From Halorubrum tebenquichense DSM 14210 (lineage in GTDB: Archaea > Halobacteriota > Halobacteria > Halobacteriales > Haloferacaceae): DNA of 44,230 nucleotides. Below are positions 1-44,230 of the stretch, piece after piece (position 1 is the stretch's first letter; each line of letters begins with the position of its first letter). The notes under the pieces are model-generated. The model did not search any database. It was not told the DNA's origin and saw nothing but the letters and a program-made list of their open reading frames with translations. The stretch is taken from positions 1 through 44,230 of the forward strand of contig NZ_AOJD01000079.1 of assembly GCF_000337415.1 (NCBI RefSeq). Reading direction: 5' to 3'. The translations under genes and the position numbers were made by a program.

Positions 1-546
1 CTCTTGGAGTTCCTCGACGGAGATCTCGTTGAGGTGGTCCATTACAGACAACATAGTTTTCCGAGTAAAAAATTCTATCGACTACTATATCCCGAGTCGC
101 TCACCGAACACGTCCAAACTGAATCGTTCTTTGAGTACCTTCGTGAGGAGGGAGCAAACAAGTGCCAGAAGATTCTCTCGAAGATCGACTATCAGACGTA
201 CGCTGCCCTCTTCGATGCCGCACCGCTCGTTGAGACGACAGACAGCGACGAACTCATCGAATCTGAGTTCGGCCAGACAATGATTGCCCGGCTTAAATCA
301 GAAATTGGCGAGTACAAGTACGTAAAGACGGGGAGCAAACAGGTCATGCGGGAGATTGCTCGGCAACAGAAAGGTGCGTTCTTCGAACCTGATCTTGATG
401 CATTCGAGTCGTTCGTCGAGGAGCGACTGACAGAGCTCAACCGGCGTCGCACTGGCGATGAGTCGTTCCCTATCGAGGGCCTTGCCGGCGAGCCGAATTA
501 CCGGCGGGTGGATAATCGTGATTTGCTCTTGGAGGGTGAGCAATGA
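1..546 (+). CDS. C-terminal part of an unidentified protein coupled to the helicase-nuclease
   Basis: The reading frame is open from the first base, so the true start lies left of the window; about 181 residues are visible. I do not recognise a family. The visible part is mostly charged and helical, with no membrane segment, no obvious Cys cluster and no clear nuclease motif. Its stop codon overlaps the start of the next gene by four bases (ATGA), so the two are probably translated together. Because the downstream gene is AddA-like, a partner subunit of an AddAB-like recombination or defence complex is the natural guess, but that rests only on position. Confidence 0.6.
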   Translation, partial: LLEFLDGDLVEVVHYRQHSFPSKKFYRLLYPESLTEHVQTESFFEYLREEGANKCQKILSKIDYQTYAALFDAAPLVETTDSDELIESEFGQTMIARLKSEIGEYKYVKTGSKQVMREIARQQKGAFFEPDLDAFESFVEERLTELNRRRTGDESFPIEGLAGEPNYRRVDNRDLLLEGEQ

Positions 547-3392
547 GCGACGTTACGCCAAACCCGGAGCAACGCGATCTCATTGAGTCAACCGACGGCC
601 TGTACCTCGTCGACGCTGGTGCTGGCACCGGGAAGACGTTCACCATCACCCGGCGATATGCGAATATCGTCGATCAGGATGGGATCGATCCGTCTGATGT
701 CCTGTTGGTGACGTTCACGAACAACGCAGCTGAGGAGATGCGAGAACGGATCGTGCGGAACAGCGAGTACGGAATGCGGGAACTTTCGAACGCCCCGATC
801 CAGACGTTCCACTCGTTGGCACACGATATTCTCGATGAGCACGGCCATGACGCCCCAACGTATCTCGGGGTTGAGGAGACGATTACCGGCTCAACCCGAA
901 TCATCGAAGACGAGATCATCGAACAGGCCCTGTTTCGGGAGTTCATCGGCCAGTTCATTGATTCACACCCGGAATACGACGAGTTCTTCACCGTGATCTC
1001 AGAGACGACGGAGCTGCTCGATCTCATCAAGGAACTGTCTGCGAAGGGTGTGTTTCCGACCGCAAACGGTTGGTACCGCGACGGCGAGTCACACCTTGAC
1101 GGTGACTTTGAGACCTTCGAGAAGCTATTTGCCGATCTGAATACGCCTCGAAACGGTGGAAGCAAGCAGTCGAAGCTCCGCGAGAAGCTCAGCAACTATG
1201 GGAAAGAGAAGATCTACCTCCCAGAGGCACCTGAGAGATGGGAGCTTCGCGGAAACGGCAAACAGATTCCAGCGGCTGTCGCTGGACGCGTTTTCGAGGA
1301 CGATCGAACAGCACTCAAGCAGTTCGTCCACGATGTGTATCACGCCTACCTTGAGTTTGCGCTTCGACGGAACTACCTGAACTTCGGGTTCCTTCAGCTG
1401 TTTGCGTTCGTCCTTCTGTGTGAAGACCACGATCTTCGAGATCGACTGGGGTACGAGTATGTGATGGTCGACGAGTTCCAGGACTCCAGTGAGATCCAGT
1501 TCAAACTCATGCTTCTTCTGGCCGGCACAGAAAATATCTGTGTGGTCGGTGACTGGAAGCAAAGCATCTACAGCTTCCAATACGCCGACGTCGACAATAT
1601 CCGTGAGTTCGACGATCGACTCCAGCGGTTTGCCGAAGAGCTGAACCGGGACGCAGATCGCGTCACCTTCCCGACGACGACGGCTGTCAGCAAACAACTG
1701 ACACGGAACTACCGGTCGACCCAATCTATCCTGCGGTTCTCGACAGAGGCGCTGACAGCTCGTGCGACGAACAGTGAGCTACTCGATGTTGAGGCAATCT
1801 CCGAGGCGGTCACACGGTTGAAGGCGGACACAGACCATGACGAGAGCCGTATCGAGGCGCTCACGAGTGAGGATGAACACGAAGCGATTCTCGCAAAAAT
1901 CGACGACATCGTCGACAACGATGACTACGCCGTTGAGGGCGACGATGGCGAGTACCGTGCGCCGACGTACGGTGATATCGCCGTATTGACCCGAACTCGC
2001 GATTTTGGACGGGAGATACTCGACACGGCAAGTGAATACAACCTGCCGATGGCCTACGAAGGCGGGATTGAGGTCTTCCGAACCGATGCCGCGAAATTGC
2101 TGTTAGCGTGGCTTCGTATCCTCGAACGTGACGCCGACCGTGGTTGGGCTCTCGTCTTAGAAGAGGCCGGATACACGATCGACGAGGTGAAAGCGATCAC
2201 CGAGCGCGGAACGTACCCTGAGGCGATGGTTGCCTTCCGTGAGAACCTTCGAGAGATGGAGACATTCGGGGGTGTCGCCCGTCGCGTCTTCGATCGGTAC
2301 GACCAGAGTGGTCCGACCGCGGACGTTGTCCTTGACACAATTCAGTCGGTTCACGGGACGACAACGTTCACTCGTGGAGAACTCATCCAGTTTATCGAAG
2401 CCGCGATCGAAGACGGCAGCACCCATGAGGTCGACGCTGGTGCGGGGATGAATGCGGTGACTGTTCAGACTATCCACGCAACGAAAGGGCTCGAATATCC
2501 CATAGTCATCCTCGCGAATATGAACACGAACAAGTTCCCGTCAACCGGTGGCAGCGGGAGCGATATCGCGTATACAGATCCAATCGGACTTCGACAGCGG
2601 AAGGTGTACTCTGAGGAGGCACACGATGTCCCACACGTCTACGACAACTGGCAGACAGACGTTCTCAACAAGTGTCTCCCCCAGAATTACGATGAGGAAC
2701 GCCGACTGCTCTACGTGGCTATTACGCGCGCTGAGAGCCACGTCATTCTAACCGGTGGTGAGAATCCGAATGTGTTCCTCGAGGAACTCCCCGTTACTAT
2801 CGAAACAGTCGACCCAGATCTGTCGTCCTTCAGTGCAGTAGATAACGAGTCATCACCGTTTACCGTTGACATTCCGGATCCTGATGGGCCAGCAAGCTAC
2901 TCCCCGCATACGTTCATCGACGATGCTGTTTTCGAAGGAGACACCGGTGGGCGAGGGATGGAATTCGGGTCGGAGGTACACGAGTTCGCAGAACGGTATG
3001 TGCTTGGTGAGGCTGTCGACACCGGTGGTGACTCCGATAAGGAGAACGTACGGGACTTCTTGGAGTCACTCGACGGCGAGAAGATCGCCGAAATTGATGC
3101 GTTCCTCCCGCTGACCGTCGACGACGAGGAAGTGACGATTGGTGGAGTCATCGATCTGCTCCACATTACTTCTGACCACGTTGATATCGTCGATTACAAG
3201 ACCGATCTCACAACCCACGCCGAAGAGGAGTATACGAAGCAACTCAGTATATACTACCATGTTGTCGTCGACCAATATCCAGATCGGTCGGTCTCTGCAT
3301 CGATCTTCTACACCGATGATGGTGACCGCCGTGAGATTGAACCTCTCAGTCAATCGGAGCTCAAAGAGTTAGTCCGGAGTCACAGAACGTGA
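543..3392 (+). CDS. UvrD/AddA-like superfamily 1 helicase with C-terminal PD-(D/E)XK nuclease
   Basis: The 949-residue protein carries the ordered SF1A helicase motifs: Walker A AGAGTGKT near residue 25, motif Ia LLVTFTNNAAEEM, motif II VMVDEFQDSSE near 306, motif III VGDWKQSIYSF near 333, motif IV LTRNYRST, motif V VQTIHATKGLEYP and motif VI EERRLLYVAITRA. The C-terminus has a RecB-type nuclease signature: GSEVHEF, then GGVIDLL (D871) and VDYKTD (D884, K886). This architecture is that of AddA/RecB helicase-nucleases, which unwind and resect DNA ends. It overlaps the upstream gene by four bases. It could serve chromosomal repair or act in a defence module; the accessory setting makes the second plausible but does not show it. 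Confidence 0.88.
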   Translation: MSDVTPNPEQRDLIESTDGLYLVDAGAGTGKTFTITRRYANIVDQDGIDPSDVLLVTFTNNAAEEMRERIVRNSEYGMRELSNAPIQTFHSLAHDILDEHGHDAPTYLGVEETITGSTRIIEDEIIEQALFREFIGQFIDSHPEYDEFFTVISETTELLDLIKELSAKGVFPTANGWYRDGESHLDGDFETFEKLFADLNTPRNGGSKQSKLREKLSNYGKEKIYLPEAPERWELRGNGKQIPAAVAGRVFEDDRTALKQFVHDVYHAYLEFALRRNYLNFGFLQLFAFVLLCEDHDLRDRLGYEYVMVDEFQDSSEIQFKLMLLLAGTENICVVGDWKQSIYSFQYADVDNIREFDDRLQRFAEELNRDADRVTFPTTTAVSKQLTRNYRSTQSILRFSTEALTARATNSELLDVEAISEAVTRLKADTDHDESRIEALTSEDEHEAILAKIDDIVDNDDYAVEGDDGEYRAPTYGDIAVLTRTRDFGREILDTASEYNLPMAYEGGIEVFRTDAAKLLLAWLRILERDADRGWALVLEEAGYTIDEVKAITERGTYPEAMVAFRENLREMETFGGVARRVFDRYDQSGPTADVVLDTIQSVHGTTTFTRGELIQFIEAAIEDGSTHEVDAGAGMNAVTVQTIHATKGLEYPIVILANMNTNKFPSTGGSGSDIAYTDPIGLRQRKVYSEEAHDVPHVYDNWQTDVLNKCLPQNYDEERRLLYVAITRAESHVILTGGENPNVFLEELPVTIETVDPDLSSFSAVDNESSPFTVDIPDPDGPASYSPHTFIDDAVFEGDTGGRGMEFGSEVHEFAERYVLGEAVDTGGDSDKENVRDFLESLDGEKIAEIDAFLPLTVDDEEVTIGGVIDLLHITSDHVDIVDYKTDLTTHAEEEYTKQLSIYYHVVVDQYPDRSVSASIFYTDDGDRREIEPLSQSELKELVRSHRT

Positions 3393-3509
3393 CTCCTTCT
3401 TGTCTTAACGTAGGATAACGCGGGAGTTCTTTGCTTTTTGCGACTGACTCGTAGATTGCGCTTCGACAGAGTCGCGTAGCTTTACACCGACCCAGCGCCC
3501 ACTGTGACC

Positions 3510-4940
3510 ATGGAATCGTCACGGAATCTCACTACGCTCCTTCTCGTCGCCGGCATAGTCATTCTCGCCGGCTGTGCTGGTGGGCTCTCTGGTGACCCGT
3601 CGCCTGCGTCCCCAGAGCCGACGAACGAATCGTCGACTATCAGCACAAATGGGAGTGTTGCGGTCCACTACATCAACGTCGGCCAATCCGTCAGTACGCT
3701 CATCGTGAATCCGAGCGGTGAGACGATGCTCATCGATACTGGACACTACAATGACGACGGCGAGTACGTCATCGAGTATCTCCAACGCCACGATATCACG
3801 CGGATCGACCACCTCGTCACATCACACGCTGACGCCGACCACATTGGCGGAAATGCGGCTCTCATTGAATACTACGAGACAGAAGCCGACGGGATCGGCG
3901 CAGTGTACGACCCTGGCGTTGCCTCAAGTACCCAAACATACGCGGAGTATCTTGATGCGATCGACGCCCACGACGTGACACTGTATGAGACTCGAGAAGG
4001 CGATACGATCAACTTCGGGGATGTCGATGTTGATGTCCTCGGCCCACCAGAACCGTACCTCGAAAACGACGATCGCAACGAGAACAGTATCGTTCTTAAA
4101 CTCACACACGGTGATACGAGCTTTCTCTTTTCGGGTGATGCCGAAGACGATCAAGAAGCATACCTTGTCGACGAGTACGGGTCAGCTCTGGAGTCGACAA
4201 TTCTGAAAGCCGGGCACCACGGCTCTGTGAGCTCATCAAGTGACGCGTTTCTCGATGCGGTCGATCCCCGAGCAGTTGTGGTCTCGAGCGCGTATGATTC
4301 ACAGTACGGACATCCCCACGATGAGGTCCTCCAACGACTTTCTGAGCGATCTCTCCCAGCGTATTGGACCGCAACACACGGGAACATCGTCTTGACCAGT
4401 GACGGCCAGAACATTACCGTCCAAACCCAGCGGGACGCTCCGACAGATCCGAACGCACTCCGTGGGGGTGACCCGATTGAGGTTGGATCGACCGACGGTG
4501 TTAGCGATCGTGCCCGTATCGAGAGTGATGGGACAACCAGTATCGATGCCGGCGGCAACGAGACGTCGGATGACACGGACAGCGACCCCGACGAGCCGAC
4601 AGCTGAAGCCGGCTTGACGGTCGCCGAAATTCACGCGGATGCAGCTGGCGATGACCGGGACAATCTCAACGACGAATACATCGTTTTCGAGAATACTGGT
4701 AGCGATGCACTCGATCTATCTAGCTGGACGATCGAAGACGACGCAGGCCGGAGTTACACGGTACCCGATGGGTTCGAGCTTGCTGCCGGCGACACAGTGA
4801 CACTCCACACAGAAAGCGGGACGAGGACAACTACTGAGTTATACTGGGGGTCTGGGTCCCCCATTTGGAACAATAACGGTGATACCGTGATCGTCACCAA
4901 TGCTAACGGCGAGCGTATCCTAGAAGAGGCATACACATGA
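3510..4940 (+). CDS. secreted ComEC-like metallo-hydrolase lipoprotein with lamin-tail domain
   Basis: Residues 1-22 form a lipoprotein signal ending in the lipobox LAGC (C22). A metallo-beta-lactamase fold follows, with the metal motif SHADADHIGG (H106, D108, D110, H111), then FLFSGDAEDDQE and LKAGHHGSVSSSS, as in the hydrolase domain of ComEC/Rec2 competence proteins. After an acidic linker, the last ~110 residues look like a lamin-tail domain (DEYIVFENTGSDALDLSSW), common on extracellular nucleases and adhesins. The ATG at 3510 is preferred over the GTG two codons upstream. It is likely anchored outside the cell and may cleave nucleic acid or a phosphodiester. The downstream gene overlaps by four bases. 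Confidence 0.85.
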   Translation: MESSRNLTTLLLVAGIVILAGCAGGLSGDPSPASPEPTNESSTISTNGSVAVHYINVGQSVSTLIVNPSGETMLIDTGHYNDDGEYVIEYLQRHDITRIDHLVTSHADADHIGGNAALIEYYETEADGIGAVYDPGVASSTQTYAEYLDAIDAHDVTLYETREGDTINFGDVDVDVLGPPEPYLENDDRNENSIVLKLTHGDTSFLFSGDAEDDQEAYLVDEYGSALESTILKAGHHGSVSSSSDAFLDAVDPRAVVVSSAYDSQYGHPHDEVLQRLSERSLPAYWTATHGNIVLTSDGQNITVQTQRDAPTDPNALRGGDPIEVGSTDGVSDRARIESDGTTSIDAGGNETSDDTDSDPDEPTAEAGLTVAEIHADAAGDDRDNLNDEYIVFENTGSDALDLSSWTIEDDAGRSYTVPDGFELAAGDTVTLHTESGTRTTTELYWGSGSPIWNNNGDTVIVTNANGERILEEAYT

Positions 4941-5236
4941 CTGATGTCGCTGCCCTCGATGACGGCGAATACACAGCCGTCGTGGACTCGATCGAAGATA
5001 GATTGGCCACCGTGTTCTTCGAACGCGACGGCGATGAGGTTGGAAATTCCGTCCTGGCTGCTGACCAGTTGCCCGAGGATGGTCAGCATGCCGACGCGAT
5101 TCTCACAGTCACCCTTGTCGACGGTTCTATTGCGACAGCGCAGTACGACCCCGAGCAAACTACAGAGCGGTCGGAAGCGGCCCAGAACCGATTTGATCGG
5201 CTCTCACGGGGTCCACCTTCGGAGGACGACTCATAA
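4937..5236 (+). CDS. DUF3006 family protein
   Basis: A 99-residue acidic protein whose core (a beta-rich stretch starting YTAVVDSIEDRLATVFFERDG) matches the DUF3006 pattern. Members are small proteins frequently encoded directly after ComEC-like metallo-hydrolases in archaea and Firmicutes. Here the start overlaps the hydrolase stop by four bases, so the two are co-translated. The biochemical role of the family is unknown; the conserved linkage suggests it helps or controls the hydrolase. Confidence 0.75.
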   Translation: MTDVAALDDGEYTAVVDSIEDRLATVFFERDGDEVGNSVLAADQLPEDGQHADAILTVTLVDGSIATAQYDPEQTTERSEAAQNRFDRLSRGPPSEDDS

Positions 5237-5282
5237 CCGCACAACATCTGTTCCCGGCACCCCCGATCAGTTCCTCTGTTGT

Positions 5283-6122
5283 TCACCGGCTCACGGACTC
5301 CAACAAAAGCACGAGTACCATGACGACCATGCCGGTCGCGAATCCTGTCCCGTGGGCGATTACACTAACAAATCGCCCCGACGTATCTAGTTCGACTTGG
5401 AACAACTGCGAAAGTAGCCCCACCACGACAGCGGAGCCACCGCCGATAAGCAGGAGGTTGTCACGCTCCGATACGACCCACGCCCGCCACTCCGAAATCT
5501 GTGTACGGTTGCTAACAATTACACTTCCGATCGCAACGGCAATCATCCCACAGATGATGATCGCTACAGACGGAGACAACACAGCGGACGTTACTGCGAG
5601 CGCAGAGAGCGCTCCGAGGACAATTGTTCCGGTCGTTACGACGCCGGCGTCGTAGCCATACCACGCAGTCGCTGTGCGTGCCAGTGAGACGTATAGCAGC
5701 CCTCCAAACGCACTCACGACACTGGAAAATCCGCGTGCTGTCGTGGCGTCTGCGACGAGATTCCACTGAACCGACAGTACCCAGTAATCTACGAGTTTTG
5801 TCACCGGTGGTGTGAGCACGAGACACCCGACGACAGCGATCCAGAATGGACGTCGATACCTCCACGCAGTCGCGAGTGCGTATGTCGACGCCATCACAAT
5901 CGCGTACCACGCAACGCTGGACGCAAGATGTGAGCCGCTATCGTGGAGAATCGCCGCGGTCCACGCCGTGACAATTGAGGGCTCGCCATACGTGAACACA
6001 AACCGGGAGCGGAGTGGATCGGGAAGCAGAACATGGACCACGATAAGCAGGCCAGCAAGCCCAGATAAAATGGCTATCTCCACCGATCGGGTGGATGTCA
6101 GAGAGACCCGCCTTCGAGACAT
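5283..6122 (-). CDS. divergent rhomboid-like intramembrane protein
   Basis: A 279-residue protein with about seven to eight hydrophobic segments. Three places recall rhomboid serine proteases: LHDSGSHLASSVAWYAI resembles the HxxxHLxxN region of helix 2, with the Asn replaced by Ser; GFSSVVSAFGG resembles the catalytic GxSx of helix 4; AHGTGFATGM resembles the His helix 6. If correct it would cleave membrane proteins within the bilayer, but the match is by eye and the family is divergent. It is convergent with the DUF3006 gene and has its own upstream region (6123-6263). Confidence 0.55.
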   Translation of the reverse strand: MSRRRVSLTSTRSVEIAILSGLAGLLIVVHVLLPDPLRSRFVFTYGEPSIVTAWTAAILHDSGSHLASSVAWYAIVMASTYALATAWRYRRPFWIAVVGCLVLTPPVTKLVDYWVLSVQWNLVADATTARGFSSVVSAFGGLLYVSLARTATAWYGYDAGVVTTGTIVLGALSALAVTSAVLSPSVAIIICGMIAVAIGSVIVSNRTQISEWRAWVVSERDNLLLIGGGSAVVVGLLSQLFQVELDTSGRFVSVIAHGTGFATGMVVMVLVLLLESVSR

Positions 6123-6263
6123 TCACGTCTGATTGTCCAGCAGCACTTAAAAAGAGCCAGATCGCTCACGAGTGTACTTTTTGACGTAGTCGGTTGGAAA
6201 TCAGTAGATATCCACCTTTAGTGACCCGAACATCCTACTGCCCTCGATTCATAGCTGCTGGCA

Positions 6264-6497
6264 ATGCCGAATTCGCGGCGGCCGATCGCGCCAGCTGAAG
6301 AGGATGTTCTCGATCATCTAGAGTCATATCTCGAAGAGCTGGACGCTGCCGACCCGCTTACTCGTGAGACGGCAATCACATACCTCGAAGACCACGGAGT
6401 CAACCCTGCCGACGCACGCGATATTATCGAGCAGTTACTCTTGAAGGGGTATCTGTATGAGGTTGATGACGAAATTCGGATTCCACCACGCTCGTGA
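6264..6497 (+). CDS. small hypothetical protein, winged-helix-like
   Basis: A 77-residue protein with no named family that I recognise. The pattern of three helices followed by a short hairpin (DIIEQLLLKGYLYEVDDEIRIPP) is what a minimal winged-helix domain looks like, and haloarchaea carry many such proteins. There are no cysteines and no membrane segment. It stands alone, followed by 154 bases of AT-richer DNA before the PadR gene. A role in DNA binding is only inferred from the helix-hairpin pattern. Confidence 0.6.
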   Translation: MPNSRRPIAPAEEDVLDHLESYLEELDAADPLTRETAITYLEDHGVNPADARDIIEQLLLKGYLYEVDDEIRIPPRS

Positions 6498-6624
6498 CGA
6501 GTTAGTAGGTCTGTTGTCTATCGGACCCTTCTCCCTCTAATCGCGTGGTTCACGCCTGTAGCAAACAGAACAGTCTCCCATCAGATGGTTCGTTACTTCC
6601 GATATACCAGAAATCGATAGTATT

Positions 6625-6649
6625 TCATGAATATAGCCCGAATCATGAA
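6625..6649 (+). promoter_or_regulatory. candidate PadR operator and promoter
   Basis: Two copies of TCATGAA (6625-6631 and 6643-6649), each containing the palindrome TCATGA, flank the TATA-like stretch AATATAG just before the PadR start at 6652. PadR proteins commonly bind dyad sites in their own promoter, so this is a plausible autoregulatory site. The binding is inferred, not shown. Confidence 0.35.
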
Positions 6650-6651
6650 CG

Positions 6652-6933
6652 ATGTACGATCTCACTGGCTTTCAGCGCGATCTCCTGTATGTGATTGCGG
6701 GGCTTGAGGAACCACATGGGCTCGCGATCAAAGACGAACTCGAAGACTACTACGAAAAAGAAATCCATCACGGGCGGCTGTATCCCAATCTCGACACGCT
6801 TGTCGAGAAGGGACTGGTCGAGAAAAGTCAGCGTGATCGACGAACCAATGAGTACACTACCACTCGCCGAGGCACTAGAGAGATCGAAGCGCGGGTTGAA
6901 TGGGAAGCCGAGTATATTGACCACGGCGAGTAA
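6652..6933 (+). CDS. PadR-family transcriptional regulator
   Basis: A 93-residue winged-helix protein. The features of the short PadR class are present: FQRDLLYVIAGLEEPHGLAIKDELEDYY for the first helices, HHGRLYPNLDTLVEKGLVEKS for the recognition helix, and EYTTTRRG for the wing. It has a short C-terminal helix and no ligand domain, so it likely works as a homodimer. TCATGAA repeats lie directly upstream, which suggests autoregulation. No neighbouring target gene is obvious, and the DNA after it is an insertion-element scar. Confidence 0.85.
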   Translation: MYDLTGFQRDLLYVIAGLEEPHGLAIKDELEDYYEKEIHHGRLYPNLDTLVEKGLVEKSQRDRRTNEYTTTRRGTREIEARVEWEAEYIDHGE

Positions 6934-6949
6934 TTTAACTACTTTGACA

Positions 6950-7010
6950 TCCACCCCGCGCTAAAGCGCGAGGCTTTCTCCTCGATCCTCCGTAATCGAG
7001 GACAGTCCAC
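6950..7010 (+). mobile_element. end of an IS200/IS605-type (TnpB) element, remnant
   Basis: A GC-rich hairpin CGCGC-TAAA-GCGCG (6957-6970) is followed by a second hairpin CCTCGAT/ATCGAGG (6980-6986 with 6995-7001). I associate this arrangement, a GC hairpin followed by CTTTCTCCTCG, with the ends of haloarchaeal TnpB (IS1341-type) elements. No tnpA or tnpB gene is adjacent, so only an end or scar remains. The stretch 7011-7177 has no convincing gene; a 31-codon open stretch ending near 7113 may be a degraded fragment of a coding sequence. Confidence 0.42.
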
Positions 7011-7177
7011 TCCTAATGTAGTCGTCTTGGAATGGTTTGAACGGATGAATGGCCGTCGACGTGAGGGCGTGTGGGAGCGACGGTCGACTATTGCCAGCTG
7101 TTCGAATTTTTGACTGCCTGTAAGCACTACTGGAGGGGGCTAACTACTTGCGTCTGATCAGCGATGCCCTGACGCTT

Positions 7178-7873
7178 TCAACTAAGGTGATCAATCTGCG
7201 AAGACAGGTACTCCTGAAGGGCGGTGACCGTTCCTTCTGAGACCGCTGAGGCCCCGAAATCGCTCCGAAATCCGTGCTTGAGTTCGTCGCTCTTTAAGAT
7301 CTCCAGACCACGCTCAAGCTGCTCTCGCAACGCATCCTCGTCCCCTCGTCGCAGGTGGGGCGTAACAGCGTGAAGGTCGATTTCTTCTGCCACTGCCAAG
7401 ACGTCGCGAAGGTCTGTTTCACGACCGCTGTGGAGCTTTGCCGCGACGAGGACCGCCCCATCGATAACTCTGGCCGTCGTCGTCACTGTCCCCCCGCTCA
7501 CCTCCTGCTGGTGGCTGTGGTCGTACAGGTAGTCGAAGGACCACTGCGCCTCCGTCTGGCGACATCCGAGACCGTTCACCAGCAGATCGAAGCCGATCGG
7601 CTGTTGCGGCGTGAGCCGTTTTTCGTACTCGATCACTTCCGTGTCGTAGAACCATTCCTTGGCGTGGCTGTCCGTTTCCCCGAAGCCCTCTCGTTCGAGG
7701 AATTCGGCGAATTCAGCCTTAGAGTCCGGTGCGACGACGATATCGAGGTCTGTCGAGAAACGTGCGTTAAACGCTGAAACAGCGTAGCCACCGATAAGGA
7801 CGTACTCGTGCCCCGCTTGCGTGAGTTCCTCGAGAAGTTCGATAAGTGCGTCACTACGGTTGTTAAAGCTCAT
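7178..7873 (-). CDS. nucleotidyltransferase, AbiEii-type toxin-like
   Basis: The 231-residue protein begins with a DNA polymerase beta-type nucleotidyltransferase fold. YVLIGGYAVSAF contains the GG motif (G28-G29), and STDLDIVV gives the catalytic pair D42-x-D44. Such enzymes transfer a nucleotide to tRNA or protein; in AbiEii/MenT toxins this blocks growth. The start overlaps the upstream helix-turn-helix gene by four bases, the usual antitoxin-toxin order. I infer a type IV-like toxin-antitoxin module. The enzyme could instead be a MNT-type antitoxin partner, but no HEPN gene is present. Confidence 0.75.
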   Translation of the reverse strand: MSFNNRSDALIELLEELTQAGHEYVLIGGYAVSAFNARFSTDLDIVVAPDSKAEFAEFLEREGFGETDSHAKEWFYDTEVIEYEKRLTPQQPIGFDLLVNGLGCRQTEAQWSFDYLYDHSHQQEVSGGTVTTTARVIDGAVLVAAKLHSGRETDLRDVLAVAEEIDLHAVTPHLRRGDEDALREQLERGLEILKSDELKHGFRSDFGASAVSEGTVTALQEYLSSQIDHLS

Positions 7874-8544
7874 GTCTGTGCCCGTTCCGTCTCTCGATAC
7901 GTGACGCCGAGGTCAAGATCTTCGTACATCCGATCGAGCATCGCCAATGCTGACTGGAACTGGGCGTAGTTCTCGCGCATATACTCGATCGTCTCAGCTC
8001 TCGAGATCACCGGGTACCCTTCGATGTGAGTGATATCGAGCGACGGGCGTGGCTCAAGGACGATTTGTAGTGGTCCGTCCAGCTCGTCTCGGGATTGTCG
8101 CTCGAATGCGGTGGGGAGGTCGAACGAGTCGAAAAACGTCTCCCAGGCGTCGACGTCTTGCTCGTGGACGGCCAGGAACAGGGGATAGTCATCGGGGTCG
8201 CGACCGACTTGATAGCCCCCTTGGGTCCACACGTAGACGGCGTCGATCCGCGTAAACGCGTACGGTCTGCCACTAAACTGCGGGATGACGTATGCCTCCT
8301 CAATCGAAGGCGGACTGACGCCAGCGCTGGCAGCCACGAACTCGCGTGCGGCGTCTCTCACGCGCTCGCTGACGACGGAGAGGCCGTCATCATAGTGGAC
8401 ATAGCCTGCGTCTTCGAGCCGATTGACGGCCTGTCTCACCGTCTCGTACGGCGTGTGAAGGTGTTGTGCGACACGACGGATGGAGTCACCACTCTCGATC
8501 GCGAGGATGACCTGCGCCGCCGTATCGTCGAGAACCTCATACAT
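7870..8544 (-). CDS. AbiEi-type winged-helix antitoxin-like protein
   Basis: The 224-residue protein starts with a helix-turn-helix (IRRVAQHLHTPYETVRQAV) and a wing (GYVHYDDGLSVVS). A longer alpha/beta domain with many aromatic residues follows, as in AbiEi antitoxins, where the C-terminal domain opposes the toxin and the N-terminal domain represses the operon. It is the first gene of the pair and overlaps the nucleotidyltransferase gene by four bases. The start at 8544 is supported by a TATA-like box about 30 bases upstream and an inverted repeat in between. Confidence 0.7.
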   Translation of the reverse strand: MYEVLDDTAAQVILAIESGDSIRRVAQHLHTPYETVRQAVNRLEDAGYVHYDDGLSVVSERVRDAAREFVAASAGVSPPSIEEAYVIPQFSGRPYAFTRIDAVYVWTQGGYQVGRDPDDYPLFLAVHEQDVDAWETFFDSFDLPTAFERQSRDELDGPLQIVLEPRPSLDITHIEGYPVISRAETIEYMRENYAQFQSALAMLDRMYEDLDLGVTYRETERAQT

Positions 8545-8550
8545 CTGATG

Positions 8551-8581
8551 GTTACCAATAATCCGGTAACAAATAAAAACT
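8551..8581 (-). promoter_or_regulatory. promoter and operator of the AbiE-like pair
   Basis: The inverted repeat GTTACC-N8-GGTAAC (8551-8556 and 8565-8570) sits between the start codon (8542-8544) and the AT-rich box read on the minus strand as GTTTTTATTT (8571-8580). That spacing fits a leaderless haloarchaeal promoter with a repressor site covering the transcription start. The likely binder is the helix-turn-helix protein encoded directly downstream, giving autorepression as in AbiE systems. Confidence 0.5.
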
Positions 8582-8599
8582 TTACTTGATCAGCCATGA

Positions 8600-9241
8600 A
8601 GTCCCGATTTCTCCACTCGTCTCTACACTCCTGTCGTCAACGCCGGCCCACACAAGATCGACGCAGACGCCTTCAAGCAGCGCCTCTCCGAGGTCAGCGG
8701 TGCCGCAGTATCACGACACATTGACGACGACGAGGTCGCCCTCCTCGAAGCGATGCAGCAGCTCATCTTCAACCGGTTCGACCGCGACTACAACCGCCTC
8801 GTTGCGTTCAATGCGGAATCGTGGAAAGGCGGGTTCGACCTGCCGTTCGTCCGGACGCGGTGTATCCGACAGGGCGTGGACTGGATGTTCGACGATATCC
8901 TGTTCGCCGACCTGTGGGAGCCTTTGAAAAAGCGGCTGAACACCACCCACACCGCCTACGGCGCGGCCGCCGACGCCAACTCGCTCACCGGCTCGTACGG
9001 CCTCTTGTTCAACCAGGACGACCGCCTACCGATGTTGCTTGACGACTTGGACGGACACGCGTGGTACCGCGACGATCCGTACGACCCGTTTGAGGATTCG
9101 GGGAGCGCCGCCGCACACTACCACGAGGGTGATCTGCTCCCCGTCTGCCTACACAACCTCGCCGACGTCCACCGAGCGTGGGAGCTGGGCGAACTCATAC
9201 GCCAGTTTGTCTCCTCCAACGTTACCGAGAAGAAGTTATAA
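8600..9241 (+). pseudogene. 5'-truncated DEDD-type 3'-5' exonuclease-like gene
   Basis: A frame open from 8600 encodes the rear part of an RNase H-fold exonuclease. LVAFNAESWKGGFDLPFVRTR fits the ExoII motif and CLHNLADVHRAWELGELI fits an ExoIII-like motif. The part that should hold the first catalytic acidic motif is missing, because a stop codon at 8597-8599 closes the frame and the AbiE-like promoter lies beyond. The first in-frame ATG (8753) would leave only 162 residues without it. The reading frame has stayed intact after the break, so truncation looks recent or the fragment is still expressed from an unusual start. Confidence 0.6.
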
Positions 9242-9283
9242 TTCAATATATTAACTGAGATAGTGCGCAAAATCCTGTTTAGA

Positions 9284-10696
9284 TCACATATAGTAGTAAT
9301 AGTGGGTCTGTAGGTTGATGTCATCCGCGTTCGGTTCAGCGAGGATATCACTCACGGCATTCGCAATTCCAATGGTAACAGGGAGTCGCTTGCAGAAGTC
9401 CGAACTGTTCCAGTCCAGTTTGGTGAATGTGAGTATCTCACGACAGATGCGTCGGTAATCGCCGCTAAAGTACTCCTCGTGAGGCTTGACGACGATGGGT
9501 GTGGGAACCCCCGGCCCGTTGTACACGGACTGCTCTGGCACGTATCCAGTGGTGTAGAGGTACCCCTCACTCCGATCGGGAGGGAGAGCTAGTGTTCCCC
9601 GTAGTGGTGGATTGTCACCTTCCGGAAAGAGACGGAGTGGATGGTGCTTCCTGATGGTAACGAATTCCTTGACATTCACATCGGCGGCACCGTCATTGAA
9701 CCCCTCACTTTCCTCCGGCCAGAAGTTTGACGACTTGTGAAGGACGAGTCGATTCGGCTGCGAGTCGCGGTAGTTGCCGTATTTCTCAAGGATGCTTTCA
9801 ACCAACCGCTTGGCATCTGCGTACGAGAGGTGGGTCTGCGCCTCGTCGCTAGCGATGTCTTGAACGGGATCGCCGCGAATGACGAAGTTTTCCCCGCCTT
9901 CTATGAACACCTGTGCAATCGACGCCCTGACGTCTGGGTCGGCGCCCCGCTCTCTGTAGAACGAGATGCCCGCGTAACACTGCTGACTGTCGAAACTCGC
10001 CGTCTTCCAAGGTCTACCCTCCCGAGCCTTGTAGAGCATCCCAACGGCGATATTCCACGCGAACTCAGAACGGTGCTGTACATCAGAACCCCCGCGTAGT
10101 GCCTTAGGCGACATCAGCTGCGTGGGGGTGCCAGCTTCCATCCCCGCGAGCTTGATCTGACTCCGGAAATCGCTATTCTTCGTTTGAATCCGGTCGGTGT
10201 CCGTATTCGGATCGGCACAGAGTTCCACGAAACGCTCGGGGATGGCAACGAATGTGATGTCTGGAGGCGGCGTCTGCGCCCCGAGTCCGGCGATTTGGTG
10301 TTTCAGGTGTCTAATGGCGGGTTGGACGCGTTCTTGTCGGTTGGGTATCTCGGCAATCGTGTCTATGTCTTTCTGACGGATGCGGCCCTTCCACTTTTCG
10401 TGCGTCTGGTAGTCAAACTGGAGCTGCGAGTCGACTCCGAGCCCCGGAAATGGTTGTCGCCATCGCTTCCGATTCGAATTGCTCGAAATACCGGTTCGCA
10501 TCTTTCGGAGTAGTTCCTCCATCATCGAGATCGACCGACTGTCCCCGACAATCCCGACATTCACGACTTCCTCCTCTGTGTTCGCCCGAGGGCGGGGGCC
10601 GTGCTTCAGTAACCCTCCGCGGGGATCCTTCGCCGTTTCACCGTTGGCGAACAGCAATTCGGGCTCCCTTATCCGGCGGAGGTCGAAGTCGCTCAT
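9284..10696 (-). CDS. short prokaryotic Argonaute (MID-PIWI), catalytically inactive
   Basis: At 470 residues this has the length and motif order of short pAgo proteins. An N-terminal FANGETAKDPRGGLLKHGP (16-34) precedes the MID/PIWI domain, where the landmarks are PPDITFVAIPERF (144-156), FAWNIAVGMLYKAREGRPW (212-230), CYAGISFYR (240-248), RLVLHKSSNFWPEESEGF (316-333), LRGTL (365-369), LYTTGYVP (380-387), ILTFTKLDWNSSDF (421-434) and the hydrophobic tail ending YYYYM. The catalytic DEDX positions look lost: GIS at 243-245 where active enzymes have GID, and HKSS at 320-323 where they have a catalytic Asp. It would therefore bind a guide and target, and act through its partner. It is coupled by a four-base overlap to the APAZ-nuclease gene upstream. 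Confidence 0.9.
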   Translation of the reverse strand: MSDFDLRRIREPELLFANGETAKDPRGGLLKHGPRPRANTEEEVVNVGIVGDSRSISMMEELLRKMRTGISSNSNRKRWRQPFPGLGVDSQLQFDYQTHEKWKGRIRQKDIDTIAEIPNRQERVQPAIRHLKHQIAGLGAQTPPPDITFVAIPERFVELCADPNTDTDRIQTKNSDFRSQIKLAGMEAGTPTQLMSPKALRGGSDVQHRSEFAWNIAVGMLYKAREGRPWKTASFDSQQCYAGISFYRERGADPDVRASIAQVFIEGGENFVIRGDPVQDIASDEAQTHLSYADAKRLVESILEKYGNYRDSQPNRLVLHKSSNFWPEESEGFNDGAADVNVKEFVTIRKHHPLRLFPEGDNPPLRGTLALPPDRSEGYLYTTGYVPEQSVYNGPGVPTPIVVKPHEEYFSGDYRRICREILTFTKLDWNSSDFCKRLPVTIGIANAVSDILAEPNADDINLQTHYYYYM

Positions 10697-12264
10697 CGTT
10701 TCACCACGACTTCTCCAGCCATCAGTGTGTCCCGTTCCTCGGTGTTCTTCGGTGGCCGCTCTCGGAGGTGAACATCGATTGCTTCCTCGAAGGTCATTCG
10801 CTGCCCGCCTGTACCCGGGATGCTTGCGTGACCACCTCGTCCTTCGTCAAGACCGAGATAGGCTCGCCACTGTCTGAATTGGCTTTTTTGATTAGGATTT
10901 CTAGACAGTGAGTTCTTGTCCAGTTGATTGTGAAGCTCGTCGGCACGGTCACCACTAATGAACGAATCGCCACGTCCACGCTCGGTGAACAACCACCCTG
11001 TCTCGACAAAGACATAGTATTGGTCGCCGTATTGCTTCACCACGGGCATCCCATACCGGTGTGCGTAGGCAGTACCCCAATCTTTCACCGCGACGTATCC
11101 GTTGAACTCCTGATTGGCCTCCAAGGCGTCTTCTTCTGAAGGCCTTAGATCACCTGACAACTCCTGTTGTCTGGTCTCATCGATATTTTGGCCGATCTCT
11201 CTATCCCTTTGAATGATGAGTTTGTGTTGGCCACGGTGGCGGATGCTGACGCAGCGGTCGTGGCGGAGAACACCGCGCCACAGCACTTTTCGATTCAATA
11301 GGGCGATAACTCGGCGGTTGTGCTGGTCGCCAGTCTGACTTATCCACTTCATAAAGTCGTGACACTCCGCCGTGTCCGTGTCTACAAACTTCACGAGTGA
11401 ATCGGGCATTTCCCCGGGTGGTATCAGGCTGTACATCTCACCATTCTGAAACCAGATTGGGAGATAACGTGGATTTTGGTCATACACGTCATGGTACTCG
11501 GGGGCCAGACTCCGTAGTGTCCAGATCTCGTCGGGAAGGTCGGCGATTCGGACGAAGTTCGGTGTGGGATTGCCCCGCTGCTTTACGGGTTCGTTCTCAC
11601 GTGTGTAGAACTCCCACTTTTTCTCTCCACGATCCTGAGATTCGCGATCTTCGATAAGTTCGCCAAGTCGTTCATATCCCGCTTTTTTAATGCTGACCTG
11701 TTCCAGAAATCGCCAGAAGTCCCGAAAATCGAGTGACTCGAACTGGTCTGTTTCCGCTTCGTTCAGATCGTGTCTGTCATCCAGCTCTTCATAGTATGTC
11801 CGCACCTCTTCTTCCTTCCTGATTCGGTCGTGGAAGATGTCTTCCCACCGCGACTGACTGGCGTAGTCCTCGGCGAATACCATGAATTCGAACTCTGGCC
11901 CCTCAGAGCGGGCAAAATCAATGAATTGGCGGGATAGCTCGTCAATAAAGCCGTCGTTGAACAGAGAGAGTTTGGTGTTCTTTGTCTCGACGCGGAATCT
12001 CTTGTCCTCCGCGTGAGCCGGTCGGGACAAGACAATATCAGATGTGCCCGCATAGCTGTCACCAACCTCCAAATATTCGCCGTCTTCGAGGTAGTCCCGA
12101 ACACGGCGCCGGTATATCTCTGCTGTGTGGTGACTGGATTCTTGTCCCCCCTCGAGGTTTTCAAACGTCACTAACTCTACATACCGCGGCCCAGAGGAAA
12201 AAATGTCGGGTGTAGCGAACAACCGCTCCCGTAGCGGATAAGACGGGGGCGTGTTAACGATCAA
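10693..12264 (-). CDS. PD-(D/E)XK nuclease with C-terminal APAZ-like region, short pAgo partner
   Basis: The 523-residue protein has a restriction-endonuclease-like N-terminus: TSDIVLSR (D76) and RVETKNTK (E93-x-K95), matching D-x16-E-x-K. The C-terminal half (roughly 240-470) resembles the APAZ region that binds short Argonautes. The clearest part is AYAHRYGMPVVKQYGDQYYVF (399-419) followed by GWLFTERG and NPNQKSQFRQWRAYL (456-470), which parallels the APAZ pattern of a His-led strand, a Trp/Tyr-rich strand, FT-x-G and a final FW/L helix. The start is a TTG at 12264 preceded directly by an in-frame stop; a TTG at 12222 is the alternative. Known short pAgo partners carry SIR2, TIR, Mrr or DREN effectors; this is of the nuclease kind. 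Confidence 0.8.
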   Translation of the reverse strand: MIVNTPPSYPLRERLFATPDIFSSGPRYVELVTFENLEGGQESSHHTAEIYRRRVRDYLEDGEYLEVGDSYAGTSDIVLSRPAHAEDKRFRVETKNTKLSLFNDGFIDELSRQFIDFARSEGPEFEFMVFAEDYASQSRWEDIFHDRIRKEEEVRTYYEELDDRHDLNEAETDQFESLDFRDFWRFLEQVSIKKAGYERLGELIEDRESQDRGEKKWEFYTRENEPVKQRGNPTPNFVRIADLPDEIWTLRSLAPEYHDVYDQNPRYLPIWFQNGEMYSLIPPGEMPDSLVKFVDTDTAECHDFMKWISQTGDQHNRRVIALLNRKVLWRGVLRHDRCVSIRHRGQHKLIIQRDREIGQNIDETRQQELSGDLRPSEEDALEANQEFNGYVAVKDWGTAYAHRYGMPVVKQYGDQYYVFVETGWLFTERGRGDSFISGDRADELHNQLDKNSLSRNPNQKSQFRQWRAYLGLDEGRGGHASIPGTGGQRMTFEEAIDVHLRERPPKNTEERDTLMAGEVVVKR

Positions 12265-12278
12265 TCAGAAACCCCGCG

Positions 12279-13142
12279 ATGCCCGACTCTCTCAATCTGG
12301 ACGATGTGGCCGCACTGTTGTTCGACGAGCGGCGTTACAACGGCGACATCCGACCTAAGGCCTTCCACAAGATCCTCTACTTCGCAAAGCAGGAGTTAGA
12401 CAGAGAACATGTCGATGAAACCATCGACACGTACTGGTATATGTGGGGCGCTGTGGTTGTGACGTCGGATTCGTCTCTCGAAATCACAGAAGGGCCTGAC
12501 GGGCAGCGGGTAGTCTGTGAGGCGGAGGTTTCCGATATTGATGCCTCTCGTGGCACCATCCAGCGCGCTCGACGGGCGATTTCCAGCACATTAGACCGCT
12601 ACTATGACCGCGGCATTGAGGGATTAACCGACGAGATGTACGACGAGGCCCCGTACGATGCTCAACGTCACTTTCGGGAACTGGACAAGCAACTCGACGC
12701 AGGTGGCGACTCCAAACAGATGACGCTCACCCTCGACCGGAACAAAAAACGTACTCGGGAAACGCTCCACAGATTCGTTCAGAGCTTCCCGACTGACGAC
12801 TTTCCGCAGTACGAGGACGATCTTCACATCTGGTACCGATTGATGAGTGCTGAGTTGGACTCAGAGGAATACAACCCTGAGACCGCGGAGTCGCTTGCGA
12901 AGTCATTCTGGCGACTATACTGTCTTGAACTCGCGTGTCGAGAGGACAACCTTTCGCGGTCGGAAATAGCCGAAGAAAGAGGTGTCGACAGCGTTGAGAG
13001 CGCGAAAGAAGAGATTCGAGAGCAACTCCGCCGGAAAGAGCGCGAGAAGGCGAGGCGGAACGCGAAAGATACTCGGAGCGCAAGGGACGCGGCCGACGCT
13101 TTTGTCGCACCGTTCATTGACAACGACCTACTCCAGCACTAA
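12279..13142 (+). CDS. Panacea-like (SocA/DUF4065-like) protein, possible antitoxin
   Basis: The N-terminal part of this 287-residue protein holds FHKILYFAKQEL followed by YWYMWGAVVV. This recalls the KLLYFAQ...YGP pattern of Panacea/SocA antitoxin-like domains and of related haloarchaeal DUFs, but the match is weak. The middle is helical, and the last 70 residues are a highly charged helix (SAKEEIREQLRRKEREKARR) that may form a coiled coil. The stop codon overlaps the PIN gene start by one base (TAATG), so the two are translated together. The start lies 14 bases from the start of the divergent APAZ-nuclease gene. Confidence 0.6.
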   Translation: MPDSLNLDDVAALLFDERRYNGDIRPKAFHKILYFAKQELDREHVDETIDTYWYMWGAVVVTSDSSLEITEGPDGQRVVCEAEVSDIDASRGTIQRARRAISSTLDRYYDRGIEGLTDEMYDEAPYDAQRHFRELDKQLDAGGDSKQMTLTLDRNKKRTRETLHRFVQSFPTDDFPQYEDDLHIWYRLMSAELDSEEYNPETAESLAKSFWRLYCLELACREDNLSRSEIAEERGVDSVESAKEEIREQLRRKEREKARRNAKDTRSARDAADAFVAPFIDNDLLQH

Positions 13143-13906
13143 TGGCTCGTTATTTCCTTGATACCGGCGTTCTCGTTGGGTTGACGTTCCTACACGACCT
13201 ATGGCACGACGACGCTGAACGACTCTACGATACCGATAACGGCCTCTACACAAGCCGAGCAGTCGTTTACGAGTACTGTAACAATAGCAACTCGAGCAAA
13301 CTTGAGGACACGGTCGTGGATTGGGACACGGATGACGGTCTCTTCGGGGCGACCTTAGCGAAGGTTCGTGCAGCCCAGATGAATCTTAACCTTCGGATCG
13401 ACGGCTACGATGATGACGAGCTGGATATTGAAACTCTCGTTGAGGCCTTCCTCGAGGAAACGGACGTGATGAGTAGCATCAAGCCACAAAGGCTGATCGA
13501 AGAACACATCGAACCCAACATCCGAAACGAGTTAGAAAATACACTCACTGGCGAAGAGGTCACTCGCGAGTCGGGGAGACGTACCTTGGACAGTCTGTGT
13601 GATACAGTGATAAACGAAGCTCACGAGACGAGGCAAGATCTTCAAAACCGACTTACACAGGGGCCGTCCGGAGCCCTCAGTAAGTCGGAGCGCAGACAAC
13701 GTCTTGGATTCGTGGACGGGTATATGGACAAGGTAATTCTATCCGACGCTGCGTATCAGAACGACCGAAATATCGTCAGTAAGGTGGTGACCGCAGACAA
13801 ATCGGATATGTACGGATATCACGAACGAATTAGTGCCGAGTTGGGAATCCAAGTTATCTACATCAAGGACGAGTTGGCCGATCCTTCGTGGCCTACCGAT
13901 GAATGA
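13142..13906 (+). CDS. PIN-domain ribonuclease-like protein, possible toxin
   Basis: The 254-residue protein begins with the PIN signature YFLDTGVLVGL (D7) and has VVYEYCN (E44), then SDAAY (D202) and VVTADKSDMYGY (D219, D222), giving the usual acidic cluster of PIN nucleases. A long helical insertion (about residues 75-190) separates the two halves, making it almost twice the length of VapC toxins. It follows the Panacea-like gene with a one-base overlap. A toxin or effector nuclease role is inferred; it may belong functionally to the adjacent Argonaute system or be an independent toxin-antitoxin pair. Confidence 0.75.
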   Translation: MARYFLDTGVLVGLTFLHDLWHDDAERLYDTDNGLYTSRAVVYEYCNNSNSSKLEDTVVDWDTDDGLFGATLAKVRAAQMNLNLRIDGYDDDELDIETLVEAFLEETDVMSSIKPQRLIEEHIEPNIRNELENTLTGEEVTRESGRRTLDSLCDTVINEAHETRQDLQNRLTQGPSGALSKSERRQRLGFVDGYMDKVILSDAAYQNDRNIVSKVVTADKSDMYGYHERISAELGIQVIYIKDELADPSWPTDE

Positions 13907-14188
13907 GTCCAGTTGTAGATACCAAAACCTCCTCCGCGAACAGGGATAGGACGACAGTCCTCAGCTATTGCCGTGGATAACTCAGACTACCCCAGTCCGG
14001 GGTTGCTCTGACTCTAACAGTTGTTGATAGTAAGATAGTGCTATTCAGAATTTGTGGCAGCGCATAACCTCCGAGGATGGATCTGATGCGTGTCTTATAT
14101 TCGAATACTGTTTCTGTGAACAAACTAGGGCCGGTGAAATTCTCGTTGTATATCGCTCTATAGGACTCTATATCGATGTGAAGTAACG
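13907..14188. other. intergenic stretch between the defence cassette and the arsenic island
   Basis: About 280 bases without a convincing gene on either strand. It is less GC-rich than its surroundings and holds no clear terminator or repeat that I can support. It marks the boundary between the defence-like cassette and arsC; the arsC promoter starts at its right edge. Confidence 0.5.
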
Positions 14189-14233
14189 ACTATACTGGTT
14201 CCTCCCGCATTGTGTGTTGTGACTCAACACAAT
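14189..14233 (+). promoter_or_regulatory. arsC promoter with candidate ArsR operator
   Basis: A TATA-like ACTATACT lies at 14189-14196, about 26 bases before the GTG start at 14219. A near-perfect inverted repeat spans 14209-14233: ATTGT-GT-GTTG on the left and CAACACAAT on the right, with one two-base bulge. It covers the expected leaderless transcription start, where a repressor such as ArsR would block initiation. Confidence 0.5.
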
Positions 14234-14674
14234 GATCAGTCGGGCCATCGGATCGCCTTCGTCTGCGTCCAGAACGCGGGACGGAGCCAGATGGCCGCCG
14301 CGTTTGCCGAGCGGGAACGCGACCGACGCGGCGCGGCTGACCGGATCGAAATCGTCACCGGCGGGACACAGCCCGCGGATCACGTCCACGACATCGTCGT
14401 TGAGGCGATGGCAGAAGTGGACATCGACATCAGCGACCGAACTCCCCGAGAGGTGACGCCCGATGAGCTACAGGCGGTCGACCTCGTCGTCACGATGGGC
14501 TGTTCGGCCTCGGACGTGTGCCCAGCGACGTGGAACGGCGAGAACCGCGACTGGGGTCTCGACGACCCGCACGAGCGTCCGATCGAGGAGGTCCGCGAGA
14601 TCCGCAACGAGATTGAAGAGCGCGTCGTCGAGCTGTTCAACGAACTCTTGTCGGAGACGCCACCCGCGGAGTGA
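14219..14674 (+). CDS. arsC: arsenate reductase ArsC, LMW phosphatase (thioredoxin-coupled) family
   Basis: A 151-residue protein of the low-molecular-weight phosphatase-like arsenate reductase family, which reduces As(V) to As(III) in the cytoplasm with electrons from thioredoxin. The P-loop is FVCVQNAGRSQMA with nucleophile C16. The redox pair is in VTMGCSASDVCPATW (C95, C101), and the Asp-Pro loop is in GLDDPHERP. The GTG at 14219 is preferred because the TATA-like box stands 26 bases upstream; a TTG three codons earlier is possible. It stands alone on the plus strand, convergent with the arsD-arsA operon, which would supply the ATPase for arsenite export. Confidence 0.92.
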   Translation: MTQHNDQSGHRIAFVCVQNAGRSQMAAAFAERERDRRGAADRIEIVTGGTQPADHVHDIVVEAMAEVDIDISDRTPREVTPDELQAVDLVVTMGCSASDVCPATWNGENRDWGLDDPHERPIEEVREIRNEIEERVVELFNELLSETPPAE

Positions 14675-14720
14675 GGCGGAGAGAGTAGTCGACCCGATTC
14701 GACTCCTCTCAAACGCCGCT

Positions 14721-14800
14721 ACCGGGAGCCGGTCTTCACCACCGGCAGCCGATCTCCACTACCAGCAGCCCATCTTCGCTAACAGCAGCTGTCGTCGTCA
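14721..14800. repeat. four degenerate 20-bp tandem repeats
   Basis: Four consecutive 20-base units (14721, 14741, 14761, 14781) share the pattern ACC-GC-AGCC-ATCTTC-AC with a few changes each. The last unit covers the final codons of the small Cys-Cys protein gene on the minus strand, and the others lie in the gap between that gene and arsC. They could be repeated copies of the gene's 3' end or a structured terminator region between convergent genes. Confidence 0.6.
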
Positions 14801-15003
14801 GCACCGCAGACGCTCCCGTAATCGATCCCCGTCTCGTCGCTGATCGCCTCGTTACACTGCATTACCATCGTGGTGAACGCGAACTCTGACGACTCGTCTT
14901 TCGCGGCGGCGAGTTCCTCACCGAGCGTCTCAGCGGCCGCGACGACCTCTTCGTCCGTGACCCCGTCCTCGACGGCGTCCTGACCGGAAGCGCTCAACAG
15001 CAC
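14779..15003 (-). CDS. small acidic protein ending in Cys-Cys
   Basis: A 74-residue acidic protein starting at a GTG, overlapping the end of the YlbF-like gene by ten bases, so probably translated by coupling. The middle (VVAAAETLGEELAAAKDESSEF) faintly recalls the N-terminal helix of YlbF-like proteins. Four cysteines are present: one in VMQCNEAI, one in SVCGADD, and a terminal CC pair. Vicinal cysteines are classic soft-metal and arsenite ligands, and the gene is last in the arsD-arsA operon, so an arsenite carrier or chaperone role is a reasonable inference. I know no characterised homologue. Confidence 0.6.
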   Translation of the reverse strand: MLLSASGQDAVEDGVTDEEVVAAAETLGEELAAAKDESSEFAFTTMVMQCNEAISDETGIDYGSVCGADDDSCC

Positions 15004-15410
15004 CCACCTCCGGTGGACCGCGCGAACTCCTCGCCAATCTCGTCGCTAATGGTATCATTCGTTCGCTGGAGGAGTTCTATCAGCTCGGCCTGTGCGGCCT
15101 GCTGACGCTGGATGGTCTCGTTGTTCGATATCTCAGTCTGAAGTTCCTTCATCTCGGCCATCACTGACTCGTCGAAGCCGCCGCGTTGTATCTGCTGTTG
15201 CTTCCGCTGGTACTCGCGGAGCAGCGCCATCGCGTCGTCGTCGTCCTGTAACGCCTCGTCGGCCGAGACGAACCGTTGGTACGTCTCCGACTCGCCGAGG
15301 GCGTCGAGGAACTCGCGGAGCGCCGCCTCGACGTTGGCTTCTACGTCTTCCTCATCGGACACACCCACGCTGTCCTCGGCCGCACCTTCCACGTCCTGTG
15401 CGTCGCTCAC
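14994..15410 (-). CDS. YlbF/YmcA-like protein with Cys-Cys terminus
   Basis: The 138-residue protein is mostly long helices: ALREFLDALGESETYQRFVSADEAL and later QRQQAAQAELIELLQRTND fit the Com_YlbF family, whose bacterial members form helical complexes, some with Fe-S clusters. The C-terminus is GGGCC, the only cysteines. It overlaps arsA by four bases and is followed, with overlap, by another small protein ending in CC. YlbF members in bacteria affect RNA processing and competence; here the setting points to arsenite handling, which is inference. Confidence 0.72.
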   Translation of the reverse strand: MSDAQDVEGAAEDSVGVSDEEDVEANVEAALREFLDALGESETYQRFVSADEALQDDDDAMALLREYQRKQQQIQRGGFDESVMAEMKELQTEISNNETIQRQQAAQAELIELLQRTNDTISDEIGEEFARSTGGGCC

Positions 15411-17347
15411 GAGGGCGTCACCTCCGGTGCGTCCGCTTCGACCACGTCTGCGAGTCCAGTAATCTCCTCACCGAAGGCGCTGAGTTCTTCGAGCCCGATT
15501 GGTTCATCCTGCCGGAGCGGCGCCAACATCAACGGCGCGTCGAACCGGTCTCGAATCTCTTCGAGATACTGGGCCTGCTGGGCGCGCCGGTTCGCGAAGA
15601 AGGCGTTGTCGCCGTACTCCTCGGGGAGGAGGTAGTTGGCGACGACCAGCGAGGTCTCGATGCCGACCTGATCTTTGAGGTCGGCGGCAGCCCGGTACGC
15701 CTCCATCATGGGCGTGTACTCGGGGTACATCACGAACGCGAACGTGCTCAGTTCGGGATCTTTCATCGTCTCGATGACTTCGTCGTACTGGTCACCCTTG
15801 GCGGGCGCGGCACCCTTCGTCAGCGAACCAAGATCCATGAAACCCTTCCAGTCGGAGGGGAGTTCGAGCAGACGGAGAGTATGGCCCGTGGGGGCCGTGT
15901 CAAAGACGACGACGTCGTAGCCGTCCTCGTCGAAGTAGCTCACGAACTTCTCTAAGGCGGCCATCTCCTCGGCGCACGGCGACTCCAACTCCTCTTCGAC
16001 GTTCGCGATCGCAGCGTCGACGTCGATCTGGGTGTCTTCTTTGTCCTCGTACATCTCGGTGACATGGTCGAGGACCTGCTCGCGGTACTCCGAAAGCGCT
16101 TTTTTTTGGTCGATCCGCGCCGCGTCGAGGTTGGCCTGACCGACCGAGGTGGGTTCGTGGCCCACGGGCTCGCCGAAGATGTCCTCTAAGTGCGCGGCCG
16201 GGTCGGTCGTCACCACGAGCGTCTCGTGGCCCGCCTCGGCGAGTTTCGTCGCCGCTGTTGAGGCGACCGTACTCTTGCCGACGCCGCCTTTCCCGGTGAA
16301 GAAGAGGTACTGCGTCTCGTCGCCTGGTGTGAGTTGATCGACTACCGCGTCAGTGTCCGCCATCGAATCGAACTCGGCTGCGCCGTCAGCATCAACATCA
16401 GTCGCGGCCCCGACGTCGACGGTCGCTTCTCTGCCGTCGTAGAGGACACCACCCACGTCCGCGAGCAGGTCGAGGCCGGCAATCTCGCCGGGCTGGAGCG
16501 GGTACGTCGCCGTCGCGTCGGTGTCGAACTCCTCGCGGGCGCGCTCGATGACGGCCTGTTCGTCCGCACGCTTCCCCTCGAAGAAGGGATCGTCACACAC
16601 CGACTCGGGGAGGTAACCGTTGAGGACTAACAGCTGTGACTCGATACCGAGCTCGCCAAGATCGCTCGCGCTGCGTTCGATCTCGTCGATCGAGGAGTCT
16701 TCGGGCTTGCCGACGAACCCGAACGAGGTGCGCTCGTCGTCTTGTAGCGTGTCGATCGCGCGCTCGTAGTCCTGTTTGCGCTCTTCCATTGAGGCCGCCG
16801 GTCCGATACAGGTTGAGCCACCCTTCTCCAGTTCGGCGTTCCAATCGGAGGGAAGCTCCATCAGCCGGATGGTGTGGCCCGTCGGTGCCGTGTCGAAGAC
16901 GACGATGTCGTACTCCGGGCTGTCCATGAAGTCGACAAAATTGTCGAAGGCGGCGATCTCCTCGACGCAGGGACTGTTAAGCTGCTCTTCGACCGTCTGG
17001 ATCTCCTCTTCACCGAGTAGCTCCCGCATCGGCTCGATCGTCTCCTGGCGGTACTCCTCGGCGGCGGTGTCCGGGTCGATCTCGATCGCCGAGAGGTTCT
17101 CGATCCCGTCGATCGCGGTGACCTCGTGGCCGATCGACTGCCCGAAGATGTCCGAGAGGTTTGGCGCGGGATCGGTAGTCACCAAAAGCGTCTCGTAGTC
17201 GTTGTCGGCGAGCCACGTCGCGGTCGCACAGCTCACCGTGCTCTTGCCGACGCCGCCCTTCCCGCTGAAGAAGACGAACTCCGTCTCGCTGCCGCTCGGT
17301 TCGACTACCTCACGCGCGCTCGTCGCTGTCGACTGTGATTGTGCCAT
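15407..17347 (-). CDS. arsA: arsenite-stimulated ATPase ArsA, two-domain
   Basis: At 646 residues this is a tandem ArsA with two P-loop NTPase halves: FFSGKGGVGKST near residue 26 and FFTGKGGVGKST in the second half. Each half has a DTAPTGHT switch motif. The arsenite-binding cysteines of the family are kept: SPCVEE and GSTCIGP in the first half and SPCAEE in the second. ArsA drives export of As(III) through ArsB or ACR3-type permeases. It follows arsD by three bases and overlaps the YlbF-like gene by four, so the four genes form one operon. An ACR3 gene lies at the far right of the window. Confidence 0.95.
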   Translation of the reverse strand: MAQSQSTATSAREVVEPSGSETEFVFFSGKGGVGKSTVSCATATWLADNDYETLLVTTDPAPNLSDIFGQSIGHEVTAIDGIENLSAIEIDPDTAAEEYRQETIEPMRELLGEEEIQTVEEQLNSPCVEEIAAFDNFVDFMDSPEYDIVVFDTAPTGHTIRLMELPSDWNAELEKGGSTCIGPAASMEERKQDYERAIDTLQDDERTSFGFVGKPEDSSIDEIERSASDLGELGIESQLLVLNGYLPESVCDDPFFEGKRADEQAVIERAREEFDTDATATYPLQPGEIAGLDLLADVGGVLYDGREATVDVGAATDVDADGAAEFDSMADTDAVVDQLTPGDETQYLFFTGKGGVGKSTVASTAATKLAEAGHETLVVTTDPAAHLEDIFGEPVGHEPTSVGQANLDAARIDQKKALSEYREQVLDHVTEMYEDKEDTQIDVDAAIANVEEELESPCAEEMAALEKFVSYFDEDGYDVVVFDTAPTGHTLRLLELPSDWKGFMDLGSLTKGAAPAKGDQYDEVIETMKDPELSTFAFVMYPEYTPMMEAYRAAADLKDQVGIETSLVVANYLLPEEYGDNAFFANRRAQQAQYLEEIRDRFDAPLMLAPLRQDEPIGLEELSAFGEEITGLADVVEADAPEVTPS

Positions 17348-17350
17348 TCG

Positions 17351-17680
17351 TTACGCCTCCTGTGGTGTTGGCTTCTCGTCGATAGCCGCGGTCAGTTCGT
17401 CGTACGAGAGGTACTCGCCCTCGGCGACGATCTCGTCGTCGACGACCGTGATCGGGAGGATCGACGGGCCGTCCTCTTGGACGCGGTCGTAGATCCGCTG
17501 TGTCTCGAGGAACTGGTCGATGTTGTGCTGCATGTTCGCCCGCGTCACGTCGAGGTCGTCGAACGCGTCTTCGAGTTGGTCGAGCGCCGCGCTGACCTCG
17601 ACGAGTTCGTCGTCGGGGTCGGGACCGCAGACGCCGGTGGAGCAACACATCGCTTCTTCGTAGAGTGTGAGTTCGGTCAT
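17351..17680 (-). CDS. arsD: arsenite metallochaperone ArsD
   Basis: A 109-residue protein of ArsD length. The conserved MCCSTGVCGPDPDDEL places C12, C13 and C18 at exactly the positions of the arsenite-binding triad of ArsD, which passes As(III) to ArsA. The thioredoxin-like fold shows in ILPITVVDDEIVAEGEYLSYDEL. The ATG at 17680 is chosen because a longer frame upstream would add 34 residues not seen in the family. It is first in the arsD-arsA-YlbF-small protein operon. Confidence 0.93.
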   Translation of the reverse strand: MTELTLYEEAMCCSTGVCGPDPDDELVEVSAALDQLEDAFDDLDVTRANMQHNIDQFLETQRIYDRVQEDGPSILPITVVDDEIVAEGEYLSYDELTAAIDEKPTPQEA

Positions 17681-17710
17681 GGTGGAGCCGGATGGCCGTC
17701 GATCGTCTGA

Positions 17711-17789
17711 GCTATTGTTCACAGCGAGACACATTGGTCTGTGTCCACTGAAACCAATTCGTTTGAACAAATTCTCATACAACTATAAG
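17711..17789 (-). promoter_or_regulatory. arsD operon promoter region with inverted repeat
   Basis: Upstream of arsD lies the perfect inverted repeat GACACA-N6-TGTGTC (17728-17745). A weak TATA-like CAATAG (minus strand, about 17712-17717) would suit a leaderless start at 17680; a better one, CTTATAGT (about 17783-17789), would give a leader near 75 bases. Either way the repeat lies close to the promoter and is a candidate ArsR site. Confidence 0.4.
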
Positions 17790-17853
17790 CCCTTCGGTCG
17801 GATACCTCCAGGTCGGTCACGCGATCACGAACCTGAGACAGCCGAGAGCTAGA

Positions 17854-18249
17854 TCAGCCGATGAATCCGTTGGTCGCCCACGATCCCGGTTCGTCGGCAC
17901 ACGTCGCAGTTCGACACTGCGATGCCGGGGCGCTCACGAGGATAAACGCGCTCTCGACGTCGCCGTTCCGAATCTGGCGCGTCGCCGTCGGCGGGATCCA
18001 GACCGCGTCGCCGGCCTCGAGTTCGACGGATTCGTCGTCGATAACGACGGTGGCTTCGCCCTCTAAGAGGACGTATATCTCCTCGTGGTCCTCCGCAGTG
18101 TGATCGTGCGGCCTGTTCCGCCAGCCGGGCTCGCAGCGCGCGATCGACACGCCGACCTGCTCGCTGTCGAGCGAGTCGGTAAGCGGCCGCATCGCACCCG
18201 AGACCGGCTCGATGTCGGTGTAATTGACTCGTTTGTAGGATACAGTCAC
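17854..18249 (-). CDS. cupin-domain protein
   Basis: A small cupin of about 131 residues. The first cupin motif is in PHDHTAEDHEEIYVLLEGEA (His, His, His and Glu metal ligands) and the second in LEAGDAVWIPPTATRQIRN. The last 25 residues hold two cysteines (QCRTATCADEPG). A GTG at 18249, giving MTVSYKRVNY, is preferred to the ATG ten codons upstream because related cupins begin close to YKRVNY. Cupins of this size serve many reactions; the substrate is unknown. It is divergent from the arsR gene at 18464, sharing the upstream region. Confidence 0.75.
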   Translation of the reverse strand: MTVSYKRVNYTDIEPVSGAMRPLTDSLDSEQVGVSIARCEPGWRNRPHDHTAEDHEEIYVLLEGEATVVIDDESVELEAGDAVWIPPTATRQIRNGDVESAFILVSAPASQCRTATCADEPGSWATNGFIG

Positions 18250-18463
18250 GCCGGACACCCCGGGCTCGGGACGGCGCATTCGGCCGTCTCGCCGCTCGCG
18301 CTTGCCATCGTGGTCGTCGCTGACCGGCGGACGCCCGCCAGAACGATCTGGTCACTCATACGAGACTATAGTTGAGCGATTGCTATATCGTTTTCGCTAC
18401 CGAGCGCACTTATTAAGACGGCGTTCCACAACGTTTAATCTCACTTCTGTTCAATTTTGCCGT

Positions 18464-18859
18464 ATGTCATCTACCGACCGCCTGCGACGGTACGTCGTCG
18501 ACGAGTGCGGCTCGTGTACCGACGAGGACCTGTCCGAGCGTATCGCGGAACTGGAAGAACTGAACGAAAGCGTCGGCGGATCAGACTTGGAGACCGACGT
18601 CGAGCTGCTGTCAGCGCTCGGGAACGAGACGCGGTACAAGATTGTCCGCATGCTCCACGCGGCCGACGACGAGGAGCTGTGCGTCTGCGAGCTCTCGCCG
18701 CTGTTGGACGTGAGCGACAGCGCGATCAGCCACGCCCTCTCGAAGCTCACCGATGCCGGGCTCGTCACACGGCGGAAGGAGGGCAAGTGGCGGATGTACC
18801 GCGCCACGCCGCGCGCGAACGCCGTCCTCGTCGCACTCGACGGCTCGCGGTCGCTGTGA
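18464..18859 (+). CDS. arsR: ArsR-family arsenic-responsive repressor
   Basis: A 131-residue winged-helix repressor. ELCVCEL (C73-x-C75) in the recognition region is the type 1 ArsR arsenite site. An extra pair, ECGSC (C15 and C18), near the N-terminus may add a third ligand. The helix-turn-helix is LLDVSDSAISHALSKLTDAG and the wing is RRKEGKWRMYRA. The ATG at 18464 follows a TATA-like TTTAAT about 25-30 bases upstream, consistent with a leaderless transcript. It is divergent from the cupin gene and close to the arsD and arsC promoters, its likely targets. Confidence 0.9.
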   Translation: MSSTDRLRRYVVDECGSCTDEDLSERIAELEELNESVGGSDLETDVELLSALGNETRYKIVRMLHAADDEELCVCELSPLLDVSDSAISHALSKLTDAGLVTRRKEGKWRMYRATPRANAVLVALDGSRSL

Positions 18860-18921
18860 AAAAAACGGTCCCGGCGCAGAGCAGGCCGGCGAAGACGGTG
18901 TTGAACGGCACGCCGACCGTG

Positions 18922-19299
18922 CTACCGATCGCCACCCAGCGCGGCCGCCATATCGAGCAGTTGGATCGCCGCCGTATCTCCGATCCGGTAATAGGTCCAC
19001 TTGCCCTGTCGACGTTTCTTGACGAGTCCAGCGTCGTTGAGTTCTCGCAGGTGACTCGCGACCGTCGATTGTGGTGCGTCGAGAACGACCTGTAGCTCAC
19101 AGGCGCACATCTCACCGTCACGGAGCGCGTTCAGAATGCGGACCCGGTACTCGTTCGCTAAGGCTTTGAAAACCATAACCTGTGCGTCGACCTGTTCGTC
19201 GTCCTCGGCGATCTCGAATAGCGACGTGAGCCGGTCTTCGGGGTTCTCATAGAGCCGTTCGAGGGTCTGGCGTGTCGATTCCGGTACTGTGTCAGTCAT
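18922..19299 (-). CDS. ArsR-family repressor, second copy
   Basis: A 125-residue ArsR protein with the arsenite motif EMCACEL (C65-x-C67), the recognition helix VLDAPQSTVASHLRELNDAG and the wing KKRRQGKWTYYRI. It differs from the first ArsR by a longer acidic N-terminus. It lies downstream of, and on the same strand as, the ArsP-like permease, with its own promoter region and the inverted repeat at 19310-19328 between TATA and start. It probably controls itself and the permease genes. Confidence 0.88.
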   Translation of the reverse strand: MTDTVPESTRQTLERLYENPEDRLTSLFEIAEDDEQVDAQVMVFKALANEYRVRILNALRDGEMCACELQVVLDAPQSTVASHLRELNDAGLVKKRRQGKWTYYRIGDTAAIQLLDMAAALGGDR

Positions 19300-19309
19300 G
19301 GTGAGATCG

Positions 19310-19328
19310 CGTCGACTGAGGGTCGACG
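19310..19328 (-). promoter_or_regulatory. inverted repeat upstream of the second arsR
   Basis: A perfect seven-base inverted repeat CGTCGAC-N5-GTCGACG lies 11 bases before the start at 19299, with a TATA-like CAATATCAA (minus strand) a little further upstream. The position suits an autorepressor site. Confidence 0.45.
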
Positions 19329-19403
19329 TTCGAATTGATATTGTCCGGTTCGGGGCAAAAGGGTTCGGCTACGGTGATCGGCCAGCGACGGCCGACGGCG
19401 ACC

Positions 19404-20333
19404 TCAGAGGACGACGTTGAACAGCAGGCCGATCAAGAGGATCCCGGTGGCTAGCGTCCCCGCGTAGGCGGCGATTAGTTCCTTCTGCATGACCTTCTTG
19501 AGGATCATGAACTGCGGCAGCGAGAGCGCGGCGACCGACATCATAAACGCGAGGCCGGTGCCGATCGGCAGCCCCTTTCCGATCAGCGACTCGACGACCG
19601 GAATGACACCGAGGATATCGGTGTACATTGGTACGCCGACTGCGACCGCACCGAAGACGCCCCACTGGCCCGAGAGGTAGGTCTCCACCAAGCGTTCGGG
19701 GAGGTAGCCGTGGATGAGCGCGCCGACCCCGACGCCGACGATGACGTAGGGAATGATCTCGAGAATGATCTCTTTAGCCTCGACGTAGGCCTCTTCGAGC
19801 CGTTCGCGTCTGGTCGGCTCGTCGATGTCGACCCCCGAGTCGCCGAACTCGAAGTCGTCGACGTAGCGGTCGAACCCCAATCGATTGAGAGTATAGCCGC
19901 TGGTCATCCCGATAGTAATCCCGCTGATCGCGTACAGCGCGGTCAGCTCCAGACCCACGACGCCCGGCAGCACGACGAGAGCGGCCTCGTTGATCATCGG
20001 CGAGACCGCGAGGAACGTGATCGTGATGCCGAAGGGGATGCCCGCGCCGACCATCCCGAGGAAGATCGGGATCGTAGAACACGAGCAGAACGGCGAGACG
20101 ATCCCTAACAGGGCAGCCAGCGCGTAGCCGGTAAACGCTGTCTTGCCGTCAAGATAATCGCGGATCTTCTCCGGCGGGAAGTACGTTCGGAGGTAGGTGA
20201 CCGCGAATATCACCGCCGTCAAGATAGCGAGGATCTTCAGAGTGTCGTACACAAAAAAGTGCGCCGCCGCTCTGGGGGCTCCCGTCAGCCCGATAGCGTC
20301 GACGACGTAGGTCGCGAACTTCTTGAAAACCAT
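19404..20333 (-). CDS. ArsP/DUF318-family membrane permease
   Basis: A 309-residue permease with about eight membrane segments in two halves. The signature SPFCSCSTIPIFLGM holds the paired cysteines of the ArsP/YraQ (DUF318) family, and the second half repeats the fold (VGVPMYTDILGVIPV). Bacterial ArsP exports trivalent organoarsenicals; other members serve unknown substrates. It begins six bases after the thioredoxin-like gene, forming an operon, an arrangement that recurs for this family. An organic or inorganic arsenite export role is inferred from family and neighbours. Confidence 0.85.
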   Translation of the reverse strand: MVFKKFATYVVDAIGLTGAPRAAAHFFVYDTLKILAILTAVIFAVTYLRTYFPPEKIRDYLDGKTAFTGYALAALLGIVSPFCSCSTIPIFLGMVGAGIPFGITITFLAVSPMINEAALVVLPGVVGLELTALYAISGITIGMTSGYTLNRLGFDRYVDDFEFGDSGVDIDEPTRRERLEEAYVEAKEIILEIIPYVIVGVGVGALIHGYLPERLVETYLSGQWGVFGAVAVGVPMYTDILGVIPVVESLIGKGLPIGTGLAFMMSVAALSLPQFMILKKVMQKELIAAYAGTLATGILLIGLLFNVVL

Positions 20334-20339
20334 CCGGGC

Positions 20340-20582
20340 TTACAGCCGTTCTGTGATAATCGATTCGAGTTCATCTTCCGACGGTGTCGAGCCGGCAAAC
20401 ACCATTTCGTCGTCGATCTCGAATCCCGGCGTCGACATGACGCCCTTCTGTGCCAATTTGGCCATATCTGGTTCCTTCGTTACGTCCGCGTCGATGTCGT
20501 TGCGGTCGACGATCTCTTGCGTCGTCTGCTTGAGCTGTGTGCAGTTACTGCAGTTAGATGGGCCGTAGACGGTGATTTTCAT
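20340..20582 (-). CDS. thioredoxin-like small redox protein 1
   Basis: An 80-residue thioredoxin-fold protein of the small redox-active disulfide family. The active-site motif is NCSNC (C11-x2-C14), followed by GVMSTPGFEIDDE with the cis-Pro loop, and a short final helix. It is directly upstream of the ArsP-like permease with a six-base gap. A paralogue lies at 20997-21239. It may reduce the permease cysteines or carry the thiol-bound substrate; that is inference from linkage. Confidence 0.85.
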   Translation of the reverse strand: MKITVYGPSNCSNCTQLKQTTQEIVDRNDIDADVTKEPDMAKLAQKGVMSTPGFEIDDEMVFAGSTPSEDELESIITERL

Positions 20583-20996
20583 TGGTTTTCCTCCGTAGTC
20601 GCATCGGCATCTGCGATGAGTGTCTGTCGCTCCGTTCGAGTCGCTTCGACTCCGTTCTCCATCATACATATCGAAATAGCACGGTATGGCATAAATGCGT
20701 TTCGAAGAAATCCGATTTGTAGTACACCGCATAGGAGAGATACTCTCTTGTGTTATAACCGTCTCACTGCTGTACGCGACCGTATTTAACCCGTATTCGC
20801 CGCTTCACCAGACATGTGACGGGTATCAAGCGTTCGTTTTGGTCGGTCGGAACGGCTGATGAGACAAATATAGTATTGAAATATCCCGATTTTATTCGGT
20901 ATCGATCTCGACCTCCCCAGAGTATATCCGTCGACGGACGACAGCGGGGTGTGAGTCGCGTCGTCGAACTCGACGGACCCAACACCGTGAGAAGTC
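20583..20996. other. intergenic stretch between the two thioredoxin-like genes
   Basis: About 410 bases with no convincing gene. It is AT-richer than the flanks. A short hairpin GAGAG-ATA-CTCTC lies at 20735-20747 and a TATA-like GCATTTAT (minus strand) at about 20691-20698, which may drive the thioredoxin-permease operon with a leader of roughly 80 bases. Nothing else stands out. Confidence 0.45.
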
Positions 20997-21239
20997 TCAG
21001 GACTCCGCGTGGTCGGTGAGGATCGATTCGATGTGGTCGGCCGGCGGCGTCGTACCGTTGTGGACGATCTCCCCGTCGATCTCCAGCCCGGGTGGCGACA
21101 TGACGCCCTTTTCGGCGAGTTTGGTCATGTCTGACTCCTCGGTGACATCGGCATCGACCCCCAACTCCTCGACGACCGCCTCGGTCGTCTCCTTGAGCCG
21201 GGCGCACTTCCGGCAGTCGGCGTAGACGGTGATCTTCAT
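20997..21239 (-). CDS. thioredoxin-like small redox protein 2
   Basis: An 80-residue paralogue of the protein at 20340-20582, with active site DCRKC (C9-x2-C12) and GVMSPPGLEIDGE as the cis-Pro loop. The two share MKITVY, the KL-QKGVMS/AEKGVMS segment and the ending ES-I-T. It has its own promoter: a TATATATAAA-type stretch at 21299-21312 on the reverse strand about 60 bases upstream. Two copies around one permease suggest paired reductants or carriers. Confidence 0.83.
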   Translation of the reverse strand: MKITVYADCRKCARLKETTEAVVEELGVDADVTEESDMTKLAEKGVMSPPGLEIDGEIVHNGTTPPADHIESILTDHAES

Positions 21240-21298
21240 CGCTCACTCCACAGAGTGGTCGAAGGGGGTTTCACGCAAATCATATCTAACAATCCCAA

Positions 21299-21312
21299 TG
21301 TGTATATATAAA
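21299..21312 (-). promoter_or_regulatory. TATA box for the second thioredoxin-like gene
   Basis: An AT stretch read on the minus strand as CATTTATATATACA stands about 60 bases upstream of the start at 21239, in an otherwise GC-rich region. It would give a leader near 35 bases. Confidence 0.4.
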
Positions 21313-21510
21313 TGTACTGTGTAGCATAAAGTGACGTATGAATCGCACGCATCGTTCGGTCGACGATCGAAACGATGCCGATAGAACGATCTCTTTCGCA
21401 TTTCTGCCGCTAAGAACTCCATCTCGGGTGTAAAATCGGTTCGACGTGCGACGACCGAATCTTCGTTCGCTTCGATTCTTTTAAGTATGTCTATTTTCCA
21501 CCATACGGTT

Positions 21511-21648
21511 ATGGGACATATCTATGAATTTCGATACGGTAAAGCCCGATACGTCTCCGCCCTTCGCAGTCATCAGCAGGGCGGTCCTGACGATTGCAAT
21601 TATCGTCCCGACCTCGTTAATTACCGCGGGAAAGACTACGTAAAATGA
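21511..21648 (+). CDS. possible 45-residue small protein coupled to the enolase-family gene
   Basis: A short frame begins at an ATG placed about 27-33 bases after a TATA-like CTTTTAAGT (21477-21485), the spacing of a leaderless transcript. Its stop overlaps the start of the enolase-family gene by four bases (ATGA), the usual coupling in this window. The protein is basic and Tyr/Arg-rich (begins MGHIYEFRYGKARYVSALRS), which is odd for a haloarchaeon, and its third codon positions are AT-richer than its neighbours. No family is recognised. It may be a leader peptide rather than a protein. Confidence 0.35.
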   Translation: MGHIYEFRYGKARYVSALRSHQQGGPDDCNYRPDLVNYRGKDYVK

Positions 21649-22682
21649 GTTTGTACGCCCGTATCGCCGACCTGCCGGTTACGATCGATTCGGTGGATCG
21701 ACGACGATACACGAGCGAGACGACGAGTGGTTTCACCCGCACGACGACCGAGTGTCGGCTCGCCGGCGACGGCTCCGTCGGCCGCGGTGAGGACGTCTGT
21801 TACAAGACGGCCGACCACGACGCGCTCGCGGAGACGGAGCCGATCGATCTCACCGGCGACTGGACGGTGGCGACGCTGTCGGCTCACCTCGATACCGTCG
21901 ACCTGTTCGCCCCCGAAGCGCCGACCTACGAGCACTACCGTAACTACCGCCGGTGGGCCATCGAGAGTGCGGCCTTGGACCTCGCGCTTCGACAGCGAGG
22001 AAAAACGCTCGGCGAGGCCCTCGGTATCGATCCAGATCCCGTCCGATTCGTCGTCTCGACACGTCTGGGAGAGCCGCCGACTTCCGATCGCATCGAGCGA
22101 CTGCTCGCCCTCGATGACACTCGTGAGTTCAAGCTCGATCCCAGCGAGGAGTGGCCGACGGACCTATTCACGACGCTCGGAGCAACCGACGCCGTCCGGA
22201 TCATGGACTTGAAAGATTGGTACGGGGGCCCTGATCCGGACGTCGAACCCGAGCTGTACCACGACGTGTTCGGAATGGATTCGGTGATCGTCGAGGACGC
22301 TGCGTTCGTTCCCGAGACGAACCAGTTGGTCGAGTCGCGGGCCGAACGGCTCTCCTTCGACTCCCCGATCGACGGGGTCGAGAGCCTCAGGTCGCTGCCG
22401 GTCGAACCGGGATGGTGTAACATCAAACCCTCGCGGTTCGGGTCGCTCGAATCGCTGTTCGAGACCATCGAGTACTGCCAGCAGGCAGGGATCGATCTGT
22501 ACGGCGGCGGCCAGTTCGAACTCGCCAGCGGTCGGACGGCGATCCAGACGCTCGCTGCCCTCTTCTACCCGGACGCCCCGAACGACGTCGCTCCGAGCGT
22601 GTTCAACGATCCGGGAGAGACGCCGCCGTATCCCGCGAGTCCACTGCAGCCCGACGTCGACGCCGTCGGCTTCGAGTTCTGA
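21645..22682 (+). CDS. enolase-superfamily protein, mandelate racemase/muconate cycloisomerase type
   Basis: A 345-residue protein with an N-terminal capping domain and a C-terminal barrel. The barrel landmarks are FKLDP (the first Lys of the KxK motif kept, the second replaced by Asp), RIMDLKDWYGG (metal Asp), IVEDAAF (metal Glu), SFDSPI (metal Asp) and CNIKPSRFGSL (catalytic Lys). YGGGQFELASGR closes the site. Members abstract a proton next to a carboxylate; the substrate cannot be read from sequence. Relatives include o-succinylbenzoate synthases and dipeptide epimerases. It lies inside the arsenic island with no obvious metabolic partner. Confidence 0.8.
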   Translation: MSLYARIADLPVTIDSVDRRRYTSETTSGFTRTTTECRLAGDGSVGRGEDVCYKTADHDALAETEPIDLTGDWTVATLSAHLDTVDLFAPEAPTYEHYRNYRRWAIESAALDLALRQRGKTLGEALGIDPDPVRFVVSTRLGEPPTSDRIERLLALDDTREFKLDPSEEWPTDLFTTLGATDAVRIMDLKDWYGGPDPDVEPELYHDVFGMDSVIVEDAAFVPETNQLVESRAERLSFDSPIDGVESLRSLPVEPGWCNIKPSRFGSLESLFETIEYCQQAGIDLYGGGQFELASGRTAIQTLAALFYPDAPNDVAPSVFNDPGETPPYPASPLQPDVDAVGFEF

Positions 22683-23069
22683 GGCCGATTTCGCCGCGCG
22701 CTGCGGTCGGCCGGGGCGTGCGTCGACTCGGCGCCGAGCGATCGGTTGAGTGGCAGCATATATGTCGAAATCACCCCAATATAACTATGTTATTTTACTA
22801 GCTACTCAGCTGTACGTGTGCTTCAATCAGAGTAAGTACGTTCAAACAAGATGGACAATATGATGCTCATAGGTCTACCGTAGGTCCTGTATCCGAACCC
22901 CTCGATGATGCCTCGATGCTTGAATAGCTACGTTCAGCGGCAATCAGCCTCTATCTCTGATTTCCGGAATCCGTCAGCGGATCCGCTGTTACCATAGTTA
23001 GATCTCCCGTCTACATTACACATGGTACGGATCGAAATTCTCTTTACGTTTGAGAGAATACTAAATTGT
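22683..23069. other. intergenic stretch before the first Rid-like gene
   Basis: About 390 bases of AT-richer DNA with no supported gene. The 11-base GTAGGTCCTGT at 22880-22890 recurs at 23548-23558, on the far side of the Rid-like gene. A TTTACG stretch at 23043-23048 could serve as the promoter for the ATG at 23070. Confidence 0.4.
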
Positions 23070-23522
23070 ATGTCGAACGAGATGGTCGGCGTTAGTGATC
23101 AGGCAAAACGAGAAAATAAAATATCTATTGCTGAATCGCTGAGCGAGGAGAGCAAGCGACAGCGTGACGGCATCGAGAACATCGGCGCGTTCGGAATGCG
23201 GACCGGTGAGTCGGATCTGATCTTTTTCCAGGGAATTCTTCCGGAGATCAACGGGGAAGTGAAGGGGCTGGAGACGACCGAAGAACAGATCGAAATGTGC
23301 CTTGACCGGCTCGAACTGATGCTCGAAAATCGTAACGCGTCGCTTGACGACGTGATGAAAGTCGAGGTCCAGCTCGCAGATACGGACGCGGCGTCGGCCG
23401 TCGACCCGGCGTACGAGTCGCGGTTCGACAACGTTGCGTTCCCGCCGCGAACTGTTGTCGGTGTCTGCTCGCTTCCCGGCGGCGCAGACGTCCAACTTGA
23501 CGTGATCGCGGCCAAAGAATAA
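23070..23522 (+). CDS. RidA-like (YjgF family) protein 1
   Basis: A 150-residue protein of the Rid family. The C-terminal half (FPPRTVVGVCSLPGGADVQL) carries the conserved Arg that binds the substrate carboxylate in RidA (PPR), then the LP-x-A strand. Classic RidA hydrolyses reactive enamines and imines. An N-terminal extension of about 25 residues precedes the domain (LSEESKRQRDGIENIGAFG). An ATG 16 codons upstream exists, but the ATG at 23070 sits better behind the TTTACG box. A close paralogue is at 42971-43426. A conserved Cys in VGVCSLPGG is shared by both. Confidence 0.85.
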   Translation: MSNEMVGVSDQAKRENKISIAESLSEESKRQRDGIENIGAFGMRTGESDLIFFQGILPEINGEVKGLETTEEQIEMCLDRLELMLENRNASLDDVMKVEVQLADTDAASAVDPAYESRFDNVAFPPRTVVGVCSLPGGADVQLDVIAAKE

Positions 23523-23593
23523 TAGCGGTCTTCCGTTCGGTTCCGTTGTAGGTCCTGTTTTATTCCACTGCCGATCGTTGAACACCGACAGAA

Positions 23594-23602
23594 CAATTAA
23601 TC
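23594..23602 (+). promoter_or_regulatory. promoter of the third ArsR-family gene
   Basis: A TATA-like CAATTAATC centred about 29 bases before the ATG at 23627 fits a leaderless haloarchaeal promoter. Confidence 0.4.
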
Positions 23603-23626
23603 CGATCGCGGCGAAATACGTCGATA

Positions 23627-23956
23627 ATGGCCGACTCCTCGTCTGATCCGCTTTCCGGAATGGATATTGACGCGCTGATCGACGACGCGGCGACGACCGC
23701 CGACGTTAAGACGTTATCGGCGTTCGGATACGAAACTCGGTATCGACTCGTCCGACTACTCGTCGAGGCGGACGGCGCGGTGAGGTTCGACGAAATCACG
23801 CCCTATGTGTCGGTGAGCGATAGCGCCGTCAGCCACGCGCTGACGCTCCTCTGTGACGCTGGACTGGTGGAGAAACGGAAGGATGGGCGGTCGCGTAGTT
23901 ACTCGGCGACGGAACGGGCGGAGGCACTCGTAGACGCTCTCATCCGAACGCGATAG
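23627..23956 (+). CDS. ArsR-family winged-helix regulator without the Cys-x-Cys site
   Basis: A 109-residue ArsR-type protein with the helix-turn-helix VSVSDSAVSHALTLLCDAG and the wing EKRKDGRSRSYSAT. The DNA-binding helix is very like that of the first ArsR, but the Cys-x-Cys arsenite motif is replaced (VRFDEITP), so it must sense something else, use the single Cys in LLCDAG, or act constitutively. It lies between the Rid-like gene and mobA, ending one base from the mobA stop on the other strand. Confidence 0.82.
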   Translation: MADSSSDPLSGMDIDALIDDAATTADVKTLSAFGYETRYRLVRLLVEADGAVRFDEITPYVSVSDSAVSHALTLLCDAGLVEKRKDGRSRSYSATERAEALVDALIRTR

Positions 23957-23957
23957 G

Positions 23958-24566
23958 TCAGCGATCGCGTGTTCTGGAATCGAGTTGAGCCAGATCCGCG
24001 GGGGTGTTGACGTTCACGAGTTGTTCACGCACGGCAGCGGGCAGTTCACGGGCGTTGATCGTCGTCGTTTCCAGCCGGTTGAGGAGTTCTATCGGCCGCC
24101 GCTCACCGGTTTCGAGAAGTGACCGGATCGCTTTGAGGGTCGGTGCTGTCCTGTACCGTCCACAGAGTGGTTGAAGCTGTGCGTCGCAGTCTACCGGTAC
24201 GATCGCATCACCTTCGTCTGTCGCGGCGAGCGCCGCGAGGAGACGGCGATCGACGAGTGGGAAATCGCACCCGATGACGAACGTCCACTCGGATCGGCTT
24301 CGTTCGAGACCGTCTCTGATCCCGCCAAGTGGACCGATCGGCTCGGTATCGATAGTCCAACAGAGCCGCGTTTCGATTCCGGATACGGCCGCTTCGATGC
24401 GGGGACGCTGTGCTTCCCGACAGCTGATGAGGATCCGATCCGTCGACATATCGAGCGTATCGATTACCTGTCGTATTAGCGGCGAACCGTCGAACTCGGC
24501 GAGCGCCTTGTCGACATCGCCGAAACGCACCGATCGCCCGCCGGCGAGGACAAGTCCCGTGGTCAT
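23958..24566 (-). CDS. mobA: molybdenum cofactor guanylyltransferase MobA
   Basis: A 202-residue nucleotidyltransferase. The N-terminal GLVLAGGRSVRFGDVDKAL is the MobA GTP-binding signature (LAGG-x-S/G-x-R-G-x-DK), and GCDFPLVDRRLL holds the metal-binding Asp. MobA joins GMP to molybdopterin, making the bis-MGD cofactor used by all DMSO-reductase-family enzymes, including the Arr and Aio catalytic subunits encoded downstream. The ATG at 24566 starts exactly at the family N-terminus. It is divergent from mobB. Confidence 0.92.
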   Translation of the reverse strand: MTTGLVLAGGRSVRFGDVDKALAEFDGSPLIRQVIDTLDMSTDRILISCREAQRPRIEAAVSGIETRLCWTIDTEPIGPLGGIRDGLERSRSEWTFVIGCDFPLVDRRLLAALAATDEGDAIVPVDCDAQLQPLCGRYRTAPTLKAIRSLLETGERRPIELLNRLETTTINARELPAAVREQLVNVNTPADLAQLDSRTRDR

Positions 24567-24695
24567 CGGCTCAGTCCGCGGAGCGGGTGGACACCTATCC
24601 GGAAGAAGGCCATCGCTCGAATCGATACGCTCCTCGGTGATGAATTCACCGAGGATCTTGGAGTCCTGACAACGCCCCCGCAATCTCTCCGGACG

Positions 24696-24725
24696 CTATT
24701 TATTGATCTACGGACAAATGGAGGT
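24696..24725 (+). promoter_or_regulatory. mobB promoter and ribosome-binding site
   Basis: A TATA-like TATTTATTG (24696-24704) lies about 26 bases before the mobB ATG, and GGAGGT directly abuts the start codon. The two together leave it unclear whether the transcript is leaderless or uses the Shine-Dalgarno sequence. Confidence 0.4.
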
Positions 24726-25457
24726 ATGAAAGTTCTCAGTGTCGCCGGACCGTCGAATTCCGGGAAGACGACCGTCGTTGCGAGGCTCGCAGCCCGACTC
24801 AGCGACCGTGGGACGGTGGGAACCATGAAACGGCTCACCCACGAGCCGGACATCGATACCGACGGGAAGGATACCGCCAGACACCGAGAGGCCGGGTCGG
24901 TGCGTACCGTCGGCGTCACTGACGATGGGGACTGGTTCGGCACCGGTGACAGGTGGACGCTCGAAGATATGCTCAACGACTTCGCGCGCGAGTGTGACTA
25001 CGCGCTCGTTGAGGGGTTCAGTGAAAGCCGCCTTCCGAAGGTGTCACTCGGTGATCGATCGGCCGCGCCTCCGGTGGTGGCTACGGCAGCCGACGCCGAC
25101 GACCTCGCCCTCGGCGAAGTGACGGATATCATCGAGACGCTCCCGTCGTACGAGACCCCGGCGTCCCTCGTGGCGAAGACTCGTGTCTCACTCGAGTCGG
25201 TCGATCACGAGGGCGTCGCGACAGCCACCGTGCCGGTGGCCGAACTGGCTCCCACCGACGACGTGACGGCGCGAGTCGATGCGGCCAACAGGCGCCTCCG
25301 TTCGGTGGACGGCATTTGCGAGGCCCGCGTTCATCATCAGCAGTCGCTCTTCGACGAGCTTGACGACGTTGTTCATCTGGTCGTGCTGGCGGACGACACC
25401 GCGAGAGCGAACGAGGCGATCGGCGAAGCGCTTGGACGACTCTTCACGGCGGCCTGA
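24726..25457 (+). CDS. mobB: molybdopterin-guanine dinucleotide biosynthesis protein MobB
   Basis: A 243-residue protein. The first ~110 residues are the MobB P-loop GTPase (SVAGPSNSGKTTVVARLAARL, then GTMKRLTHEPDIDTDGKDTARHREAG and DYALVEGFSESRLPKV). MobB aids MobA in MGD synthesis. The tail beyond residue ~190 (GICEARVHHQQSLFDEL and HLVVLADDTARANEAI) resembles the second half of MoaE, the large molybdopterin synthase subunit, so this may be a MobB fused to a MoaE-like remnant; that part is uncertain. It is divergent from mobA. Confidence 0.88.
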   Translation: MKVLSVAGPSNSGKTTVVARLAARLSDRGTVGTMKRLTHEPDIDTDGKDTARHREAGSVRTVGVTDDGDWFGTGDRWTLEDMLNDFARECDYALVEGFSESRLPKVSLGDRSAAPPVVATAADADDLALGEVTDIIETLPSYETPASLVAKTRVSLESVDHEGVATATVPVAELAPTDDVTARVDAANRRLRSVDGICEARVHHQQSLFDELDDVVHLVVLADDTARANEAIGEALGRLFTAA

Positions 25458-25495
25458 CAGCCTCGCGTCTGCGGCTCTATCGGAAGGCGGACGGC

Positions 25496-26152
25496 CTACT
25501 GAAAAGCGGCGAGCGCGAGTTTCGATTCGACCGAGTTCAGCCGCTGGGACATCGCCGACTTCGTGATATCGAGCTCCGCGGCGAGCTCGCCGACGCTCGT
25601 CGCCCGCGGCGTCTCATAGTAGCCCGACGCGACCGCCATTGCGGCCGTCTCCTGTTCAATCTCGGTCAGCGTTGAGAGGTCGAGCGTGACGCGGTTCGAC
25701 CGGTCGCCGTCGACTGAGTCGATCCGCGTGAGACGGCGCAACGAAATTTCGTCCGTCGCCTCTCTGAGGTCGTCTATCAGCGCAGAGAGGCGGTCGCGGT
25801 CCGGAAGGAACGCCTCAATGACGACCGCCTCGTCGGTCACGTCTGTAATCTTCGGTATGCAGTCGTACTCGAAGAATATCGGGCAGTAACACTCAGAAGT
25901 GATCTCGGTTTTCGTGTGACGGATCTCGGCATCACCCGGCCCCGCCGCTGTCTTGTCGTGGGGCTCGCGCGTCGCTTCGGTGTGACACTCTCCGCCGGAT
26001 GACTGCCGGTCGATCCGGTCTGCGTCTCGACCGAGATCCTCGACGGGACAGGCGACCGCCCCGGATGCGGACAGCTCGAACTCGACGTAGAGACGACGGG
26101 TCTCCTCCGTGCCGTCATCCTCTCCGGTCGATGATCGCTCTGTCAGTCCCAT
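25496..26152 (-). CDS. NarO/DmsR-type Cys-rich HTH-10 regulator
   Basis: A 218-residue protein ending in the bacterio-opsin-activator-like HTH-10 domain (LTEIEQETAAMAVASGYYETP, then LAAELDITKSAMSQRL). The N-terminal half holds C35, C56 and SECYCPIFFEYDC with C88-x-C90-x7-C98. This CxnCxCx7C pattern is the one described for Haloferax NarO and DmsR, which activate denitrification and DMSO reductase genes when oxygen falls. The ATG at 26152 lies about 28 bases after a TTTTATACT box, so it is preferred to an upstream TTG. By position it is the best candidate activator of the arr operon. Confidence 0.82.
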   Translation of the reverse strand: MGLTERSSTGEDDGTEETRRLYVEFELSASGAVACPVEDLGRDADRIDRQSSGGECHTEATREPHDKTAAGPGDAEIRHTKTEITSECYCPIFFEYDCIPKITDVTDEAVVIEAFLPDRDRLSALIDDLREATDEISLRRLTRIDSVDGDRSNRVTLDLSTLTEIEQETAAMAVASGYYETPRATSVGELAAELDITKSAMSQRLNSVESKLALAAFQ

Positions 26153-26243
26153 ACTCGGTCCGTTCGACAAACTAGTATAAAATTCTGTCTCGGGTTATCG
26201 GCCTTCTGAACGGCTGAGAAGACGGAGTAAGTCAACTCGTTGC

Positions 26244-26579
26244 TCACTCCGCGTCGACGAGGTCGTCGATCCAGGTTAGCACTGCCATCGCTTTCGGGAA
26301 CCCGATCGTCGGCACAGCCAACAGGGCGACGTGTCGCAGCGCCTCGGGGTCGACGCCCTCCTCGAGCGCGCGCCGGACGTGCGAGTGGACAGCCCCCTCC
26401 GACTCTGACCCGGCCGCCAGCGCCAGTTTGACGAGGCGTTTCTCCTCGCCGTCAATCGGACCGGCTTCCGAACAGGCCTTCCCCAAGTCGGCGTATTCCT
26501 CCCACACGTCCGGATGCTCGGCCGCGAGGTCGCCGGCCGTTGACGGGAGTTCGTCGGTGTCTTCGATAGCGTCGGGCAT
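26244..26579 (-). CDS. carboxymuconolactone decarboxylase/AhpD-like protein
   Basis: A 111-residue helical protein with the CMD pattern LVKLALAAGSESEGAVHSHVRRALEEG and EALRHVALLAVPTIGFPKAM. The CxxC of peroxidase-active AhpD is replaced here (SEGAVHSH), so thiol chemistry is not expected, although the Glu and the His residues remain. Small CMD proteins are often hexameric with varied or unknown roles. It sits between two HTH-10 regulators on the same strand, each with its own upstream gap. Confidence 0.82.
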   Translation of the reverse strand: MPDAIEDTDELPSTAGDLAAEHPDVWEEYADLGKACSEAGPIDGEEKRLVKLALAAGSESEGAVHSHVRRALEEGVDPEALRHVALLAVPTIGFPKAMAVLTWIDDLVDAE

Positions 26580-26662
26580 ACGATTATATTCTGGAATCGG
26601 TGGTAAAAATCCAGACGACCGTTGCCACGAAGTGACGATACCGTCTCAATCGGTCCGGCCGG

Positions 26663-27067
26663 TCACTCTCTCCGGTCGAACTCGTCCGTCGAATCCGACG
26701 ACTCTTCGCGGGCGATCTCCTCGACCACCCGCCGAACGATGGTCGCCTCGGCGCCGTGAAGCCGCTGTGAGACCGCGGACTTGGAAACGTCGAACTCGGC
26801 CGCGAGGTCCGTGAGCGTCGCCTCCCGCGGGTCGGAGTAGTACCCGGCTTCCACCGCCCGAAGGAGCGTCCGACGCTGTACCGCGGTCAGCTCCTCGGGA
26901 TCGATCGAGACCGTCGACCGCTCCTCGTCGCTGATATCGCGGATCCGCGCCCCGTCGACGTTGAGGTCCGCGATGGTCCCCAGCACGGCCGCGATGTCGG
27001 CGCCGGGATCGATCTCTATCGAGACCGTGTGTCCGCCGCCGTGATCGTCCGCGTCGTTCGTGGCCAT
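26663..27067 (-). CDS. HTH-10 (bat-type) transcriptional regulator
   Basis: A 134-residue protein with a short N-terminal sensing region and an HTH-10 domain: LTAVQRRTLLRAVEAGYYSDP, then LAAEFDVSKSAVSQRLHGAE. It lacks the cysteines of the neighbouring NarO-like protein. Its promoter (TACTATAGTA, about 25 bases upstream) is a perfect palindrome. It faces the arr operon from the other strand, so it may control arr, itself, or both. Confidence 0.8.
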   Translation of the reverse strand: MATNDADDHGGGHTVSIEIDPGADIAAVLGTIADLNVDGARIRDISDEERSTVSIDPEELTAVQRRTLLRAVEAGYYSDPREATLTDLAAEFDVSKSAVSQRLHGAEATIVRRVVEEIAREESSDSTDEFDRRE

Positions 27068-27086
27068 CGGTATGTCTGTCTACTCA

Positions 27087-27096
27087 TACTATAGTA
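27087..27096 (-). promoter_or_regulatory. palindromic TATA element of the HTH-10 gene
   Basis: TACTATAGTA is a perfect ten-base palindrome about 25 bases before the ATG at 27067, so the TATA box itself forms the dyad. A regulator binding here would exclude the TATA-binding protein. Confidence 0.4.
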
Positions 27097-27269
27097 CTGA
27101 AAGAATCAAACCGATGTCGATGAATTATGTAGGTCATTAAATATCCTGATGGATCCGCCTGACGGTCATCGTTCCGCTCCCGAACACGACGCTCGCGCTT
27201 CGCGGTGCCTGCTCGCGGGGATCACTCACGCCGGTCGGTACGGCTGTGCAACGCCGAGGATCTGCTAAT

Positions 27270-27301
27270 AGTATATAAACACCTGTAGTATTCAGGAGTA
27301 T
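27270..27301 (+). promoter_or_regulatory. arr operon promoter with AGTAT repeats
   Basis: TATATAAAC (27272-27280) is the best TATA match before the arr genes, giving a leader near 30 bases. Three copies of AGTAT start at 27270, 27287 and 27297, the last two ten bases apart, one helical turn. The imperfect dyad CCTG-N7-CAGG (27282-27296) lies just after the TATA box. These are candidate sites for the HTH-10 regulators encoded upstream. Confidence 0.5.
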
Positions 27302-27332
27302 CTACTGGGGGGCCGGGTTGTAATTCACAGAT

Positions 27333-27578
27333 ATGCGTCGAGACCATGAGGCTCCACCCGATATCGAAGACGCCAAGTTCGACGGCTGGGCCGAGAACCG
27401 GCTCGGCGACGTCGAACATGACACAGAACTGGGCAAAAAAATGGGAAAAGACGCCATCCGCCTTGCTCGGGGCGAGATGAGCGAAGAGGAGTTCCACGAG
27501 AAGTACCACGAGCAGGTAAAAAACGAGTTCGGTGTCGACGATCGACCGACGAAACCGGAGGGGTTCGACGATGAGTAG
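27333..27578 (+). CDS. small acidic protein of the ferredoxin N-terminal-domain type, first gene of the arr operon
   Basis: An 81-residue protein with no cysteines. The motif GKDAIRLARGEMSEEEFHEK, ending NEFGVDDRP, recalls a short domain that precedes Fe-S subunits or stands alone near molybdo-oxidoreductases in haloarchaea. It overlaps the catalytic subunit gene by eight bases, so it is translated with it. An assembly or docking role for the reductase is plausible but unproven. Confidence 0.65.
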   Translation: MRRDHEAPPDIEDAKFDGWAENRLGDVEHDTELGKKMGKDAIRLARGEMSEEEFHEKYHEQVKNEFGVDDRPTKPEGFDDE

Positions 27579-30309
27579 CGACGGACTCGACCTGACGAGG
27601 CGGGACGCGCTGAAGGCCGGCGGCGTCGCGGCCGCGGCGCTGGGGATCGGCGGCAGCGCGTCATTCCTGCAGGAGGCCGAAGCGCAGTCGACTAGCCTGG
27701 AGTACGAGGAGGTGCCGACGGCCTGCTGGATCGGGAAGATGGACTGTTCGGCCACCGCAAAGAAGGTCGGCAACCGAGTGATCAAGTACGAAGGCAATCC
27801 AGAGGATCCGCGGACAGAGGGCTCGCTCTGTCCGAAGGGACAGGCCCAGATCGAGCAGGTTTACAACCCCTACCGGGTCAAGGCCCCGCTGAAGCGGACC
27901 AACGAGAAGGGCCAGCATGGCGAGTGGCAGGAGATCAGCTGGGACCAGGCGATGGACGAGATCGGCGAGGACCTGAAGGCGAAACTCGAAGACGACCCCC
28001 GGCGGGTGGTCTTCCAGGTCGGCCGAAAGAAATCGCCGCAGTGGCAGGAAGACGCTTGGGTCACAGGGACGAGCAATAAGTACGGCAGCATGGAGAAGTA
28101 CGGCCACGGCGCGACCTGTTCCGACTCGGGATACCGCGCCCAGGAGCTGATGTTCGCCACCCACGGCGTCTCGGAGACCGACTTCGAGAACTGCGAGTTC
28201 TTCATCGGCTGGGGGCACAACATGACGCAGGGCGGTGGTGCACACCAGTGTCAGATCGTTTGGCCGAAGCAGATCGCGGACGCCCGCGACGACCAGGGAA
28301 TGGAGACTGTCGCCATCGATCCACAGCGTCGTAACTCTGGGCCCTACACCGACCAGTGGCTCCCGATCGAGCCGGGCACGGACATGGCGTTCTGGCTGGC
28401 GTTCAACAGCGTCCTTGTTCGCGAGGGGTACATCGACGAGGAGTACCTCACGACCGCCACGAACGCGCCGTGTCTCGTCGCGACCGAAGGCGACGAGGAA
28501 GGCCACATCCTCCGGACCGACGACGCCGAAGACCCCGGCGAGGAGTACACCTGGGCCGACGGCGAACTGGTCTGGGACGAACAGGCCGGTGAAGCGGTTC
28601 CCCACGAGGAGGCGTCGTCGCCCGAGAACGTCGCGCTGGAAGGGACCTACGAGGTCGACGGGACCGAAGCGCGGCCGGCCTTCGACCTGTACCTCGACCA
28701 GATCTCTCAGTACGACCCCGAGTGGGCCGCCGATATCACCGATCTCGACGCCGACACCATCAACGAGCTCGCCGTGAAGTGGGGCGAGAAGGCGAAGATC
28801 GGTGCCACCGTCGAGGTCGACGGCATTGAGATCCCCTACCGGCCGGTGGGGATGCACGGCTACCACGTTGCCCAGCAGGAGATGGGGGTCCCGACGACGA
28901 TGGCGCACTACCACGCCGCGATGCTGGTCGGGGCGGTCGACGTCGTCGGCTCCACGCGCGTCCGGAAGGCCAAGTACGACGGTCCCAAGGACTACCGCGA
29001 GCCGTTCCGCGATCAGGCGTTCCATCCCGAGAAGATCACACCGAACCCGGACGGACCGTCGCTGGGCGGGAGCATGTTCCACCCGATCGATTCGACGGCG
29101 TTCTCCCAGAGCCACGTCAGCCAGACGAACCCCGACAAGTACAACCTCCCCTACGAACCGGAGGAGATGGCGTGGATCGTCCAGATGGCCAACCCGGTCA
29201 CCTCGGCTCCGGGAATCGAGACCGTCATCGAGAGCATGAGCAGGGTCGACACGACCGTCGTCGTCGACCCGTGGTTGAGCGAGACGGCCGACGTCGCCGC
29301 AGACTACGTGCTGCCGGCGGCAACCGCCGACAAGCTCCAAGGCCCGACGGGTGGCTGGAGCGGCTACGCCGACATCGAGCACATCCGGTTCCCCTCGATG
29401 GACCCGCTGTGGGACAGCAAGCCCGACGCAGAGATCTTCATTGAGATGGCCAAGGCGGTCGACGCCTACGAGGAGTACGTCCTCGACATCAACGACGAAC
29501 TGGGACTCGACGGGACCGAGTACGCCTACTCCGGGGCTGACGAGACGCCCGACGACCCGAGCGAGTTCCTGCGTGACGGACTCGACCGGTGGGCGAAGAC
29601 CAAGGGCAAGAGCCTCGACTGGTTCCGCGAGGGCAACGTCATCACCAACGAGTGGGACGTCGGAGACGGCAACCGGTACGCCTACACCTGGGGGATGGAC
29701 AACGGCTACGGCGAATTCAATCCCTACGACGCCAAACACGAGTTCTACAGCGAGACGCTGTTCCGACTCGGCGAGCGCGTCGAGGAGCTGTTCGACGACT
29801 CGAAGTTCGACGACCCCGAGTCGGAGTTCCCCTACCTCCAAGACTACAACGCGTACCCGACCTGGCGCCAGCCGACGTTCAAAAAATCCCCCGAGGAGTA
29901 CGACTTGACGCTGTTCAGCTGGCACCAGATCGAGCACAAGCAGACCCGGACGGCGAACAACAAGCTGCTCAACGAAATCGCGCCGAAGAGCGCGTTTCGG
30001 CTGAACCCACAAGACGCGGACCGTATCGGTGTCGAGAACGGTGACGAGGTCGTCCTCGAAACCCACGACGCCCAGAACGACGAGGCGTATCAGGTAGGGG
30101 GCGTCGTGATGATCCAAGACGGCGTCAAACCCGGCACGGTCGGTGTCCCGCACCACCACGGGAGTTGGAAGGACCCCGAGAGCGAGGCGCTCGACGAGGG
30201 GCCGAGCATCAACTTCGCGATTCCCAGCGGGCCGGGCTACCTCGGCCTCGACAACGGCCAGGCCTTCCAGGTCCGTGCGAAGGTCGAGCCCAAGGGAGGT
30301 GACAACTGA
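27571..30309 (+). CDS. arrA: respiratory arsenate reductase-like catalytic subunit (DMSO reductase family)
   Basis: A 912-residue molybdopterin oxidoreductase. It opens with a Tat signal (TRRDALKAGGVAAAALGIGG), so it is exported folded. The Fe-S motif is CWIGKMDC then C87: C52-x6-C59-x27-C87, so the second cysteine of the usual C-x2-C-x3-C is a Gly. The likely Mo ligand is C183 in GATCSDSGY. The last domain (FSWHQIEHKQTRTANNKLL and later) is the cofactor-binding C-terminal domain. With an ArrB-like Fe-S protein, an NrfD anchor and a TorD chaperone next to it in an arsenic island, respiratory arsenate reductase is the best call; polysulfide, thiosulfate or tetrathionate reductase and ArxA are the alternatives. 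The ATG at 27571 begins the Tat peptide. Confidence 0.72.
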   Translation: MSSDGLDLTRRDALKAGGVAAAALGIGGSASFLQEAEAQSTSLEYEEVPTACWIGKMDCSATAKKVGNRVIKYEGNPEDPRTEGSLCPKGQAQIEQVYNPYRVKAPLKRTNEKGQHGEWQEISWDQAMDEIGEDLKAKLEDDPRRVVFQVGRKKSPQWQEDAWVTGTSNKYGSMEKYGHGATCSDSGYRAQELMFATHGVSETDFENCEFFIGWGHNMTQGGGAHQCQIVWPKQIADARDDQGMETVAIDPQRRNSGPYTDQWLPIEPGTDMAFWLAFNSVLVREGYIDEEYLTTATNAPCLVATEGDEEGHILRTDDAEDPGEEYTWADGELVWDEQAGEAVPHEEASSPENVALEGTYEVDGTEARPAFDLYLDQISQYDPEWAADITDLDADTINELAVKWGEKAKIGATVEVDGIEIPYRPVGMHGYHVAQQEMGVPTTMAHYHAAMLVGAVDVVGSTRVRKAKYDGPKDYREPFRDQAFHPEKITPNPDGPSLGGSMFHPIDSTAFSQSHVSQTNPDKYNLPYEPEEMAWIVQMANPVTSAPGIETVIESMSRVDTTVVVDPWLSETADVAADYVLPAATADKLQGPTGGWSGYADIEHIRFPSMDPLWDSKPDAEIFIEMAKAVDAYEEYVLDINDELGLDGTEYAYSGADETPDDPSEFLRDGLDRWAKTKGKSLDWFREGNVITNEWDVGDGNRYAYTWGMDNGYGEFNPYDAKHEFYSETLFRLGERVEELFDDSKFDDPESEFPYLQDYNAYPTWRQPTFKKSPEEYDLTLFSWHQIEHKQTRTANNKLLNEIAPKSAFRLNPQDADRIGVENGDEVVLETHDAQNDEAYQVGGVVMIQDGVKPGTVGVPHHHGSWKDPESEALDEGPSINFAIPSGPGYLGLDNGQAFQVRAKVEPKGGDN

Positions 30310-31190
30310 TGACACAACTCGGAATGGCGATCGACTTGGAGCGGTGTTACGGCTGCCGGGCCTGTATGGAGGCCTGTAAGGTCGAGAACAGCACGCCTCG
30401 CGGGGCGTTCTGGATGCACGTGTTCCGCTTCGAGGAGGGCGAAGCGCCGGAGACCACCCAGACCAACATGCCCCGGCCGTGCCAGCACTGCTCGGAGCCG
30501 TCCTGTGCGTCGGCCTGTCCGACCTCGGCGCGGTTCAAACGCGAGGAGGACGGTATCGTCCTCACTGACTACGACCGCTGTATCGGCTGTCGGTACTGCG
30601 AGATCGGCTGCCCGTACGGCGTCAACTACGCGCAGTTCGAACACCCTGAGGACGCTCAGTACGGCTACGGCTCCGAGTCCGTGGAACACGCCGGCGACGA
30701 CACGCATGGCTCGGGCACCTTTGCGGAGGCGCTCGGCGACGAGGCGCCCGGCGAGGGTAAGCCGCCGTGGCACGACCCGATCCACGATCAGCCTGTCGAG
30801 CCGCGGGGGACGCAGATGTCCGGCCCGCAGCCTGAGGGCGTGATGAGCAAGTGTACGATGTGTGCGCACCGGCAGGACAACCCGGAACGCGGCCAACAGG
30901 GGACGACCGCCTGCGCGCAGACATGTCCCGTCGACGCGATCAAGTTCGGAGACATGGAAGACCCGGATAGCGAACCCCGACAGCACCTCAAAGAAAAGAG
31001 TTCGTCGTCGACGTTCAAATTGCTCGAAGACCGCGGCACCGAGCCGAATGTCGTCTACATCGGCGACGAGCCCGGTGACGACGCCCGCACCATCGAGGAC
31101 GCGGACACGTTCAAGGACCCGCAGGAGGCCATCGAGATCGAAAAGAACCCGCCTGAGAGCCGCTCGACCGACGTGGAGGTGGGCCAATGA
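30309..31190 (+). CDS. arrB: four-cluster ferredoxin subunit of the arsenate reductase
   Basis: A 293-residue electron-transfer subunit. Cysteine groups for four [4Fe-4S] clusters are visible: CYGCRACMEACK, CQHCSEPSCASACP, CIGCRYCEIGCP and CTMC with CAQTCP. This is the ArrB/DmsB/PsrB pattern, passing electrons from the membrane subunit to the catalytic subunit. It has a long insertion rich in acidic residues between clusters and an acidic tail. It has no signal peptide and would leave the cell by riding with the Tat-borne catalytic subunit. The start overlaps the arrA stop (TGATG). Confidence 0.9.
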   Translation: MTQLGMAIDLERCYGCRACMEACKVENSTPRGAFWMHVFRFEEGEAPETTQTNMPRPCQHCSEPSCASACPTSARFKREEDGIVLTDYDRCIGCRYCEIGCPYGVNYAQFEHPEDAQYGYGSESVEHAGDDTHGSGTFAEALGDEAPGEGKPPWHDPIHDQPVEPRGTQMSGPQPEGVMSKCTMCAHRQDNPERGQQGTTACAQTCPVDAIKFGDMEDPDSEPRQHLKEKSSSSTFKLLEDRGTEPNVVYIGDEPGDDARTIEDADTFKDPQEAIEIEKNPPESRSTDVEVGQ

Positions 31191-32479
31191 GTACCCCGAC
31201 CAGCTCGGACCGGCGGACGGCGACGCTCGTCGATCCCGGCCCCCGCTACTACGCCATGTTGGCGATCGCCGGGCTCGTCGTGCTCGCGATGGTGTACAGC
31301 TTTGTGACCGTCCTGACACAGGGTCACGGAATCACCGGGTTACACAACTGGGGGACCGACGGCGGCGTCCCGTGGGGTCTCGATATCGGCGCGTTCAGCT
31401 GGTGGTCGGCGATGGGCGTCGGCGCCATCGCGTTGTCGGCGCTCATCCGCGTGTTCCGCATCGACGACTACCGACCGTACGCCCGGATCGGCGAGCTGCT
31501 GACGCCGCTGGCGTTCGGGGTCGGGTTCCTACACATCGTCTTCGACCTCGGGCAGCCCTTCCGCGTGCTCAACACGCTCATCTACCTGCCCCTACAGTCG
31601 CCGATCGCGTGGGACGTGATCCTGTTGGCGGGACTCGGGACGATTTCCGTCATCTACCTGATCGCGTCGCTCCGCGCGGACGTCTACGACCTCGCCGAGC
31701 GGGACGCGCTTCCGGCGGCGCTCGATCCGGTCTACGACGCGCTGCTGATCGGCTACGAACCGTCGGAAAATAAAGCGGGGAAAGACCTCGCGTGGTGGCT
31801 CGGAGCGCTTGTCCTCGTGTTCATCCCGGTCGTCGGCGGCGGGGTCGTCCCGCTGCTGTGGGGCCCCCTCGGTGTCAACATCAACTGGTTCGGTGCGATT
31901 CAGGGACCGACGTTCCTCGCGGCGAGCATGACGACTGGCGCGGCCGCGGTGCTGTTCGTCGGCTGCGTGCTCCGCTATGCGTACGGGCTCGACGACGTGT
32001 TCACCGACTACACGCTCCGGCGGCTCGGTGCCGTGACCGGTGCGTTCGCGTTCACCTACCTGCTGGGAACGTTCTACGAGATTCAGACCGGCTCGTTCGC
32101 GGCCGACATGGCTGATCCGAACGTCACCGCTCTCGTCTTCGAGGGACCGCTCGCGCCCCTGCTGGTGCTCGCGATCATCGCAATCGTCATTCCGACGGCG
32201 TACCTCACGATACAGCACGCCAGCGACCGATTCAGTCTGCTGGGAACGGTCCTCCTGACGGGCGTCATGCTCGTCGGAATCCTTCACCAGGAGACGTGGC
32301 TGATCGTCGGCGGGCTGATGTACCCCGACCTGCTGTACCCGGTCGGCGAGTACACGCCCTCGATCTACGAGTGGCTGAACCTGATGGGGACGACCGCGCT
32401 CGTCGCGCTCGTCCTGCTGGTGTTCGCCAAGACGCTCCCGATAGTCTCCGACCCCGCAGAGGTGAGATCGGACCGATGA
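31187..32479 (+). CDS. arrC: NrfD/PsrC-type membrane anchor subunit
   Basis: A 430-residue protein with about ten membrane helices, the NrfD/PsrC type that oxidises menaquinol and hands electrons to the ArrB-like subunit. Typical regions are WWSAMGVGAIALSALIRVF, GFLHIVFDLGQP and GILHQETWLIVGG. The gene overlaps arrB by four bases and the chaperone gene by four. A menaquinol-linked respiratory enzyme facing outward is the expected complex. Confidence 0.9.
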   Translation: MSTPTSSDRRTATLVDPGPRYYAMLAIAGLVVLAMVYSFVTVLTQGHGITGLHNWGTDGGVPWGLDIGAFSWWSAMGVGAIALSALIRVFRIDDYRPYARIGELLTPLAFGVGFLHIVFDLGQPFRVLNTLIYLPLQSPIAWDVILLAGLGTISVIYLIASLRADVYDLAERDALPAALDPVYDALLIGYEPSENKAGKDLAWWLGALVLVFIPVVGGGVVPLLWGPLGVNINWFGAIQGPTFLAASMTTGAAAVLFVGCVLRYAYGLDDVFTDYTLRRLGAVTGAFAFTYLLGTFYEIQTGSFAADMADPNVTALVFEGPLAPLLVLAIIAIVIPTAYLTIQHASDRFSLLGTVLLTGVMLVGILHQETWLIVGGLMYPDLLYPVGEYTPSIYEWLNLMGTTALVALVLLVFAKTLPIVSDPAEVRSDR

Positions 32480-33156
32480 GTTCCACGAACACGGAACGCG
32501 AGGCGGACGATCCCGCGTCGCGGGAGCCGGAGAAGCCGTTCGACGAGAGCCCGGTCGACGCACGGGTGTATCGTCTCCTCGGCGAGCAGCTGCTCACTCG
32601 GCCCGACCGCGAGCGGGTCGACGCCGTCGGGGCGTGGGCGCGGGAGTGGCTGGCGACTGCCGACTCGCTGCCGGTGGAGATCGAAACCGCTCTCAGGCGG
32701 ATCGCCGACGGAAGCGAGGCCGACATCGAACCGCTCCGAACGGCCTACACGCACCTCTTCCGTGGGGTCTCCGAGAGCGACCCCGACCCGCCGTACGAGT
32801 CGATGTACGTCGGCAGCGGGTTCTACAGCGAGACGACCACCGAGATCAGGCAGGGCTACCGGTGGGCCGGCGTGGACGTCGACACCGCTGCCGGCAACGA
32901 GCCGCCGGACCATCTCGGCCTCGAACTACAGTTCCTCGGTGAACTGATGACGATGGATGATACCGAGGCCGACTCTGACGAGCCCGACGTCGAGGACGCC
33001 AAGTGGTGGCTGCTGTACGAACACTTGGCCGAGTGGGTCCCGACCTACATGGCACGGATCCAGCAGGCCGACCCGCACGACTACTACGCGGGGCTCGTCG
33101 AACTCGCTCTCGCGCTGGTGAACGCCCACTGCGATCGGCTCGAGGGACGGAGGTAA
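32476..33156 (+). CDS. arrD: TorD/DmsD-family assembly chaperone
   Basis: A 226-residue helical protein. YRLLGEQLLTRPD, TAYTHLFRGVSESDPDPPYESMYV and DHLGLELQFLGELM match the TorD/DmsD pattern, including the ExxY/DH-x-x-x-E region. These chaperones hold the catalytic subunit until the molybdenum cofactor is inserted and guard its Tat signal. The ATG at 32476 overlaps the anchor gene stop by four bases. Confidence 0.9.
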   Translation: MSSTNTEREADDPASREPEKPFDESPVDARVYRLLGEQLLTRPDRERVDAVGAWAREWLATADSLPVEIETALRRIADGSEADIEPLRTAYTHLFRGVSESDPDPPYESMYVGSGFYSETTTEIRQGYRWAGVDVDTAAGNEPPDHLGLELQFLGELMTMDDTEADSDEPDVEDAKWWLLYEHLAEWVPTYMARIQQADPHDYYAGLVELALALVNAHCDRLEGRR

Positions 33157-33158
33157 CG

Positions 33159-33530
33159 ATGCACAATACCGACGTCGTCTACGAGATCGAGTTCGAAGCG
33201 GCCGACGACCGCCGTGAACGGCTCGACGCGTGGGTCGCGACGGACATCGTCGAATGGGCCGGGCACGAATCGGTCGCCGCTTTCGAGGTGCTCACCGGTG
33301 GCCGACGGGCGTCCGCGGACTCGAAGTTCGTCTTCGAGTTCGACACGCTCCGCGACTGGGCGGCGTTCGTCGAGAGCGACGCCCATGAGACCGCAGTCGA
33401 CAATCTTAGTGCGTTGACGACCGAGACGGAAACCGCGCTGTGGCGTCGCAGCTCCGTGTCGCTCGATCTGACCGTCGACGACGACAGTGAAATCCGACCG
33501 TACGCGGCCCAATCGAACCCAGTGATATGA
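33159..33530 (+). CDS. small ferredoxin-fold-like protein of the arr operon
   Basis: A 123-residue acidic protein of no named function that I can assign. The order of strands and helices (VVYEIEFEAADDRRERLDAWV, later FVFEFDTLRDWAAFVESDAHE) looks like a dimeric alpha/beta barrel of the antibiotic-monooxygenase kind. It has no cysteines, so it holds no Fe-S cluster. It starts two bases after the chaperone gene and overlaps the Mrp gene by four, so it belongs to the operon. A role in assembly is possible. Confidence 0.6.
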   Translation: MHNTDVVYEIEFEAADDRRERLDAWVATDIVEWAGHESVAAFEVLTGGRRASADSKFVFEFDTLRDWAAFVESDAHETAVDNLSALTTETETALWRRSSVSLDLTVDDDSEIRPYAAQSNPVI

Positions 33531-34591
33531 CAATGACAGTAGATTTATACGACGCGCTCGCCCGAGTCGACGATCCGATCCTCAACGACGACATCGTCTC
33601 GCTCAACCTCGTCGGTGACATCGAAATCGACGGGGATACCGCCCACGTCCCGCTCGCGCTTGGCGCACCGCACTCGCCGGTCGAGACCCAGATCACCGAA
33701 GACGTTCGAGCCGTCGTTCGGGAGGAGGGATACGAGCCGTCGCTGTCGGTCGACATCGACGACCAGACGCCCGCCGGCGTCGTCGACGGCGCGCCGAACG
33801 TGATTGCCGTCTCCTCCGGCAAGGGCGGCGTCGGGAAGAGTACCGTCGCGGTGAACCTCGCGACAGCGATGGCCGAGCGAGGGGCAAACGTCGGGCTGTT
33901 CGACGCCGACGTGTACGGCCCGAACATCCCGCGGATGCTCGGCGTTCACGACCACCCGGGGATGGCGGAGGATGACGAGACGATCATCCCGGTCGAGAGA
34001 CACGGGCTCAAGCTGATGAGCATCGGTTTCCTCGTCGGCGAGGACGACCCGGTCATCTGGCGGGGCGCTATGGTCGACAAGGTGCTCACGCAGCTGTGGC
34101 ACGACACTGAGTGGGGCGACCTCGACTACTTCGTCGTCGACCTGCCGCCAGGAACGGGCGACGCGCAGCTGACGATGCTCCAACAGATGCCGGTGTTGGG
34201 GGCGCTCGTCGTGACGACGCCACAGGACATCTCGCTGGACAACGCACGGAAGGGCGTCCGGATGTTCGACAGACATGACGCGTCGGTGCTGGGCGTCGTC
34301 GAGAACATGAGCGGCTTCGTCTGTGACGAGTGCGGAAAACGACACGACGTGTTCGCGAGCGGTGGGGGCCAACGACTCGCTGACGAGTTCGATCACCCGC
34401 TTCTCGCTCAGATTCCGCTTGATCCAGCGATCCAAGAGGGATGTGAGGTCGGCGAGCCCATCGTCTCCGACGGCGACTCGGAGCCGGCACGAGCGTTCCG
34501 AGAACTCGCCGAGCAGACGATGGATCAGGTCGGTCGAGAGCGGCGACGCTCGCACGCCGGGGGTGCCGTCGAGATTGAACCGGAGCCGTAG
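33527..34591 (+). CDS. Mrp/NBP35-type Fe-S cluster carrier ATPase
   Basis: A 354-residue protein with an N-terminal MIP18-like (DUF59) domain (ALARVDDPILNDDIVSLNLV) and a ParA-like ATPase. The deviant Walker A is SSGKGGVGKST, then FDADVYGPNIPRMLG and DYFVVDLPPGTGDAQLT. Near the end CDECGKRHDVFASGGG holds the CxxC that binds a bridging cluster in Mrp/ApbC proteins. The protein would deliver Fe-S clusters, here probably to ArrB and ArrA, since it is the last gene of the operon and overlaps its neighbour by four bases. Confidence 0.9.
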   Translation: MTMTVDLYDALARVDDPILNDDIVSLNLVGDIEIDGDTAHVPLALGAPHSPVETQITEDVRAVVREEGYEPSLSVDIDDQTPAGVVDGAPNVIAVSSGKGGVGKSTVAVNLATAMAERGANVGLFDADVYGPNIPRMLGVHDHPGMAEDDETIIPVERHGLKLMSIGFLVGEDDPVIWRGAMVDKVLTQLWHDTEWGDLDYFVVDLPPGTGDAQLTMLQQMPVLGALVVTTPQDISLDNARKGVRMFDRHDASVLGVVENMSGFVCDECGKRHDVFASGGGQRLADEFDHPLLAQIPLDPAIQEGCEVGEPIVSDGDSEPARAFRELAEQTMDQVGRERRRSHAGGAVEIEPEP

Positions 34592-34693
34592 CAACGCGAC
34601 GGGGTCTCCGGACGTCGAACGTCGGTCGATTGCCGTCCGGTTCGGCGTCGTAACCGGACTCGGTCGCAGGTGACGCGGATCCGGCGATGGCGT

Positions 34694-34726
34694 AATCTTA
34701 AACCATTACTTCTCACGAAATAGTAA
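34694..34726 (+). promoter_or_regulatory. promoter of the molybdate/tungstate transporter genes
   Basis: A TATA-like CTTAAAC lies near 34697-34703, and the inverted repeat TTACT-N11-AGTAA (34706-34710 and 34722-34726) follows. The start codon at 34741 (or GTG at 34732) lies shortly after. The repeat may bind a molybdate-responsive regulator; none is encoded nearby. Confidence 0.38.
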
Positions 34727-34740
34727 CGAGAGTGGGTTAT

Positions 34741-35688
34741 ATGACGCCGAGAACCGAAGCGTTCTCCATGCGATCGCGTTCGCGACGGTCGGTCCTCGCA
34801 GCGCTCGCCGCCGGGGGCGGACTCGGGATCGCCGGCTGTCTCGGCAGCGACGAGGCCGTGTCGATCCTCGCCGCCGGGAGCCTCGCGGTCCTCGTCGATG
34901 ACCACCTCGGCGCGCGGTTCGAATCCGAGACGGGGATCGCCTGTCGCGGGGAGTACTACGGCACGAACGCGGTGATGCGAATGGTGACCGACGGCCGGAA
35001 GTATCCCGACGTCGTCGTGAGCGCGGACGCCGGTCTCTTGCGCGATCGGCTGTACGACAGCCACACCGCGTGGGATATCTCGTTCGCGTCCAACGTCGTC
35101 GGGATCGCCTACGCCCCCGACACGCGGTTCGGGGAACGACTGGAGGCGGGCGACCCGTGGTACGAGGTGGCGCGTGAGGCCGACCCCGGTGCCCTCGCGA
35201 TAAGCGACCCCGACCTCGACCCCCTCGGCTACCGCGCCATCCACGCGTTCCGACTGGCCGAGCGGGAACACGAGCTCGACGGCTTCGCCGAGACGGTCAC
35301 GGACGCCGCCTACCAAGAGCCTGAGGAGCCGCAGTTGCTCGCCGGCGTCGAGACGGGGAACCGCGCCGCGGCGGTCGTCTACCGGAACATGGCCACGGAC
35401 CACGGGCTTCCGTTTCAGCCGTTCCCGGAGGCGTACGACTTCTCGGACCCGGACTACGCCGATCGTTACGCCGAGGTCTCGTACACGACGGACGAGGGGT
35501 ACACGGCGACCGGGAGACCGACCGTGTACAACGCGACGGTCCTCGAGAGCGCGGACTCGCCGGACGCCGGGCGCGAGTTCGTCCGGTTCCTCGCGAACGC
35601 CGACGAGACCCTCCGCGAGAACGGGTTTGAGACGGACGGGTTCCCGAGCACGCACGGCGACGTTCCCGCCGAGGTGACGGACGGATGA
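34741..35688 (+). CDS. wtpA: molybdate/tungstate-binding lipoprotein (WtpA/ModA type)
   Basis: A 315-residue substrate-binding protein with a lipoprotein signal (RSVLAALAAGGGLGIAGC, lipobox IAGC). The body has VSILAAGSLAVLVD and DPDLDPLGYRAIHAF; the DP-x-GYR motif is typical of the archaeal WtpA/ModA group that captures tungstate and molybdate oxyanions. The ATG at 34741 is used; an ATG nine codons later would also give a full signal. It overlaps the permease gene by four bases. It supplies metal for the Arr and Aio enzymes. Phosphate-type binding is unlikely given the DP-x-GYR signature. Confidence 0.88.
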   Translation: MTPRTEAFSMRSRSRRSVLAALAAGGGLGIAGCLGSDEAVSILAAGSLAVLVDDHLGARFESETGIACRGEYYGTNAVMRMVTDGRKYPDVVVSADAGLLRDRLYDSHTAWDISFASNVVGIAYAPDTRFGERLEAGDPWYEVAREADPGALAISDPDLDPLGYRAIHAFRLAEREHELDGFAETVTDAAYQEPEEPQLLAGVETGNRAAAVVYRNMATDHGLPFQPFPEAYDFSDPDYADRYAEVSYTTDEGYTATGRPTVYNATVLESADSPDAGREFVRFLANADETLRENGFETDGFPSTHGDVPAEVTDG

Positions 35689-36506
35689 GCCTCGTCGACG
35701 CGACCCGATCGGTCACGAACTCCCGGCGGCTGCCGCCGCTGCTGGCCTTCGGGCTCCTCGGCGGGATCCTGCTCGTCTACTTCGCGCTTCCCTTCGTGGC
35801 GTTTCTCGGCCGAACCGGATCGGTCCCCGTCGTCGAGACCCTGTTGCAGGCCGGGAGCCGGACCGCAATCCGGAACTCGCTTCTCACCGCGCCGGTCGCC
35901 ACCGCGATCGCGACCGTGTTGGGCGTTCCGCTCGCGTACGTCCTCGCGCGCGAGACGTTCCCGGGGAAGCGGCTCATCGAAGCGCTCGTCGTGCTCCCGC
36001 TCGTCGTCCCGCCGGTCGTCGGCGGGGCGATGCTGCTCAGCGTGGTGGGCCGGTTCACGCCAATCGGCGCCGCCGCGGCGCGCGTGGGAGTGCCGGTGAC
36101 GGACAGCCTCCTCGGCGTCGTGCTCGCGCAGACGTTCGTCGCCGCGCCGTTCGTGGTGATCACCGCTCGCGCCGGATTCGGGGCCGTCGACGAGCGTCTC
36201 GAACAGGCATCCAGATCGCTCGGATACGGACCGATAGCCACGTTCAGGCGCGTGTCGCTTCCCCTCGCGAGTCGAGCGATCGTCGCCGGGGTCGTGCTCA
36301 CGTTCGCACGGGCAATCGGCGAGTTCGGCGCCACGATGATGGTCGCGTACAACCCCCGGACGATGCCGACACGGATCTGGGTCGATTTCATCGCCGGCGG
36401 TATCGACGCGATCGTCCCGCTCGCGCTCGCTCTGTTGGCGGTCACGCTCGTCGTGGTCGTCACGGTACAGCGGTTCGCCGGAGTTCCGACCGTGGTGGAC
36501 CGATGA
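35685..36506 (+). CDS. wtpB: molybdate/tungstate ABC transporter permease
   Basis: A 273-residue permease with about six membrane helices and the EAA loop of ABC importers (EQASRSLGYGPIATFRRVSLP). PLVVPPVVGGAMLLS and AIGEFGATMMVAYNP are typical of ModB/WtpB. It overlaps the binding-protein gene and the ATPase gene by four bases each. Confidence 0.9.
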   Translation: MSLVDATRSVTNSRRLPPLLAFGLLGGILLVYFALPFVAFLGRTGSVPVVETLLQAGSRTAIRNSLLTAPVATAIATVLGVPLAYVLARETFPGKRLIEALVVLPLVVPPVVGGAMLLSVVGRFTPIGAAAARVGVPVTDSLLGVVLAQTFVAAPFVVITARAGFGAVDERLEQASRSLGYGPIATFRRVSLPLASRAIVAGVVLTFARAIGEFGATMMVAYNPRTMPTRIWVDFIAGGIDAIVPLALALLAVTLVVVVTVQRFAGVPTVVDR

Positions 36507-37642
36507 CCCTCGAACTCGACGGGCTGACCCATCGGTACGGGAGCGAGCGCGCCCTCAACGACGTGTCGCTCGCGCTGGAGGACGGGGAGCTCGTCGCGCT
36601 GCTCGGGCCGAGCGGCTGCGGGAAGACGACCGTCGTCCAGGCGATCGCCGGGCACCTCGACCCGGCGTCCGGTCGAGTGTCGCTCCGCGGAACTGATGTT
36701 ACCGGCGTGCCGCCGGAGGATCGAAACGTCGGGATCGTCTTCCAGTCTCCGACGCTGTACCCCCACATGACCGTCGGAGAGAACGTCGCGTACGGACTGG
36801 AAAGCGGTGATCTCACGGCCGGTCAGGTGAGCGGACGCGTCGATCGGTACCTCGAACTGGTCGAGCTCGCCGACAGGCGAGACGCGTCTCCGAAGTCGCT
36901 CAGCGGGGGCGAGGCCCGTCGTGTCGAACTCGCTCGTGCACTCGCTCCCGAGCCGGACGTCCTCCTGCTCGACGAACCGCTGTCGGCGCTCGATAAGGGG
37001 CTTCGAGCGCGCCTCCGCGACGAGATCGTCCGCATCCAGCGGGAGACGGGCGTGACGACGCTGTTCGTTACCCACGATCAGGAGGACGCAATGTCGGTCG
37101 CGGATCGGCTCGTCGTCCTCCGCGACGGGGTGGTCGTCGCGGCCGGACCGCCCAGACGGCTCTACGAATCGCCCCCGAACCGCTTCGTCGCGTCGTTTCT
37201 CGGACGCTCGAACGAGCTCTCGGCGAGGGTCGAGAGCGACGAGTCGTCAACGGTGACGATCGGCGGGGCTGAAGTCGCCCTCGACGAGGTCCCGAGCGAG
37301 GTCACCGATACCGCCCGCGCGACGGTTCACATCCGACCGAGCGATCTGACGGTCGAGGCCGCTACGCAGCCCGACGGAACGTCGGGCGTCACTCGTGACG
37401 CGTTGGATCGGTCGGGCGCATCGGCCGACGGAGGTCAATCTGACGACCGATCGAGAGCGCTCGAGATGCGAGGTACAGTGACGCGGGTACGTGACGTGGG
37501 GCGCCGCTACGATGTCCGTGTGGAACTCGACTTGGGCGAGGTAGTAACCGTTGAGATGCACCGAGACAAACTGTCCCAGTCCGATCGGGTGACCGTCTCC
37601 GCCGCGGCAAGTGATCTCTCAGTGTTTCTTGTCTCGAATTGA
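36503..37642 (+). CDS. wtpC: molybdate/tungstate ABC transporter ATP-binding protein
   Basis: A 379-residue ATPase with Walker A LLGPSGCGKTTV, the Q-loop VFQSPTLYPHMTV, the signature SLSGGEARRVELARAL, Walker B LLLDEPLSALD and the switch His in FVTHDQEDA. The C-terminal third is TOBE-like, with a serine/asparagine-rich insertion, and would bind the anion or regulate transport. Its family includes ModC and WtpC as well as other importers; the upstream binding protein decides the call. Confidence 0.9.
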   Translation: MTLELDGLTHRYGSERALNDVSLALEDGELVALLGPSGCGKTTVVQAIAGHLDPASGRVSLRGTDVTGVPPEDRNVGIVFQSPTLYPHMTVGENVAYGLESGDLTAGQVSGRVDRYLELVELADRRDASPKSLSGGEARRVELARALAPEPDVLLLDEPLSALDKGLRARLRDEIVRIQRETGVTTLFVTHDQEDAMSVADRLVVLRDGVVVAAGPPRRLYESPPNRFVASFLGRSNELSARVESDESSTVTIGGAEVALDEVPSEVTDTARATVHIRPSDLTVEAATQPDGTSGVTRDALDRSGASADGGQSDDRSRALEMRGTVTRVRDVGRRYDVRVELDLGEVVTVEMHRDKLSQSDRVTVSAAASDLSVFLVSN

Positions 37643-37870
37643 CCACACATTCGTATTAGATAATATTCACACATGAGTGCGGATACCGACCCCGTAATCT
37701 ATTACATCGTTTCTGATTACAAAATACGGCGACCAGAGTCGCGCTTCCGTGACTATCGCCTACAACTCCGCGTCTCATTCGCCACTCGGCGTCTTACTCA
37801 TCCTCACGTGAGCGGTCGCTCATCTCACGCTTCTTGGAATTAAAATATCTGTGCGAGGGATCCGTTTCAC
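37643..37870. other. intergenic stretch between the transporter and the aquaporin gene
   Basis: About 230 bases. An ATG at 37673 opens a 56-codon frame, but it lacks a well placed promoter and codes for a basic, low-complexity peptide unlike the neighbours. I see no terminator or repeat that I can support. Confidence 0.4.
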
Positions 37871-37899
37871 TTTAATAGATGAATAGATATAAATCTATT
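37871..37899 (+). promoter_or_regulatory. aquaporin promoter with perfect inverted repeat
   Basis: The inverted repeat AATAGAT-ATAA-ATCTATT (37882-37888 and 37893-37899) encloses the TATA-like ATATAAAT, 12 bases before the ATG at 37911. A protein bound here would cover the promoter. CTTTAATA at 37870-37877 is an alternative TATA. Confidence 0.5.
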
Positions 37900-37910
37900 G
37901 GAGTAGTAGA

Positions 37911-38678
37911 ATGCATCCATACATCGCCGAGATCATCGGAACAGCGATCCTCATTATCTTCGGAGGAGGCGTCGTCGCCAACGTCGTTCTCAACGAGACG
38001 AAAGGAAACGGCGGCGGGTGGATCGTCATCACGTGGGGATGGGCGATCGGGGTGTTCATGGGAGTGTTCACCGTCAGCCAAGTCAGTGGTGGCCACATTA
38101 ACCCCGCCGTGACGATCGGTCTCGCCGCCGCCGGGTTGTTCGATTGGGCGCAGGTTCCCGCATACATCGCCGCACAGACCGTTGGCGGATTCCTTGGCGG
38201 CGTGGTGGTGTGGCTGGCGTACAAGGACCACTTCGCCGCCACGGAAGACGAGGCGGTGAAGCTGGCGATCTTCTCGACCAGTCCCGAAATACGGAACTAT
38301 TCGGCCAACCTGCTGACCGAGATCATCGGGACGTTCGTCCTGGTTTTCGGCGTTCTCTACCTGAACTCCGCCGGGTTCTTCGACGCCGCGTCGGGTGAAG
38401 TGCTCCAGTCAATCACCATCGACGGCCAGGAGGTCGGATTCGGCCTCGGCGCGCTGTCGGCGCTTCCGGTCGCGCTCGTCGTGCTCGGTATCGGACTGTC
38501 GTTGGGCGGTCCCACCGGCTACGCTATCAACCCCGCACGTGACCTCGGACCGCGCGTCGCGCACGCGATCCTCCCGTTTCCGGGTAAGGGACCGTCGGAC
38601 TGGGCGTACTCGTGGGTGCCGATCGTGGGACCGATCCTCGGAGCCCTCCTCGCGGCCGGGCTCTATCATCTGCTGTGA
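37911..38678 (+). CDS. aquaglyceroporin (MIP family), likely arsenite channel
   Basis: A 255-residue protein with six membrane helices and the two half-helix signatures of the family: GGHINPAVTIG (NPA) and GYAINPARDLGPRVAH (NPARD). The Asp after the second NPA box marks the glycerol-conducting GlpF branch, whose members also pass uncharged As(OH)3 and Sb(OH)3. In some bacteria an aquaglyceroporin (AqpS) replaces the arsenite pump in ars operons. Its place between the metal transporter and the aio genes suggests arsenite movement; glycerol uptake is the alternative. Confidence 0.85.
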   Translation: MHPYIAEIIGTAILIIFGGGVVANVVLNETKGNGGGWIVITWGWAIGVFMGVFTVSQVSGGHINPAVTIGLAAAGLFDWAQVPAYIAAQTVGGFLGGVVVWLAYKDHFAATEDEAVKLAIFSTSPEIRNYSANLLTEIIGTFVLVFGVLYLNSAGFFDAASGEVLQSITIDGQEVGFGLGALSALPVALVVLGIGLSLGGPTGYAINPARDLGPRVAHAILPFPGKGPSDWAYSWVPIVGPILGALLAAGLYHLL

Positions 38679-38910
38679 GCTGAGAGTCAGGTGTGTCACG
38701 TCCACCTATTTCGGTTGGACAACCATCCCTCCACGGCGTACGGTGTCGACTCTAGCACTACTTGTTTGGGAGTATCCTCAATCGAGTGCCGATAACGACT
38801 CCGAGTTCGATCGAGCCGGATCATCTAGTTTGTACTGCTTGCGGGTTACGATGATGACTCTCATAGATCGGATCATATCGAGATGTCGATAAGAGAAAGA
38901 TACAAGTGTT
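38679..38910. other. intergenic stretch before aioB
   Basis: About 230 bases with no gene that I can support. The right edge carries the aioB promoter. The sequence is AT-richer near 38860-38930, and no clear dyad is seen. Confidence 0.4.
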
Positions 38911-38919
38911 CATATACTG
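38911..38919 (+). promoter_or_regulatory. aioBA promoter
   Basis: CATATACTG lies about 20-24 bases before the ATG of aioB, in the range for a leaderless haloarchaeal promoter, although a little close. No obvious regulator site accompanies it. Confidence 0.35.
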
Positions 38920-38934
38920 AATCGGGATTACAGC

Positions 38935-39516
38935 ATGAATGATAATGATGGTTCTATCAGCCGGCGGCGGTTGCTCGGTGCCGTCGGAACGGCGGGCGCG
39001 GCGTCCGTCGCGGGGTGCGGGTTCCAAGCGCCCACCGCGGAGGAGGAGTCACCGGCCGAGTCGCCGACCGAACGCGTCGCCCGGCTCGATCGGTACCCCC
39101 GTATCCTCGTGGGGAGCGTTGGCGACCTCGGGGACGGTGACGTAGAGACGTTCGAGTATCCCCTCGAAGGAACGCGTAACTTCCTCACTCGGATCGAGGG
39201 AGAGGCGTGGGATGGAGTCGGCTCGGACGGGGATATTGTCGCGTACAACGGCCTCTGTACACATATGGGCTGTAGCGTCGAAGGGCTGGTCGACCCCGGT
39301 CAGGAGATGGCCGGTCCCTGTTCGTGTCACTACACGACGTTCGATCTCTCGAAAGGCGGGATGGTCGTCAGCGGAGCCGCGACGACCGACCTCCCCCAAG
39401 TGCGCCTCGACGTCGAAGACGGCGACATCTACGCGACGGGGATCGACGGGCTCGTGTACGGCTACCGAAACAACCTGCGGGACGGAACCCCGATCGAAGC
39501 CGCCGCGGAGGAGTAA
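38935..39516 (+). CDS. aioB: arsenite oxidase Rieske subunit AioB
   Basis: A 193-residue Rieske protein. The N-terminus is a Tat signal (SRRRLLGAVGTAGAAS) followed by the lipobox VAGC (C28), so it may be a Tat-exported lipoprotein. The [2Fe-2S] ligands are in CTHMGC (C108, H110, with C113) and CSCHYTTFD (C129, H132, with C131 forming the usual disulfide). The ending follows the AioB pattern (VVSGAATTDLPQVRL). AioB takes electrons from AioA and passes them to a cytochrome or copper protein. aioA starts two bases after its stop. No c-type cytochrome or halocyanin gene is in the window, so the acceptor is unknown. Confidence 0.93.
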   Translation: MNDNDGSISRRRLLGAVGTAGAASVAGCGFQAPTAEEESPAESPTERVARLDRYPRILVGSVGDLGDGDVETFEYPLEGTRNFLTRIEGEAWDGVGSDGDIVAYNGLCTHMGCSVEGLVDPGQEMAGPCSCHYTTFDLSKGGMVVSGAATTDLPQVRLDVEDGDIYATGIDGLVYGYRNNLRDGTPIEAAAEE

Positions 39517-39518
39517 TC

Positions 39519-42104
39519 ATGGCCGCAGACAATCCGAACACCAGCGAGGTACCCATTCCTCCCACGGACGCTGAGCGCAGCACGCGATCGTGCCGGTACT
39601 GTATCGTCGGCTGTGGGTACGAGGTCTACAAGTGGCCGGTCGGCGAGGAGGGTGGTCCGTCGGCCGACGAGAACGCGCTGGGGATCGACTACCCGGCGGG
39701 CTACGGCGAATGGCCCTCGCCGAACATGCACGAGATCATCAAGGAGAACGGGCGGGAGTACCACGTCCTGTTCAAACCGGACACCGAGTATCCGGTCAAC
39801 GAGAGCGGCTCGCACTCGGTTCGCGGGGGCACGCAGGCGCAGTCGCTGTACTCCCCGAACAACGAGGACTACGACGACCGCCTGAAACAGCCGCAGATCC
39901 GGATCGGCGGCGACCTCGTCACCGTCGACTGGGACACCGCTATCGAGGCGTGGGCCCGCGCCACCGAGATCGCCACCGAAAACGGCGAGAACCCGAACGG
40001 CTACGGGCAGAAGCTGTACTTCTATCAGTTCATCGAGAACACCTTCGCCGGGACGAAGCTCTGTTACGATGTCATCGGCTCACCCAACTGGGGCGGCCAC
40101 AACCGCCCTGCCCTCACACCGGAGTGTCCCGGACTGGTCAACGCCGGCCTCGCGGAGTGGTCCTATGCTTACGAGGACGCCGCGGAGGCCGACACCATCG
40201 TGCTGGCGGGGGCGGACCCCAAGGAGAACCAGGACGTCATCTTCAGCCGATGGATCGACGAGCAGGGTGATGCCGACATCGTGTTCATCGATCCGCGAAA
40301 GAAGTTCACCGCGAACTACGCCGAGAACAACGGCGGGATCCACCTCCAGGTCAACGAGGCGACGGATCCGATCCTCTTGAACGCCATCGCCCGGCATATC
40401 GTCGATCAGGGCTGGCACGACGAGGAGTTCATCGAAGAGTGGGTGATGGCGGACCGCGAGACGATCGACGAGGAGGGGTGGTACCAAGAGGAACTCGGCA
40501 TGACACCCGAGGAGTACTACGACCTCCTGGACGATCCCCGCTACGCCCCCGAAAACGCCGCAGAGACGACCGGTGTCCCGGCCGAGGACATCCGCGAGGC
40601 CGCCGAACTCATCGCCCAGCCCAACGATGAGGAGACGAACACGCTGTTCATGCTGGAGAAGGGACTCATCTGGGGATGGTCCCACGAGAACACCGGCGCG
40701 ATGGCGAACCTGACGCTCATCACCGGTAGCGTCGGTCGCCCCGGTACCGGAATCACCCGCGCTGGGGGCCACCAAGAGGGCTTCTGGACGAACGGAGCCG
40801 AAGGCGACGTCATCGCCGAGAGTTCGACACAGACCTTCGACGGCGAGACGGTCGAGGGCGCGACGGTCGCGCCGAACACGGTCGAACGCATCAGGGACGG
40901 CGAGATCAGCCACTGGCACGTCATCGGTAACGATCCGGCTCGTCAGTCGTACGCGACGCAGGACCTCCGGAATGCGATGCGGGAGCGCACGAGCGGCGCG
41001 CAACCGCAGACCGCCGACATCGACGAGATCGAGCGTGCGTTCCGCGAGCGTATCGAATCGGGCGGCATGGTCGTAACCCATCAGGAGCTGTACGCCAACA
41101 CGACGACCCAATACGCCGACATCGTCCTGCCGGCGACGGCGGTCGAATCCGGCGAGGGCGGCGATTACCACCGCTGGAACGGCGAACGTCGTTTCCGTCA
41201 GTATCAGGGCTTCATGGAGGGCCCCTCCGGCGCGAAGGAGGATTGGGAGATTTTCGCGATGATGGGCCGACGACTCGGTGCCGACGACATGGACTGGGAG
41301 GACTCCCGAGAGATCTTCAACCTGATCGCCGAGGAGTATCCGGGTGCCGGGGGTGATCACTCCCTCGAAGGGATCGCACCCGCCGCCGAAGCGAACGACA
41401 TGACGCCGGCGGAGTACATGGAAACTGTCGATGAGGGCGTCCAACAGCCGATCTACGAGGAGAACGGTGAAGTACAGGGGACGCCCCGGGTCCATGCCCC
41501 GGACGGAGAACGCGAGGTCATGGATCACCGGTTCCACACGAGCACGGGCGAGGCGATCCTCCAGCGCGTCGACTGGGATCGGGTCGTCGATCCCGACGAC
41601 GGGACGACGATCGGTGACGTCTACGAACAGCTCAGTCCCGGCGAGGACGAGATCTGGGTGACGAACGGCCGGCTCCAGCACCTCTGGCAGAACATGTACA
41701 CCCACCAGCGACTGGAGTACATCCAGAAACGCTTCCCGCAGAACATCCTCCAGCTTCACCCCAACGACGCGGCCGAACGGGGGATCGAAGCCGGCGACCT
41801 CGTCGAGATCGTCAACGACGACGTCTTCAACATCCACGGCGAGAACACCGAGGGCAGCTTCACGGCGGTCGCCTATGTCGTCGACGAGGACGACGCGGCT
41901 CAGGGGCAGTCCGTCTCGGAGGGGCTGGCATACACCTACTGGCTGTATCCGGACCAAGTCAACAACGACGTCAACCCGGCGTACCTCGATCCCGCCAACC
42001 CCAATCCCGGCTACAAGTACGGGAAGGGGCGGATTAGACGCCTCGGCGAGAGCGAGGTCAAAGGCGAAATGAGCTTCAAGCCGATGAACATCGCTCCAGA
42101 ATGA
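39519..42104 (+). CDS. aioA: arsenite oxidase catalytic subunit AioA
   Basis: An 861-residue bis-MGD molybdoenzyme. CRYCIVGCGYEVYKWP gives C25, C28 and C32, three ligands, and GSHSVRGGTQAQ has the Ser where other families put the fourth Cys, so the cluster should be [3Fe-4S], as in known arsenite oxidases. The body continues with SPNWGGHNRPALTPECP and TGSVGRPGTGITRAGGHQ. The enzyme oxidises As(III) to As(V). It has no signal of its own and must be exported with the Tat-borne AioB. It follows aioB by two bases and overlaps the FKBP gene by four. Confidence 0.95.
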   Translation: MAADNPNTSEVPIPPTDAERSTRSCRYCIVGCGYEVYKWPVGEEGGPSADENALGIDYPAGYGEWPSPNMHEIIKENGREYHVLFKPDTEYPVNESGSHSVRGGTQAQSLYSPNNEDYDDRLKQPQIRIGGDLVTVDWDTAIEAWARATEIATENGENPNGYGQKLYFYQFIENTFAGTKLCYDVIGSPNWGGHNRPALTPECPGLVNAGLAEWSYAYEDAAEADTIVLAGADPKENQDVIFSRWIDEQGDADIVFIDPRKKFTANYAENNGGIHLQVNEATDPILLNAIARHIVDQGWHDEEFIEEWVMADRETIDEEGWYQEELGMTPEEYYDLLDDPRYAPENAAETTGVPAEDIREAAELIAQPNDEETNTLFMLEKGLIWGWSHENTGAMANLTLITGSVGRPGTGITRAGGHQEGFWTNGAEGDVIAESSTQTFDGETVEGATVAPNTVERIRDGEISHWHVIGNDPARQSYATQDLRNAMRERTSGAQPQTADIDEIERAFRERIESGGMVVTHQELYANTTTQYADIVLPATAVESGEGGDYHRWNGERRFRQYQGFMEGPSGAKEDWEIFAMMGRRLGADDMDWEDSREIFNLIAEEYPGAGGDHSLEGIAPAAEANDMTPAEYMETVDEGVQQPIYEENGEVQGTPRVHAPDGEREVMDHRFHTSTGEAILQRVDWDRVVDPDDGTTIGDVYEQLSPGEDEIWVTNGRLQHLWQNMYTHQRLEYIQKRFPQNILQLHPNDAAERGIEAGDLVEIVNDDVFNIHGENTEGSFTAVAYVVDEDDAAQGQSVSEGLAYTYWLYPDQVNNDVNPAYLDPANPNPGYKYGKGRIRRLGESEVKGEMSFKPMNIAPE

Positions 42105-42772
42105 CGAGCACAGAACACGCGGAGGGGCTCGCAGACGGAGACTTCGTCCGGATCGAATACACGGCCCGCGCCGCCGAGAGCGGTCACGTCGTGGACACCA
42201 CGGATCCCGCGGTCGCCGCCGCCGCTGACATAGATGGCATTGACGCCGAGGGACCAATCGTCATCGTACTCGGTGAGGGACACGTGTTCGAACCGATCGA
42301 GGACGCGATACGAGCGGTCGGAGTCGGCGGGTCGACGACGGTCACCGTGGAGCCGGACGACGCGTTCGGCGAGCGTGACTCGAGCAAGCGCGAGACGGTA
42401 CCGTCCGCGCTCGTTCCGGCAGACCAGCGCGAGGCCGGTCGGACTATCTCCGTCGCCGGCCGCGAGTGTGTGATCGAGTCCGTCGACGACGAGACCGCAC
42501 ATCTTGATTACAACCACTCGCTGGCGGGCGTTACGTTAGAGTACGACCTGTCGGTCGCCGGGCGGGTCACGGATCACGACCGAGTCGAGGCGCTCCGCGC
42601 GCTCCACGGACTCGACGCCGAGACGACGCTCTCAGACGGCCGACTCGCTGTCTCGATCACCGCGGCCGACCCGTCGCGAGAGCGCGATCGGCGACGTCGG
42701 GGGTTCATCCGCGATGCGGGACGGCTCCTCCCCGTCGATGCGCTGTCCGTGACAGAATCGTATTCAACGTAG
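42101..42772 (+). CDS. SlyD-type FKBP peptidyl-prolyl isomerase
   Basis: A 223-residue FKBP. DFVRIEYTARAAESGHVVDTT, VIVLGEGHVFEPIEDAIRAV and PDDAFGERD form the FKBP core. The insert-in-flap chaperone domain follows, then the closing LDYNHSLAGVTLEYDLSV. Bacterial SlyD helps fold Tat substrates and metalloenzymes. The start overlaps the aioA stop by four bases, so it is made with the oxidase and probably helps fold it before export. The C-terminal 50 residues are extra compared with the core family. Confidence 0.87.
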   Translation: MTSTEHAEGLADGDFVRIEYTARAAESGHVVDTTDPAVAAAADIDGIDAEGPIVIVLGEGHVFEPIEDAIRAVGVGGSTTVTVEPDDAFGERDSSKRETVPSALVPADQREAGRTISVAGRECVIESVDDETAHLDYNHSLAGVTLEYDLSVAGRVTDHDRVEALRALHGLDAETTLSDGRLAVSITAADPSRERDRRRRGFIRDAGRLLPVDALSVTESYST

Positions 42773-42940
42773 ACGTCCGCGGCGTCGGACGATCGGTTCC
42801 GTTCCAGTCTCGTTCGGCAGTACCCGCGGTAGGCTGTTTCCGTTCTCTATTGCGCGTTGTTTCGGCACCGACAGAGCTGTGCTCGCGTTCTGTCGTTCAA
42901 GACATGGCCCCATTGTCGACGCCTGAGTTTCTTCGAAGAG

Positions 42941-42949
42941 TTTTAATAT
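42941..42949 (+). promoter_or_regulatory. promoter of the second Rid-like gene
   Basis: TTTTAATAT at 42941-42949 stands about 25 bases before the ATG at 42971. It also overlaps the earlier in-frame ATG at 42950, which rules that ATG out as the start of a normal leaderless message. Confidence 0.5.
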
Positions 42950-42970
42950 ATGAATAACTGTTCATCTATT

Positions 42971-43426
42971 ATGGGTCAGCAGACAACCGAGATCGAGTCA
43001 GAGTCGAAGCACGAGAGCAAGATGAACATCGATCCGGCGCTGAGCGAGGAGAGCAAGCGCCAACGTGAAGGCACGAGTAATATCGGAGCGTTCGGGAAGC
43101 GAACCGGGTCGTCAGACCTGCGCTTTTTCGAGGGCATCCTTCCTGAAATCGATGGCCAAGTGTTGAGTGATCGCTCAATCGAAGAGCAGTTCTCGACCGC
43201 ACTCGACAACCTCGAATCCGCGCTCGCCGACAATCGGAACGCGACGTTCGGCGACGTGATGAAACTCGAAATACAGCTCACAGAGCCGAGCGCCGCGGAA
43301 GCGATCGATCACGTCTACGAGTCGCGGTTCGACGACATCGAGCTCCCGCCGCGGACCGTCGTCGGCGTCTGCTCGCTCCCCGGCGGCGCAGACGTGCAAC
43401 TCGACGTGATCGCGGCCGAAGAGTAA
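42971..43426 (+). CDS. RidA-like (YjgF family) protein 2
   Basis: A 151-residue paralogue of the protein at 23070-23522. Shared blocks include LSEESKRQR, NIGAFG, DVMK, YESRFDD/N and PPRTVVGVCSLPGGADVQL. The substrate Arg and the Cys in VGVCSLP are kept in both. The N-terminal 20 residues differ. The start at 42971 is chosen because of the TATA box at 42941-42949. It stands between the aio operon and the ACR3 pump. The role in arsenic metabolism is unknown. Confidence 0.85.
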   Translation: MGQQTTEIESESKHESKMNIDPALSEESKRQREGTSNIGAFGKRTGSSDLRFFEGILPEIDGQVLSDRSIEEQFSTALDNLESALADNRNATFGDVMKLEIQLTEPSAAEAIDHVYESRFDDIELPPRTVVGVCSLPGGADVQLDVIAAEE

Positions 43427-43523
43427 CGACCGCTGCCGACGCACCCATTATGAGCACTCACCCGCCTACACACAGGTATCGCTCTCCTCCCGACTCACCC
43501 AACACGACGGGGGTGATGGCGTC

Positions 43524-44230
43524 GTGAGCGACGCCACTCACGAGCACGGGCCGAACTGCGACTGCGAGGCCTGCGGGGACCCGAGATCGATGGACTTCCT
43601 CGATAAGTACCTCACCGTCTGGATCTTCGGCGCGATGGCGATCGGGATCAGCCTCGGCTACGTTGCGCCGTCGGTGACCGGTCCGATTCAGGACCTCCAT
43701 CTCGTGGAGATCGGCCTCGTGTTAATGATGTACCCACCACTCGCGAAGGTCAACTACGGGCAACTCCCCGCCGTCTTCAAGAACGTGAAAGTACTCGGGC
43801 TGAGCCTCATCCAGAACTGGCTCATCGGCCCCACACTGATGTTCGGATTGGCGGTCATCTTCTTTAGCGGTCTCGTTCCTGGACTGCCTGCCCGACCTGA
43901 GTTCTTCCTCGGGTTGGTGTTCATCGGGATGGCTCGCTGTATCGCGATGGTGTTGGTCTGGAACGAGCTCGCCGAGGGTTCGAACGAGTACGCCGCGGGG
44001 CTCGTCGCGTTCAATAGCGTTTTCCAGATCGTTACGTACGGCGTGTACATCTGGTTTTTCGCTCTATTCCTCCCTCCGATTCTGGGCATGGAATCGCTCG
44101 TTGCCGGCATTTCCGCATTCAATATTACACCGATACAGGTTTTCGAGGCGATCGCGATCTTCCTCGGGATCCCCTTCGCCGCCGGCATCCTCTCCCGATT
44201 CGTCGGCACGCGGGCGAAAGGTGTTGAATG
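43524..44230 (+). CDS. acr3: ACR3-family arsenite efflux permease (partial, cut by window end)
   Basis: A GTG at 43524 opens a frame that runs off the right edge, about 235 residues. From MDFLDKYLTVWIFGAMAIG on it matches ACR3 transporters, including the conserved Cys in FIGMARCIAMVLVWNEL and the following LVAFNSVFQIVTYG. ACR3 expels As(III). An N-terminal extension holds the cluster HEHGPNCDCEACGDP (C12, C14, C17), which may bind arsenite. A 25-codon frame just upstream (ATG 43450) ends in a GTGA overlap with the start. Unlike bacterial operons, arsA and arsD are 26 kb away. Confidence 0.92.
   Translation, partial: MSDATHEHGPNCDCEACGDPRSMDFLDKYLTVWIFGAMAIGISLGYVAPSVTGPIQDLHLVEIGLVLMMYPPLAKVNYGQLPAVFKNVKVLGLSLIQNWLIGPTLMFGLAVIFFSGLVPGLPARPEFFLGLVFIGMARCIAMVLVWNELAEGSNEYAAGLVAFNSVFQIVTYGVYIWFFALFLPPILGMESLVAGISAFNITPIQVFEAIAIFLGIPFAAGILSRFVGTRAKGVE

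Follow-up and report, generated by a model that had tools for sequence, protein, structure and literature searches.

A gene for a molybdoenzyme of Halorubrum tebenquichense DSM 14210 encodes a protein similar to arsenate reductases in which one cysteine of the N-terminal Fe-S cluster (FS0) is missing. This raises the question of whether the missing ligand is an accident of one sequence or the mark of a separate enzyme lineage, and what cluster and substrate such a lineage might have. The window analyzed here is the whole 44,230-nucleotide stretch of contig NZ_AOJD01000079.1 that carries the gene. The favored answer, to which a probability of about 0.5 is assigned, is that the protein, MopA (P0001), is the catalytic subunit of an exported, membrane-anchored CISM from a distinct haloarchaeal arsenic-oxyanion lineage, most likely a quinol-linked respiratory arsenate reductase with a three-cysteine FS0.

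The mopA reading frame extends from an ATG at 27571 to a stop codon ending at 30309 without internal stops, and its product contains a twin-arginine (TAT) signal, TRRDALK. The Fe-S motif reads C52-W-I-G55-K-M-D58-C59-x27-C87-P-K-G and departs from the C-x2-C-x3-C-x27-C motif of ArrA in that the second cysteine is Gly55. All codons concerned are unambiguous in the DNA (TGC at 27724 for C52, GGG at 27733 for G55, GAC at 27742 for D58, TGT at 27745 for C59 and TGT at 27829 for C87). In a profile alignment with the solved structures of ArrA (6cz7, C-Q-G-C-T-S-W-C) and PsrA (2vpw, C-E-G-C-F-W-R-C), G55 occupies the position of the second Fe-S cysteine of both enzymes, and C52, C59 and C87 pair with the remaining three. 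The sequence-only reading had described this motif with glycine in place of the second cysteine, and the codons and the structure-based alignment agree with it. The predicted molybdenum ligand C183 aligns with the residues that we take to be C193 of ArrA and C173 of PsrA.

Close relatives of MopA were found in 12 of 391 genomes of the class, the window's own genome included, and an order-level search yielded two further genomes. Halosimplex aquaticum and Natronorubrum bangense came from a pattern scan together with a plasmid search. The pattern scan also matched Halorientalis salina and Halomicrobium katesii, which were both taken to lie already within the resulting working set of 16 haloarchaeal loci. 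Identity to the window's MopA ranges from 93% down to 43% in this set and separates a near subgroup (58-93%) from a distant one (43-46%). In the GTDB-wide pattern scan, whose patterns were peptides of one sequence, only three haloarchaea matched. No close bacterial relatives were found on plasmids, where the bacterial matches listed reached about 30% identity or less, and no relatives were found on viral contigs.

The sequence CW[IV]GK[MQ]DC is present in all 16 loci, with a spacing of x26 instead of x27 before the last cysteine in the distant subgroup, and glycine takes the second cysteine position in each of the 15 distinct sequences of the clade that entered the tree. A cysteine at position 55 was searched for among the close homologues at the 16 loci and not found. 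The glycine codon varies between clade members (GGA, GGC or GGG), as do the cysteine and lysine codons. Because the changes in the glycine codon are synonymous, the residue itself is kept and not merely the DNA. A local mutation or a sequencing error was ruled out, as glycine is common to all homologues with varied codons. Relatives with a complete motif from other families of the phylum and from bacteria, used as outgroup, all contain C-x2-C-x3-C or C-x3-C-x3-C. In the maximum-likelihood tree the glycine proteins form one clade (support 100/100, present in 100% of the bootstrap trees) and the trait changes once between cysteine and glycine; its position relative to the larger families is less firmly resolved, with 83/94 for the nearest grouping and long branches. 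The suggestion that the glycine may define a separate haloarchaeal branch, made from the single sequence, is thus borne out by an alignment in which every clade member has it, and by monophyly.

The residues C52, C59 and C87 and the lysine following the last cysteine (K89) are invariant in the clade, and the Mo-ligand cysteine is conserved as well. Superfamily enzymes that lost the cluster, such as DorA and TorA, have lost its cysteines too, and a loss of the whole cluster of this kind is unlikely for MopA given its three invariant cysteines and lysine. Conservation extends to the remaining Fe-S cysteines, to the Mo ligand and to all 16 cysteines of subunit B, so FS0 is probably present but altered into an unusual cluster. 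The 16 invariant cysteines of subunit B fall into four standard motifs, so that only FS0 is odd. MopA combines three conserved cysteine ligands with a non-cysteine residue at the fourth position, the pattern of a [3Fe-4S]-type FS0. In single-cluster ferredoxins CXX(A/G)XXC is the recognized [3Fe-4S] motif, and aspartate at the same position gives a cluster convertible between [3Fe-4S] and [4Fe-4S], as in Pyrococcus furiosus (PMC6237146). Because of this precedent, [3Fe-4S] is the leading reading for FS0, and by analogy either such a cluster or one with another ligand is plausible. Residues that are invariant and specific to the clade include Lys56 and Asp58 beside the lost position and, farther away, C227 and C301, which lie in GGxHxC and TNAPCLV regions. 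Asp58 is a candidate ligand in the non-[3Fe-4S] alternative, though it is three residues from the lost position.

The genes surrounding mopA place it in an operon with an Fe-S subunit, an NrfD-type anchor and a TorD chaperone, which are the partners of a CISM, and the operon is situated in an arsenic island, with arsC, arsA, arsD, arsR and the gene for an ArsP-like permease as well as aioBA and acr3 on its flanks (Table 1). Of the 16 loci, 13 have the Mrp/ApbC gene next to the operon. The small Ferredoxin_N protein encoded upstream contains no cysteines, and its gene runs into the beginning of mopA; in Halobiforma lacisalsi, a gene with similar annotation stands before a Psr-like operon. Operons of the distant subgroup (L031:14847-16952 and its equivalents in L047-L051) contain, between the TorD and Mrp genes, a gene for a protein of about 700 residues with FlpD/HdrA-like and polyferredoxin domains that is absent from the window's subgroup. 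Two RidA-family (PF01042) genes (23022-23522 and 42950-43426) lie near the ends of the stretch formed by the Mop operon and aioBA. The ACR3 matches in both copies in the genome (G000:C79:43590-44677 and G000:C87:19397-20484) are split at the same place into two overlapping frames covering profile positions 1-204 and 180-327, as though each had been frameshifted by an insertion or joined in an unusual way; the first of them is the window's own copy, which continues past the window's end.

Table 1. Features of the Mop operon and the surrounding arsenic island, with positions in the window.
Feature	Position	Strand	Remark
ArsC-like arsenate reductase (low-molecular-weight phosphatase type)	14219-14674	+	below cut-off
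ArsA (ArsA_halo)	15407-17347	-	above cut-off
ArsD	17351-17734	-	above cut-off
ArsR/SmtB regulator	18464-18859	+	
ArsR/SmtB regulator	18922-19299	-	
ArsP_1-family permease	19404-20333	-	
Thioredoxin-like protein	20997-21239	-	
MobA-like protein	23958-24566	-	Mo cofactor nucleotide attachment
MobB	24726-25457	+	Mo cofactor nucleotide attachment
DmsR_N/HTH_10 regulator, CMD-family protein, HTH_10 regulator	25496-27067	-	upstream of operon
Stand-alone Ferredoxin_N protein (PF16947), 81 aa	27333-27578	+	kept upstream of MopA in near subgroup
MopA, TAT-exported molybdopterin catalytic subunit, Arr/Psr-like, 912 aa	27571-30309	+	
C52-WI-G55-KM-D58-C59, Gly at second cysteine position	27724-27747	+	invariant in clade; G55 codon 27733-27735
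C87, last Fe-S cysteine (CPKG)	27829-27831	+	
C183, predicted Mo ligand	28117-28119	+	conserved; aligns with Mo-Cys of ArrA and PsrA
Fe-S subunit B	30309-31190	+	16 invariant Cys (four [4Fe-4S] sites)
NrfD/PsrC-type membrane quinol subunit C	31187-32479	+	
TorD-family chaperone	32476-33156	+	
125-aa protein between TorD and Mrp	33153-33530	+	no family match
Mrp/ApbC-type Fe-S carrier ATPase	33527-34591	+	
Tungstate/molybdate-type ABC transporter (binding protein, permease, ATPase)	34732-37642	+	
MIP channel (aquaglyceroporin family)	37911-38678	+	
AioB-like Rieske subunit	38935-39516	+	92 bits vs TIGR02694 cut-off 95.65
AioA arsenite oxidase large subunit	39516-42104	+	above TIGR02693 cut-off
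ACR3 arsenite efflux transporter	43524-44230	+	runs off window

The domain content of MopA is that of the DMSO reductase (MopB)/CISM enzymes, with PF00384, PF01568 and PF04879 all above their gathering scores. By profile, the closest solved structure is that of ArrA (6.6e-47), with PsrA following at a small margin (6e-44), and ArrA is also the top fold match of an AlphaFold model built from a wider alignment (pLDDT 78, pTM 0.82). The equivalog models were all missed: MopA scored 113.5 bits against a cut-off of 1600 for ArrA (NCBIfam NF041714), 206.4 against 694 for PhsA (NF012032) and 20.8 against 359 for AioA (TIGR02693), and its partner is a four-cluster Fe-S protein, not a Rieske protein. 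The published discriminating motifs are (R/K)GRY for ArrA and XGRGWG for ArxA (PMC6549141). Neither is present in the window's MopA, which reads VGRKK at this site, and the distant subgroup reads IGRV. The GR common to ArrA and ArxA is invariant in the clade and missing from PsrA and PhsA. The sequence-only reading had called the protein ArrA-like; the likeness stands, with ArrA nearest by both profile and fold, and the name ArrA does not, given the missed cut-off and motif.

The residues Arg165, His189 and Lys198 of ArrA presumably line the arsenate pocket; the pocket histidine and the Mo cysteine of MopA align with those of ArrA, and Lys198 is replaced by Tyr188 in the window's subgroup. Around and after the Mo cysteine (residues 183-190), the near subgroup reads H-G-A-T-C-S-D, where ArxA has H-S-S-M-C-S-D, and the distant subgroup has N-K-M like ArrA. 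These ArxA-like and ArrA-like segments in the two subgroups hint at a divergent direction of the reaction.

Arsenic genes recur in varied arrangements near the homologues of both subgroups. Eight of the 16 loci have clear arsenic neighbors, one an ACR3 fragment and three an ArsR-type regulator only, while four have none. In two other genomes of the genus AioA, ArsD and ACR3 lie within about 11 kb of mopA, and Halosimplex, Halomicrobium and Halorientalis have ACR3 near the homologue. Within the distant subgroup, N. bangense contains arsR and an arsC-like gene upstream and arsD and arsA downstream, and an ArsA above its cut-off adjoins the homologue in another genome. With about one to four full copies of ACR3 or ArsD per 3.5-Mb genome, the chance of finding either within 15 kb is estimated at a few per cent per genome, for loci that are not fully independent, being related, but that differ in arrangement. 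MopA probably belongs to a separate haloarchaeal arsenic-redox CISM lineage; it probably reduces arsenate, and its FS0 would be either a [3Fe-4S] cluster or one with a non-Cys ligand.

In the proposed enzyme, the second FS0 ligand would have been changed to glycine in the ancestor of the lineage. The complex would consist of subunits A, B and C, served by the TorD chaperone and the Mrp Fe-S carrier, and would be exported and anchored in the membrane. Electrons from quinol would enter through the NrfD subunit, cross subunit B by way of its four [4Fe-4S] clusters, and reach FS0 and then a Mo-bisMGD ligated by Cys183. C52, C59 and C87 would be the only cysteine ligands of FS0; as glycine replaces the second ligand, the cluster would most likely be [3Fe-4S], or else [4Fe-4S] with a non-cysteine ligand on the fourth iron, for example the clade-specific Asp58 or solvent. 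Either form would shift the potential of the cluster. Arsenate reduction is preferred as the direction, with modest confidence, because AioA already serves arsenite oxidation in three of the genomes. Several points weigh against the arsenate reductase reading, namely the missed ArrA cut-off and (R/K)GRY motif, Tyr188, the small margin of ArrA over PsrA, and the loci with no arsenic genes (4/16) or an ArsR-type regulator only (3/16). Earlier reports describe haloarchaea that oxidize arsenite and reduce arsenate, together with their aio and arr genes (Rascovan 2016 and Ordonez 2018, as cited in PMC8563766, PMC5430908 and PMC6650914). That this literature credits haloarchaeal arsenate respiration to 'arr' genes, which may or may not belong to the MopA lineage, also counts against the reading.

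An unlikely rival is that MopA reduces a sulfur compound (polysulfide, thiosulfate or tetrathionate) or another oxyanion and lies among arsenic genes by happenstance. By profile, PsrA and PhsA come close behind ArrA, four loci lack arsenic neighbors, and an unaffiliated 'Deep' haloarchaeal CISM (HTSR_0627), which may or may not be of the MopA family, has been tied to thiosulfate (PMC5437934). However, the GR motif is that of Arr and Arx and not of Psr and Phs, a search through the annotated neighbors revealed neither a rhodanese nor a sulfurtransferase, and the recurrence of arsenic genes in different arrangements extends to both subgroups. It is also unlikely that the same enzyme, with the same altered cluster, runs in the opposite direction as a quinone-linked, Arx-like arsenite oxidase complementing AioBA: XGRGWG is absent, AioA is already available for this reaction in three of the genomes and no arxB2-like gene was seen beside mopA, even though the near subgroup resembles ArxA at the Mo cysteine and ArxA, as the sister of ArrA, shares the A-B-C-TorD layout (PMC6683785). 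An ordinary [4Fe-4S] cluster with another cysteine such as C227 or C301 as fourth ligand, and with little functional change, is highly improbable; both cysteines occur throughout the clade and are missing from relatives, but C227 is far in sequence from the cluster, at a position that we take to be a loop around the molybdopterin in relatives.

Beyond the favored arsenate reductase reading, it is tentatively proposed that the clade is a haloarchaeal family of arsenic-respiring molybdoenzymes whose FS0 became, in one ancestral step, a cluster with three cysteines when the second ligand was lost, where AioA lacks the fourth, and whose subgroups diverged toward arsenate reduction and arsenite oxidation. 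In the literature searched, the missing second cysteine is not mentioned and no biochemistry of a clade member was found. Electrons in enzymes of this superfamily reach the molybdenum by way of the N-terminal cluster, and a ligand loss fixed in nature within an arsenic-linked lineage makes it possible to test cleanly how cluster type sets direction and potential, with the AioA of the same gene island, which lacks a different ligand, as a neighboring comparison. The results suggest that haloarchaea hold an arsenic-redox enzyme that is missed by the ArrA and AioA models tested here.

Among known systems, the respiratory arsenate reductase ArrA of Shewanella sp. ANA-3 (PDB 6cz7) is closest to MopA in profile, fold, aligned GR, histidine and Mo-Cys residues, CISM partners and arsenic neighborhood, and differs in having the second cysteine and (R/K)GRY, in a model cut-off that MopA falls far short of and in belonging outside the clade. 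The anaerobic arsenite oxidase ArxA shares the GR motif, a CISM operon and, with the window's subgroup, HxxxCSD round the Mo ligand; in contrast to MopA, it contains C-x2-C-x3-C and XGRGWG and occupies a separate branch. PsrA and PhsA resemble MopA in their A-B-NrfD type operon, TAT signal and Cys-ligated molybdenum, whereas their Fe-S motif is canonical, PsrA has GHG in place of GR, and MopA stays well below the PhsA cut-off. The N-terminal cluster of AioA is also held by three cysteines in an arsenic enzyme, and is a [3Fe-4S] cluster of about +270 mV (PMC3758308). The initial comparison of the MopA cluster with that of AioA holds loosely: AioA, the window's copy included, keeps cysteines 1-3 and lacks the fourth, whereas MopA lacks the second, and AioA has a Rieske partner instead of subunits B and C and lies on a distant branch. 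In the CXX(A/G)XXC ferredoxins it is the second cluster cysteine for which glycine goes with [3Fe-4S] (PMC6237146), although their fold is another one and x2 instead of x3 follows this position. Finally, two haloarchaea, Halomicrobium urmianum and Halorubrum sp. BOL3-1, have plasmid-borne B-C-A operons (L054 and L055) that also encode a CISM with NrfD and TorD, one of them with Mrp, but their catalytic subunit is larger (1085-1093 residues), keeps the second cysteine (CGQCNTFC), stands in another gene order and falls on a separate branch; these operons may be the arr of the published haloarchaeal literature.
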